NCBI RefSeq assembly: GCF_910592395.1
Contig: NC_088310.1
Span: 14,827,501 to 14,891,500 of the forward strand
Origin: Lineus longissimus
Lineage: Eukaryota; Nemertea; Pilidiophora; Heteronemertea; Lineidae
Direction: 5' to 3'
DNA: 64,000 nt
Shown piece after piece: positions 1-64,000 of the stretch. The notes below the pieces were generated by a model. The model saw only the letters and a list, made by a program, of their open reading frames with translations. It searched no databases and was not told the DNA's origin. Numbering within the stretch: the stretch's first letter is position 1; each line of letters opens with the position of its first letter. The translations under genes and the position numbers were made by a program.

Positions 1-121
1 GATTTTTTTAAAGCCCCTTGAAAACAAACGATAAGTCGGCCCTTTTGACCTAGTTCAATTGACCATTTTTCCGTGTTTGCATTTTACCTTAATATTAACG
101 CGTATTACGGTCCACTGGTCT

Positions 122-174
122 ACCGATGCCGATGCCGACCAACATGCACTAATGTGGTCGGCATCGGCATCGGT
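122..174. repeat. Perfect-stem hairpin (inverted repeat)
   Basis: Two arms of about 23 bases built from GATGCC/GGCATC repeats are reverse complements around a short loop, with one unpaired base. No coding or transposon context is visible. It could be the relic of a small fold-back element. Confidence 0.7.
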
Positions 175-297
175 AAAGGCACTCGTTCTCCTGCGACATG
201 AAATATCTCTTAGTATCCATCAAATGACTAATCCATCCGGCCGATGTCCGAAAGTCTGATTATCTGGGTTCAAAACCTTCCCACCATTGTTGCATTG

Positions 298-709
298 TAG
301 TCGGGTCAATATATAACAAATACCCCCTCAACCCCAAAAAAATTGCAACAAAAGGTTTTTCAACTGATTCTGTTAGGTTTTGATGTGCTTTATAACATAC
401 TAAAAGTCTACCAAAATTCAACCCCCGGAAAAGGGTCATTTTCAAGATTGCGTCCAAGATGGCCGCCAAAACCTCTCAATGGCTATAACTCAGTTATTAG
501 TCACTCAAATTTGATGATTTTGGTGTCTATCCATATGTTTTGGGGGTCAAGGAATATAATGATACAAAAGAAAATGAAATCGGACAATTACATATCATAG
601 AAATCCAATGTGGCGTCCGAAAATGGCGGCCGACACTTGTTTTTAGCCATAATTCAGTTATTTGTCAATCAAATCATTCAGTGCTATCTTGGTGTCTATC
701 CCCAGGTTT
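298..709 (+). repeat. Left terminal inverted repeat of the Academ-like element
   Basis: This arm matches the reverse complement of 3156-3540 over almost its whole length, with small indels. It contains 'ccaagatggccgcc'-type segments, also seen in single form near 11190-11340, so related copies are dispersed nearby. Confidence 0.85.
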
Positions 710-951
710 TCCATATAGATTCAATGATTACAGAACTGAAAATCAGGTAAGTAAAGAATTTTTGCTGTTGTCACCTTCCATATTTTCAGTGCTGCCTTCT
801 TCGTAATCTACAAGAAACCACTTCTTAAATAATGCAAGATAATCCGCTAATAATCCCTTCATTACTAAATTTGACACTGAAACATCATTCCTGTAACACT
901 CAGTACTGATTGTAAGGTAGGTCTGCAGATGAGGAAGTAGTTTATTATCTT

Positions 952-2948
952 GTGTTGTATGATATAGGGCTCATGCATTTGCAAGCCGTTTCAGATTGCT
1001 TGCCTGTATTTCCTGCAGCTGGTCATTTCAATTACTTGAGGTCTGCGCATTATTATCTGCAAGAAATGAGTAACCTTGAGGAGAAACATCCAGATGTGCA
1101 TAAAAGGTTTGTTAACGGATTCCATGTTGTTCGAAGAAGCAACCAATTCTGGGGAGGACTAAGTAGTGATATTGTCAGTGAACAAACATTGATGAGGTCT
1201 CTTAAAAGCACAGGAGGTAGTGGGATGACTGAGGACATGCGCAATCTATGGACATTGTCTGCACCCGTGACTTCAGAGTACAAACAGTGCGATGCAGGAT
1301 TTCACCGACCTGACTTACACTACAAGTCCGCAACACAAAGACTCCACTGAAGCACGAATCAAAAGAGATACATCTGATCTTGAGAAAATTCGATTGAAGC
1401 TTGCTGCCTGCTCACCGTTCACTTCAGATTCACTCTGAGGAATATCGTCAATGGGATCGTAGCTCGTCAAGATGTGAATATACATGACTTTGAATCAGTT
1501 GGGAACAAGATAATAGAGGATATGATCGGAAAATCGGCATTCGCCTACAAATTCAAGCGAAAGGACCGAGCCAAAACCCTTGGGAATATCTCTGCCGTGA
1601 AGATTGCTGCTGATCGCACAATTGATCCTGCTCTCCTTTATCAACGTTTCCTTGTTGTGTCGAGTTCAGGAGATATTTCCCTGGATGAGGTTTTGAGTTA
1701 TGAACTGAGCCCCCTTCCCTCCAGCCCTCTTTGAGACAAGCAACATTCTTCGAAAAGCAGACAAACCGCAACTTGCACAGGCAATTCGAGACCATGTGAT
1801 ATGCTTATCAAGTGAGGCGGTCCTGTACTCTGTACCTGAAACAGATTGTTAAGTGTTGGATGGTGGTTCGTTGCTGCACCGTGTACCGTGGATGAGAGGA
1901 CAAACATATGGTCAGATAGCAGACTCCTATGCAGACTTCGTGGTGAGACACTACGGTCAAGCGACAGTTGTCTTTGATGGTTATGGGGAAGGGCCATCTA
2001 TAAAGGACAATACACATCAAAGACGGGGGAAAAACACGCACCCTCTGGTTAACTTCACGGCAGAAACAGATTTTTCCGGGAAAAAGGAGGATTTCCTGTC
2101 CCGTGACAAAAACAAGGCAGGGATGATTGGACTCATCAGCACGGCAATTACTAAACGAGGGTGCCACATCATTCAGTCGCCAGGGTCTCATTAGGACGTT
2201 GATATCGTCAAGGCTGCTGTTGATCGTTCGCGCACTTGTACCACAACTTTGATTGGTGAAGATACAGATTTGCTAAACCTACTGCTACACTATGCTAGAA
2301 CAGACAATCAGACGATTTATTTCCGTTCCGACGCAAACAAGCAGTCAAAGGACCACAAGGACAAAGTCTATAACATCAACCTCTTGAAAGAAACCCTAGG
2401 AGATGATGCGTGTAATGAGCTGCTCTTAATTCATGCCTACACAGGTTGTGATTCAACATCTCGGATCTTTGGCATAGGCAAAAAGTCAGCCTTCCAGAAA
2501 TTAGTGAAACCTGATCCTGTCATGAAGTCCTGCGCTAGCACATTTATTCATCCAAATAAATCTCCGGAGGAAATATCCAAACAAGGCCAAGACCTGATGG
2601 GTAATCTCTTTGGCGGAAAGTCTAACGACACGCGCCACCATAGCCTACGTGTTTACTACCAAGTCATGGTGTGGATGGGTATGGTACGAACTGAATCCTA
2701 GGGATTGGGGATGGAAGGAGGAAAATGATAGATTGATTCCAGTGATGACAGACAAGAACGCTGCCCCTGATGAACTTCTAAAGGTCATCCATTGTAATTG
2801 TTCAGCAGGATGCACATCTCTCCGATGCAGTTGCAGACGCTATGGACTTCCTTGCACTACGGCATGTGGCCCTTGCCAAACTGAAAACTGTGACAATCCT
2901 TACAACAACAAAGAAATTGAGGAGGATGAGGAGGAGACTGACAATTAA
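952..2948 (+). pseudogene. Decayed XPG/FEN-like nuclease with C-terminal CXC motif (putative Academ transposase)
   Basis: One protein is spread over several frames: 952-1350, about 1430-1740, 1741-2193, 2194-2640 and 2610-2948. The middle part shows an acidic nuclease core: VVFDGYGEG, a GDxDVDIV-like stretch broken by a stop at 2191-2193, and IGEDTDLLNLL at 2249. These are followed by GCDSTSRIFGIGKKSAF (about 2446-2500), which matches the helix-hairpin part of the FEN1/XPG family (GCDY..GIGxxxA). The last part has CNC-x3-C-x4-CSC-x5-C-x3-C-x2-C-x4-C (2794-2900), the pattern of tesmin/TSO1 CXC domains. At least one in-frame stop and several frameshifts make it non-functional. It lies wholly between the TIRs, so it is the probable transposase. 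Confidence 0.7.
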
Positions 2949-3155
2949 AGACCTAAACATATTCTATGGACCAAGTGATAAGTGGATTCTTGAATTGGTT
3001 TCAAGACAATACAAATCCCAGGGTGGAACCCGCATGTGTTATAGGCGCTGCTTCCCCCTTGGCGATCATCTTGTTTGGATGCCATAGTGAATTTCTTGAT
3101 AATGCAATAGCCATGTGTGATCCAAAATAGTCTTAATGTGTTCCTTACCCCCAAT

Positions 3156-3540
3156 AACCTGGGGATAGACACCAAGATTGTCAAATTTGATTGACAAATA
3201 ACTGAGTTATGGCTAAAAACAAGTGTCGGCCGCCATTTTCGGACGCCATATTGGATTTCTATATGATAAGTAATTGTCCAATTTCATTTTCTTTTGAATC
3301 ATTGCATTCCTTGACCCCAAAACATGTGGATAGACACCAAAATCATCAAATTTGAGTGACTAATTATAGCCATTGAGAGGTTTTGGCGGCCATCTTGGAC
3401 GCCATCTTGAAAATGACCCTTTTCCGGGTGTTGGATTTTGGTAGACTTTTAGTATGTTATAAAACACATCAAAACCTAACAGAATCAGTTGACCTTTTCT
3501 TGCAATTTTTTTGGGATCAAACTGTAAATTGACCCGACTA
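3156..3540 (-). repeat. Right terminal inverted repeat of the Academ-like element
   Basis: This is the inverted partner of 298-709. It lost about 10 bases ('cagtt' region) relative to the left arm. The outer end at 3540 is followed by TTG, the proposed target duplication. Confidence 0.85.
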
Positions 3541-3543
3541 TTG

Positions 3544-6500
3544 CCCTTTTGCATCTCGTAGAACACGTGTTACTAACCAGTTGATATTTTGTCAATACTC
3601 AAGAACCTCGCATTGCAGTGCCAATTCAACGACAGGCAAGAGACCATCGTGCCAGCCGAACACGAAATGCATCATGCTGTGTTTGAGTGATCAGTGTTTC
3701 CATTCTTTGATCCATCTCCTTTTTTTTTTAAAACGATAATTCCTCGCATACTTTCACATTACCCTGTTCAACTGCAGTTTCACAAGGCGAGGCTCTACAA
3801 TATGGCTGTTGTGTCTTCGGACAACGGCAGCGGCTACTTCATCATCATCATGGACATCAACATCTCTCTGTGCAACACCATCAGTTTTTTTCATCACCAA
3901 CAGAAGGGCTTCGCAAAACAGCATCAGCATAACAGCACGGTTCTGCTAATAATGAGTGAAAAAAATTCTTCAAAAAACGAGATTTTCTTCCTTTCTTTAC
4001 CTGTGACAAGAAAATAATAGCTTTCCTTAATTTCAGAGCTATACATCCCATATTTTTATGGATTGCGGGATAGTACTTTCCAAGGAAAGTTCTTTCAAGG
4101 AAAAGATAAGGATGAATAAGCATACTATTAAGAAAAATACTAGTACCATTTGTTTAATTTGTCAAAAAGATGTCAAGATTTCCCCTCAGCTCCGCCACTG
4201 ATTACACTTCGTTTATAAATAGTGACATAAGTCTTTTACTTAACACTTAACGATTAAAGTGATTAAGGAACAGACAGTGGAAGATGATGGAAAAACAGTT
4301 GGTTTTGCTGAGAATTTAGTAGAAATGCAGAAGAAGCCCTATCATCGGGAATTAAGTGACCCTTCTGAACCTTTTTGTACTAATGTATGTAGATGATTTG
4401 ATAAGGTCTAACTCCTAAGGTCTCCATTAGGGAAAGGGTTTTTTATTCATGTGCGGCCGTACTTCCTAAAAATCATTGATTTCTCGGTCCTCACAGTATG
4501 TCAGTGTTGATCCAGCATTTGTTTTGGCAAAGACATGTTTTTTGGAGTTTCTGAAACCTAGAGCGCTACTCAATAGGCAGTTAACAAGAAACTACGCATT
4601 TACTGTTGTTGCCGACGTATGTGTACATTGAACTTGGAATGTGCGTCGGCATTGCTGTGCTAGTTGGTGCATTTTTCGCTGATTTGTGCAAAATTCAACA
4701 TATCTCCAAAGTTCATAGTTGGCCCTCGTTTTTTGTGTAGTGTAAGCAACTGTTCTTCATGCAGAATAGTCACTGATTGTCTGGCCCAATTGGCAATATT
4801 GCCATTTGGGATGGTGAAAAGAGAGCTAGGAGCAAATGCAACTGATTTCTTTAAAGAAACAAAATGCCCGATATAACATCCTGCAGAATCAGGGGAATTG
4901 TGCGTTTTCATTAATATACGACACAGAAGGGCCTCATGCATTTTAAAATAGATGATACGTCCTAATAATGCGGCACGTCATCAACGCGTACATTTGGGAC
5001 TGATTTCTTTTTATTTCTTAATTTTGCTAGGGTATAATGATCACATATCCTTACAAGGTTTAATCATTTCCTGTTAATTTGACAGGTTTTGATGAATGAA
5101 TAGTTGTAACTGTTTGTGACTGTATTGCGAGCACGTATAGGCCTATACATTTTCTGTTAGGTCTATTGATCATGATGGCGGGGAAAAAGGAAGGCCAACT
5201 TCTCTGAGGTTGAAAAATTTCATCTATGTGAAGAATATGAATCTCAGTTGTGTATAACACGAGCCAAATTCTCAGGGACCATATCAAATCAGAAAAAACA
5301 CAACGCATGGACGGGACGTAACGAACAAAAAGGAACCTGTCAGTATAAGGAAGAGAGAAAGATCGCCTGTTCACAATCACCTGTTCATTATAGTACATTT
5401 TGCAAGGAACCGGTAATTGTTAATTCGGTGAATTTCATATCAAGAATTCAACGTCATTTTGCATGGTTTCGTTGAGTCACTAAAGACGTTATATATTTTA
5501 GTCATTGGTGATGCTGTGGAAGTGGGCGATGCAATGATGTTTTTACTGTTCTAGCATCATGCTACTGAAAGTGCATCGTTGTGTATTACAGTTCTCTAAC
5601 ACATCTCAATGCAACGAAATCTATGTCCACCATTGCCTGATAAGGAACCTGAAAATACATCGAAGCGTAAAGCGGGATGATAAAGCAGCAGAGATTTCCC
5701 AGTGAAAAACTTTTGCTTCACTCCAATTGGAGCTCGTGATGGAGATCGAGATATTGCACTTAAAGAAACAAAATCTTACCTTTACCTTTAGAACTTCATG
5801 TGTGCGACCTATTGAGGAAACAATTAACCGCATAACTACACTTTACCTTTGATTTGTTTGCAAAGTTAATACATAAATAAAGATTATTGCAATTAAAATA
5901 GGTTTGTGTTTTTCATTTACTGACATTCATCAGAAGTGAGCATCAACTGTCTATTCAACTGTCGGCTGTCGTCTCACCGCACCCAGTTTCTGTGTTTACA
6001 ACATTTTCAGGTTGCGGCCTCCGTTCTATCGGCATTTCATCAAAATCGGGTGATGCACTATAAACGACTATTATTTCATAACATTTTTGTGGCGAATATG
6101 AAGACAATAAAGGCGTCTTTTCCACTCTTTTCACCAAGCTTGTGTACCCTGTGGTATCTGCGTTGCTGTGCCCATTTGGATTCTGATTTGGGGTCATCAA
6201 CCACTGACGTAGCTGTTACCCGCTGTCCCCTTACAACACAAAGTGGACAAAAATATAAAGTGAGTAGCCGATATGATTGAACTTAAGACACACTTGAAGG
6301 TGTCTCAAATATAAGCACCAAATTAAGAGGTAAGACTTGACATCAGTAGCATATTGAATCCAACTTATTCCTTCAATTATCTTAAGTTTTGCTTAGGTGT
6401 TAGACTGAGACTTATTATTATGAGAACGGACTCAGATCCGCTAGCGGGCGCGGGCAGTATATTGACTTTAGATATGAGGTTTTATATATATGACTTTACA

Positions 6501-7080
6501 TATCTGTCACCCTTAAAGTCCTTCGTACGCTCCTAAAAACTTTTCGATCACTAACATTTACATCAAACATCCCAGTGATGAAAGATTATTGCCTTATTTC
6601 ACATCGAAATGAAAAAAGTCTGATCTTCTCTAACTCTTGAAATTTAGGCATTTAGACTCGAATGCTTCCTAAGAGCCGTCGCCACTGGCTAGTAATCTAT
6701 TGCCATGATCTGTTGTGGAGTAGCTCTCACGAAATCAGCTCTGCCTTGAGATTCTGATAACGTTTTGTTAAATATATCAAATAAACTAGCTCCAAGTTTC
6801 GAGATCGAATCTGGATGCAATAAAAACTAGGCAGCTAACCAGGGTAATTTCCCTTTAGTTATCTCCGAGTTTTGGTTGCCCTTTTTCTTATTGATGCGTT
6901 TAATGACCCAAAGAGTCCAACGAGATGTGCATACTGAGGGTGAGAGAGATACTAAGTTTCTACATTGAAACAAAAATTTAATAGACTAATAGACTGTTTC
7001 CAACTTTTCGCATCGTAAAAACACTTAAACTTAAGATCCTACCATTCCAAAACTCTTTCTAAATACACTCATTAAAGAAA
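3544..7080. other. No recognisable gene
   Basis: This AT-rich stretch has only short, non-overlapping open frames of fewer than 115 codons on both strands. None has a recognisable motif, and no long repeat arms were seen. Confidence 0.6.
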
Positions 7081-8577
7081 CTTGACCACTTTTTATTTTC
7101 AAAACATATTTTTTTTCAGCACATATTAAGGACCAGAAAATGCCTAAATATTAATGTCCTGTATGACCTCCAAGACACAGTAATCAATTTAACATGAGGT
7201 TTGTTCCAGTTGTTGCATTACTTCTTTCTAAACTTGTCACAACCTGAAAATGGGTGTTTTGGTGTGTCACCTTTTTCACAATTCTAGCCTAAATGTCTTG
7301 TCATCAATGTCAGCATGGTCAGAAGCGAGTATGGCCTCCCCCTGCTGCAATAACAGCCTGACACCGCTGTCTCATCGAGTTTATCAGACGATTAACATCC
7401 CTGACATCAATAGCCTCCAAGGCCACACCCATTTGGCTGCACCTCAAGCGTTCCAATACTCCTTCCCATAATGTCCCAGACATGTTCTATCGGATTAAAG
7501 TCCAGGGATTTCGCTGGCCAGTCCATACGCTCAATTCCATGATCCGCCAGGTACTGTGTCACCACCCTCGCTGTGTGGGGACGGGCGTTGTCGTGGAAAT
7601 GAAATTTTCCCCAGCGATTTATGCAAACGGAACCACAAAAGGTTCCACGATTTCATCTCTGTACCTCACACCTGTAGTTGCTCCCCTGGGACCACATAGA
7701 GACGAGTGCGTTGACCGTAGCTGATTCCGCCCCACACCATGATGTTGCCTCCACCATAACGGTCATGTTCAGCGATGCAGCCATCTGCAAAATATCTCTG
7801 AATGTCTCCAGACTCTAACACGTCGATCATTGTGGTCCAGGCTGAATCTGCCCTCATCTGAGAACAGAACACGGCGCTAATGCTGGTGGGTCCATCCCAC
7901 ATGATCACGAGCCCAATTAAGACGGATTCTTCTGTGAGCAGGGGTTTTAAAATGGGATCATTGCAGTGGCCTCCTGGCATGGATGTCGGCTCTGTGAAGT
8001 CGGTTACGGATGGTTTGATTTGAAATAGTCACCCCAGTTGCAGCAGTGAATTGGTTATTGAGTCTGCAAGCACTACTGAAGCGGTTGCGACGACAAATAG
8101 TCACTAAGTAGCGGTCATCCCTCGCAGTTGTTGCTGATGGGCGGCCAGTACGGGGTTTCTGAGTATCGCCCTGTCTCCCGGTGTCGTTGGTTAGCACGAC
8201 TGATGACACTGTGAGACACACCCATCATCTCAGCTACTCGTCGCTGACTGAAGCCAGCTTCCAGCATCCCTATGGCTCGTGCAACCTCTACTTCACTCAA
8301 GTGGCACCTAGGCATCTCTCTTGTCAGAATGCTGCCTGAGCTTGGTGGGAAATGCAAGGAAAAGCACTTGCATGGACTATTGGATCACTTTATGTGGTCA
8401 GCTTACACACCAAAACCCCCCATTTTCAGGTTGTGACAAGTTTAGAAAGAAGTTATGCAACAACTGGAACAAACCACATGTGAAATTGATTACTGTGTCT
8501 CGGAGGTAATATTAAGGAATTTTCTGGTCCTTAATATGTGCTGTAAAAAAATATGTTAAAAATAAAAGTGGCTCTTA
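7081..8577 (-). mobile_element. Tc1-like transposon (decayed)
   Basis: Inverted arms of about 190 bases (7081-7270 and 8395-8577) enclose a minus-strand Tc1 transposase pseudogene. Length and organisation match a Tc1/mariner unit of about 1.5 kb. The very ends are diverged, so the exact TA target duplication is not certain. Confidence 0.88.
7300..8357 (-). pseudogene. Tc1 DD34E transposase pseudogene
   Basis: The N-terminus (8357 down to 8115) reads as a helix-turn-helix with IGMLEAGFSQRRVAEMMGVS. The middle has the FSDEGRFSLDHNDRRVRVWR segment (first catalytic Asp) and NIMVWGGISYG (near 7740). The C-terminal part carries DNARPHTARVVTQYL, then DFNPIEHVWD. Exactly 34 residues separate the second Asp and the Glu, which is the DD34E signature of Tc1. 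The catalytic residues survive, but the pieces lie in different frames with stops, so the gene is dead. It cut and pasted its own TIRs when active. Confidence 0.88.
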
Positions 8578-9890
8578 ACTTCACCCGGAGTTTCAACCTC
8601 GCTTTTCCAGTTGGCAATCACTCCCGCTCAGGCCAGATTAATAAAGGGTTTTTTCTCAAAGACATGATATAATATATTAAACGTTGAGTAAATAGGTGAT
8701 GACCAGACGTTCAATTTAGGCAAAAAAAGTGAAGAGTGATTATAACCAGTAATAAATCAATAGATAACTGTGACTAAGTAACAAAGTAATGTTTACGTTC
8801 AAGATCCTGCATATCCTTGAACAGAAAAGAGGCAATAGTTGAATTTGCGGGTTTTAAAGGACCCTTGGAATGGAACAGTGATATGCTGCGATATCGAATT
8901 TCAAAAGAATTGTATTGTTAGGTACTTAAGTTTATCGGGCCAGACATCGAAGATCCCACAAGACCCTTGCTCCAACTTATGCATTTGGTTCTTTTATAGA
9001 TTTTCGTGATGCCTGCGGTGTACCTCAGGCTGAAGCTATATGTACTAGAAAAGACCAGTTCATACATTTTCCCTTTGGAAAACATGAGCGCGACGAGCAA
9101 CGATGCAGGATTACGAGAATTTGTTAATTTCCCAGGGTTAATCGATATCATGGCAGCCACGTCGCTGTTGTGAAAAGGATTCACCACCTGATGATCTTCA
9201 CAAACGTAGTCGTTGGATTGTATTGATCATGAGATGATTCAAGGATTTTTAAAGAATCGCGATGCTTCCTTCAATTTTAGAATGGTGAACCTCGAGGTAT
9301 TTTACAAATAGTTGCCGAACCACATGTTCACACCTGTTCGTTATCCCACGGACCCACAAAGTAGATACAACAGGGCACAAAGAAGAACAGGAAAGCGTTC
9401 AGCATATGGAAGAAACATTTCCACGCCCAACAACAGCATTCGATGTTTGGTATTTATGAATAATTAGCAAGAGGAGTCAAGATATTTTGCGTGGTATCTC
9501 AGCAAAGGGCATGCATATTACTGTTGTTTCTTCCTCATTTTCATATCCAATAATAATTTTTTTTGTATTCATGGTATACAATGTAATATGGTAACACATG
9601 TGCCTATGAATTAGGCCCGAATCTCATTTCACATTCAATTTCAATTTACCCGTCGTTTGGTTGGTGCGTAAATTTCCTATTATTGCCGACGCCATTGACC
9701 GATGAGAGGAAGTGTAATTGAACAAGTTTGAAACGGGAAAAGGCAGGTTTTGCCCCTTGCGTCCTTCACGATCACCTGCACCGAAAAATTTGAAGTCATT
9801 TTAGCAATACTAAATGAGCAGTTATAGGACACCCAGAAATGAAGCGAAAAAGGTCAACCTTTTCTCCCTGCTGATCAATTTCACGTTCAC
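8578..9890. other. No recognisable gene
   Basis: Only short spurious frames are present. I recognise no domain, repeat arm or RNA gene here. Confidence 0.6.
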
Positions 9891-10108
9891 TTGGTCCTGT
9901 TATGTTTGGCACCGCATCCCTCAATTATGTAGTGACGCTGGCAGATCAGCTGGGTCACTCATCCATCGGTTTCCCCATCTGTTTCCCAACTTTGGGGTAC
10001 GTCTGGTTTGTTACAACAAGGAACTTTTGCAACCGGTTGACATCATTGCTTTCTTTCCAGCGTCACTACAGAATCGAGGGATGCGGTGCCAAACATAACA
10101 GGACCAAG
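9891..10108. mobile_element. MITE-like element with 51-bp inverted ends
   Basis: The sequence at 9891-9942 is the near-perfect reverse complement of 10058-10108 (outer ends TTGGTCCTG and CAGGACCAA). The 115-bp centre is non-coding. Size and structure fit a miniature inverted-repeat element. No clear target duplication was found, so the superfamily is unknown. Confidence 0.7.
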
Positions 10109-12015
10109 AATTGAATCCCGAAAGGCAGAGCAGATGATTAAGGTACATCAATCACCAGCGGAGACTCACTGTAAATGTCGACACATTGCCGACTCATCGG
10201 CAGTGAATATCAGTCCTAAAGTCTCCCTCTTTCACCGCCGATAACTCCCGTCTGTCTGTCGGACGCACCATCAAAAACGGGTGAGAAATTGCTCGAACCT
10301 CCTGATCACGTTACCCTTCATGCACTGAGCATTTTGGCTCATGTCAGCACCCTGGAAACGTTACCAATTGATTATCTTTCGACTTCTGATTCGGGGAGAG
10401 TTATTGGCGGTGAATTGGCACGGTTTTGAAGTGCGATTAACACTGGTGAGATTGACACGCTTAATATTTCTGCCTTGAATGAATCATGCAAAGTCATTGT
10501 ATTGTATTCGCAACCTTGTCGACGGGTTCTACTTGATTAGCATTCAGGATACACGTGTACGTGTACTCATCACCACCCGAATCTCGGGTGACAGAGTACG
10601 TTTGACCTATGGACACGTATGGACGCGTCAGCAGTGTTTCATCAGTGTTACATCATGTTTTCAAAATGTGGCCGATCATGGTGAATACGGATCAAGATGT
10701 TATTATATTTAAGCATCTTAAATATAATGACAAAACAAATTATCAGAAGGGATTTTGAAATAATATTGTCACAGTGCTTTGCGCGATTGAATATTGTGAC
10801 ACTTGCCTCACCGATTCTATTTTGGTCGTGCGATATGCACATTCTGGGAAAACTCAATGAGGAAGTATGCACATAAGCGTAATCTCTTCTTAGCTCAAGC
10901 TCGAGGTAATTTTGCGCAGTGTATCGTCGGCCCAGATACATTGTAGTGAAAAACGTCTAGGTCTAGTACAATGAAGGCCTTGTTTGCACGAGACTAATAA
11001 GTGAATAAATTAAAAATACTAGAACGTATAGGCTGGCAGCTATCTTGGATTTCTAGATGACATCAACAATATACGAACTTGGATGTGATAAAGATAATGT
11101 ATGTTCTCAAAATACCAAGTGATTATCTCCTTCACGACTGATCTAGTTTAAATAGTTGAGGAGATAGGCCAGTGTTATTGTTACGGCGGCCATCATGGAA
11201 ATAACCATTATTTATGGATTTTAACAAAGATGTTAGTTCTAATAGATAGTTTGACCCCAAAATTATCAGCTATAAATTGAAAAGATGGCTAGTTGTGGTC
11301 ATGGTTATATGTAATAATGGCCATCTTGGACGCCACCTTGAATTGTATCTTCCGTGGTATTTTATTCGAAATTCTTCCTATGACCGTACCTAACCTCAAA
11401 TAGGACCTCACCTTGTATGGTAAAACAAAGTCAATCTGTATGTCGAGAATTCAATTTCCGACATATTCTCCAATGCACGGTACCAGCATGGCGATCCCAA
11501 TTCTTCTCGTCTCATTGAACATCGTATCAATAATCCCATCAACGTTCATATAAAACAGAACAAAAAGTTAACAAGTTGACTGACTTTTACTTCATTATCG
11601 GCTCGTAAGTTTCAAGAACTGGTTTGTGTGAATTGACGTTTAACTGCTCAACCGTGTGTCTGAATAGACGCTCAACCAGCACAAGACACCTCAAAGATAG
11701 CACTGCCGAGAACCTTTAGCAGTGTGCGGTGCGCATCAAGACCTACAAGCACAAATGCTCGACGAGACCGTGTACTTTTGTCGACGTTTTGTCACAAAAG
11801 TGGAGAAGAAACATTTCTCCTCAAAAAGAGTAAAATATTTGGCTAATTGAAAACAAATCCCCACGTCTCGAAAGGGGAAAACGATCAACTATTGATTGGT
11901 AAATTGGGTATTATCACTGTCAGCTTTCAGTTCATTTTCAATCAATCTCATTTTGGCTTGATGTTCGTCTTTCGTTACTTTCTTCGGCAGAAAGACATTG
12001 GAGAGGTTCACTGAT
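10109..12015. other. No recognisable gene; weak repeat fragments
   Basis: Short frames only. Around 11190-11340 there are 'ggcggccatcatgg' and 'ggccatcttggacgcc' fragments resembling the TIR of the Academ-like element, so an old degraded relative may lie here. Confidence 0.45.
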
Positions 12016-12024
12016 ATCTGATTT

Positions 12025-12200
12025 GGCACCAACTAAAACCACATACCACTTACCGGATACCCTCGTTCAAGCCCATGGCCCATGTTTACTGTAGTTCCAG
12101 AGCTCACGACAAACGGCAGCACCGTTCAGGTAGGCGGTTCCAGACAGTATATTTCAGTGATTTATGCTAATTTCATGAACACATCAGGCTTTGTAGATGT
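12025..12200 (+). repeat. Left TIR of the 6.2-kb composite element
   Basis: It matches, inverted, 17855-18194, and in direct orientation 31470-31620. It includes 'cggcagcaccgttcaggtag', shared by all four arms of the two copies. Confidence 0.8.
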
Positions 12201-12217
12201 ATCAGTAAATAGACATT

Positions 12218-12414
12218 AAGTTCTTCAGGTCTTCCTTGTGGGCTATGTGGTCACGCCTGGATCTTATTACGCGGTACAGTAGACAATCGTCAGCGAAGAG
12301 GCGGTCTATGGACTTCACACTCTGGCAGGTCGTTGATGTGACACAGGAATAGGATGGGGCCTAGAACTGTTCCTTGTGGGACATCGGATTTAACAGGCTC
12401 TTCGTGTGATGATT
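12218..12414 (-). pseudogene. Non-LTR reverse transcriptase fragment, copy 1
   Basis: Read on the minus strand it gives the [13 protein letters not shown]-like segment followed by INDLPE and the catalytic FADD block, then frames broken by small indels. This is the palm region of a non-LTR retrotransposon reverse transcriptase (CR1/Jockey/RTE-like; clade not resolvable from about 65 residues). It was trapped inside the composite element and copied when the surrounding 2.3 kb duplicated. Confidence 0.75.
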
Positions 12415-12531
12415 CCCCTTCTACACTCAGGCTTTGGATACGGGCAATGAGATCTTAAATCGATCGGAAATTACTGACATCATTATTTTATTGTGTATCG
12501 GGCGATTAGCAATATTGTATAGGTTTATGTC

Positions 12532-12637
12532 TGTTTGGCCTATTCCTGTTTCACCTATTCCTGTTTGGCCTATTCCTGTTTGGCCTATTTCCTGTTTCGC
12601 CTATTCATGTTTCGCCTACTTCCTGTTTCGCCTACTT
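12532..12637 (+). repeat. Minisatellite (TGTTTSGCCTATTCC)n, copy 1 left array
   Basis: About six or seven imperfect 15-17 bp units reading CCTATTCCTGTTTGG. The same motif is present inverted at 14135-14287, so the two arrays form the arms of a large palindrome. Confidence 0.9.
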
Positions 12638-12732
12638 TCCAGTACCCCTACAATAAATCGACTCTCCCACGGGGAACCTTAGGGATGCATGCATGTCCAT
12701 TTTATGGAGAAAATGTGAGGGGACGATGCTAA

Positions 12733-13639
12733 GGGTGTCTATAAACCGAAGATCGAAGACCGAAGACCGAAGTCCGAAGATGGATCTATAAAACGAAGAC
12801 CCCACCTACTATAAAACGAAGACCCTATTAATATGCAAGAGAAATCACACAACGTACACAACGGGGAGCCCCCAACCCCCCGTCCTTCGAACATGTGCTA
12901 TCCAGTGCGTTTAGGAGCCCCCCTCGTGGACTTTCAACAAGTCCTTCCTTGATGCTTATCCAGTGCGTTGGGGGAGCAGCCCCCCCCCCCCCAGTCGACT
13001 CTCAATAGGTCATTCCTTGATGTTTACCCAACGGGCAAAGGGGGATATGACCCTGCCAACTATAAAGCAATTCATTTTGGGTCACAGTCCTCACAGCTTG
13101 TCCCCAAACCTACCCTACGCTACGCCAACCCCACTGATACCAGCAATGATACAGTGCAGCAACCCATTAGAAGAGAGTTAACATGATCGGAAAAATACCT
13201 AAAAGGCCGACAAACCCACCGTGGGGAATCACCGTAATTTTGTGGTAAAAACACAGAGTATTTATAAATATATATAAAAAAACCGTACGCTTAAAATAGG
13301 TTCTATACTGTATGGCGACGTGCTCGACCTGTTTGCGAGCACCTTAGACTGAAGCGTACACCCTGTGTGCAGAAAGAGACGGCCAGATCGGCCAATGAAC
13401 CCGTTTCGCAAGTAACACGTTTTTGACTACAAAATTTGACTACTTATTTGACCGTTTTATATAGTAGGGTCTTCGCTTTATAGTTGGTGGGGTCTTCGTT
13501 TTATAGTAGGGTATTTGCTTTATAGTAGGTGGGGTCTTCGTTTTATAGTAGGGTCTTCGCTCTTTAGTAGGTGGGATCTTCGTTTTATAGATCTTCCATC
13601 CTTGGTCTTCGGTCTTCGATCTTCGGTTTATAGACACCC
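12733..13639. mobile_element. Nested TIR element with TCTTCG-type minisatellite arms, copy 1
   Basis: The ends are GGGTGTCTATAAACCGAAG and its complement. Arms consist of units alternating 'ctataaaacgaagacc' and 'ccacctac'. Inside is 12840-13430, non-coding, with 'gtgctcgacctgtttgcgagcacc', a short hairpin. Its partner 14901-16098 keeps a perfect 9-bp target duplication. Here the right duplication was lost with a deletion of about 12 bases. Confidence 0.75.
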
Positions 13640-14134
13640 TGTGATGATAATTTGACTAATCAAATGCCATCAACTTTGTCAACAAACCATGCCATGACCG
13701 GGGACAGTCCGGGACTTATTTGACCATAGGACCATACTGACAAATTGTAAAAACTATAGATTAAGTAGAGTAAAGCAGTCGTTCAGGAAATCATGAGTTT
13801 TTGATAAAAATACATAATACTGTACATTCTCATAATTATTTGATCAAAATCAGCTGCAAAATCCATGTCATAATATACATGCACATATCAAGTCAAACAA
13901 GGTTGAAAATACATATCATGATATATGATTTCACGATATCATCATTCATCAGACCAATTATTGTGGGCATAGTACAATGACAAATAGAACAAAACTTAAG
14001 GATTATCATTCGAATTAGTGAATTCTTTAGGACAGTACATATCCACGTACTACCAATATGAACCACATATAAATCTTGCTCTTCGACTATAGTAAGGGAC
14101 GGTTCATATTCCTACGTCTGTGGGGAGGATAGCA

Positions 14135-14287
14135 ATACATTTGAATAGGCGAAACAGGAATAGGCGAAACAGGAATTAGGCGAAACAGGAATAGGCGAAC
14201 CAGGAATTAGGCGAATCAGGAATAGGCGAATAAGGAATTAGGCGAAACAGGAATAGGCAGAACAGGAATAGGCGAAACAGGAATACA
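14135..14287 (-). repeat. Minisatellite (GGCGAAACAGGAATA)n, copy 1 right array
   Basis: About nine units, 'ggcgaaacaggaata' with variants (aatcagg, aaccagg, aataagg). This is the inverted partner of 12532-12637. Confidence 0.9.
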
Positions 14288-14444
14288 CCATTGTATATGT
14301 TGTGAACAACTATAATTTTGGCCCTTAAATGCGTTATTTCTAGTGTATTTTTTTCTTGCACTGTACACTACCTTTGTATATGCACCACGAATTTTATGTA
14401 CTTTTTGCAGTACGAAATAAACAGCTATATATATATTTGGGTCT

Positions 14445-14520
14445 TGTCCAAGGACCGAAACATCACCAGTGGCATTGGCAAAGTGCCTTGTCCAAGAATC
14501 CAAACGTTACCAGTGGCATT
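14445..14520 (+). repeat. 48-bp repeat, first two units
   Basis: Units read roughly 'cttgtccaaggaccgaaac', 'atcaccagtggcattggc', 'aaagtgc'. The same repeat recurs at 16965-17004, 17125-17310, 17605-17800 and in the small relative at 31625-31830. Confidence 0.8.
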
Positions 14521-14533
14521 AAGTAAATAGACT

Positions 14534-14730
14534 AAGTTCTTCAGGTCTTCCTGGAGGGCTAGGTGGTCGCGCCTGGATCTTATTACGCGGTACAGTAGAC
14601 AATCGTCAGCGAAGAGGCGGTCTATGGACTTCACACTCTGGCAGGTCGTTGATGTGACACAGGAATAGGATGGGGCCTAGAACTGTTCCTTGTGGGACAC
14701 CGGATTTAACAGGCTTTTCGTGTGATGATC
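14534..14730 (-). pseudogene. Non-LTR reverse transcriptase fragment, copy 2
   Basis: Same fragment as 12218-12414. Here the minus-strand frame reads [14 protein letters not shown] (about 14634-14590), showing the FADD catalytic motif of reverse transcriptase. It is too short to function and has no flanking RT domains. Confidence 0.8.
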
Positions 14731-14737
14731 CCCCATT

Positions 14738-14802
14738 TCCTGTTTGGCCTATTTCCTGTTTGGCCTATTTCCTGTTTGGCCTATTCCTGTTTCGCCTACT
14801 TT
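14738..14802 (+). repeat. Minisatellite (CCTATTCCTGTTTGG)n, copy 2 left array
   Basis: About four units. It begins almost directly after the RT fragment, unlike copy 1 where about 100 bp intervene. Confidence 0.88.
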
Positions 14803-14900
14803 CCAGTACCCCTACAATAAATCGACTCTCCCACGGGGAACCTTAGGGATGCATGTCCATTTTATGGAGAAAATGTGAGGGGACAATTGGATGATGTTAA

Positions 14901-16098
14901 GGGTGTCTATAGACCGAAGACCGAAGACCGAAGACCGCAGACCGAAGATGGATCTATAAAACGAAGACCCCACCTACTATAAAGCGAAGACCCTACTATA
15001 AAACGAAGACCCCACCAACTATAAAGCGAAGACCCTATTAATATGCAAGAGAAATCACACAACGTACACAATGGGGGGGGGATCCCCCAACCCCCCCGTC
15101 CTTCGAACATGTGCTATCCAGTGCGTTGGGGGAGCCCCCCTCGTGGACTCTCAACAAGTCCTTCCTTGATGCTTATCCAGTGCGTTGGGGGAGCAGCCCC
15201 CCCCAGTCGACTCTCAATAGGTCATTCCTTGATGTTTACCCAACGGGCAAAGGGCGATATGACCCTGCCAACTATAAAGCAATTCATTTTGGGTCACAGT
15301 CCTATTTGTCCTGGATTGACTGGACTTCAGCATTACGGAAGCGCTGTCTTGAGCCTGTCCCCAAACCTACCCTACGCTACGCCAACCCCACTGATACCAG
15401 CAATGATACAGTGCAGCAACCCGTCAGAAGAGAGTTAACATGATCGGAAAAATACCTAAAAGGCCGACAAACCCATCGTGGGGAATCACCGTAATTTTGT
15501 GGTAAAAACACAGAGTATTTATAAATATATATAAAAAAACGTACGCTAAAAATAGGTTCTATACTGTATGGCGGCGTGCTCGACCTGTTTGCGAGCACCT
15601 TAGACTGAAGCGTACACCCTGTGTGCAGAAAGAGACAGCCAGATCGGCCAATGAACCCGTTTCGCATGTTTTTGACTACAAAAAGCATTTTATATAGTAG
15701 GGTCTTCACTTTATAGTTGGTGGGGTCTTCGTCTTATAGTAGGGTATTTGCTTTATAGTAGGTGGGGTCTTCGTTTTATAGTAGGGTCTTCGCTTTAGAG
15801 TAGGTGGGGTCTTCGTTTTATAGTAGGGTCTTTGCTTTAGAGTAGGTGGGGTCTTCGTTTTATAGTAGGGTCTTCGCTTTACAGTAGGTGGGGTCTTCGT
15901 TTTATGGTAGGGTCTTCGCTTTAGAGTAGGTGGGATCTTCGTTTTATAGTAGGGTCTTTGCTTTAGAGTAGGTGGAGGTCTTTGTTTACAGTAGGTGGGG
16001 TCTTGGTTTTATGGTAGGGTCTTCGCTTTAGAGTAGGTGGAATCTTCGTTTTATAGATCTTTAATCTTTGGTCTTCGATCTTCGCTTTATAGACACCC
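14901..16098. mobile_element. Nested TIR element with perfect 9-bp target duplication, copy 2
   Basis: It starts GGGTGTCTATAGACCGAAG and ends with the complement TATAGACACCC. Both sides are flanked by TGATGTTAA (14892-14900 and 16099-16107), a perfect 9-bp duplication. The right arm is a long array of alternating 'tagtagggtcttcgctttag' and 'tggggtcttcgttttatag' units (15690-16090). The centre has no open frame of note. It is a non-autonomous element. Confidence 0.82.
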
Positions 16099-16647
16099 TG
16101 ATGTTAACGATGTGATGATAATTTGACTAATCAAATGCCATCAACTTTGTTAAGAAACCATGCCATGACCGGGGACAGTCCGGGACTTATTTGACCATAG
16201 GACCATACTGACACACTGTAAAAACTATAGATTGAGTAGAGTAAAGCAGTCGTTTATTTTATAAAAACAGGAATTCATGAGTTTTTGATAAAAATACATA
16301 ATACTGTACATTCTCATAATTATTTGATCAAAATCAGCTGTAAAACCCATGTCATAATATACATGTAGGTACAGCACATATCAAGTCAAACAAGGTTGAA
16401 AATACATATGATGATATATGATTTCACGATATCGTCATTCATTAGACCAATTATTGTCGCACCAAAGGGCATAGTACAATGACAAATAGAACAAAACTTA
16501 AGGATTATCATTCGAATTAGTGAATTCTTTAGGACAGTACATATCCACATACTACCAATATGAACCACATATAAATCTTTGCTCTTCGACTATAGTAAGG
16601 GACGGTTCATATTCCTACGTCTGTGGGGAGGTTAGCAATACATTTGA

Positions 16648-16805
16648 ATAGGCGAAACAGGAATAGGCGAAACAGGAATTAGGCGAAACAGGAATAGGCG
16701 AAACAGGAATTGGGCGAATCAGGAAGTAGGCGAATCAGGAATAGGCGAATAAGGAATTAGGCGAAACAGGAATAAGCGGAACAGGAATAGGCGAAACAGG
16801 AATAC
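16648..16805 (-). repeat. Minisatellite (GGCGAAACAGGAATA)n, copy 2 right array
   Basis: About ten units, the inverted counterpart of 14738-14802. Confidence 0.9.
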
Positions 16806-17124
16806 ACCATTGTATATGTTGTGAACAACTATAATTTAGGCCCTTAAATGCGTTATTTCTAGTGTATTTTTTTCTTGCACCGTACACTACCTTTGTATAT
16901 GCACCACGAATTTTATGTACTTTTTGCAGTACGAAATAAACAGCTATATATATATATATTTGGGTCTTGTCCAAGGACCGAAACATCACCAGTGGCATTG
17001 GCACGGTGTCTATGTTTAAAAAAAAAAAATTCAAATGTACACGTACCTGTTTTGTATTGCTGTTATGATATTCTGTATTGTGTGATACTTTTGAAAATAA
17101 AAAAAAAAAAAAAAAAAAAAATCA

Positions 17125-17800
17125 TCACTGGCATTGGCAAAGTGCCCTGTCCAAGGACCCAGACATTACCGGTGGCATCGCCAAAGTGTCTTGGTCAAGG
17201 ACCCAAATATTGCTGGTGGCACTGCCAAAGTGATTGTCCAGGGACCAAAACATTACCAATAGCATCGCCAAAGTATGTCCTGTCCAAGGACCCAAACATT
17301 ACCGTTATTCGGCGTTGTGTTATCGTCGCTTACTCATTATACCCGACTCGGTGGCTTTTATAGTTAACTCGGTGACTCCAACTCAAAAATGTGGTTGTTT
17401 GATGCCCAAAAATTGTGGATCTGTCAGTCCTCTCCACAGAATGCATTAGAGGCGCCGAATTGGGAATCACAACAAAAAGAACTGCCGCCTCTCTGTTGCA
17501 TATAACCTCATTATATATCGTGGAGTGACTTTCTGACAAGTGCAACCAAAGCGAAGGTACATGTACTCTGCATGTGATCATTGTGTGCGTGCCTTGTGTA
17601 ATACATCGGACCAGTGGCATTGCCAAAGTGTCTTGTCAAAAGACCGAAACATCACCAGTCGCATTGGCAAAGTGTCTTGTCAAGAACCCAAACGTTTCCA
17701 GTGACATTGCCTAAGTGTTTTGTCCAAGGAACGAAATGTTACCAGTGGCATTGCCAAAGTGTCTTGTCAAAGGACCAAAAACAAGTGGCATTGCTAAGTA
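17125..17800 (+). repeat. 48-bp minisatellite blocks
   Basis: Blocks at 17125-17310 and 17605-17800 hold roughly five and four imperfect units containing 'ccaaagtgtcttgtccaagg' and 'accagtggcattg'. A poly-A run (17101-17122) precedes the first. About 290 bases between the blocks are unrelated. The same units fill the core of the 619-bp relative at 31470-32088. Confidence 0.82.
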
Positions 17801-17854
17801 CATACATGCAAGGCCACGGCAGCAGTGGCGCCGCCTGGTGGGAATAGTAAGATG

Positions 17855-18194
17855 TAGTCACAAAGCCTGATGTTCATGAAATTAGCATAAATCACTGAAA
17901 TTATATTGGATTGAACCGCCTACCTGAACGGTGCTGCCATCTGTCGTGAGACCTGGAACCAACCTGCATGGGTAAAGAGAAAACAGGTAACATGGGCTGG
18001 AATGAAGGTGGACAATAAGCGGTAAGTGGCCGGTAAGCGGTTAGTGACCGGTAAGTGGTAAGTGGTAAGTGGCCGGTAAGCAGTAAGTGGCCGGTAAGTG
18101 GTAAGTGGCCAGTATGCGGTAAGTGGCCGGTATGCGGTAAGTGGCCGGTAAGCAGTAAGTGGCCGGTAAGTGGTGAGTGGTTTTAGTTGGTGCC
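17855..18194 (-). repeat. Right TIR of the composite element with GGTAAGTGGCC array
   Basis: Inverted partner of 12025-12200. It contains an expanded array of 'ggtaagtggcc' and 'ggtaagcagtaagt' units (18012-18180) that is only a single unit in the left arm. Confidence 0.82.
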
Positions 18195-18267
18195 TTCAGA
18201 TTTCATGTCAATAGTGATAACGTTCAGAATTACCTATAACTCGTCGGAAAGATTGCCCGTGACAGCT

Positions 18268-18447
18268 TTACCTCCTCCTAGTCCTACGTTTCCATAGCTT
18301 CAAAACTGTTGCAGTCGATCTTGGCCTTTCTGGAAATAACGCTTCCATTTCGCGCGCAACAGCATCCCAAGCCTTCTTCTTTTTCTCATTAGCTATGGCA
18401 TCTAATCGTTTATCTTCAAGCACATTTTTACCTTGAGGGGTTTCAAT
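18268..18447 (-). pseudogene. Myb/SANT-like DNA-binding domain fragment
   Basis: A 59-codon frame between two stops on the minus strand, without a start codon, has the typical trihelical spacing. It shows an EDKRLDAIANEKKKKAW helix, then AVAREMEALFPER, then TVLKLWKRRTRRR. This resembles Myb/SANT-like domains found in Harbinger-associated proteins and NAIF1/MSANTD-type proteins. It ends in a stop after the basic tail, and a frameshift would continue it a little. I infer a single exon or a fragment of a Harbinger accessory gene; no neighbouring exon was found. Confidence 0.5.
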
Positions 18448-18847
18448 TTATACAGCCCCTTTTGTTCTACATGTTACATGTCCAGGTTACATGATCTCGA
18501 GATTAATGGAAATGGGACCACACCGCATAATCACGCTCCCAAATCTAGCCCAATACCATTTGGCGTGGTGTCGCCGAGGCGGCCCCTGCCTGGGCAGAAC
18601 TGTAGGGGTTTCGAAAAGAGTCGACGTGTTTTGGTGGAGCTCCGAAAGATTAATGTATTTGTGTAGAACTGTCTAGGCCCGTGATTATTGGTTCACAATG
18701 TGATATTTAATTTTGCCTCTTTTTTTCTTCATCGGTTTACTCCTTCGATTTACTCCTTGAATCTATCACTACAGGTCTCATCATTTTTCATAGCCTAGCT
18801 AAACTTGTATGCAGTTTTGTCTCCCAACAGATTTATTTGGTTTAGAT

Positions 18848-19690
18848 CGCTAGTTTCTTTGGCTCACCAAAAGTGTCTATACAACACCGCAGTGTCGTTG
18901 TCGTCCGTCGTATCCTATTTCAAAAACAGTGGCACATTTCTTAACCGCTAGGGCTATGGACTCAAAACTTTGTATGCATGACCCCCTAGGTCAGATGACC
19001 TTTGACACTGAATTTCGGTCTGGTCTCATTGACTTGGCCACAAGGAGGCCAAAACTGTAAATATAAATAGTGTGATATCTCACTTATAAGTGATTTGTTT
19101 TTGATGAAATTTTATGGTAGGTAATCCTAGCAAGGATATATCAGATATCTTGCGTGTTTTTGATTTAACCTACTTTTCAAGGTCACAGAGGTCAAATGGC
19201 GTAAATTGGCTGTTTGTGTATAACTGTGGCACGTTTCTTAACTGGTAGGGCTATGAGCTTGGAAGTTTTAATACATGACCCTTAAGGTCAGATGACCTCT
19301 GACAGCCAATTTTGGTCTGATCTGATTCTTGACTTGGCCACCAGGGGGGGGCCAAAACTGAAAACACAAAAAGTGTGATATCTCACTTATTAGTGATTTG
19401 TTTTTGATGAAATTTTTATGGTAGGTACTCCCAGCCAGCATACATCACATATCATAAAGGTTTTTGATTTGACATTTTTTTCAAGGTCATAGAGATCAAA
19501 TGGCGTAAATTGGCCGTTTGAGCATAACAGTGGTACGTTTCGTAACTGCTAGGGCTACACAAGACCCCCTAGGTCAGAATACCTCTGACACTGAATTTTT
19601 GTCTGATCTGTTTTTGGACTTGGACACCAGGGGGCAAAAATAGCATCACAAAGCGAGCATAACCCCTCAGCCTATTAAGGTTGAAGGTGA
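18848..19690 (+). repeat. ~300-bp tandem repeat family, plus orientation
   Basis: Almost three units with a period of about 300 bases (for example 'gatatctcactta' at 19074 and 19378). The left end 'tttggctcaccaaaag' at 18858 resembles, inverted, the ends near 30580, 31280 and 33110. Non-coding. It ends near a 'cccctcagcctattaagg' palindrome. Confidence 0.8.
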
Positions 19691-19739
19691 GATAATGGTG
19701 AAGTTGGCTTAGTGGAGTGGCTAGTTTGCATATGGAAAT

Positions 19740-20110
19740 TAAAATTGTGGAAACCTAATTAGAGGATGTGAGCCATATTGAGCCATATTGAGCCATATTG
19801 AATTTCGAATCGCGCTGATTTTCGAAAGGGACCTTCCCCTTACAAAACTGCATTAGGCCTACACCCTCTAGAAATTGATTCCATCCTCCAAGCCGTTCTC
19901 CTCGAAATTGACGGAAACCGATTTCAAGCACGTTGCCCTGGTGACCATATTGAGAATCAGAATGAGCCTGTTTTCGAAAGGAACCTTCCTCTAGTCACCC
20001 CCAAACGTACATACCAAAAATGAATTTGATCGGACGAACGGTTCTCCTCGAAATTGACGGAAACTAATTTCAAACACGCCGCCCTGCTGGCCATATTATC
20101 CATTTCCTGT
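19740..20110 (+). repeat. ~147-bp satellite units, interrupted by DIRS element 1
   Basis: About two diverged units containing 'ttctcctcgaaattgacgg' and 'ttttcgaaaggaaccttcc'. The array resumes at 25740 after the DIRS element, so DIRS element 1 inserted into it. Confidence 0.8.
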
Positions 20111-20709
20111 GGAAATGTAATTTTATTAGTTCATACCTACCCAGGTCAGACTTTTGCATGTGTACTCCATTCGGACACACCCGAGGAAGAAATAATCTAA
20201 TACCAACAACCAAAGGAAGGAGGGTAAACGGTGACTTACCATGTAGTGAAGTAAACTGTCTCCAAGCTGCGCAGCAGAACCCAACGGGTGAGACCAGGGG
20301 ACCCAGAGAAAGAATTCTTGGGGAAAACCCGGGCTGGAGGTCAACAGGCCCTTTGACAACAAAGGGAAGCATAACTGGGAAAACCCATCCCCTCCTAGAC
20401 AGGGACAAAACCACCTCAACACCTCAACAATAAGCTCAGCACATATCGTCAAGAGACACAATGTGGAAAAAATCTCTTTTTTTTTACAAGAAGGAGAGCA
20501 CGCCCCAGAATAACATGGAGCGGCCTCACTGACTAACTCTCAAAAGTCCTAGGCGGTTGAACCCTAGGACAGCTGGACGAGGCGAACGCGCAGGCCCGAA
20601 GACCTGGCGACAGTCTATAGAACAACCCCCCCCCCCCCGCTTAAAAAGGAGGGAGGACAAGACAGCCAGCAGGAGAGAAAATCGACGAGTGGTCTAGGCA
20701 GGGAAACAC

Positions 20710-21400
20710 CTAGACCACGTGCTGAGCAGCGACAACTGGACCAAGAGACAGCATACCGTCTGTTAACTTGGAACAATCCCGCATATAATACTGGGAGAAT
20801 GTAGAGTGAGAACTCGATGTAGCCGCATCTAAAACCTCGTTCAGCACCACTCCCTGATACTCGGCCCACGAAGTAGAAATGGCCCGAATCTCGTGGGCTG
20901 TAATGGCGCCTAGGCGACGAAGCTCTGGAGAAACGAGTGTCATAGAATAAGCCATCCGGATGGTGGCCACCAACCATCTGGCGACGGTGGCTGCAGCTAT
21001 CTCCCTAGTAAACCCCTCTCTATAAGACAAAAAGAGGCGCTTCCTGCCTAGGCGAACAGCAGGTTTCTGAGTCTTATTAGAATAGAACTTCAATGCCTGA
21101 ACAGGACAGAGAGTTCTGTCCGGAAGGTCTCTAGAGACCGTAGCGGATAACGAGGGGATAAAAACCGGGCGCCTGGAGGTGTGCGGCGCCTGGTTTTTAG
21201 CCAGAAAGCCTGGGACAAATTCTAGGATCGCGCCCCTCTCAGTGAAAGCCAATTTATCAAAGGCTAAAACATGGAGCTCAGACCGCCGCTGTGCCGTGGC
21301 CAAATGCCGTGGCTCATGACACCAGTCTCGAAAGACAGCCCACTTGCTATCGTATGAATCAAGGGTAGAGTGTCTCTGAGGTTGGGCGACTTTACGGAAA
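20710..21400 (-). pseudogene. DIRS 1 tyrosine recombinase
   Basis: The frame 21303-20710 shows the catalytic pattern of tyrosine recombinases: Arg in ATAQRRSEL, the HEIR box (about 20900), and Tyr in FSQYYMRD (about 20780). This enzyme replaces integrase in DIRS elements and inserts circular cDNA without duplicating the target. The N-terminal part is in another frame (after a shift near 21300-21390), so it is listed as broken although the catalytic half is open. Confidence 0.85.
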
Positions 21401-23350
21401 ACATCTCCGAAAAGCCTCTCTCTCGGAGGAAATACCCGACAGCCTCCAGGCGTGAAGCCTGTAAAAAGAAGGTTCTTGATGATAGACCCGGCCGATCGGG
21501 TGATAAAGCAGACGGTCCCACGCCAGCAGGCGGCGGGGGTGATCCGTCAGCAGGTCCAGCAGAACCGGGAACCAGGCCTGGTTCGGCCAGCACGGTGCTA
21601 TCAGACAAAGTCTGACCCGTGAACTGGTCACCTTGTTGAGTACCGGTAGCAACAGAGGGGTTGGCGGGTATGCATAAGCATTGAGGCCGTCCCAGGAGGC
21701 CGACAGGCTGTCCACTCCCAAGGCCTCCCCGTCCGGAAGGGGTGAGTAGTACAGGGGGAACCTCTTGTTCAACCGAGTCGCAAACACGACCGGAGCATCC
21801 CACAGGGCCCCCAGGCGAGAGACCACCTTGCGATGGAGGGTCCACTCTGTCTGGACCAGACGGTCCGCCCTGGAGAGGGCGTCGGCCAAGATATTTCTCT
21901 TGCCAGGGATGTGACGGAGGAGGAGCTGGATATCCAAGCAGCGACAAAGCTGCAGGAGCTCCCAAGTGAGACGGCACAATGTGTCGGATCTCGTCCCCCC
22001 CGTTTCCGAATATAAGCGACCACTGTCGAATTGTCGGAGAAAAGAGAAACCCTGTGACCCCTCAGATGAGACGTGAAGGCCCTCACGGTCAGGATGACAG
22101 CCTGCATCTCCAGGATATTGATCGAGAGACGCGCATCCTCCTCTGACCACGTGCCCTTGGTGGTCAGGTAGCCTTCGTTCAAATGGGCGCCCCAACCATA
22201 AAGGGAGGCGTCCGTGAACAGGGACATCTGGGGCGACGGAGGGCTGAGCTGCACTCCGCGGAGGAGCTCCGTCTCCGAACCCCAGAAACTCCACACCACC
22301 CCCAGGAGGGACCCCGGGATAAATATCCGCTGGTTGAGGGAGTCCGTGAATGGACGCCAACTTGACAGCAGGAGGAGCTGGAGTGGGCGCATATACAGGC
22401 GGCCGAAAGGAACCTGGTCCGCTGCCAATTGAGCAGCCCCAGCAGCGACAGAAACTGTCGGGCTGTGGCGCTGTCCTGACGGCGAAAAATCCCGACCAAG
22501 GACTGAATCTTGCGAATTCGGTCCGGAGGGGGGGACATCAGGCCCTCTCGTGTGCGAAATCGCACCCCCACGAAGACATAATCCTGAGCTGTGTCCAGCT
22601 CGGATTTGTCCAAATTAAACAACCACCCAGCCTGTCTGGTTCTGACGAGCAGAAACTTTGCCTGCTTTCCCAGACAGCGATGAGCCTGGTGCTGTAGCAG
22701 CCATTCGTCGAGATAGCAATGGAGCTTTAAGCCCATGGCGTAAAAAGGCGCGGCAAATGCCTTGACGACTGTTGTGAAAATCAGCGGAGCAGAAGCCAGG
22801 CCGAAAGGAAGGGCCTGAAACTGATAAACCCTTCCTTCAAAGAAGAAATGAAGGAAGGGCTGAAACTCTGGATGGACCGGGACGTGTAAATACGAGTCCT
22901 GAAGGTCCAGAGAGATAGCCCAATCGCTGGGGTGCACCGCGACCGCTACTGACCTGGTTGTCTCCATCTTGAAGCTGGGGACCCGGAGGAACTGATTCAA
23001 GCTGGACAGGTCCATGACCAGTCTCCACTTCCCCGACTTCTTGGGGACTTGGCTGTAAAAGCCCAGGGAGGAATGGTTGTCCACCAGCCTAACTGCCTGC
23101 TTCTTGAGAAGAGACAGGACCTCCGATCAAAGGGCAAGCGCCCTGACGGGGTCTACTGGCGGGACACCGGGGTGGAAGTCGATGTCATAGGGGGGGGACG
23201 GAAAAAGTCCAATCGGACACCGTGTCGGAGCATTTTTTGACACCACCGGTCCCAAAAGGCTGCGAAGTGTCGCAGTCTGCCATCCACGACGCCAACTGTG
23301 GGGGCGCCACCTGGAGGCGCAGGAGGAAGGACTAAAGAGTCACTTGTGCT
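21401..23350 (-). pseudogene. DIRS 1 reverse transcriptase / RNase H / methyltransferase-like region
   Basis: RT lies at 23084-22179 with KSGKWRLVMDLSSLNQ, LDLQDSYLHVPVHP and CYLDEWLL. The second catalytic Asp of YLDD is Glu here. RNase H follows in a shifted frame with LFTDASLYGWGAHL, ILEMQAV and LFSDNSTVVAYIR. Another shift near 22010 leads to the DIRS methyltransferase-like region (ATRLNKRFPLYYSPLPDG, then APCWPNQAWFPVLL). An in-frame stop precedes the RT start. Dead copy. Confidence 0.85.
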
Positions 23351-23589
23351 TGCCCCCGCGACCCATCTCTTGGAAGGGACGCTTGGGCTGCCCGTCGCTC
23401 CCGCCCCTGCCTGAGGAGCGGTGGCGCTTATTGGAGCGGCGAGAGGGAGCCGCAGCTTCTGCCTGCCCTCGGGGACGAACCTCGGAGGAGCCACGCGAGG
23501 ACGAGGGCCCACGAGGAGCCGACGAACCTCGGGGGCGTCGAGACCCCACCTGTAGTCCCCTTCCCGCGGCCTGTGCATAGGAACACGGA

Positions 23590-24900
23590 CGGGGGCGGCC
23601 TAGGGAGTCGAGACTGACTCCATCAGGCGATCCGACTGTGCCTGAGCACCCATGGTGTCAGGCAGGGAGTCATGGAACAAGAAAGGGCCACTCAATGGAG
23701 CGGTCCTTAATGCCCCCCGCAGAAACGGGGACCTGACCGTGCTTAACCCCCCGATGAGCAGGTCACGGCGTTTTAGCACGCCGTTAGCCGCCTGCTTAGC
23801 AGTCAGATCACTGGCATGCTGCAGGGACTGCTGGAGGGACATCGCGAGAACGCGCTGTTCCTCCGAGGCATCCGCAGCTAAAGACCTGGTAAGAGCACAC
23901 AGAGTCAGGTCGGCGTAAGATAACACCGCCTGGGTCTCCTTAGCCAGGGCCTCGTCATTCTTCGCATCCTTTAAGGCCGAAGAAGAGAGGACTTTAGGGG
24001 GTACCAAACCTGAAAGTTGGATGTCGTCCTTGAGGGGCGTCAATGAAACCGGGTCGGTTCCCGACGCTGAGACCCGATAATAATCGGGTCTATAGGACAG
24101 GCATGGAGGGGAAGCGGTCGTGAATCGCTTCCGAGCCTGAGTCCAGGCACCTGGCCCCGTAGACCGGAGCGTCGAGACCAAGGTGTGCTGGTGACCCCCG
24201 CAAGAAGGCGCTGTATCCCTGAGAGCCGTATCCAACCATGTGTAGGCTCTAATCAGGGCCAGAGACGCGGGCAATTCTTGAAAAGCCCGGTCAGGGACTC
24301 CTGCTCGGAGGCGTCGCCGAATAAGTCGAACGGCACCTTACCGAGGGCGGGGTTGACCGTCGGGAGAGGACAAGTGTCTTGCGGCACAAATTGTCGAACA
24401 AGAGCGCGCAAGTCGCGCATACCCGCGACAATGGCGGAGTCCTCACTCCCGGAGGGGTAGTCAGCCTGAGAGGCCGAAAAAGACTGTGAGTCGCTAAACT
24501 CACAGTCCATTGGCTGATGACCCAAGCCACCGGCCTCTCGGCAGGGCGAGTCGAGGACCTGTCATGGAGGTTGGAAGCCTCCATGCGGTCCGTCAGACTC
24601 CTGAGCAACTGCCGTTGCTCCTCCGTGAGAGAGGAAGCAAGAGGCTGAGGCTCAGAGCTCAAATCGGACTCCCGTGGGGCAGACACAGGAGGGGGGGAGG
24701 GGGGCATGCCTGATCGGCAGCCACACCCGTCAACCCCGACATACCCGACAGAGCAGGGTGGGGTCGGACCGGGGAAATGGACGGTCTGATGGCACCCATA
24801 ACGGGGGGGGGGGGGGGGGCACCAGGAATAGAGGTCGATCACCGACCCCCTGCCCACACCGGGCAGGACACCTCCGGGTGTGGTGAACGGCGGCAAAGAC
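23590..24900 (-). pseudogene. DIRS 1 Gag-like protein
   Basis: Open stretches at 24896-24291, 24525-24253 and 24274-23600 join by frameshifts into one Gag-like protein with an acidic N-terminal third and a helical core (LAKETQAVLSYADLTLCALT). Position directly upstream of the RT on the same strand supports Gag. A long G run at 24798-24816 breaks one frame. No zinc knuckle was seen. Confidence 0.65.
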
Positions 24901-25737
24901 GGTGGGGGGGAACCGGTCTTGCCCCGCCAGGGGGCGACCGAAGAGACGACCGACTCACAGAGTGAGGGTCGGACCCCCAGAGCCCCGTGGACCTCGCCGC
25001 TTAGAGGACCTCGCCCTTTGAGGGCCGCGCCCCTCCTCTCACCTTCTTCGCCTTCTTGCCGGCGGTGCCGGGAGAAGAGGAAGGCATCCCGGGGGTGGAA
25101 GGGTCCGGCCCAATGGGGGTGGAACTACCCGCACCCCGACACGGGAAGAACCGGGCCGGGGACTATGAATCCTTGATACACCCGTAAAAGGACCTCAAAA
25201 ACCCGCCCTGAACAGCAGGAGGTCCAGAACAAAGGGTGGAACACCCAAAGAAGTAAGAAAAGACGGCAATAAAGATGTCATTACGCCGATTTTCTATCGG
25301 AAAAACCACAAAAGTTATAAAAACGAACGGGTCACGTGACCAACAGCCCGGGAGAACGGAGAAAAAATTTCTTGGAGACGGCAGAAAAAGCACGCTCCAA
25401 AAGCAGAAATCGAGGGGGGATTGTAAAAGAACGATCTCACCCGTCTCCTAGAATCAATAAGCGTCCCGAAGGTGTCCCGGGGTGTCCTTCTTTAGTGTGG
25501 AATCCGCCAAAATTGGGCGAAAACGACGTAAGAAAACTCGGTACAGTGTGTTGCAGTGTGCCGAGGAAGAAGTACTAGTGATGGCGGCTCACACGAGGCA
25601 GAGGCTGTATAGGGGTGCCGCCTATGTGTAGTTAAGCAAACTAGCTAAGAGATTTCTATTATAAATAGATTATTTCATCCTCGGGTGTGTCCGAAAGGAG
25701 TACACATGCAAAAGTCTGACCTGGGTAGAGTATGAAC

Positions 25738-26094
25738 GACATAAAATGATAATCGGAACAAGCCCGTTTTCAAAAGGAACCGTCCTCTAGTCACCCCCAA
25801 TGTACATACCAAAAATTAAATTGATTGTCAAAGCCTTTCTCCTAGAAATCGACGGAAACCAAGTAGCAGACGCCCGCCCGCCCACCCGGACGGACGGCGC
25901 CCGTGACGACAATACCCCTCTAGCCCATTTGGGCTGAGGGGTAAAAAGTGAAAACCTAGAAAGTGTGATATCTTGCTCCTTAGGGATTCATATTCGATAA
26001 AATTGTTATTGTAGGTACTCCCAGCAAGGATACATTACATGTTATAAAGGTTTTTGATTTGACCTACTTTTCAAGGTCCATTGTCAATTAAGTC
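25738..26094 (+). repeat. Right remainder of the satellite and ~300-bp repeat
   Basis: 25750-25880 is the satellite unit continuing after the DIRS insertion. 25895-25945 has a GC-rich piece and a palindrome 'cccctctagcccatttgggc'. 25948-26094 is half of a ~300-bp unit. Confidence 0.75.
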
Positions 26095-26788
26095 GTTACC
26101 TAAATACCGGTGAGCACAATGGCTACTGGCCTTTTTATTTAGAAAAGGTGTTTTTGTGGTCATTTGTCCGTTTATTTCGTGGATATTTTGGTTGGTGTCT
26201 GTTTGCTCGATAACTACATTTAAAATCAGATAAAAGGTTTTTAAGGTATTTGATATGAATTTATATTACTATTTGTCAAGTGAGATTGACTGTTGAACAG
26301 TCAAACAGTCAACAGTTGAACAGTGGGAATGACGAATATATTTCAGCATTGCTGAGAGTATATTAACTTCATGAATTAGAACCTTTCCCTTTGAGAATGC
26401 CGAATTGTAAAATAGAACGTGATTGAGAAATTAGTGCACGCTTTATAAGTTCATTGCAATTAATTTCTTATTTTTGAGGATAATTTCGACGTGTTCTATT
26501 GCGTCATAGATTTTCGTAAGGCGGTAAATTTGAATCGAAGGGCTGAAAGCTAAATATTGAAATGACTACGGTAGCGTTTTGGTCTGTAAGATTGCTTTTA
26601 TGACAACTATAATGACAACTATACCTTCGTCATCCCCATATTCTAAATTAATTATCCAATCGTTTGCAAGAGAAGACCAAGTCCATAAAGGTGTTTTTGT
26701 TGACAATTAACATGCTGAAATCTCGCTGTTTACATTTTCTGGTTCATCCACCGTTTTGTATGTCATGTGACCTCGAGCTTTTCGTGGG
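26095..26788. other. No recognisable gene
   Basis: AT-rich with no open frame of note. A small self-complementary patch lies at 26290-26325 (repeated 'gttgaacagt'). Confidence 0.5.
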
Positions 26789-26796
26789 TTAGTTTA

Positions 26797-27705
26797 AGGA
26801 AGAGGCTAATTGCCCAAAGCGCCAGGGACCTTCATTAATATTCATGTATTAATCATAGATCATGTGATCCTACGTCACCGGCGGGAATTTCAACATAGAA
26901 GCAGGAAAACAGTTATGACTGTGGGGTGTTCTGCCTTGCCTTTGCGACATCAATACTGCATGGTAGAGATCCCGAGCATATATTATATACCAGCAATTCT
27001 ACTGTTTTTTAGACATCACTTGCAACAGAGTCTTGCAAGCAGAAAGTTTGTGCCCTTCCCAGCATGCAATGTTCCTTGTAAGAAACGCATGACCAGGCGA
27101 ACAATTGTCTACAAAGTTCAGTGGATTTCTGACCCTGGATTGCATTCAAGAATATAATTTACTGTTGTTTTTCTTCAAGTTACAACAGGTCTTGTACCCC
27201 AATTGGCCTTCAGTAACCCCGATGTGAAAATGGGTATCAAACTTAAGGTCCCCAACACCTTTCACCTCCCAGTTACAAGGTCTTGAGTTCTGGATACCTT
27301 ACCACACCCAGATTAGGAGTCGAAGATTATTCCCTGTGATTGGGCAAACCCCAAACTCCCCAAACTCTCCCATGATATAAGAATTAAACCCATATTTTAC
27401 CCTGCGATTGCGAACAAAGTACTAAGATGACCTGCCAATCTTTTCACAATAAAATTTCAAAAACATTGGCTACCCCCAAACTTTTGAACATAAACAACTA
27501 CTTGAGTATACTATAGTACGTAATCCATGTAGATTTCTAAAAATAGCAGTTACAGGAACCATGTGACATTGTGGATGTAAACAAATGGCACGTGATCTCA
27601 TTGGCACATGATGGTACATGACACATGATCGCATAATAGTCAATTTGACGTCATACATGAATATTAATGAAGGTCCCTGGCGCTTTGAGGAATTAGCCTC
27701 TACTG
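26797..27705. mobile_element. hAT-like non-autonomous element (909 bp)
   Basis: Ends of about 50 bases are inverted copies (AGAGGCTAATT, CAAAGCGCCAGGGACC, TTCATTAATATTCATG). Flanks are TTAGTTTA (26789-26796) and TTAGTTCA (27706-27713), an 8-bp duplication with one change. The right terminus starts CAG, typical of hAT. No transposase frame lies inside. Confidence 0.72.
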
Positions 27706-27821
27706 TTAGTTCAATAACTGGCGAATGGTGATGTACTTGAAGTATGTCAAGCTATAAAACAGTCCCTAAGTTTCAGTGGCCTGTGGTCTAACCAATCCAA
27801 TTGTGAACCGGATGCCGATAG

Positions 27822-28076
27822 GCTTGTAGTTGTAAAGATTATGTCAAGCAGCTAGAATGCAAAAAACTGCCCATCTACCAATCAATGGTGGAGCTACTGG
27901 AGCAACTGGAGGAGTACAGAATCCCCCCGTCGGGATTCCAATGCATCCTAAAAACATCGCAACACTACACTAAGGAGGATTATTACCCCGATTATTACCC
28001 CGTGAGCACATTGAGTTGGTGTATTAGGAAAGTGAAGTGTTTTTTTCAGACAACCCCGGGGGAGCTGGTGTCATAG
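27822..28076 (+). other. Unrecognised 85-codon open frame
   Basis: Open between a stop at 27819-27821 and one at 28074-28076. It reads KKLPIYQSMVELLEQLEEYR, then a Tyr/Asp-rich DYYPDYYPV stretch. No known domain was recognised. It might be an exon fragment or chance; the first in-frame ATG is at 27885. Confidence 0.2.
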
Positions 28077-28309
28077 CTGACTGGGTTTAGTTGACATCGT
28101 GAAAGTGTTATTGGTCTGTAATGCCTGCTGTACACGTTATCTTTTTCTACCCACATAAAAAGTTACATTGTTATTACTCAAAGCGTTCTCGTTAAAATGA
28201 GTGGAAACGAAAAGTTTACAGACGGCTAATGGATGCACAGACGGACGCAGACAAAGGGACATCGGTAAAACATAATGCCTCCGCAATGCATTACGAATTG
28301 GTAGGGGCA

Positions 28310-29605
28310 TAAAAATGAATTTGATCAGAAAAATGGTTCTCCTCGCAATTGACGGAAACCGATGTCAAGCACGCCGCCCTGGTGGCCATAATGACAATCA
28401 GAACAAGCCCGTTTTCGAAAAAAATCTTCTTCAAGTCACCCCCAATGCAAATACCAAAAATAAATTTGATCGGACGAACGGTTCTCCTCGAAATTGATGG
28501 AAACTGATTTCAAGCACGCCGCCTGGTGGCCATATTGACAATCTGAATAAGCCGGTTCTCGAAAGGAACCTTCCTCTAGTCATCCACAATGTACATAACA
28601 AAAATGAACTTGATCTGACGAACGCTTCTCCTCGAAATTGACGGAAACTGATTTCAAGTACGCCGCCCTGGTGGCCATAATGACAATCAGAACAAGCCCG
28701 TTTTCGAAAGAAATCTTCTTCAAGTCACCCCCAATGCAAATACCAAAAATAAATTTGATCGAACGAACGGTTCTCCTCGAAATTGATGGAAACTGATTTC
28801 AAGCACGCCGCCTGGTGGCCATATTGACAATCTGAATGAGCCGGTTCTCGAAAGGAACCTTCCTCTAGTCATCCACAATGTACATAACAAAAATGAACTT
28901 GATCTGACGAACGCTTCTCCTCGAAATTGACGGAAACCGATTTCAAGCACGCCGCCCTGGTGGCCATAATGACAATCAGAACAAGCCCGTTTTCGAAAGA
29001 AATCTTCTTCAAGTCACCCCCAATGCAAATACCAAAAATAAATTTGATCAGACGAACGGTTCTCCTCGAAATTGATGGAAACTGATTTCAAGCACGCCGC
29101 CTGGGGGCCATATTGACAATCTGAATAAGCCGGTTCTCGAAAGGAACCTTCCTCTAGTCACCCACAACGTACATAACAAAAATGAACTTGATCTGACGAA
29201 CGGTTCTCCTCGAAATTGATGGAAACTGATTTCAAGCACGTCGCCCTGATGGCCATATTGACAATCGGGACGAGCCTGTTTTCGAAAGGAACCTTCCTCT
29301 AGTCACCCCCAACGTAATGGAAACTGATTTCAAGCACGTTGCCCTGATGGCCATATTGACAATCGGGACGAGCCTGTTTTCGAAAGGAACCTTCCTCTAG
29401 TCACCCCCAACGTACATACCAAAAATGAATTTGATCGGACAAACTGATTTCCTCGAAATTGACGGAAACCAATTTCAAGCACGGCGCCCTGGAGGCCATA
29501 ATGAGAATCAGAACGAGCCCGCTTTCGAAAGGAACCTTCCTCTATCACTCCCAACGTACATACCAAAAACGAATTTGATCGGACTACAGTTCTCTCCTTT
29601 ACGCA
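28310..29605 (+). repeat. ~147-bp satellite array with dimeric higher-order structure
   Basis: About eight to nine units. Type A ('aaataaatttgatcggacg', 'ccaatgcaaatacc') and type B ('aaatgaacttgatctgacg', 'ccacaatgtacataac') alternate from about 28440 to 29180, giving a dimer of about 294 bases. Minus-strand frames through it (for example 28720-28950) repeat the same peptide and are artefacts of the repeat, not genes. Confidence 0.85.
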
Positions 29606-30069
29606 TTGGCGGGGGCATAAAAACGGACACAAATGATACAAAACTGGATTCTTTCGACTTTGGTGCAAGATACTCTTGCAAATTGGGCCTACAACACGAC
29701 TTCTCCTTACACATGTTTCCATTGAGGGAGTTAGTATGTATCGAGTGAAATGGCCTGATATTGTCAGGATGGTGCAAGATATATAACAGACTTGAAACAA
29801 TCTGCCAGGGATCAAAATCAGGAGATACAGGGAATGAAACAAAAAATGAAGAAATGTATCGTGGATTTCATGCAACCAGGGAGGATCTTAAAGGCCTACG
29901 CAATTCGTTAAAAATATTGAATTTGTCATTGAATTTTCAAATGTCCAATTGCAAAAATACATTCTAAATATCAATTTCAGCATTGCCGTTGTGCAGACTG
30001 ATATACAAATACTATGAATACTAAGTTTAAAGAAATTTGTATTCACAATAACTGCACTACGGCATTTAT

Positions 30070-31290
30070 TGCACTTTTTACCTATTTTAGTTTTGGCCTC
30101 CTGGTGGCCAAGTTGAGAACCAGATCAGATCGAAATTCGGTGTCCGAGGTAACATGACATAGGGAGTCATGTGTACCAAATTTCAAGTTCATAGCTTTAG
30201 TGGTTCAGAAACGTGCCACAGTTTAAACTCAAATGACCAGTTTATGCCATTTGACCTCTGTGACCTTGAAAATTAGGTCAAATCAAAATCCTGTCTGATA
30301 TGTGATGTATCCTTACTAGGAGAACCTACCATAAAAATTTTAACGAAAACGAGTCACTCATAAGAAGATAACACACTTGGTTTCCACTTCTGGCCCCCCG
30401 GTGGCCAAGTAAAGAATCAGATCGGACTGACATTCAATATCAGAGGTCACCTGACTTGGGGGTCCTGTGTACAAAGTTTCAAGTTCATAGCCCCAGCGGT
30501 TAAGAAACGTGCCACTGTTTTTAAAACAGGATACGACGACAGACACAGCGGTGTTGTATAGACTCCCCTACGGTGAGCCAAAAAGAACGTAATGACAAAC
30601 CAAACCAAGGCCTATTAAGGTAGGCAGGCTGAGGGTTAAAACGTCTGCCACTAAACTTAAGGGATCGAAATACGGGATAAGCAATTAGGCCCCCTCCCTG
30701 CAGGCCAAACGGCAAATCATATTGGACCAAATTTCAGTACCTGAGATCACCTGACCAAGGGGTACATGTGTACTTAATTTGTGATCAACAGTCATTGCGG
30801 TTAAGAAACATGCCATAGTGTTACGGCCCGACGCAACCTCTGTGACCTTGAAAAGTACGTCAAAGTAAAAACCTGTGCGACATATACTGTACATGTGTAC
30901 AAAATTTGGGATCAATAGTCATTGCAGTTTAGAAACGTTACATCCTAACAGCCAATTTACGCCATTTGACCTCTGTGACCTTGAAAAGTAGGTCAAATCA
31001 AAAACCCGTAGGATATGTGATGTAACCTTGCTAGGAGTACCTACCACAAAATTTTTACTGAAAACGGATCATCAATAAGAGATATATCACACTTTTTACG
31101 GTTTGGCCCCCTGGTGGCCAAGTCATGAACCAGACCGGAAATGCAGTGTCAGAGTACCTCTGACCTAGGGGGTCAGGTGTACAAAGTTTCAAGTTCATAG
31201 CACTAGCGGTTAAGAAACGTGCCACAGGATACGAGGATGACGACGGACACAGGGCTATTGTATAGACTCCCCTAACGGTGAGCCAAAAAG
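30070..31290 (-). repeat. ~300-bp repeat family, minus orientation, block 1
   Basis: Inverted relative to 18848-19690. Two terminal copies end at about 30585 and 31282 with 'cggtgagccaaaaag'. The area between 30620 and 30720 has a 'cctattaaggtaggcaggc' palindrome like that near 19680. Non-coding. Confidence 0.78.
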
Positions 31291-31469
31291 CAAGGGAAAA
31301 AGGCATGATTAAGAGTCGATACTCTATACGTTGATGGTCAGATCCAAAGAGGAGCAGGTATTGGTCCAATAGGTGAAATGGCCCTAAGAAATAGGACAAC
31401 GCAGGAGGTTACGACAACATTTATACTGTGAATACTGACGATGACTCTTCTCTTGAGTCTAACTATTTT

Positions 31470-32088
31470 GGCACCAACTAAAACCACTTATCACTTACCG
31501 GCCACTTACCACTTACCAGGCACCTTCGTTCCAGCCCATGTTCCCTGTTTTCTCTTTACCCATGTAGGTTGGTTCCAGGTCTCACGACAGACGGCAGCAC
31601 CATTCAGGTAGGCGGTTCCAGACAAGAACCCAAGCGTTACCAGTGACATTGCCAAAGTGTCTTGTCCAAGGAACAAAATGTTACCAGTGGCATTGCCAAA
31701 GTGTCTTGTACAAGGACCGAAACATCACCATTGGCATTGCCAAAGTGCCTAGTCCAAGGAAGAAACATCACCAGTGGCATAAAGTGCCTTGTCAAAGGAT
31801 CAAAAACAAGTGGCATTGCTAAGTACACAGCCACAGCAGCAGTGGCGCCACCTTGTGGGAATAGTAAGAGGTAGTCAAAAAGCCTGATGTTCATGAAATT
31901 AGCATAAATCACTTAAATTATACTGTCTGGAACCGCCTACCTGAACGGTGCTGCCATCTGTCGTGAGACCTGGAACCAACCTACATGGGTGAGGAGAAAA
32001 CAGGGAACATGGGCTGGAACGAAGGTGCCGGTAAGTGCCTTGTATGTGGTAAGCGGTTGGTAAGTGGTAAGTGGTTTAAGTTGGTACC
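31470..32088. mobile_element. 619-bp TIR element with perfect 9-bp target duplication
   Basis: Starts GGCACCAACTAAAACCACTT and ends in the complement ...GGTTTAAGTTGGTACC. Flanked by AACTATTTT at 31461-31469 and 32089-32097. Arms of about 150 and 230 bases enclose four units of the 48-bp minisatellite (31625-31830). It is the compact relative of the 6.2-kb element at 12025-18194. Confidence 0.85.
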
Positions 32089-32254
32089 AACTATTTTGAC
32101 GCTTAATGTGCGGACTGAAAGGAAAGTTAAAGTGCCCGGACTTCATCGAATATGTCTCTAACTTTGACATACTTGCTTTTCAAGAAACCAAATTAGACGA
32201 TTAAGAATGATGTTAAAATTGATGGTTACACAGTGGTAACACAACCATTACAAC

Positions 32255-33115
32255 TTTATCGAATACGAATCACTAATGAGCGAGATATCACACTTTCTAG
32301 GTTTTCATTTTTTGCCCCCTGGTGTCCAAGTCCAGAAACAGATCAGACCAAAATTCAGTGTCAGACAGAGGTAACCTGACCTAGTGGCTCTTGTGTACTA
32401 AGTTTCAAGCCCATAGCCCTAGCTGTTACGAAACTTGCCACAGTTACGCTCAAACATCCAATTTACGCCATTTGACCTCTATGACCTGGAAAAATACGTC
32501 AAATCGAAAACCTCTATGATATTTTATGTATTCTGGTTGGGAGTACCTACCATAAAAATTTCATCAAAAATAAATCACTAATAAGTGAGATATCACACTT
32601 TTTGTGTTTTCAGTTTTGGTCCCCTGGTGGCCAAGTCAAGAATCAGATCAGACCAAAATTGGCTGTCAGAGGTCATCTGACCTAGGGGGGTCATGTATTA
32701 AAACTTCTAAGCTCATAGCCCTACCAGTTAAGAAACGTGCCACAGTTACACTCAAACTCCAAATTTACACCATTTGACCTCTGTGACCTTGAAAAGTAAG
32801 TCGAATCAAAAACATCTACGATATGTGATATATCCTTGCAAGGAGTACCTACCATAAAAATTTCATCAAAAACAAATCACTAATAAGTGAGAAAGCACAC
32901 TATTTACAATTTCTGTTTTGGCCCCTCGTGGCCAAGTCAAGAATCAGACCGGACCGAAATTCAGTGACAAAGGTCATCTGACCTAGGGGATCATGCATAC
33001 AAAGTTTTGAGTCCATAGCCCTAGCGGTTAAGAAACGTGCTACTGTTTTTGAAATAGGATACGACGGACAATGGACACTGCGGTGTTGAGAGACTCACCG
33101 TAGCGGTGGGCCACA
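32255..33115 (-). repeat. ~300-bp repeat family, minus orientation, block 2
   Basis: Almost three units with a period of 300 ('aaatcactaataagtgag' at 32573 and 32873). The end at 33050-33115 ('aataggatacgacgg' and 'gacactgcggtgttg') is the inverted partner of 18875-18925. Confidence 0.82.
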
Positions 33116-33154
33116 AATTTGCTAGTTAAATCGTTATTCTGCTATGTTTGATTT

Positions 33155-33330
33155 AGTATATAGATTCGTTAATCAATAGCGTTGGAAAATGAGGAATAAA
33201 ATGTGATTTTGCAAATTTTCATCAGCGACTGTCTGACATGTTCACGGATGTGAGACCCAACCTAAAAATTTGGAAAATTATATTTTATTCCTCATTTTTC
33301 GAACGCTATTGATTAACGAATCTACATACT
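33155..33330. mobile_element. Small MITE with ~65-bp inverted arms
   Basis: 'agattcgttaatcaatagcg' and 'aatgaggaataaaat' in the left arm (33161-33205) recur inverted at 33276-33324. The centre is about 60 bases. No clear target duplication or superfamily. Confidence 0.7.
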
Positions 33331-33445
33331 TTATTCATAACGAAAAGGTCTAGGGACCATGTGCTCACCTGTGTCAAAGGACCTTGAAAAGTAGGTAAAA
33401 AAATCTAAAACCCGGAGGATATGTGATGTAGCATTGCTTTAAATA

Positions 33446-34209
33446 CAGTAGAACCTCCCTTACCTCTACATTACAGACACGTCCGGCAAGTCCCGATTTT
33501 TTCTAAGTCATTTCCAATAACAAAAACCTCTGTACGGCGGACACATGTCTACTCCGAATTGCGGACAGGGCGATGGCCAATTTTTGGTCCAATTCCCTCC
33601 CAATTACGGACAGTAGGCAAAAACAATGGTTTCCAACGTGCGCTTGGAGAGTCAAGTAGGCCCGACAGGTGTGATATTTGCGTAATTAATCAACCCATGG
33701 CATTGTGTTTTTGTATCCTAATTAAGCTGCGGCATTTGTTTACTCATCTTTTGAACTAATCACATAGGCCTATTGTGTCAACGGACACTCATAAATCCAC
33801 GCGGTTTTGTCAGTGTTGCGGCGAATATGCGTTAGTAGAGAAATTAGAAAAAATTAATTATTAATCAAAGGTGGCTGATGGACAGAAGTTTTGGTGTTTT
33901 TTCACACATTATGACATGTCGGGGAGATTTTGTAATAAAAAGGGCACCTTTTACTAGAGAGATTATTCTCTCTCTGGGTTCCAAAGTAGCTCACGTCATT
34001 CAAGGCAACATCACAAGCAAATACCGATTAGCCAACAGGTTTAAAGTTTCTACGCTAGATGTCGACACAGAGAAAACCAAGACCTGCAAGGCGGGAACTT
34101 CAAATCCACCTATCGGACGATTTGGCATAACCTCTCTATTGTGGACACCTCTTTATTGTGGACACCTGGGCCCAGTCCCATGGGTGTCCGCAATAGAGAG
34201 GTTGTACTG
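33446..34209. mobile_element. Pogo/Tigger-like non-autonomous element
   Basis: Ends CAGTAGAACCTC (33446) and the complement of CAGTACAACCTC (34209) are flanked by TA (33444-33445, 34210-34211). TIRs of this type with a TA duplication belong to the Tc1/mariner-pogo group. The interior has no recognisable transposase. It interrupts a ~300-bp repeat: 'gatgtagcattgctt' on the left joins 'cctaccat' on the right. Confidence 0.75.
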
Positions 34210-34239
34210 TACCTACCATATTTTTTTCAAATTTTCGGA

Positions 34240-36910
34240 GTTTGATATTTTCTCCCATCTGGGAGAGACCGAGGAAACCACCACCCACATCGAAGAAGCC
34301 AGAAACCAGTGGCTCATGTGGTTTGTGTGGGGGACTGTATCCTCACCGCACCAAATATCCGGCCAAAGGGAGAGTGTGGGAAGTGTGGACACCTGAATCA
34401 CTTTGCCAAGGTTTGCCGTAGCTCACAGACCCGTGGAGCTCAATCATCCAGCAGCTACAATCGAAGCAGTGAACCTTGGAGAGGAAAACAAAACCAACGC
34501 AGGAAACATACCGCCAGATCTCTCGGAGACACCGCCGACGACAACGGTAGTGGTAGTGATGAAGAGGGACACATATTCCACTTAGCGCAATGTCCCGACT
34601 CAATATCGGACAAGCCAATATTCGATGTAACAATTCGAGGCAGTAAGACAACCATCACGGCCGATTCAGGAGCTAACGTTAATATCCTTAACCACGTGGA
34701 TTACCGCCAACTTGCCAAACCGCCGCCGCTCCAATTGTCGAAATCAAAGATATATCCCTACATGTCCAAAACACCATTGGCACTGCAGGGAAAATTTGAA
34801 GCTGATGTGCATAGTGACCAGTGCACATCCAAGGAAACTTTCTATGTTGTTTCTGGTCCCAAGTAGGTCACTACTCAGCTGGAAAACGTTACAGAAATTG
34901 CGCCTAATTCAAGTGGCCAACGCTGTCGAAAAACACAAAGATATCGTCATGGAACCTTCGATACCAGATTTCGTAAAGGACTTCCTGACTGCATAAATGG
35001 ATCGATGGGAGCAAGCGAAGGAGAGATGGTCAAAATTCACGTGGACACCTCTGTAAAGCCGATCGCTCAACCGCACCGCAGGGTACCATTTCATGTACGC
35101 AAGAAAGTGGAAGTTAAAGTCCATGACCTTGAGGATTCCGACATATGCGAACCAGCAGAAGGCCCACCACCATGGGTCTCACCGATCATTGTTGTACTAA
35201 AACCGCGAAATCCTGATGAAATTTGCATGTGTGTGGATCTGCGTGCCGTAAACAAAGCAATCATCAGAGAACAACTCGTTATCCAAATCACCGATGACAT
35301 AATCTCTGATCTAAATGGATGCAAAGTTTTGGCAAACTAGACTTGAAGCAAAGACACCATCAAATCCTCCTTCATCAAGATTCACGTCATCTCACAACTT
35401 TCTCGACCCATATTGGACTATATCGCTACAAAAGACTGAACTTTGGAATGTCTTGCTCAGCTGAAATATTTCAAAAAGAAAATTGCTGATGTAATCCTTG
35501 GCATACCCGGTGTACGGAACATCAGTGATGACATCTACATTGGAGGAGTGGATACCAGCAAGCATGACCACCGTCTCAAACTTGTCCTTCAGAGATTAGC
35601 TGAAAACAATCTGACTGTTAATCTCCCAAAATGTGAATATCGTGTACCCGAGATGATCTTCTTTGGTCACAAGTTCAGTGGGGACGGAATCTCGCCCGAT
35701 CCAAAGAAAGTCGCTGACTTGCAGGCCATATCTGTGCCCACCAACATCACCAAGGTTCGCAGTCTTCTCAGCTCTGCCGCTTTCTGTGCTAGATTTATCA
35801 AGGATACCGTTTCACTGTCGAATACCAGCCTGGGAAGGATAATCCAGCAGACTACGCGTTGCGACATCCGATTGGTCGGCCCGGAGAAAAAGAGATCGAC
35901 GATGTCAATGAAGCTGATAACTATGTGGCCCACATAGCACGGAACGCAGTCCCAAAAGCCATGACACTGTCTGAAATCGAAACGGCAACCTCAGATGACC
36001 CAACCTGCAAGCTTTGATGTGCGCCATGAGGTCTGGTAAATGGCCCAAAACCCCACCAAATGTGCTTGATAAAATCTTTGCAACGTTTGGAATCCTGGAC
36101 ACTGTCAAATCTGATACGGCCCACCATTCAACAGGGAAGACTTTAACAAGTTTTCCAAGACTCTGGGTTTTCATCACCGCAAAGTCACTCCACTATGGCC
36201 GAGAGCCAATGGAGAAGTCGAAAGCTTTGTTGAGACCTTGAAGAAAGAGGTCAAAGTTTCGAAAGCGCAAGGCAACACCTGGAAACGTGATCTGCAAGCA
36301 TTTCTCCGCAGCTATCGCAAATCGCCGCACACCACCACTGGTGTCGCACCAGCCACTCTGTTCTTAAAACGTGCTGTGAAAACCAAGTTACCTCAACTTC
36401 CTGAAGCCGATCCTGTCGCTGAGATTATTCGCAACCGTGACTCTGAGCTGAAAATGAAAATCAAGTTGTATGCTGACAAGAAAGCATGTTAAGCCAAGTG
36501 AGATCAAAACTGCTGACACTGTCCTTGTCAAGAGGCCTTTCACTGCAAAGAAAAGTGACACGCCGTATGAAATCTAACCAATGACAATTGTTAGGAAAAA
36601 GTGAACAATGCTGACAGCAGCAAAGGATGAACGAGAAGTTACAAGAAACTCATCGTTCTTCAAGAAAGTGTGTTTCCCAGAAACAACGAGTGACACTGCG
36701 CCTAAAGATGAACATGCGTTTGAACCAGAAAATGACACCGCGCCTACAGATGACTTCATGTCTGATCCAATGCCGGAACTGCCCATACCTAATCCAGTGG
36801 TACCAGAACCAGCAGTACCAAACTTGAACTCAGATGCTCAGGCATCGCCAGGCCCTGCATTGCGCCGTTCAATCAGAACTGTGAGAGCAACCAAGAAGTT
36901 AGACTTGTGA
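34240..36910 (+). pseudogene. Ty3/gypsy gag-pol remnant with internal deletions
   Basis: A zinc knuckle CGKCGHLNHFAKVC (about 34377) is followed by protease ADSGANVNIL (about 34663). RT parts are WVSPIIVV with VNKAIIREQL (35005-35340) and NISDDIYIGG plus GHKFSGDGISPDPKKV (35443-35800). Then the RNase H is almost wholly deleted, and only the EYQPGKDNPADYAL tail remains out of frame (35820-35870). Integrase keeps the FGI..TVKSD and LWPRANGEVESF region in shifted frames (36080-36240) and the C-terminal part 36238-36492. The 5' end lacks gag N-terminus and LTR. Dead element. Confidence 0.85.
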
Positions 36911-37245
36911 CTCTTGCGAGTTTGCGCTCAGTATCAGATAATGAACACTCATGAATAGACACTCATAATATTTGCAACTCATTTAGTCACTCATATAGAC
37001 ACTATTGGTATAGACACTCATGATAACTCAAAAATATCCAGTGATTCAAGTTATTCAGAAACATTAAATTGTGTAGCAGAGTTTGGTATTTTAGTTTAGA
37101 ATTTTAGAAAATTCAAGTGTGTTACAGTTTCATTATATCTTGGAATAGTTTAGAATTTAACTTAGATTAAGAGTTTGCACTAATAATGTAACCGATTGAA
37201 AACCTTGGACTTCCAGCATGAAGCAATAATCTACAAGGAAGGGGA

Positions 37246-37442
37246 TGTGATGTTCACTATTCTTAGGCTACTTAGGAATATGGTTTATAATCCATAACAA
37301 CCACAACAGGATGTTTACATCTATATATTGTAACAACGACTACAACAGGAACCAGAAGGGATCTTATCCTTTGTGTACAACCATGCTTTATATACAATAA
37401 TAATCCTTATAATAATCTACCTAATCTTCACTCGTATCTACA
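37246..37442 (+). repeat. 3' LTR of the gypsy remnant
   Basis: A purine-rich tract (37233-37245, AAGGAAGGGGA) is followed by TGTGATGTTC and, 197 bases on, ...GTATCTACA. TG..CA ends at this distance after the pol remnant fit an LTR. No 5' partner is present in the window, so it is inferred from structure. Confidence 0.6.
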
Positions 37443-37569
37443 GTAAGACTTCATGTGTACCAAGTTGGAGTTCAATAACTTCAGCGGTATTTTACGAAAC
37501 ATTACGTGCCACCCATGTCTTTTGACGGATGACAGACTCTGCGTCATTGTAAAGGCTCACAGATGAGCC

Positions 37570-37925
37570 AAAAAGTGACAACAAATTTGCGCACTGGATT
37601 ACGATTTCGAATGAAGAGGCCAGGGAAGTTGTGCTCACCTGTAGACATCGGTCAACTGCCTCCATAGCCTTTGCCACACTTAAAACATTGTCAAGAGTCA
37701 AATCTGTTCCCTTTTGTAGGAGTTTGTGGCGTAATTGAGATGATTTGCAAGCATCAATAACTTGGTCACGGAGCTGTTTGTTAGTTGCTGCTAAATCACT
37801 GAATTCACAGTTAATAGCCTGCTGTTTCAACCTTGAAACAATACTGTGCTACTGTCTCCTCTTCCTGTTTTAACTGTCTGAAAACGTGGCACTCATACGC
37901 CACATTTAACTTTGGAAGAAATAGC
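37570..37925 (-). pseudogene. Gypsy Gag fragment (antisense to the neighbouring pol)
   Basis: The minus-strand reading has PKLNVAYECHVFRQLKQEEE, then TVAQYCFKVETAG, then CEFSDLAATNKQLRDQVIDA and LLQKGTDLTLDNVLSVAKAM. This is the capsid-region pattern of Ty3/gypsy Gag (YxxxxF..R.Q...E....Y...L......CEF; DLTL...L..A...E). It is split by a frameshift near 37825. Orientation is opposite to the pol remnant 34240-36910, so it belongs to another insertion or to an inversion. Confidence 0.7.
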
Positions 37926-40900
37926 CATCCAATTTCCTCATGGCTGCCTTGACCAGGGGTGGATCCAGGGGGGGCCCAACAGACCTGGGCCCCCTTTTTT
38001 TCGCTGACCGCTGAAAAAAAAACTTAAGGGAAATCCTTTATAAGCCAAACAAGTGTTACTTAGGCTGCAACCGATTTGTAGCATGTAAACATATTTTATA
38101 TCGCGTACAAGCATAGTCGCATGTATCATAATCATGGAATAACCATCACCTGTTATCAGGATGATTACGATATCACCTGTTCGTGCTTTGCCCTCAACAT
38201 TTTTTAGCTTCTCCCTCAATTTTTGCTTCACCCCCCCCCATCCAGCAGCGTTGGATCCGCCCCTGTTGACTTGCCCTCAACTGCTACGATACGAATGGCA
38301 CGTCTGCAGCAGTTTCGAATACATCCTGCGCTTCCCATCCTAGCGGAATGAAGAAGCAATGCTTTCTTCTGTACATCGTTATAGTAATACCTTTTCAAAC
38401 AACGTAATATTCGAACGCCTTTTCCAGTGTGGGCCAACACTGGCCAACACTGCCGGCAGTCAAACTTTTGTCGGGGAGCAATATCAACATTAGTTGTCAT
38501 TTTCAAAAAGTTTATCAAGTTTAACCCGGATTCAACTCGTTGTTTCTAAACTCTGATCTCTTGACTCTTGTGTTCATTCATATTTCACCTTGTCCCCAAT
38601 TGTAACGTTTTTAACACAGGAACTACGAATAATTACACATGAAATTGGGAACTTTATTAACAAGAGCAGTCATACACAATCTGGACACAACAGATCCATG
38701 CATTTGATTGGGAACAACGTTTACATTAACGTAGTGTTGGCCGTCGTCACGTCACCATGCATTTTTACATTACTGTAACGTGACGTGACGCGACCGTTCA
38801 AGTGCATGGATCTATAGAGGCGCTGATTTAGTTCCTTTGTAAATTTTGGCACTGCAGCAGTGCAGGGGCGAGTTCGCAGACTCACCTCAGTGCCAAAATA
38901 TAAAACCTCGCCCCAGGTGGCACTACACAGTGGGGACGGGGTCCGTTTTGCCTTTACTTGAAGGATTTGCTTCCAAGGAAATGCTAGTTTTTATTTGTAT
39001 GGCCCAATGAATGTTCCTTCTACGTACAACTCCAGAAGTCGAGAAGACAATTTATCTTCCAAGAAAATATATATATATTACTAATATATATATTTTCTTT
39101 CGCCCTTTTCGAACATAGTAGCCTAAAGGCCTATACGGTACTATGTTCCACCAAATGTTATTAAATATAGGCCCTATAGAGAACTCATGAATATAAAAGA
39201 AAAAATGACTGCCATTGCAAGTGGCTAAATTTATGAGGTGAAATAATGGTACCCTCATTCATCCATGTATACTATAGGCAAATCTCACGCAAAAATAGAT
39301 TTCATGACTCGGGTGAGTGACCCGTTTTCCTTTGACATGTTGGAGTTAGCCCAGCCGTCGATACAAGTACATTGGTCGAAACACACAAAAGATAGGGCTC
39401 TTCCATCAGTGGGAGGTACGGTCCGCGATTGGCTTTTCTTTCAGAGGGAGATGGTAATATGAATTTATACAAGGCGTTCCAAAAAAAATTGAGTTACTAC
39501 TATTATAGTATATGGTTGTCATGATCATCATGGAAAAGGATCGCCTGCCTCCCCTTAGCCCACAAGAAACCTTTTTATGCACATTAGTTTTTTTACCCCC
39601 AGATCAGATATTCAAAAAGAATTTCAAGGGACACTGTAGACTAGGACGGACAAGTTAAAGTTACAGAAAGTCCCTAATAGGGATCTCTCGCACCTCACAA
39701 TATGTCTAAACTATTCAAGCTTTTACAAGGAATATATTTAATGCTGAATCTAACTTGACCCAGAGTTTTCGGAACAAGCTGGGTTTGGTTATTTGAGCTT
39801 ATTTAGTAAGGAGCAGTGAGTTTGGCCATATGGAGGGTGTTCTCGACTTGTAGGGTTGTATTTGTGGGTTTGGGGTGGCAATGGTGGATGGTTTTTCTCC
39901 TGTGGTGATCATAGGGCTTTAATGATGTGGAAGCTCTCACACGATACTGCACATGTAAAGTGATTTAAGGTTATATGAGTGGATTTGGAGCTGTTTATAC
40001 TGACATTCAGTTTTGTTGTAGAGTTTGTAAAAAGGGAAAGTTTTATTTGGACAGTTTGAGGTTTGGAGGTGAGAGGTGAGAGGATGCATTGCTTATGAAG
40101 GCAATGCGTCCTCTCACATTGTGCTGCAGATGTTAAATGGATGAAGCGGATACAAGTTGATTGGTTCTGTTTGCATTCAGATAGAAATGTCGTGGAATAT
40201 CGGACAGTTGTGGTTGACGAGAAGAAGGATGCATTGATGTGACTTTGTCCCTGCTGCATTTGGGCACTGGAATGTGCTGTATGCACTGACGTCATAATTG
40301 CAAGAAGTTTGGTGCATGTCATGTTGTGGAACTTTCTGGGATGAAACATTGCACTTGTGAATGTTTTTGGGTATGATACGGCTGCTTCAAATCGTTGACC
40401 AAATCATGAAATGAGCAGAGTGGATGCCGGTCGGGCCTAGGCCCACACTAGTACTACTTACTTGACTTCAAGCTCGGTCTCATTAATTACTACAAGCCGC
40501 CCAAAGAATACACACGCATTCCTAATGGCTTATGTCACTTGAAACATGGCTCTTTCCACAAACTTACCAGTTACAAGGCGCAAACACCGAAAGTACCGGC
40601 AGCCGTCGCTGTCATATTTTACCGCACGATGACATGAGCATACACGTGCATACACGAGGTGTACAACGTCATAAAATCGTGTGTGGTGCAACGTCACAAA
40701 ATTGTGCAATGTCTGCGTCGTCATCGGATCTTGCTAAAAATTATCAGTTCACAATTTCGGACGCGTCATCAGTTTTGATATTCACCGATAAAATCATTTT
40801 TTTCTTCTAAGTCAAATTTCGTTCGCGCGCTCCTTTTCACCATAAACTACCTTGAAAATTATTTTGCTAACTATTCCATGCGGTTAAACCGAATGGAGCG

Positions 40901-41600
40901 GGTTCTATCATAGATAACTGGAGGTCGAAATCCACAACCAGGAATATGACTTAAGAAAACAATTGAAGCGGTCCGCAAAAGCCTTCGTCGTGAGGTGGTG
41001 CCGCCTGTCGGCGGTTCCGGGACCATTGCGTCCAGCGCCCTTACTCCGTATGTTAGTCACCTGAAGATGGCCAATGCTCCCCCATGCTCCTGCCTATAGT
41101 CCCCCTTTAAAAGATTTTTCCCTGCTTAGGTACTCCAGAGCACTGGACTTTCCTCGACCCCTCACCCATACATGTTTTTGATGACATAATGGACTACAAA
41201 GGATTCTACTGCTTGGGATGATATTACCTTTTCGAATTACATCTTTATCCCTCTACATGGATGTGATACAAATAAAGTGGAACTTCCCTTAGCTGAAACA
41301 ACTCTACTTAAGGACACACCCTCTATTAATGACACAGCATGTCATGATGTGGCACCAAGTTGGTCCTTTCCAGCGAATTTGAACTGTTTAATTGGGACTT
41401 TCAATTAAGGATAGCATTTGCCAGTCCCAAGGTTGTCCTTTCTACTGTTAGTAGTGAATTACTAAATTGTCTTATTGCTATAAGACTAGACAATTATTTT
41501 TGGACTGATGAATTTAAAAAAAATCCCTTTATTACCATGACTATGAGTTTTTTTTAGAAATTAGGCTCTGTGCAAAGTTCTTAGCATTGGATGGTTGCTT
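37926..41600. other. No gene; two small palindromes
   Basis: 39058-39100 is an AT palindrome ('aatatatatattactaatat'). 40070-40118 is a hairpin with GAGAGGATGCATTGC pairing with GCAATGCGTCCTCTC. The 146-codon minus frame at 39909-40349 is Ser/Thr-rich without recognisable domain, and I do not call it a gene. Confidence 0.5.
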
Positions 41601-41604
41601 TCTC

Positions 41605-41720
41605 AAGCAAATTTTACGGCTAAGCCAATAAGTACACTTTAAGGGGGGGGGGCTGTAGCAGGCAAGCAAATTTAAAGGCTAAGCCAATAGGTACACTTTA
41701 AGGGGGGGGGCTGTAGCAGG
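41605..41720 (+). repeat. Direct duplication, 59-bp unit, two copies
   Basis: 'ggctaagccaata' through a G run to 'ctgtagcagg' occurs twice in a row (41605-41662 and 41664-41720) with a few changes. Confidence 0.9.
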
Positions 41721-43286
41721 GGTGCAGAAAGTTTTTTGCATTCCTTTACATGAGATTTTTCCTATATATTTTTACTTGTTCAGGAGTGCAGGCATGTTGG
41801 CCACCCTCTCGGCCATAGTAGGATAAAAAGTAGGAATTTCATTTTTCAAAAACAGGATTTTATTAGGAATTTAAGCTTCAAAATAAGGAGAAAGTAGGAA
41901 CTTTTATTAAAGTGGTTTTATTTTAAATAACGTCCTAGCAATGGAATTTAGGAGTTTTCTTACCTTTTTATTTTTATTTACAAACATTTTACTTACTCAA
42001 CTTATCTCAGGTCAGATCAAAAGCTGATGACATGGCGGGTGAAGGGTGTCAAACTTGAACTTGACATGGATTGAGCATAACTTGATTTAGTGACCAAAGA
42101 GCGACGTTCGCAGGCACCCACCATCTTAATGTAGATTTCTGAAACTAAAAATGTTTCTTTTATTAACTTCAACTATCAACTCTTCAAACATGTTTTACAA
42201 TGATGGATCCCAGCTCTACTTGTCACAACAATTATTAGCAGTACTTATTCTCAGAACATCTGCCCTGACTAGTCAGGGTGTCTGTATCCTGCAATAATGT
42301 TATTGTTATGCAACAAGTTACTCAGTAGGTTACACACTATTGACTTAAATGAACTTTACACATGGCCCAAATAACAAAAATTTCATCACTAGGATTGCAG
42401 TGACTTAAGAAACACAATATGAAAATATAACTGAAAGAGATGAGCCTGTCAAATTAACAAGAACAACAATAATGATCACAATTTTTATGGTAACACCAGC
42501 TTAATTACTCCCCAACAAAGAGGTCGTTCCAAACAAAAATACTCTTATCTTAGAGCTTAACATGTTCCCTTTGAAAATCAACATAGCAAGAAATGATTTA
42601 GTGAACAGTTTATACTGTTTTAATGATTTTTCCAAGTAGAAAATATCTGAAATTTGGGGTTGTCTAATTTTTGACCTGACCCATCTTTACCTCAAATGTA
42701 CTTCAAAAGTACTTTCTGGAGCCGTAAGACAGTAACAGTAAGAGTAGAATTACATCAAAGTGGATTAAGTGTTATTGTGGGATGCACTGTTCACCATTTT
42801 CATGTGTTTTCTGTCAGTAGTAGGTATAATGTCCCTTTCAACGCCCAAAATCCGAGGCCCAAAGTCCGAGGGTCCCGGGGCGTTGAAAGGTGCATCATTC
42901 GACGCCCGCGACAAATGTCCTCCCGTGATATTGTGCTTGAAGAATTTTTTCCGCGCTTCATGTAAGCGCTCAAAAATTCGGCGCTATCCGTCCGCGCTGT
43001 CCACGGGAGTGCATTCGTCGCGTAGCAGAGTACAAGCAGCCCGATGCCGCAACGAGCACAGATTAATGTGCACTCTTATTCACGCTCCTCCTGAGGTTTT
43101 ACGGGCTGCTGTCACAAGCCGAGCGGAGCAAGGGTGTGGATCAATTAGGGTCTCCACCATCGGGAAAGTCTGTTCGGGGCAAATAGCCTACTGAAGCATT
43201 CTGTTGCTATAACTGGGATGTTATCAGTGTCTAGGCAATCCTTGTCATTGACTCTGCATAGAGACTGCTCATCCTAGCTGAAATTA
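41721..43286. other. No recognisable gene; GC-richer block at 42840-43190
   Basis: AT-rich to 42830, then about 350 GC-rich bases with overlapping short frames and no recognisable domain. Nothing else seen. Confidence 0.45.
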
Positions 43287-43605
43287 AGCCCTTCTTAGTA
43301 AGGGCTCTATTTCTAAGCCAACGCCTAGAAAATTCTACCATATTGGATAATACCAGAGGTAGTATAACAATATGCCATATCCCCTTTAAATCCGCACGTG
43401 TCTACAGGTAAACAAAAAGTGACGTCACACTGCGCATGCTCACTTGGCACCGCCTCTATAACCTCACACCCACCAGCCCTTCAATCATCCTTCTTCCACG
43501 CAGACCGATCCCCAACAGGATAAAATGTGGGGAGGATGGGTGGGATAAATTCGTAGAATTTTCTAGGCGTTAGCTTAGAAATAGAGCCCTTACTACGAAG
43601 GGCTT
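43287..43605. mobile_element. Short DIRS-derived element with ~52-bp inverted ends
   Basis: 43287-43340 is the complement of 43552-43605 ('aagcccttcttagtaaggg' ends). Its interior 43335-43500 is nearly identical, inverted, to 48960-49120, the right terminal region of DIRS element 2. It is a non-coding derivative adjacent to the full element. Confidence 0.75.
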
Positions 43606-43819
43606 AAATTTCTAGCGTAACGCTCTAGAAAATTCTACCATATTGGATAATACCAGAGGTAGTATAACAATATGCCAGACTTGTCAGCGGAAGGTGGGAT
43701 TTTATACCCAAACCACCAACCAAAACAAAACGAAGGCAGGAGTGTGAGGAGCTCAGAAGAGCATGCCCCCCTCTTTCTGACCCAGGAAGGAACATTTTAA
43801 AAGGCTATTCACCCAAAGA

Positions 43820-46681
43820 TCAGTGAGTTCTCCTTCCTGCTACGGTCGGATGTAGTCTGCTGGATCCGTCAACCTGTGTTTGAAGATCCACCAAGTAATG
43901 AGACGTGAATGTAGTCTGCCTGGCCCAAGAACCTGCCAGTAGAATGTCCTCCACTGCCAGACCCGCCGCAAAAGCCCAAGATGCCGATATCCTTCGCACC
44001 TCGTGGCCCCCGGCTGAGACATTGCCCGCATAGGCAAACTTTATCACCTTTTTAAGCCAGGAAGAGATAGTTCTGGTGCACACAGACCCTTCCCCCCTAC
44101 ATTTAAAAAACAAACTGGAGCCACTGGCCCACCCATTTGTACATGAAAGATAAAACTTAAGCATCCTCACAGGACAGAGCAACCTATCTGAGTTGTCTCG
44201 ACCTGAGAACCTATCATGTCTTGGAACGAAAAATGGTTTCAAATCCGTGTCTGCCGCCTGGGTCTTAGCTAAAAACCCAGGGACAGTCCGAAGATGTACC
44301 CCATCATCCGAAAAAATTAAGTCTCGCTTATCTCGCGAAATAGCAAAAAGCTCGCTTGCCCGCTTTGTACAAGCCAAGGCAAGCAAAAATACAGTTTTCC
44401 ATGCCACAAAAACTCTTTGCTGGACAGTATCAAACTTAACAGGCTCGAACGGAGCTTTCGTGAGCATTGATAACACCTTTAAAAGATCCCACTCTGGGAC
44501 TCTATTCCTCAATTGAGGCCTTTCAACTGAAAAATTCTTGAGAAGCGCGGTTAAAACGGGGTGACTTCCCACCGAATAACCATAAAAAAAACCCAGAGCA
44601 GCCGATAACGCTGACCGGTGGTTCGCAATAGTTGCTGGCAATCTGCCCAACTCTTCAAACATATATACAAAATAATCAGCAATCAATGAAATAGAGAGAC
44701 TGTAGAGGCTCGTCCCTTGAAGAGAGCCAAGCCGAGAATGTACCGAAATGGCTCTCGTAGACGGACAGAGAAGACTTTCTCTGAGGTCTAGCTGCCCTAG
44801 CCGCACCCTTCTGAGAAAACCCTCTCTGTACCAAGGAATTCTCAATAAAGACCAGGCGTGAAGAGCCTGGGACTGGGGCTGGGAGTGAAAAACGACCGAC
44901 CCCGGTTGTTGGAGTAAACGACGGTGAGGAGGTAACGTTAGTGGAAACTCCACCAGCAGCTGAAGGAGAGCTGGAAACCAAGACTGCGCCGGCCAAGCTG
45001 GTGCAATCAGGATTATTATCGAGTCAGATTCGTTGACTTTCCTAAGAATGTCGCGAATCAGAATTCTCGGCGGAAACGCGTAAGCCATCAGGTTGTCCCA
45101 AGAAAGAGACATGGCATCGACCGCCCATGCTTGATCGTCCGGGAAGGGGCTGACATAAAGAGGTAGCTGATTGTTCTTGTAAGTCGCAAACAGGTCTACT
45201 TGCAGAAAAGGGAACAGAGCAAAGATCTGACTGAAGACTGATTTCGCCAGTGTCCACTCTGTCTCCAAGACACGATTCTGTCGTCTGAGACTGTCGGCCA
45301 GAACGTTTCTCTTGCCTGGTATAAAGGCTACTCTGAGAAAGATCCCCTGTTCCTGACAGGATAGAAAAAGCTCCCTGGTGAGCAGGTAGAGACTCAACGA
45401 CTGGGTGCCCCCTTGTCGACGAATGTAGGACACCACAGTGGTGTTGTCCGACAGAATTCTGATGCATTTGCCTCGAATCTGATTCAGCAAAGCCTTGATT
45501 GCTAACAGGACCGCCTTCAGCTCCAGGAGATTGATGTGAAGGCTGGCTTCCTGCTCTGACCACTGACCGGACACTGTCTGAGTGCCTAAGTGGGCACCCC
45601 AACCCGATAGACTGGCATCGGTAATAAGGGTCACGACTGGCTCGGGAGGATGCAACGGATCTCCGGCCATCAGATTGTCCTCGGACTCCCACCACAGAAG
45701 ATACTGGAAAAATATGGGCTGCAGCGGCACCACTATGTGATCTTGATGGGTTTTGAAAAAGCACTTGAGATAAAACTGCAGTGGGCGTAGATGAAGCCTC
45801 CCCAGTGGGATGAAATCTGCCATGAAGTTGAGGAGCCCCAGGAACGACAAGAAGCTCTTTGCCGTGACCTTCCTGTACCTCTTCAGATATACGATCCACA
45901 CGCGGACCTTCTGAACTGACTGTTCCGTTGGGAAAACTAGTCCTTGAATCAAGTCGAACAGGACCCCTAGATGTTCGAAAACCTGTCTGGGAGTCAAATG
46001 TGACTTCTCAAAATTGATCAGAATACCTAGAGTGTCGGCTAGCTTGAGGAGAAGCTGAAGCTGACAACACAGGGTTGCTGAACACTTGTTCCTGAGGAGC
46101 CAGTCATCCAGATAGAGATTGATTAGAAATGCCAGCCTCCTGAGATAAATCGCCATCGCTCTCAACACCTTTGTGAAAATGAAGGGAGCAGTCGCCAGAC
46201 CGAAGCACATTGCTCGGAAGCGATATATGGTGTCCCCTATACAAAACATTAGGTATTTGCGGAACTGAGGATGCACTGGCACGTGGTAATATGCATCCTT
46301 CATGTCAAGGGACACCACATATTCCCCCTTGTTCAGCTGTGCCCTTATCGAATGGACGGAGTCCATCTTGAAATGGGGCACCGAAAGGTGTTGATTTAAC
46401 GCTTTTAGATCTATCACAGGCCGGTGGCCCCCCGACTTTTTTGGAGTTACGAACATATGAGAGTAAAACCCTGCCTCCAAACTGAGGCGGGGACGATCTC
46501 TATGGCTTTCTTGGCTAACATCAAGTCTACTTCTCCTAGCAAGACTCGTCTCTTGGGAAGGTCCCTTGGTAAGGCAATGGGACGAGGGTGTTTTGTTAAG
46601 GGGGTTAAGGGCTGGAACTTCAGCCTTAAACCGTGAGTTACTACATCCATGACCCACTGGTCGGAGCCTATTCGAGCCCAC
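43820..46681 (-). CDS. DIRS 2 polyprotein: RT, RNase H, methyltransferase-like, tyrosine recombinase
   Basis: The 953-codon frame holds RT near the N-terminus (KKSGGHRPVIDLKALNQ; LDMKDAYYHVPVHP; catalytic YLDDWLL), then RNase H (LITDASLSGWGAHL, LLELKAV, ILSDNTTVVSYIRR). The DIRS methyltransferase-like region follows (LFATYKNNQLPLYVSPFPDD; IAPAWPAQSWFP). At the C-terminus is the recombinase (TKRASEL Arg; GGHEVRR; TSHYL Tyr). All named catalytic residues are present. The real N-terminus (ARLAEFAGMWARIGSDQWV) is in the neighbouring frame 46863-46447, so a 1-base shift near 46470 probably inactivates this copy. The first ~70 residues of the 953-codon frame are therefore spurious. Confidence 0.9.
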   Translation of the reverse strand: MGSNRLRPVGHGCSNSRFKAEVPALNPLNKTPSSHCLTKGPSQETSLARRSRLDVSQESHRDRPRLSLEAGFYSHMFVTPKKSGGHRPVIDLKALNQHLSVPHFKMDSVHSIRAQLNKGEYVVSLDMKDAYYHVPVHPQFRKYLMFCIGDTIYRFRAMCFGLATAPFIFTKVLRAMAIYLRRLAFLINLYLDDWLLRNKCSATLCCQLQLLLKLADTLGILINFEKSHLTPRQVFEHLGVLFDLIQGLVFPTEQSVQKVRVWIVYLKRYRKVTAKSFLSFLGLLNFMADFIPLGRLHLRPLQFYLKCFFKTHQDHIVVPLQPIFFQYLLWWESEDNLMAGDPLHPPEPVVTLITDASLSGWGAHLGTQTVSGQWSEQEASLHINLLELKAVLLAIKALLNQIRGKCIRILSDNTTVVSYIRRQGGTQSLSLYLLTRELFLSCQEQGIFLRVAFIPGKRNVLADSLRRQNRVLETEWTLAKSVFSQIFALFPFLQVDLFATYKNNQLPLYVSPFPDDQAWAVDAMSLSWDNLMAYAFPPRILIRDILRKVNESDSIIILIAPAWPAQSWFPALLQLLVEFPLTLPPHRRLLQQPGSVVFHSQPQSQALHAWSLLRIPWYREGFLRRVRLGQLDLRESLLCPSTRAISVHSRLGSLQGTSLYSLSISLIADYFVYMFEELGRLPATIANHRSALSAALGFFYGYSVGSHPVLTALLKNFSVERPQLRNRVPEWDLLKVLSMLTKAPFEPVKFDTVQQRVFVAWKTVFLLALACTKRASELFAISRDKRDLIFSDDGVHLRTVPGFLAKTQAADTDLKPFFVPRHDRFSGRDNSDRLLCPVRMLKFYLSCTNGWASGSSLFFKCRGEGSVCTRTISSWLKKVIKFAYAGNVSAGGHEVRRISASWAFAAGLAVEDILLAGSWARQTTFTSHYLVDLQTQVDGSSRLHPTVAGRRTH

Positions 46682-46756
46682 ATGCCCGCAAACTCCGCCA
46701 GTCTGGCCCCCACTGGAGAACCCGAACCCAGTGGGAGCAGGGAGGGTCCCCTGATA

Positions 46757-48600
46757 TCAGGAACGCTGCTTTGGTGGAGGCAGCATCTGTGTCCTGCCAC
46801 CCCTGCCACCCCTAAAGCTAATATTGTTGCCAGCCCTAGCTGGACGAGAGCTACCACGCCCACGCCCCCTAGGAGCTAGAGTAGGCGTCGCAGTGAAAGA
46901 CTGAGACGAACTCGTATGATAAGGCTGAGACCTCCCAGAGACAGAATTCAAAAGGAAGAACACCTTCCTTCTGTACAATAGGCTGATTTACCAGCCACTT
47001 ATTGGCTGCAGGGGGAACCAAAGACACCGGTGCAGACTCAATAAAAGAGCGTCGCCTAGCCAGCGTGGAGAGAGCCACAGAGTTGGCGGCAAACTCAGTG
47101 GCGTGCTTTACCGCCCAAACCAAACTAGCTGACATAGCAAGCTTGGCCTGTAAATCGCTGGCCGAGGGATCCCCTGCGGCCTCGATGCGCCGAATACCCC
47201 CAACCAACACATCAATAGCATTGAGTGCCAACAGTGCCTTCCTCGACTGACGCTCCACATCCTTCATCTCTGCACTCTTAATAAAGCCTGTGGACTCCTT
47301 AAGCCCAGTATAGGTCTCCAGGCTCTCCCCTACGTCCGGGGGCTTGGCCTGTACAGAATCAGTTGGTGTGGAGTAAAATTTCTCCTTGTAATGAGGAATT
47401 CTCCTGCGCCCAACTTTTTTAGACCCCTTCAAACTAGATGGCAGTGAATTTGGATCATCCAACTTGGCACCCTTCATGCCCCACATTTGTTCATGGATGA
47501 CGTCGAAGGTAGACGCCATCATCCCAGAATGCGGAAAAGCGACAGAGGGCCTTTGGGCCAGTATATCGTCCGACTGTAATTGTGACAAAGCCCGGACGGA
47601 TGAGGTCTGCTGCAGTCTACGAGGCAGATCATCACCAAGAACCGCGTGCAGGTTCTCAATGACTGCATAAAACTCAGAATCGAGTTTGGGACTCCCATCC
47701 CCATCTGGGTTGGAGGGATGGTTGGAAGAGAAATCTAAATCCATCCCTTCCCCAGCTACTGAAAAATCCAGTATGGCTGGGAGCGCGGAAGTCAAAAAGG
47801 TCACCATCCCCTTCTGGGTCTGGTGATTCCGACCTAAAGACTGTTGATGGGACCTCAGCCTGAGGAGGTTGGGTAGCTGGGACTCCCAGAGCAGCCTGGG
47901 GCGATTGTGACGCCCGTCCAGCTGACATCAGTGGCTTTACCATGGCTAAAAATGACCCCATCATCTCGGTGAACTGGTTAATGCCCGGTGCTGGAGAACG
48001 ACTGCGTCTCTGGCGCCTGCGACGAGATCTCCACTCATCATCTGAACTAGATGAAACATTGTCTTTGGAAAGCTTCCTGGACCTCCTACGTGACCTTGAA
48101 CGAGCGCGAGACCTTTGCCTCGTTGGCGACAAGGAAGGAGACCTACGGGTACGAGGTGAGACTCCCAGACCCGAGACAGGGGGAGGACCCAGAGGTAACT
48201 GGGGGGGGGGGGGGGCTCCGGAACCTTAGGATCTTCTGACGGCAATGGCGGCAGAAATTCCAACTTATCCCGACCAGAAAGTAAATTGCTCGTAGCACTA
48301 CTTCCTGAAGCCTTAGAGAGCGACTGTTCCTACTCTGAGGACCCGACGCTTGGCTTATCAGATTGACTCTGACTACTGGTGGACACTCTAGAATTTGAGG
48401 CCCTACCAGCAGTAGAAGTGGTGGAGGAAGAACCCTGCCTACTCTTCTGTTGAGAGCCTGCAGTGGTACCCTTACCAGTAGAATTTCTAACCATTCTAAC
48501 AGATGCTGCGAAAGCAGAACACTGCCGTAGAGTGTAGCATGTAAAACACGCAAAATGCACGTGAAAGCAGCAAGCTTGCAAAACGAAGCACCATGCACCA
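46757..48600 (-). pseudogene. DIRS 2 Gag
   Basis: Pieces 48581-48330, 48263-47961, 48132-47674, 47807-46869 and 46978-46757 join through one stop (near 48330) and shifts near 48200 (a run of 13 Gs on the plus strand), 47790 and 46975. The product has a Ser-rich start, an SRARSRSRRRSRK-type Arg/Ser tract, an acidic middle (FRSESPDPEGDGD), a helical core (DLQAKLAMSASLVWAVKHA), and a C-terminal RGRGRGSSRPARAG...GGRGGR tail likely to bind RNA. Confidence 0.75.
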
Positions 48601-49153
48601 GCGTTGAAGCTGAGCTATAGCCCTCAGAACCTGCAGCTTTGGTCGCCGTAAAGACTACCTAAAGAAGCAGAACTAGCAAGCACAAAAAAGAAAAACAATA
48701 CCTGAATGTGGTTCGACGGGGTTCCCGGCGGGCTGGCTGTCTAGCTGAGGCAAAACCAAGATCGACGGCGTGACACTGATCGATTTCGTAGACGGTACTA
48801 AACCGAAGTACCCCGACAGCCTCAAGGCGGTAGCTAATCTAAACCGTCAAAAGCTCAAGAAAACTTCCGAAAACCACATATAAAATGCAAAAAACCTTCT
48901 TAACTATTAAAATACTGTAGACTACAGATTAAGACAAGTCCGTGCAGGAGCGTGTCTACAGGAAAGAAGGATGATTGAAGGGCTGGTGGGTGTGAGGTTA
49001 TAGAGGCGGTGCCAAGTGAGCATGCGCAGTGTGACGTCACTTTTTGTTTACCTGTAGACGCGTGCGGATTTAAAGGGGATATGGCATATTGTTATACTAC
49101 CTCTGGTATTATCCAATATGGTAGAATTTTCTAGAGCGTTACGCTAGAAATTT

Positions 49154-50400
49154 ATGACGCGAATTGCCTCGACTCGTCGCCACATTTTAGGGGTCCCGTC
49201 TCCTCAATGTCCGTTTAGCTCCAAAGCAATGAGGTCTGTACATGTCCTCTTCGTCTCGCATGGTGGCCGGGTTCGTATAGCGCGGGAAGAGGAGGACAGG
49301 ACAACTCTCCTGCGCCACCCTTTTCCTGATGGAAGGGTGGATATTTTGACACGCACATGAAGAAAGAACAACTCATATACGACGTATTTGTGATATGGAA
49401 AAACTTTTTTATTTCTAATTTCAAAGTACACATTTTCAAATCTAGAAGAGAAATAGGGACAGAGCAATATTGAACATGACACATTGAAGAGCATCATGCA
49501 TGTTCGTTTTCACTTTTTATTTCGTTGCTCCTTCTCTTGAGTGGGAACTCTTAGTGGCAATCTCTAACATGATCTTATAAACAATTTTAGTAGCGAACAT
49601 TTTCTTAATTTCAAAACGTGTCTTCAGTTAGTGGCACCCTTGTGGTTTGTCTATCAATACAATTCAATTCAATTTATTTCAACTGATTTTTAGGCCACAT
49701 TTTTTTGCAGCATGAAAAATATAGACACATACAGCGGGATAATATAATAGAAAGACACGATGATACTTATGTACATAGTAATACACATACACTAACGCCT
49801 CTGCTCTTTTACTTTTTGCAGATACGTGGCCGATAAATTTCGTAAAATTTCATATTGTTTTGTAGACACGATATTGATAAATAATGATAGAACGGTTGGT
49901 CGTACAAACAATTCGACAGCTCACAAAAAAATCTCTAATGAGCGAAGACATTGGGCAACTGCTCTCTTGCCTTTCTCTGCAACATGATACAAACAAGAGA
50001 ATGTACCTTTCTAATAGACAGACAACAGGAGCGATTGCTTTTCACTCATATACCAGTATTCATATGTTCAAAGTACAGGCTATATAATTCATTTACAAAA
50101 AAAATATATACAACAACAGCAACAGTGATCCCGGCAGTGATCTTTTAAAATTTACGGCACCGCCTATCATTGGGAGCAGGAATATCTGTCAAATGCATGT
50201 TACTGCACGGAAGGATAATTAAGTGGGCGATACAATCTGTTTCGTTAGAAACGTTGTTTTCTTATCGAAGAGTTAGTTTGTTTTAAGCTGCGCGCAGTTG
50301 TTTTATTTGCGTATTTCTTTGCCAGATGTTTTTTGTAAAGGTAAAATTCATACTCTGCTAGTGTCATTCTTTCTGGTAAGTGATGTGGGTTTTTTTTCGC
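49154..50400. other. No gene; possible non-LTR 3' tail
   Basis: At 49660-49690 'aattcaattcaatttattt' recalls the short-repeat tails of CR1-type non-LTR elements, but no coding part precedes it on either strand. Confidence 0.3.
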
Positions 50401-50419
50401 GCTCAAAGGAATACAGTAT

Positions 50420-50686
50420 TCACGCGGATCGTAGATGATATGAATGGAGTTCTTCTTGCAAGATGTTTTTAAAGGAGCCCTTCTCCTCCCTGTTTTCGTT
50501 AAAAGTCATTGTTTTTTCTTGCCCCCACGTCCTTTTCCGTGTAGCTAGGTCATTTTGTATTTGGGCCTCAGTTTTTGTTACACCCTTTGTAGGCTTGTAG
50601 GCCTGTGACCCGATTGAACTGAGCCTCAATCTGGTGTCACAAAATTCCAACATGTCTTCCATGACCATGTTTTTCTTCTTCTCCAT
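50420..50686 (-). other. Unrecognised 88-codon open frame
   Basis: It starts with ATG at 50686 (MEKKKNMVMEDMLEFCDTR) and is charged and hydrophilic, without recognisable domain. It lies on the same strand as, and downstream of, 51126-51557, so the two may be pieces of one decayed gene. Confidence 0.25.
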
Positions 50687-51125
50687 CTAATTTCCAATTG
50701 TGTTCAACTTTAAGGTGATGAACCTGGCTATGCCTCCCCCAATGGTCCAAGCTTAATATTACTAAAATCCCCCTGTTCTTTATTTCGGAGGTAGTAGGCC
50801 CACATCTTTGTAATTTAAGAAACTAAGTAGAGAGTCAGCATGACTGTAGTGCTTTGTATATAGTATATGCTCTACAAGCACACCCCATACAACTTGTGAT
50901 TCATAGTAAATAGTGCAACATTTAGAAATAAACACCACATTCGCATATCCAGACGTGTTGTAGTTATAATTAGGGTATCGATCCACGATTTTCGGTTGTT
51001 GCATCTGCATGGCTTTTCGCTAAACGGTTTGATAGCTTCTGTCAAAACAGGCAAACAATGCATTAGACAGGCCTTACAACTTTGCAAAGCTGTGGTTTTT
51101 TGGTCGAAGAAACAGTGAAATTTTG

Positions 51126-51557
51126 TCATGGCTTCTTCATTTTTTTCATGCCCGCAATAAAAGTCTCGACAGCTTTTTCTTCCCGCGCCATGAGTTTGTC
51201 TACAGAGGCCTTTTGTGAAACAAAATCCTTGTGGTATTTTTCGCATTTTTCAGCCCAAGCTTTTATCTTTTCCAAAGCGACCTTTTGTTTTTCGTGGACA
51301 GAACAAATGTTTACAAAATCTTCAATAATGTGAGGATATTTTAATCTATTCTTTTTCGACTCAAATATTGGACGAAGATATTTTTTTACGAAGACTTTTT
51401 CATCGCCTGAACAGCATTCATGAGCGGAAGCTCCAGCTTGTTGGGGGGTTATATCATTGAAGGCAAGTTGTTCGTTTAGCTGGTTACGTAAAGTGATAAC
51501 ATCCTGTTCTACATTATACGCTTTCGGAAAAAGAGACCCCCTCGACAGGGATAATTT
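51126..51557 (-). other. Unrecognised 143-codon open frame without ATG start
   Basis: The minus-strand frame is bounded by stops at 51558-51560 and 51126-51128. It is rich in Lys/Glu with helix-prone stretches (VALEKIKAWAEKCEKYHKDF; REEKAVETFIAGMKKMKK) and a Cys pair (AHECCSGDEKVF). The even amino-acid composition suggests former coding. I do not recognise the family. It lies just left of the gypsy element, which may have truncated it. Confidence 0.35.
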
Positions 51558-51715
51558 TTAGACTGCATGTTCACCCGTTAAATAAATAAATAAATAAATA
51601 CATTTTCTTTTGCTTAAAGCTGAACTGTCGTTCGGATCCGTTCATTAAAGCTGAACTGTTGTTGAAATATCCAAACTATCCAATCAATTTGTAGTATATT
51701 TTTCAGATATTGACC

Positions 51716-52741
51716 ATGGCTGAGGGAGACGGAGAAGACATGGCAAAAGCAGTGAAGCAAGAAGACCCGAACAATCATTTTAACCGTGATGAGAGACAAT
51801 GGATGCGCAGATTGAAGACATTCTCGGGGAGGAAGAATCCTTCATCTTCGGAGCATGATTTCGACTCGTGGGAATTTGAGGTTCAACAGCTGGATGAAGA
51901 AACCGACATTGATGACAAAGTGAAACATCGTCTCGTGCGTGGAAGCCTAATCCAACCTGCTGCCGGTTTAGCTAGAAGTTTGGGACATACTGTTGATATA
52001 GCTAAAATACTGAAAGTGCTGAAATCAGCATATGGTCAGGCTGCGGATGGACATGAGCTACTCATGAGGTTTTACGATGTGGTACAGAAAGAGGAAGAGA
52101 AACCTAGCCAACTACTGCAACGACTTCAAGGTTTATTGAGGAGAGTAGTCGACTCAGGCGAGATACTTCATGATGAGGAGTTCAAAGTTTTGAGTAAACA
52201 ATTCACTAGGGCATGCAACGATGAAACACTCTTAATCAAACTTGACGGTTATGAGTATGACGACTTCGGAGAACTCTTTTGTGGTCTTGTAGAAAAAGAA
52301 ACCAGACTAAAAGACAAGAACTCGAGGTTTGGAGACCATCATAGTGAAAGTACCACAACGAAGAGAACCCAAGCAACAGCAAAGTCCCAGACAACTGCTG
52401 ATGCATCAACCCATAATACTCAAATGACACAGTTGCTTGAAACAGTTACAGCTCTCAGCGTTGCTGTAGATGAACTTAAGAGGGAACGAGTAACTGAGGT
52501 TGAAGCTGATGAACATCATCCAAATGGTCGAGGTCGTGGTACTACCCGCACAAGAGAACCAAGTGGATGGCGACCAAGATCCCGTGCACCATCATCCCAG
52601 ACAAGAAGCAGGATATGTTACCACTGTGGCGAGAGTGGACACTTCTTTAGAGATTGTACCAGACAGGGAGATCCCAGGAAAGTCTGCGATTTTTTGAAAG
52701 GGGGAGGAAGACAAGATGACAATGTTCATCAGGGAAACTAA
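51716..52741 (+). CDS. gag: Gag of gypsy element 1 (PNMA-like capsid, CCHC zinc knuckle)
   Basis: The ATG at 51716 lies in a good context (accATGG) and is preferred over the in-frame TTG at 51710. The protein is about 341 residues. Residues ~38-190 carry FSGRK...DFDSWEFEVQQL, then LKSAYGQAADGHELLMRFYD, then KEEEKPSQLLQRLQGLLRRV. This is the spacing of the capsid-like domain of PNMA proteins (F-SG...DYDSW.FE; LE..FG....G.DL...F....Q...E..S.Y..RL..LL). Residues ~301-314 are a CYHCGESGHFFRDC zinc knuckle for RNA binding. No stop or shift interrupts it. Family knowledge: vertebrate PNMA genes descend from a gypsy Gag. That this element is a relative is inference from the pattern. Confidence 0.88.
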   Translation: MAEGDGEDMAKAVKQEDPNNHFNRDERQWMRRLKTFSGRKNPSSSEHDFDSWEFEVQQLDEETDIDDKVKHRLVRGSLIQPAAGLARSLGHTVDIAKILKVLKSAYGQAADGHELLMRFYDVVQKEEEKPSQLLQRLQGLLRRVVDSGEILHDEEFKVLSKQFTRACNDETLLIKLDGYEYDDFGELFCGLVEKETRLKDKNSRFGDHHSESTTTKRTQATAKSQTTADASTHNTQMTQLLETVTALSVAVDELKRERVTEVEADEHHPNGRGRGTTRTREPSGWRPRSRAPSSQTRSRICYHCGESGHFFRDCTRQGDPRKVCDFLKGGGRQDDNVHQGN

Positions 52742-52773
52742 GGAATGCCTGCGTAGAGGGTCATACGCAGGCA
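52732..52773 (+). promoter_or_regulatory. -1 programmed ribosomal frameshift signal (slippery heptamer plus stem-loop)
   Basis: The heptamer GGGAAAC (52732-52738) is read G-GGA-AAC in the gag frame, immediately before the gag TAA (52739-52741). Seven bases later comes a perfect 10-bp stem, TGCCTGCGTA (52746-52755) pairing with TACGCAGGCA (52764-52773), with an 8-base loop. Slipping one base back enters exactly the pol frame. Heptamer, spacing and structure are those of known retroviral signals. GGGAAAC is also the heptamer reported for mammalian PEG10 and PNMA3. Confidence 0.85.
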
Positions 52774-55700
52774 GGCAAACCGAAAGGCCCAAGAAACTGC
52801 AACGGTAGTACTCGATAACACCATCCAGTAGATGAACCAAGTATCTTGTCGAAGCTTATTGGAGACCGGTGTGAATCTCAAGTCGTGGTTGATGGAGTTT
52901 TAGGAAAATGTCTGTTAGATTCAGGTTCGCAAGTGAGCACAGTTTCTGAAACATTTTACCGTACTCATCTTTCACATATCAGACCCTTGGAATCACTTCA
53001 ACAGGTGATTAGCATTGAAGGGGCTGGTGGGAATCTTTTGCCATATTTGGGATATATATCTGCAGATGTTCAATATCCAGGTGGTCCAGAGGCTGAAAAG
53101 CTTATTGCCTGTCTATTCCTAGTTTGTCCCAATAATGCATTTTCCTCAGACGTTCCTCTTCTTATTGGTACTAATGTTCTTACTGATTTGTGGCCAGAGT
53201 CTGTTCCTTTGTGGGCTCCTTCTGAGGTACAGCGTATTTATGCTTCAGCGATCAATGGAGAGAAGTTTTGTGATGGAGAGAGTGGACGGCTTGGTTCAGT
53301 TAAGGTTCTTAATTTCAGGGCAACTGTGGTCAAATCTGGTGAGACTGTATCCATTCCTGGCATGGTCAAGACAACGAACACTAAGATTGCATATCCAGCT
53401 ATAGTTCAGGAGCCGATTCATGACAACCCCCTGCCTGGAGGTATCTTAGTGCGAAACACTCTTGTAACTATGCCTGCCACTGGTAAATCTAGAGTTAATG
53501 TACAGGTGACAAATGTGTCAGAGAGAGAGATTATAATTCCGCCTAGGTCAACTGTTGCTGACTTGTTCCTTCCTAATTGGGTCAGATCAGTTGGCAATAG
53601 CAAGAAACGCCAAGATGTGGATGCGCCTGTGATTTCTGCAAAGTTGGCGGAGACAACTGAAGAGCCTGAGCCTAGTGAACGCAGTTCTAATCCAGACTTT
53701 ATAGACAAGTTCCAGTTTGACGAAAGCCTTTCGGCGGAATGGTCTGGTAGAGCACGAAGCTTGCTGCGAGAATTTCGAGATGTATTCTCAACTCATGACA
53801 TGGATATAGGCTGTACTGATATGACAGAACATAGGATTGAGTTAACCAACGACATTCCATTTAAAGAAAGATCAAGACCTATAGCTCCTCGTGACTTGGA
53901 GGATGCTCGGAGACATATCCAACAACTTTTAGATGCGCAAATCATCCGTGAATCGAAGAGCCCTTACGCAAGTCCGATTGTATTGGTACGGAAGAAGAAC
54001 GGTGATGTAAGATTGACAGTTGACTATCGGAAACTAAACAGAATCACTGTAAAGGACGCCTACGCTCTTCCAAGAATCGAGGATGCCTTCACAAAGTTAT
54101 CTGGTTGCCGTTGGTTTTCTACCATGGATCTTAAGTCTGGATATTATAATGTGAAGATACGAGAAGAAGATAAGTCAAAGACTGCCTTTACTTGTCCATT
54201 GGGCTTCTTTGAGTGGAACAGACTTCCACAGGGCATAACTAATGCACCAGCAACCTTTCAAAGACTCATGGAGAGATGTTTGGGGAGTATGAATTTAGAT
54301 TGGGCTCTCGCATTCATAGATGATTTGATAATCTTTTCAACTACACTTGAAGAACATGAATCTAGGTTACGTTTGGCTTCACAACGGTTGCGTCAATTTG
54401 GTCTAAAGTTAAGCCCGGAGAAATGTCATTTCTTTCAGAGATCCGTTCGGTACTTAGGTCATGTGGTATCAGAAAGAGGTATTGAAACTGACCCAAAGAA
54501 AGTTGCAGCGGTAAGTAGTTGGCCAAGGCCAGAGAATATGAAAGAACTCCGTTCTTTGTTAGGATTTATGGGCTACTATCGCAGGTTCATTCAGGGTTTT
54601 TCAAAACTGGCACATCCACTGACAGAGTTATTGAAAGGGTATACCCATCAAAAGGGGACAAAGTTGATTACTGATCGTGTCAAGATAAAGAAACCATTCG
54701 GTGAGTTATGGACAGCAGACTGTGAGAAAGCATTCCTCATTTTGAAGACTGCTATTACATCAGCCCCAGTATTAGCGATGGCGAATCCACAGATTGCATA
54801 TGAGCTTCACACAGATGCTAGCCTTTCTGGACTTGGAGCTGCTCTTTATCAAAAGCAAGAAGGAACTTTACAACCAATAGCTTTTGCAAGTCGCGGCTTA
54901 AGCAATAGTGAGCGTAACTATCCAGCGCACAGTTTAGAGTTTTTGTGACTCAAGTGGGCAGTAACAGACAAATTCAAAGACTATTTGTATGGTGCAAAAT
55001 TCACTGTAAAAACAGATAACAATCCTTTAACCTATGTCATGACCACAGCACGTTTAGACGCTACAGGGCAAAGATGGGTGGCCGCACTTTCATCCTTTGA
55101 CTTCACCATCCAATACATTGCTGGCAAGAAAAATTCTGATGCTGATGTACTTTCCAGAAGACCCCAACCGATGGATGACCCAGAGCTACTGGATGACTGG
55201 GATCAAGAGGAAGTTACCAACTCCTTATTAGACAGAGCTAAATGCACAACTGACGTCAAAGAGTTTTTGTGTGCTGCCCTAACCTCCGCTGATGCACCAC
55301 CAATCATGAGCTTTGCCAATTCCATGGGTGCCATTGCTGAATTGCAGGATGATCCATTCCAAGGGATACCAGTTACGGCATTGAAGGAAGCCTGATCAGG
55401 AAAGCCCAGAGTAGTGACCCCACAATTGGACGCGCCCGAGAGATCGTTGGAGCCAATGTTACATTTAACCAAATGCAACGTAGGAAGGAGCTACCCGCCG
55501 TGAGATCCTTGTTAAAGAATTTCAAATCTTTCAAGATCACCGATGGACTACTTTACAAGTGTAGCAACCTTAATGGGAAGCATTTTGACCGATTTGTGGT
55601 ACCTGCAGAATATAGAGCTCGAGTGTTTACAGGAATTCATGATGACATGGGACACCTAGGTTCCGAGCGTGCAATCGGCATAGCCAGAATGTGCTTCTAT

Positions 55701-57080
55701 TGGGTAGGCATGGAGCAAGACATACACCGTTACTGCCGCCAATGCCAGTGATGTACTTTGAGGAAGGCGAGCAACAATCGCCCTGCTATGTTGAATAAGT
55801 TACAGTCTACAGGGCCTATGGACCTTGTGTGTATTGATTTCTTGTCTGTTGATCAGGATAAAGCTGGCAGGGAGAATATATTGGTTGTTACCGACCACTT
55901 CACACGTTTTGCAAGGGCGTTTGTCACAAAGAAGCAGACTGCCAAAGAGGTAGCAACAATGTTGTGGAAAGGATTCTTCTTAGACTTTGGTTTTCCGCGA
56001 AGACTTCACTCTGACAGAGGGGCTTGTTTCACTGGCAAATTAGTAACTCAACTGAAAGAGATATCAGGAATTGAAAGTTCCCTTACAACCCCATACCACC
56101 CGCAAGGGAACGGTCAGTGTGAGCGGTTTAATCGCACTCTCATTGGCATGTTAGGGACACTTGATGAGGAGCGCAAGTCACAATGGTCTAAACATATTAA
56201 GTATTTAGTGCATGCGTACAACTGTACCATTAACGACTCCACAAGATTCTCACCATTTGAGCTGATGTTTGGAAGGCAACCCCGACTACCAATAGACTGG
56301 TACTTCGGAATTAAGGATCAGTCAGGAGAAGAAGATAGGTCGTTCGACAAGTACGTATAGGAACTCAAGAGTAGTCTCAAGGAGGCATACGATAAGGCCA
56401 GTGAAGCATCCGACAAGAATCACACCAACAACAAGAACAGACATGACCAGAAGGTCAGACGGGTAGATTTAAACATGGGTGACCGAGTACTGGTCAAGAA
56501 CGTGAGCGTCAGAGGCAGACATAAACTGGCAGATGCGTGGTGTCCGGACATTTACAGGGTGTGCAAGCGGATCGGCAGAGATGATTCTCCTGTATACATG
56601 GTACGGAGAGAGGATGGAAAAGGAACAACCCGAGTTTTACATAGGAATCTTCTGTTACCTTGTGGATTCCTACCACTTCCAGGGGTAAAGGATACTCAAC
56701 AACCAACTCTATCAAGTTCAGACCGCCCAGTCCCTAAACCCCGGAAGAAGACCATATCAGTACCAGTACAAGAAGAATTTGCACAACCAGTGTCTAGCTC
56801 AGAGAATGAACCTGCCCAGGAAGAGCCTGAGCGGCCTTTTTGGGATACTTCCGATTCCGAGTCTGAACAGGATATACCACAGACAATTCCACAACTAGCA
56901 ACACCGGCCGCTGCTGAACAGCAGACTGCTGATTATGATAGTCCGCCAAGAAGATCGGGGAGACATCGTGGCCCACCAGAACGTTTAGGATATGACGCAT
57001 TGGGGAATCTAAGTGTTCATCAACAGAATGCTGTTGCTCAGTTATTTGGAGCTGTTGCTGCACTACAACTATCCCGGTGA
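52742..57080 (+). pseudogene. pol: Pol of gypsy element 1: protease, RT, RNase H, integrase
   Basis: The frame entered by the -1 shift meets TAA at 52816, then is open 52819-54945: protease LLDSGSQVS (52912), RT with LTVDYRKLNRIT, MDLKSGYYNV and catalytic AFIDDLIIF (54308), and RNase H HTDASLSGLG. TGA at 54946-54948 interrupts RNase H. A 1-base shift near 55380 precedes integrase (zinc-binding MGHLGSERA and CRQCQ; TGA at 55749-55751). The DDE core CIDFLS, HSDRGACF, GQCERFN (55758-56360) is complete, with TAG at 56358-56360, followed by a C-terminal basic tail to 57080. All catalytic residues survive but four stops and one shift make it inactive. Confidence 0.88.
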
Positions 57081-57480
57081 TAAGGCGTAGCTATCCAACT
57101 TAATATGTGTTGCATTTATACTTCAACGCCTTGAACTCGATTTTGAGAATTTATATAGGAAGGAGTGGAGTGAACTGTTTGTAAAGTGCATTTCTGTGAC
57201 AATCATGGATGTTATGGTTGCTTACGAGTTAGTTTAGCTAAGTTGATTCAGTTCAAAGGTTTAGATAATGTGACACACCCTGCTACACAGCAGTGTGTTG
57301 GAATTTCACTTGCTAGTCATTGTTATGAGACATGACTTTTGTGTGTGATTTGATGTTGTAACTAAGTTTATTCTGATGTATGTTAATCATCTCTAGGAAT
57401 TGCAGTTATTGAACAAACCCTGTAGGATTATCCGGGTAGAGTTAGGTACATGTAGTTGATGGTAGCTGATATTTTTCTCT
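57081..57480. other. Junction between two gypsy elements, no gene
   Basis: 400 non-coding bases. A purine-rich patch AGGAAGGAGTGGAG at 57157-57170 could be the polypurine tract of element 1, with TGAACTG after it as a possible LTR start, but no matching 5' LTR was found. The start of element 2 is not marked. Confidence 0.35.
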
Positions 57481-60400
57481 TTGTTTTCTTTTGGTATTGG
57501 TACAAACTTATCTAATGAATGTCCAGCTTACCATATAATTTCAGAAGACCGTGCAGTTTTAGGTCCAACAGCACCACCTATCAGCAAAGAAAAACGACCA
57601 AGCCCAGAGAACATATTGCAGACGTCCAAATTGAACCCAACGGCAACGAGATTTGAACCTACTTCAGCGCAACCCAAGAAAGGTAGCATTAACTGGGTAG
57701 ACAGCAGCTTGTTTGTCACTGTTCAGGTCAATGGGGAGTCTATGCCAATTTTGCTTGACACCGGAGCGACTTCTACTGTAGTAAGCGCAGCGGCATGGAA
57801 GCAATTTTCCTATTCTGGGGAAGAGCTTGGGCCAGCAGATGGTTCTCTCACGTCAGCATCAGGTGATGAGTTGCATGTTCTTGGGTGCACCACGGTCTTA
57901 TTCCAGTTTGGTGATTTAGAGATTCCTCATAAGGTTGATGTGATTGATAATCTTGACTATCCCTGTCTCCTTGGTAGTGATTTCTTTGCAAAACATGACT
58001 GCACAATCGACTATGGTACCAAGACCCTCGCCATAGCCGGGCAGGAACTTCCTCTCCATCAGGACAGAGAAAACCCACGGATAAGTCGAGTGACCCTTAA
58101 CCGATCTGTAACGATACCACCCAATTCAGAGATGATTTTGACCGGACATCTCAGGTCGTCGGTGCATCTTAATGAAGGCACTCCTGGCATCATTGAGAGG
58201 AGGAAGGGAAACCAGTCCTTCTTTACCGGCCGGACTTAAGTGGTCCCACAGAAGGGAAAGGTTCCAGTACGTGTGGCAAATCTCTCCGACTCTGAGGTGC
58301 ACATCGAGTCACACCATACCCTTGGATGGTTCCACCCAAGTTGTGCATCGGATGCCAAGGTTATTCCTTTCTCCCCAGATGAGATGAACAACAAGGAATC
58401 TACGTCGACTGCCCAGGAAAAGAACACACAGGAGCGTCATCTGATTGGTGCTATAGACCCAACCAGAAAGACTGAAAACTGTGGTAGGCCAGCCGATGCA
58501 GACACGTCAAGAGACCAGCCGTCAGCAGCAAGAAAGCCCGGGGATGAGCCAGAAATGGAGACCCTCTTTGCTCAGCTGCAACTAGAGCAGACTGATCTTG
58601 ACCCAGAGCAGTTAAGAAAGGCAAAAAAACTGGTTACAGACTATGAGGACATCGAGTGGCGATTTTGACTTTGGCCGTAGTGAGTTAATTCAACATCACA
58701 TTGACACTGGGAACTCACCGCCAATCAAGCAGGCTCCCCGACAACTTCCACCTCACAGGTTGGAAGCAGTAGAGGAGATTGCTCTAGGCCTACTGGAAAA
58801 GAACCTTATCAAGTATGCCTCAGGTCCATGGAGTTCCCCGATCGTCTTAGCCAAGAAGAAAGATGGGTCCCTACGTCTTTGTATTGACTATCGCCGAGTT
58901 TACAGCTGTACGGTTAAGTCTGCACAACCTCTCCCTCGGGTGGATGACACGCTAAATGCTTTGAGCGGTTCATGTTGGTTTAGCTCCCTAGATTGTGCGT
59001 CCGGATATTGGCAAATGGAGGTTGCACCCGGAGATCGATCTAAGACTAGCTTTGTTTTTGGAAATAAACAGTTTGAATGGAATGTCATGCCCTTCGGGTT
59101 AACCGGAGCACCTGCATCCTTTACCCGTCTGATGTCCTTGGTGTTAGGAGGACTAACCCATTGTTTGGCTTATCTCGATGACATTATTGTCCACACTGTG
59201 TCATTTGATGATCACCTCACACGATTGGAGGAGGTCTTCAAAAAGATCCGAACATCCGGGCTGAAGCTTAAACCGACTAAGTGCAAACTTTTTTGGAAGT
59301 CTGTCTCCTTCCTAGGTCATGTTGTTTCCAAAGATGGTATCGCCACTGATCATGAAAAGACCAAGAAGATTGCTAGCTGGCCAGTGCCAATCAACCTGGC
59401 TGAGTTACGTTCTTTCCTCGGTCTTGTAACCTATTACCAACGATTTGTCCCAGACTTCTCTTAAATAACAACCCCCTTGCACAATCTTACAAAGAAAGGA
59501 GTAGAGTATGTCTGGTCTCTGCAATGCCAAGAAGCTTTCACTACACTAAAAGCACTGTTGACATCTCCTCCGATCCTTGCTTATCCTGATTTCACCAAAG
59601 ATGCTGGAATTTTCATTTTAGATACCGATGCGAGTGATTTTGCGATAGGGGCTGTCCTGTCACAAGTTCAACCTGGTGACACTGAAAGAGTGGTGGCTTA
59701 CGGCAGTAAAACTCATAACAGCGGCGAGCGTAACTGTTGCACAACACGGCGGGAGATGCTAGCATTAGTCACCTTTTGTGAGCACTTCCGTTATTACTTG
59801 CTAGGTAAGAAGTTCCGTGTCATAGTGGACAACATGGCCCTGCGGTGGTTGCTAAATTTCAAGAATCCATCTGGACAAGTAGCTCGTTGGTTGGAGCGAT
59901 TGGCTGAATTTGACTATGAGATCGAACATCGCCCTGGGAAGCTCCATGGGAATGCAGATGGACTCTCTCGTCGGCCAAAGCGTATCCGCCAACATGGAGA
60001 CTGCCCGCCATGTGGGCCAACTGATAAACCATATAACGAGGAGTGCAGGGGTGACAGCACTTGCGTAAAACACCTTGAAGAGGGAAAAGTGAAAGGACCA
60101 ACCTTGGTGGTAAGAATAGCAGGCAAATCGCAAAGCATCCTTTCATGGACTTCAACAGACTTGGCAAAGGCTCAACGGGAAGATCCGGACATAGGCCCCG
60201 TGATTGAGCACATAGAAAAGCACAAGAAGCCATCTGAAGCAGTCTTAAGATCCCTCGGCACCACTGCACGAGCTATTATGGCCCAGTTTCAGTTACTAGA
60301 TGTTAAGGATGACTGCCTTATTTTGAGGTCGCCAGAGAAAAAGGACCGGGATAACCCTCGCTGGGTCCTTCCAAAATCTCTGGCTGACCAAGCAATAAGT

Positions 60401-62023
60401 AACCTTCATGAAGGGTACGCCGGGGCACATCTTGGGGTATTGAAAACCCATGCTAAAGTAAGGAGTAGGTTCTGGAGACCAGGTTTGAAGCGATTGGTGG
60501 TTGAATTCATACGAGCATGTCCAACTTGCCAGATGATCAAATCACCACCTAAGACTGCCAAAGCACCAATGGAGAGCATTCCAGTCGGAAGACGATTCCA
60601 ACGACTCCATGTGGATGTGATTGGTCCAATCAACCCGCCCTCCAGACGTGGACATCAGTACATCCTAGTTGCCCAAGATGCTTTTACCAAATGGCCTGAG
60701 GCATGGCCCTTGGCACGGGTAGCCGATTACGTCACTCCGTTTGGTGTACCCGAAAGCCATCATTCAGATCAAGGATCCAACTTTGAATCTAAGTTATTCA
60801 AAGAGATGTGTTCGTTGCTGGGAGTGCGCAAATCGAGGACGACCGCTTACCATCCGCAATGCAATGGCCAGGTGGAGAACTATAACAAGTCCATTAAGGG
60901 CATGCTGACGGCCATGGTAGACGAAGAAGGCAGGGACTGGGATTTGAAGCTGCCAGCATCGCTCATGGCTTTCCGATCGAGCGTCCAAGCATCCACAGAG
61001 GAAACACCATATGCCATGGTATTTGGAGGGAAAATGCAGCTACCAATAGACCTGCTCCTTGGAAGCCCTGCAAATGAGCACCAACCGGAAACTACCACCT
61101 TCGTGAGGGACCTCCATGAGACCCTGGAGAAAGCTCACCAACGCGTGAGGGAAAAACTCGGTTAGGCTCAACAAAGGCAAAGGGCCTATTATGACAAGGG
61201 CTCGAAACTTACATCATTCGAAGTCGGTGACTTGGTCCTAATGAAGAACCACCACATTAAACAGCGTGAGGTTTCTAAATTCCACAAGAAATGGAAAGGG
61301 CCATACCAGATACTCGAGCGTATATCGGAGGTTACCTACCGAGTGGTCCCCACAACCGGAAGGCAGCGGAAAAGCGTTGTTCACCTTAACAACCTTAAGC
61401 GTTACTACTCCAGAACAGAATCAGTTGCAGAACAAGAACTGACTGCAGGCAACTCAAAGGACACGAATAGGCCCAAACCAAGAGCAAAGATAACCACCCA
61501 AGGGACAGCACAGCAAGAAGCTGTGCTAGAAGCAGATACCAGTAGTGACTCTGACTCGGAGACAGACAACAGACCAGACAACACTACGTCTTCTTGGACT
61601 CAAGAGCCAAGTCAAGTGCCGATGTCAGGATCTGAGTCTTCAGTTGGTGATTTAAACCCAACTGAATACCCGACCCTGATGGTGGACACGTACTCAGATG
61701 GTGACCTAGACCCAACTGAGAACTCAACCACCAGTCCAGTACCAGAGGAGCCAGCTGATGACAACTACCTGGACGAAGCTGACCATCCACATCAAAATGA
61801 TGGCTACGATTCACCTGAGGACGAGTCATCAGACAATGATGTGGTGGACGACGTCCATGACTACCAGCTGCGCCCAAGGACCATCTTGAAAAGACCAGCC
61901 CGATATCTTGATGCCGTGCAGAAGAAAAGTGCGACCTGGTCACGGATCAAGAGGAAGAAAGCTGGCTGGATTAACAAAGGAAAGAAATTAATGAAACAAC
62001 TGAACGAAGGAATAAATTATTAA
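57481..62023 (+). pseudogene. pol: Pol of gypsy element 2
   Basis: Protease is ILLDTGATSTVVS with LLGSDFF (57481-58239, TAA). A frameshift near 58655 enters the RT frame (58643-59464): LCIDYRRVYSCTV, LDCASGYWQMEV, catalytic AYLDDIIVH, TAA at 59462-59464. RNase H (ILDTDASDFAIGAVLSQ, REMLALV, VDNMALRWL) and integrase follow (59477-61165): EGYAGAHLG with CPTCQM, then DDE residues in LHVDVIGP, HHSDQGSNF, GQVENYNKS. TAG at 61163-61165. A GPYQILERIS..YRV chromo-like/GPY region and an acidic C-terminal tail run to 62023. About ten residues before HHSDQG seem deleted. Inactive: three stops and one shift. Confidence 0.88.
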
Positions 62024-62028
62024 CATTT

Positions 62029-62049
62029 CTTTTATGTATCTCTTTTCAG
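62029..62049 (+). promoter_or_regulatory. Candidate 3' splice site for ORF3
   Basis: A pyrimidine-rich run (TTTCTTTTATG, then CTCTTTTCAG) ends with AG at 62048-62049, four bases before the ORF3 ATG at 62053. Retroviral and errantivirus env ORFs are expressed from spliced RNA in the same position. No donor can be named because the 5' end of the element is missing. Confidence 0.5.
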
Positions 62050-62052
62050 TTG

Positions 62053-62979
62053 ATGGAAGGTGAAGCGCCGGAGATATGTGTGGATGCGGATGAAGGCCGA
62101 GAGGAACTGATTGCAAAACGCAAAAGCGCCAGGGACGTGGTCTACCAATTCCTGAAGAGAAACCTCCAGCTGCACGAACAGCAAGCAATCGACATGGCAC
62201 AGTTGGAGGAGCTGCATCAATTTGCAGAGAATAGGGATTTCTCTGGCGGAGCCACCATTACAGGAGTCACCATACAGGCTATCAAGTTTTTTGTTGCTCG
62301 GGCTAAATCATCCAGGAAATTTGCCTGTGGGGAAGTCAAATTTGTGGGGGTTCAGCTTAGGGATCTAGTGGAGCATTTTCATGGCAATGTTGGGGACTTA
62401 GAGACAACTATATCTAAGTTGAAAAGTTTTTCTTCCGTACAATCTTCTCATTCTAGTGAGGGGGGGAGGGGACAGGGACAGGCTGTGCCGCGAGAACTTC
62501 CGATCTTGCTTTTCGCGGACAGCATGTTCCTTCAATGTAAGCGGTTTCCAGGTATTCTTTCCGTGGCACATTCAGGGGAGAAGGCGGAGGAACTATTGAA
62601 CGTTGTTTCTCACCTGCGTGGTGATGCCAGGGCGGTGGTGGTGAATCATGGCCTCAACCATACCAGGAGCTGTGGGTCGCCACGACCTGCTATGGAGCAA
62701 GTCCTCCGCGTTCTCCAAACAAGTCACCCGGGTGTGCCAATTTTTCATTTGAATATGCCTATGTCACCTAGTCTTTGGTCCAACTCGCTGCAACTTGAAC
62801 GGGCACAATATTTTGAGTGGATGATGGCGGACATAGGCTTCATTTCAATTCCTCATCCCCAGCTTCCAGATCACCAGTATGGAAGGGACGCCTTTCATTA
62901 CAGTGATAGTGGGATGAGATATGTCCATTGTCCTCCATCATCTGACCTCGTTCGTGAGCAGCTGGTTGGGACACACTGA
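62053..62979 (+). CDS. ORF3: SGNH/GDSL hydrolase-like protein downstream of pol
   Basis: 308 residues from ATG 62053 (30 bases after the pol stop), with no stop or shift. Residues ~1-60 are charged and helix-prone (RKSARDVVYQFLKRNLQLHE). A Ser/Gly-rich linker lies at ~130-145. From residue 150 the four SGNH blocks appear in order: ILLFADSMF (Ser157), HSGEKAEELL (Gly175), VVVNHGLNH (Gly200, Asn202) and RDAFHYSDSGMRYV (Asp279, His282). Family knowledge: Ser, Gly, Asn and Asp-x-x-His form the active site of SGNH/GDSL esterases. Block I is ADS rather than GDS and the GxND Asp is His. The domain is compact. No signal peptide or membrane segment, so it does not look like an envelope. Function in the element is unknown. 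Esterase domains are known in ORF1 of CR1-type non-LTR elements, not, to my knowledge, in gypsy ORF3. Confidence 0.75.
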   Translation: MEGEAPEICVDADEGREELIAKRKSARDVVYQFLKRNLQLHEQQAIDMAQLEELHQFAENRDFSGGATITGVTIQAIKFFVARAKSSRKFACGEVKFVGVQLRDLVEHFHGNVGDLETTISKLKSFSSVQSSHSSEGGRGQGQAVPRELPILLFADSMFLQCKRFPGILSVAHSGEKAEELLNVVSHLRGDARAVVVNHGLNHTRSCGSPRPAMEQVLRVLQTSHPGVPIFHLNMPMSPSLWSNSLQLERAQYFEWMMADIGFISIPHPQLPDHQYGRDAFHYSDSGMRYVHCPPSSDLVREQLVGTH

Positions 62980-63318
62980 AGACTGATTGAACTTAATCGT
63001 CTGCTAATACTCTCCTAATAGTTACACTGCAGGTGGTTTTGTGTCGTTTTGTGAATACTAGTGACAGACAGTCGGCCCCTCAAGAGAAGAAGGCATCAAG
63101 GAGAAGAGACAAGACGCGAAGAGAAGGGTGAATGATGAGGGCTACCCAGGACCGGAATGTCAATACTCTTTCGGTCCGGGTAATGGTTGCTATACACGCC
63201 AGTGTCCTCCCATCACCCAAATTCACCAAGAGATGTCTGCTTATTGTACATACACCTTGTAAATATTACCGTTTTGCTGTATCTCAATTTTTTGTACATG
63301 TATATAGGCCCAGCAATT
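62980..63318. other. 3' untranslated region of gypsy element 2
   Basis: Non-coding between ORF3 and the polypurine tract. A long purine-rich stretch at 63080-63130 (AGAGAAGAAGG, GAGAAGAG repeats) might act as a second polypurine priming site. Confidence 0.4.
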
Positions 63319-63333
63319 TTAAAGGGGGGATGG
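63319..63333 (+). promoter_or_regulatory. Polypurine tract
   Basis: TTAAAGGGGGGATGG directly before the LTR start. It is the expected primer site for plus-strand cDNA synthesis. Confidence 0.75.
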
Positions 63334-63541
63334 TGTGGTGAGCAGGCCTTATGAGACGGCCCCTCACCAGCGAGCGACGAATGAGGTCGCGCAAGTGCAG
63401 AGCGCGGCGATTGAGCGGATCGACGAGACACACCGATTTGACTGTAGTTTCAAGAGAATAAAGAGCGTTGACATCAAGAATAACCCTACATAGATCGTAG
63501 ACGTGAGTTATTACGTAGTAGCTAGAAACTCGATTATTACA
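63334..63541 (+). repeat. 3' LTR of gypsy element 2
   Basis: Runs from TGTGGTGAGCAGG to ...CGATTATTACA (208 bases, TG..CA; it may begin at 63331). It contains a polyadenylation signal AATAAA at 63457-63462. The next bases belong to an unrelated minus-strand coding fragment, so the element boundary is sharp. No second copy in this window. Confidence 0.75.
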
Positions 63542-64000
63542 CTTTGCTCAAACCAAGCTCGTTCATTGTCGAGAGGATTGCTTCACTGACATCTTTGCAC
63601 TTGGCATGTCCAAACATCAAAGCTTTCAAGAAGCGTGTGATGACCTCACCTTTCTTCTATGACCAAACACACAACATCAGGTCCAACTGTTTCTTGTTTT
63701 GCGCAGTTAGTTTCATCAAACTGCAGTGTAAAAGAGTTGTTGTCGTTTTGAACACTTTTGCACAGCAGTTGAAGGAAGTAAGGCCCCAAACCATCTGATA
63801 TGTTATAGGAGACCTTGTTTCGGCCAAGAGAGAAGTCCTTCGTGTATGGACAGGGAAACATAAATTTGAATAATTGTGATAAGCCTTCACAACTATTATA
63901 ACTGTAGTTACTTGCTGCTACCTTCATGGACCATGCTGCCTCTGCAACAGCAACTTGGTCGTTCTGGCATCTAGGAGGAAGAACAATTGTTCCTGGCTTC
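63542..64000 (-). pseudogene. Transposase-like protein fragment cut by the LTR
   Basis: From the window edge inward the minus strand reads AVAEAAWSMKVAASNYSYNS, then LFKFMFPCPYTKDFSLGRNK, VSYNISDGLGPYFLQLL, FTLQFDETN and, after a 1-base shift near 63648, FLKALMFGHAKCKDVSEAI. The pattern (mFPds...F.....K..Y...G..PYF..L; FDE; GHA.A.D) is one I know from a multi-copy, transposon-associated protein family of fish and invertebrates whose superfamily I cannot name with certainty. The frame continues past 64000. The gypsy LTR end at 63541 truncates it. Confidence 0.6.

Follow-up and report, generated by a model that had tools for sequence, protein, structure and literature searches.

Near the 3′ end of the 64,000-nucleotide stretch of Lineus longissimus DNA analyzed here (the window), an open reading frame, ORF3, lies directly behind the pol region of a 5′-truncated remnant of a Ty3/gypsy LTR retrotransposon (Table 1). 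Pfam matches within pol follow the order protease (PR), reverse transcriptase (RT), RNase H (RH), and integrase (IN), and by this domain order the carrier is a Ty3/gypsy-type LTR retrotransposon. Its reading frame is broken in four places, by stops ending at 58239, 59464, and 61165 and by a frame change between 58643 and 58668, and the integrase core appears by eye to be shortened internally; because pol is broken, this copy is a dead relic. A GPY motif and an acidic tail could be read in the translation of the last pol piece.

Table 1. Features of the focal element and of ORF3 (positions are those of the window).
Feature	Position	Strand	Description
Aspartyl protease and protease–RT linker	57466..58668	+	Pfam gag-asp_proteas, E 1.5e-9; in-frame stop closes the first piece at 58239
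Reverse transcriptase	58643..59464	+	Pfam RVT_1, E 4.3e-31; frame differs from protease; closed by in-frame stop
RNase H and integrase (H2C2, core)	59477..61165	+	RT_RNaseH_2, E 6.9e-31; Integrase_H2C2, E 7.3e-17; rve, E 2.7e-9; closed by in-frame stop
Integrase C-terminal domain, end of pol	61232..62023	+	Integrase_p58_C, E 7.5e-12; SH3_Tf2-1, E 1e-5
Putative 3′ splice site	62018..62049	+	Branch-point-like TATTAAC at 62018-62024, pyrimidine-rich run, CAG ending at 62049
ORF3	62053..62979	+	Residues ~1-140 helix-rich (poor model), ~146-308 SGNH/GDSL-hydrolase-like
Key codons of ORF3	62521..62898	+	Ser157 62521-62523, Gly175 62575-62577, Asn202 62656-62658 (hand-calculated from the ATG)
Key codons of ORF3, continued	within 62521..62898	+	Asp279 62887-62889, His282 62896-62898 (hand-calculated from the ATG)
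Polypurine tract	63321..63329	+	AAAGGGGGG, read from the sequence
Probable 3′ LTR	63334..63541	+	208 bp, TGT...ACA, internal AATAAA; single copy in the window

No second copy of the LTR was found within the 64-kb window, and because it is present as a single copy its boundaries are putative. The gag gene and 5′ LTR of the focal element were likewise not found within the window. A neighboring gypsy element (end of its pol tail at 57080) has its 3′ end just upstream of 57466, where the protease frame opens, and the sole CCHC-type match on the plus strand between 48000 and 58600, at 52616, is part of that neighbor. No match to dUTPase was obtained in 57466–58665; a stop and a frame change interrupt the linker there, and a divergent domain could have escaped detection.

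Several retroelements lie close together in the window. The one directly upstream of the focal element (51710–57080, plus strand) is a second gypsy-type element, with a gag matching Pfam PNMA (E = 2.7e-16) and containing a zinc knuckle, and with pol in several open pieces; its 3′ non-coding end, 57061–57500, has no partner elsewhere in the window. On the minus strand, a retroelement at 43820–48598 contains an unbroken frame of 953 amino acids with an RVT_1 match and by eye has a DIRS-type look, and inverted repeat copies lie near it (43309–43458 and 49001–49151; 43605–43677 and 49082–49154). A broken element resembling it is found on the same strand at 20710–24896 (RVT_1 match at 22179–23084). 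The segment 34309–35937 (plus strand) is a probable decayed gypsy-like remnant: its RVT_1 match is weak and below cut-off (E = 1.7e-4), a zinc-knuckle-like stretch was seen by eye in a piece with no Pfam match, and tblastn with the focal RT gave E = 6e-20 against its DNA. No tRNA was found in 1–64000, nor did Rfam give any match there at the gathering threshold.

ORF3 starts with an ATG at 62053 and ends with a stop codon finishing at 62979, giving 308 codons. It follows the end of pol (62023) after a gap of 29 bases and in a different frame, and ~340 bases separate its stop from the polypurine tract and probable 3′ LTR. A preliminary description had placed the frame between pol and the 3′ LTR; the pol side of that statement was confirmed, and the other side depends on an LTR boundary drawn from one 208-bp copy. 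The interval 62023–63318 holds a run of 318 stop-free codons. First-order Markov shuffling of this interval (300 replicates) never gave more than 246, and the longest stop-free runs of ten Markov-randomized 64-kb windows spanned 154 to 225 codons. Stops number 11 and 17 in the two other forward frames of ORF3. When scored with a codon-use model trained on pol of the same element, frame 0 was best, at 0.140 bits/codon, with the other five frames at or below 0.111 and base shuffles of ORF3 (n = 500) at or below 0.078 bits/codon; a model from the neighboring gypsy element agreed on the frame. The 308-codon frame originally reported is thus correct in coordinates and length, exceeds what shuffling produces, and has coding-like codon use.

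The intactness of ORF3 was also considered as a sign of selection and was rejected as such. By hand calculation, the four interruptions in ~4.56 kb of pol translate to ~0.81 expected per 924 bases, a rate that would leave ORF3 unbroken by chance in ~44% of cases (~36% if the apparent integrase shortening is counted), so its intactness is weak evidence.

A putative splice acceptor was found immediately in front of ORF3. The branch-point-like TATTAAC overlaps the pol stop, the CAG acceptor ends three bases before the ORF3 ATG, and there is no AG between the branch point and the acceptor at 62049. Using a splice-site scoring matrix written from recall, this acceptor ranked 30th among 4142 AG sites on the plus strand and third within the element; on both strands together, 68 of 7754 AG sites scored as high. 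A loose branch-point motif 15–40 bases upstream was present at 10 of these 68 sites, and the motif TNYTAAC at two (8610 and 62049, both on the plus strand). This signature, which is new in the present analysis, suggests an env-type spliced message for ORF3, and with it the proposed placement of ORF3 in the env slot is not only borne out but strengthened. Because the donor would sit in the missing 5′ part of the element, we infer splicing from the acceptor side. The ORF3s of LTR retrotransposons are typically expressed via spliced messages (PMC5408684).

The C-terminal domain of ORF3 is probably SGNH/GDSL-like, as judged from motif order, profile matching, and one structure model. The residues listed in the preliminary description (Ser157, Gly175, Gly200-x-Asn202, and Asp279-x-x-His282) are each in place: the protein reads A155-D156-S157, G175, G200-L201-N202-H203, and D279-A-F-H282, whereby the Ser of block I, Gly of block II, Asn of block III, and Asp-x-x-His of block V occur in SGNH order, block I being ADS. 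This ordered pattern, drawn up after the protein had been seen, was recovered in 9 of 20,000 shuffles of the ORF3 protein. Pfam Lipase_GDSL_2 gave a sub-threshold match with E = 0.0045 for the whole of ORF3 and 0.0012 for the domain alone (18–19.8 bits against a curated cut-off of 32.9). ORF3 was without a match in NCBIfam at E values up to 1, and in PHROGs a single family of unknown function matched residues 48–132 (E = 0.16). Nothing in Pfam matched the N-terminal 141 residues, and this part is helical in a poor structure model.

Structural re-examination of a low-confidence model of ORF3 placed SGNH enzymes near the top. Twelve of the best 14 VIA-align rows carried SGNH-family names (eight of them being one enzyme). 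Among 10 control sequences made by shuffling or reversal, none gave a match to the family. With a second model of ORF3, CD38 was the first match and the SGNH result was not repeated. A BFVD fold search with a domain-only model returned nothing at E ≤ 0.001; among the best 50 of 564 matches, one named lipase/acylhydrolase was at rank 41 (E = 0.83). The original SGNH/GDSL reading therefore stands on its motif order, on a profile match that stays below cut-off, and on a weak structural match to the first model, and it lacks the support of the second.

An envelope glycoprotein reading of ORF3 was rejected, its hydropathy being too low (highest 19-residue mean 1.18, with no window of transmembrane (TM) grade) and the furin motif R-x-[KR]-R being absent from the protein. 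The protein contains five Cys and one N-x-S/T glycosylation motif and is slightly acidic, with an acidic N terminus; the computed pI of the domain is 6.6. No significant coiled coil was detected in the N-terminal part, the best heptad window being equaled in 137 of 1000 shuffles. The esterase of the LINE ZfL2-1 acts on p-nitrophenyl esters; it also binds acidic phospholipids, a property attributed by the authors to its surface charge, with a pI of 10.8 (PMC3905857). Since the ORF3 domain has a pI of 6.6, membrane binding of the ZfL2-1 type is not expected, and a charge-driven mechanism was set aside as unsupported. A role in membrane transfer, as once suggested for ORF3, finds no backing in the hydropathy, furin-motif, or pI values of the protein.

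On balance, and with moderate confidence, we favor the reading that ORF3 is a Ty3/gypsy accessory gene encoding a soluble intracellular hydrolase of SGNH fold with a helix-rich N-terminal part, likely expressed from a spliced message. ORF3 would occupy the slot that is usually taken by env in an element of this type. Its message would most likely be a spliced subgenomic one, joining a donor at the 5′ end, which is missing here, to the acceptor in front of the ATG; this prediction is testable with ordinary RNA data. Retention of the Ser, Gly, Asn, and His that define the family, together with the triad Asp, would allow ORF3 to hydrolyze carboxyesters or thioesters, such as those of lipids or of palmitoylated proteins, the substrate most plausibly being an acyl or acetyl ester. 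By analogy with LINE ORF1 esterases, hydrolysis might take place during particle assembly or trafficking.

Hydrolase activity is thus a possible property of ORF3, as predicted from its residues. The doubt cast on it earlier, on account of ADS and His203, was not upheld, the Ser, Gly, Asn, His, and triad Asp being in place. In PAF-AH an Asn directly follows the block III Asn, and that site is non-catalytic. For ZfL2-1, the catalytic and oxyanion-hole residues are given as S143, G165, N195, D279, and H282, a list that leaves out the site following the block III Asn (PMC3905857). The same substitutions, ADS for GDS and a His after the block III Asn, could be read as lost or weakened catalysis, in which case ORF3 would be the element's own gene and have an SGNH fold but act as a non-enzymatic binding protein, like Oskar; Oskar and insect PAF-AH homologues are SGNH proteins without hydrolysis (PMC3905857). 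However, the five catalytic and oxyanion-hole residues are kept in the single copy of ORF3, and we consider a purely binding role unlikely.

With ORF3 as a tblastn query, the window gave a single match (E = 0.40) besides ORF3. Relatives of ORF3 were also sought among viral sequences (7 pattern matches) and prokaryotic genome contigs (31 pattern matches), and those of the RNase H–integrase region in the same collections (2 and 15 pattern matches, respectively); none passed tblastn, a result that for viral and prokaryotic collections carries little weight for eukaryotes. That a second copy was not seen would suit a trapped gene of host or other mobile origin, for instance a LINE ORF1 or a texim-like SGNH gene, foreign to the gypsy family, and SGNH genes are known on CR1, RTEX, and Penelope elements (PMC3905857) as well as on Helitrons (PMC4021074). 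The tight packing at this locus argues against such an origin, with a branch-point-like site over the pol stop, an acceptor abutting the ATG, and a polypurine tract downstream of ORF3, as does codon use that fits the element's own pol; a trapped gene therefore seems distinctly improbable. Last, ORF3 could be an additional, unrelated reading frame whose domain is Rossmann-like and whose motif residues are coincidental, which would fit the sub-threshold profile match and CD38 as the first match of the second model, but this is very improbable in view of ordered blocks in just 9 of 20,000 shuffles (albeit for a post hoc pattern), controls that never matched the family, and VIA-align rows dominated by SGNH names, even if largely those of one enzyme.

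If the favored reading of ORF3 as an accessory SGNH-fold hydrolase is followed further, a canonical Ty3/gypsy family in a non-rotifer host may have captured an SGNH hydrolase independently into its env slot, with env-style splicing, a suggestion that we put forward tentatively and hold to be somewhat less probable than its opposite. Esterase capture by LTR elements would then be recurrent and convergent, matching what is seen for LINEs, Penelope elements, and Helitrons. Should ORF3 be fixed in its family, one more LTR element, with a GPY motif and no detected dUTPase, would join the unrelated mobile elements that carry SGNH genes. A requirement common to them would then be indicated, possibly the handling of lipids or acyl groups in assembly or trafficking, as opposed to envelope entry. 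Ngaro elements also carry SGNH ORFs.

Among known systems, the Helitron-associated Texim genes of fish are alike in being SGNH genes linked to mobile DNA; as described, they differ from ORF3 in having several introns, no reverse transcriptase, and a different carrier (PMC4021074). In PMC9025612 and PMC7599744, SGNH is mentioned once each, in the reference list. The LINE ORF1p esterases (ZfL2-1/CR1 and RTEX; Schneider et al. 2013, PMC3905857) resemble ORF3 in length (~300 residues), in having the SGNH domain C-terminal to another part of the protein, and in the spacing of their catalytic residues. The LINE esterase is located in ORF1, before pol, whereas ORF3 comes after it, and LINE ORF1p has a coiled coil and a strongly basic esterase (pI 10.8; PMC3905857), whereas the ORF3 domain has a computed pI of 6.6 and ORF3 gives no significant heptad signal. 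LINE esterases also have, at position −4 relative to the block III Asn, a transposon-specific His (His191), as well as a second specific residue, Ser228 (PMC3905857). The position corresponding to His191 in ORF3, placed by the G-x-N register only, is Asn198, and this leans against descent of ORF3 from the LINE esterases.

The architecture had been thought to be undescribed for a gypsy family. This claim of novelty fails because the Vesta LTR retrotransposons of bdelloid rotifers carry an ORF3 encoding a GDSL esterase/lipase, reported with its invariant residues intact and without a TM domain (Rodriguez, Kenefick and Arkhipova 2017, PMC5408684). In a tree, the Vesta GDSL domain is related to that of a Penelope-like family and stands apart from the LINE esterases, and Juno and Vesta together form a deep-branching LTR-retrotransposon clade (PMC5408684). 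Vesta and the focal element have in common the PR-RT-RH-IN order, an LTR of the form TG...CA, and a GDSL/SGNH ORF3 after pol, the last of these being probable for the focal element to the degree that the SGNH assignment is; both ORF3s keep the invariant residues and are free of a TM domain (PMC5408684). At 208 bp, the focal LTR also resembles in length those reported for the bdelloid families (159–551 bp), whereas the GDSL clones of Vesta measure 1.3 kb, compared with 0.93 kb for the focal ORF3 (PMC5408684). In Vesta, PR and RT are separated by a dUTPase, whereas none was detected in the focal element, which was not classed as Vesta, and GPY/F is reduced to proline in Vesta1–5, whereas GPY is present here (PMC5408684). 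Because of the GPY motif, the undetected dUTPase, and the deep branching of Juno and Vesta, the focal element may belong to a lineage other than that of Vesta.
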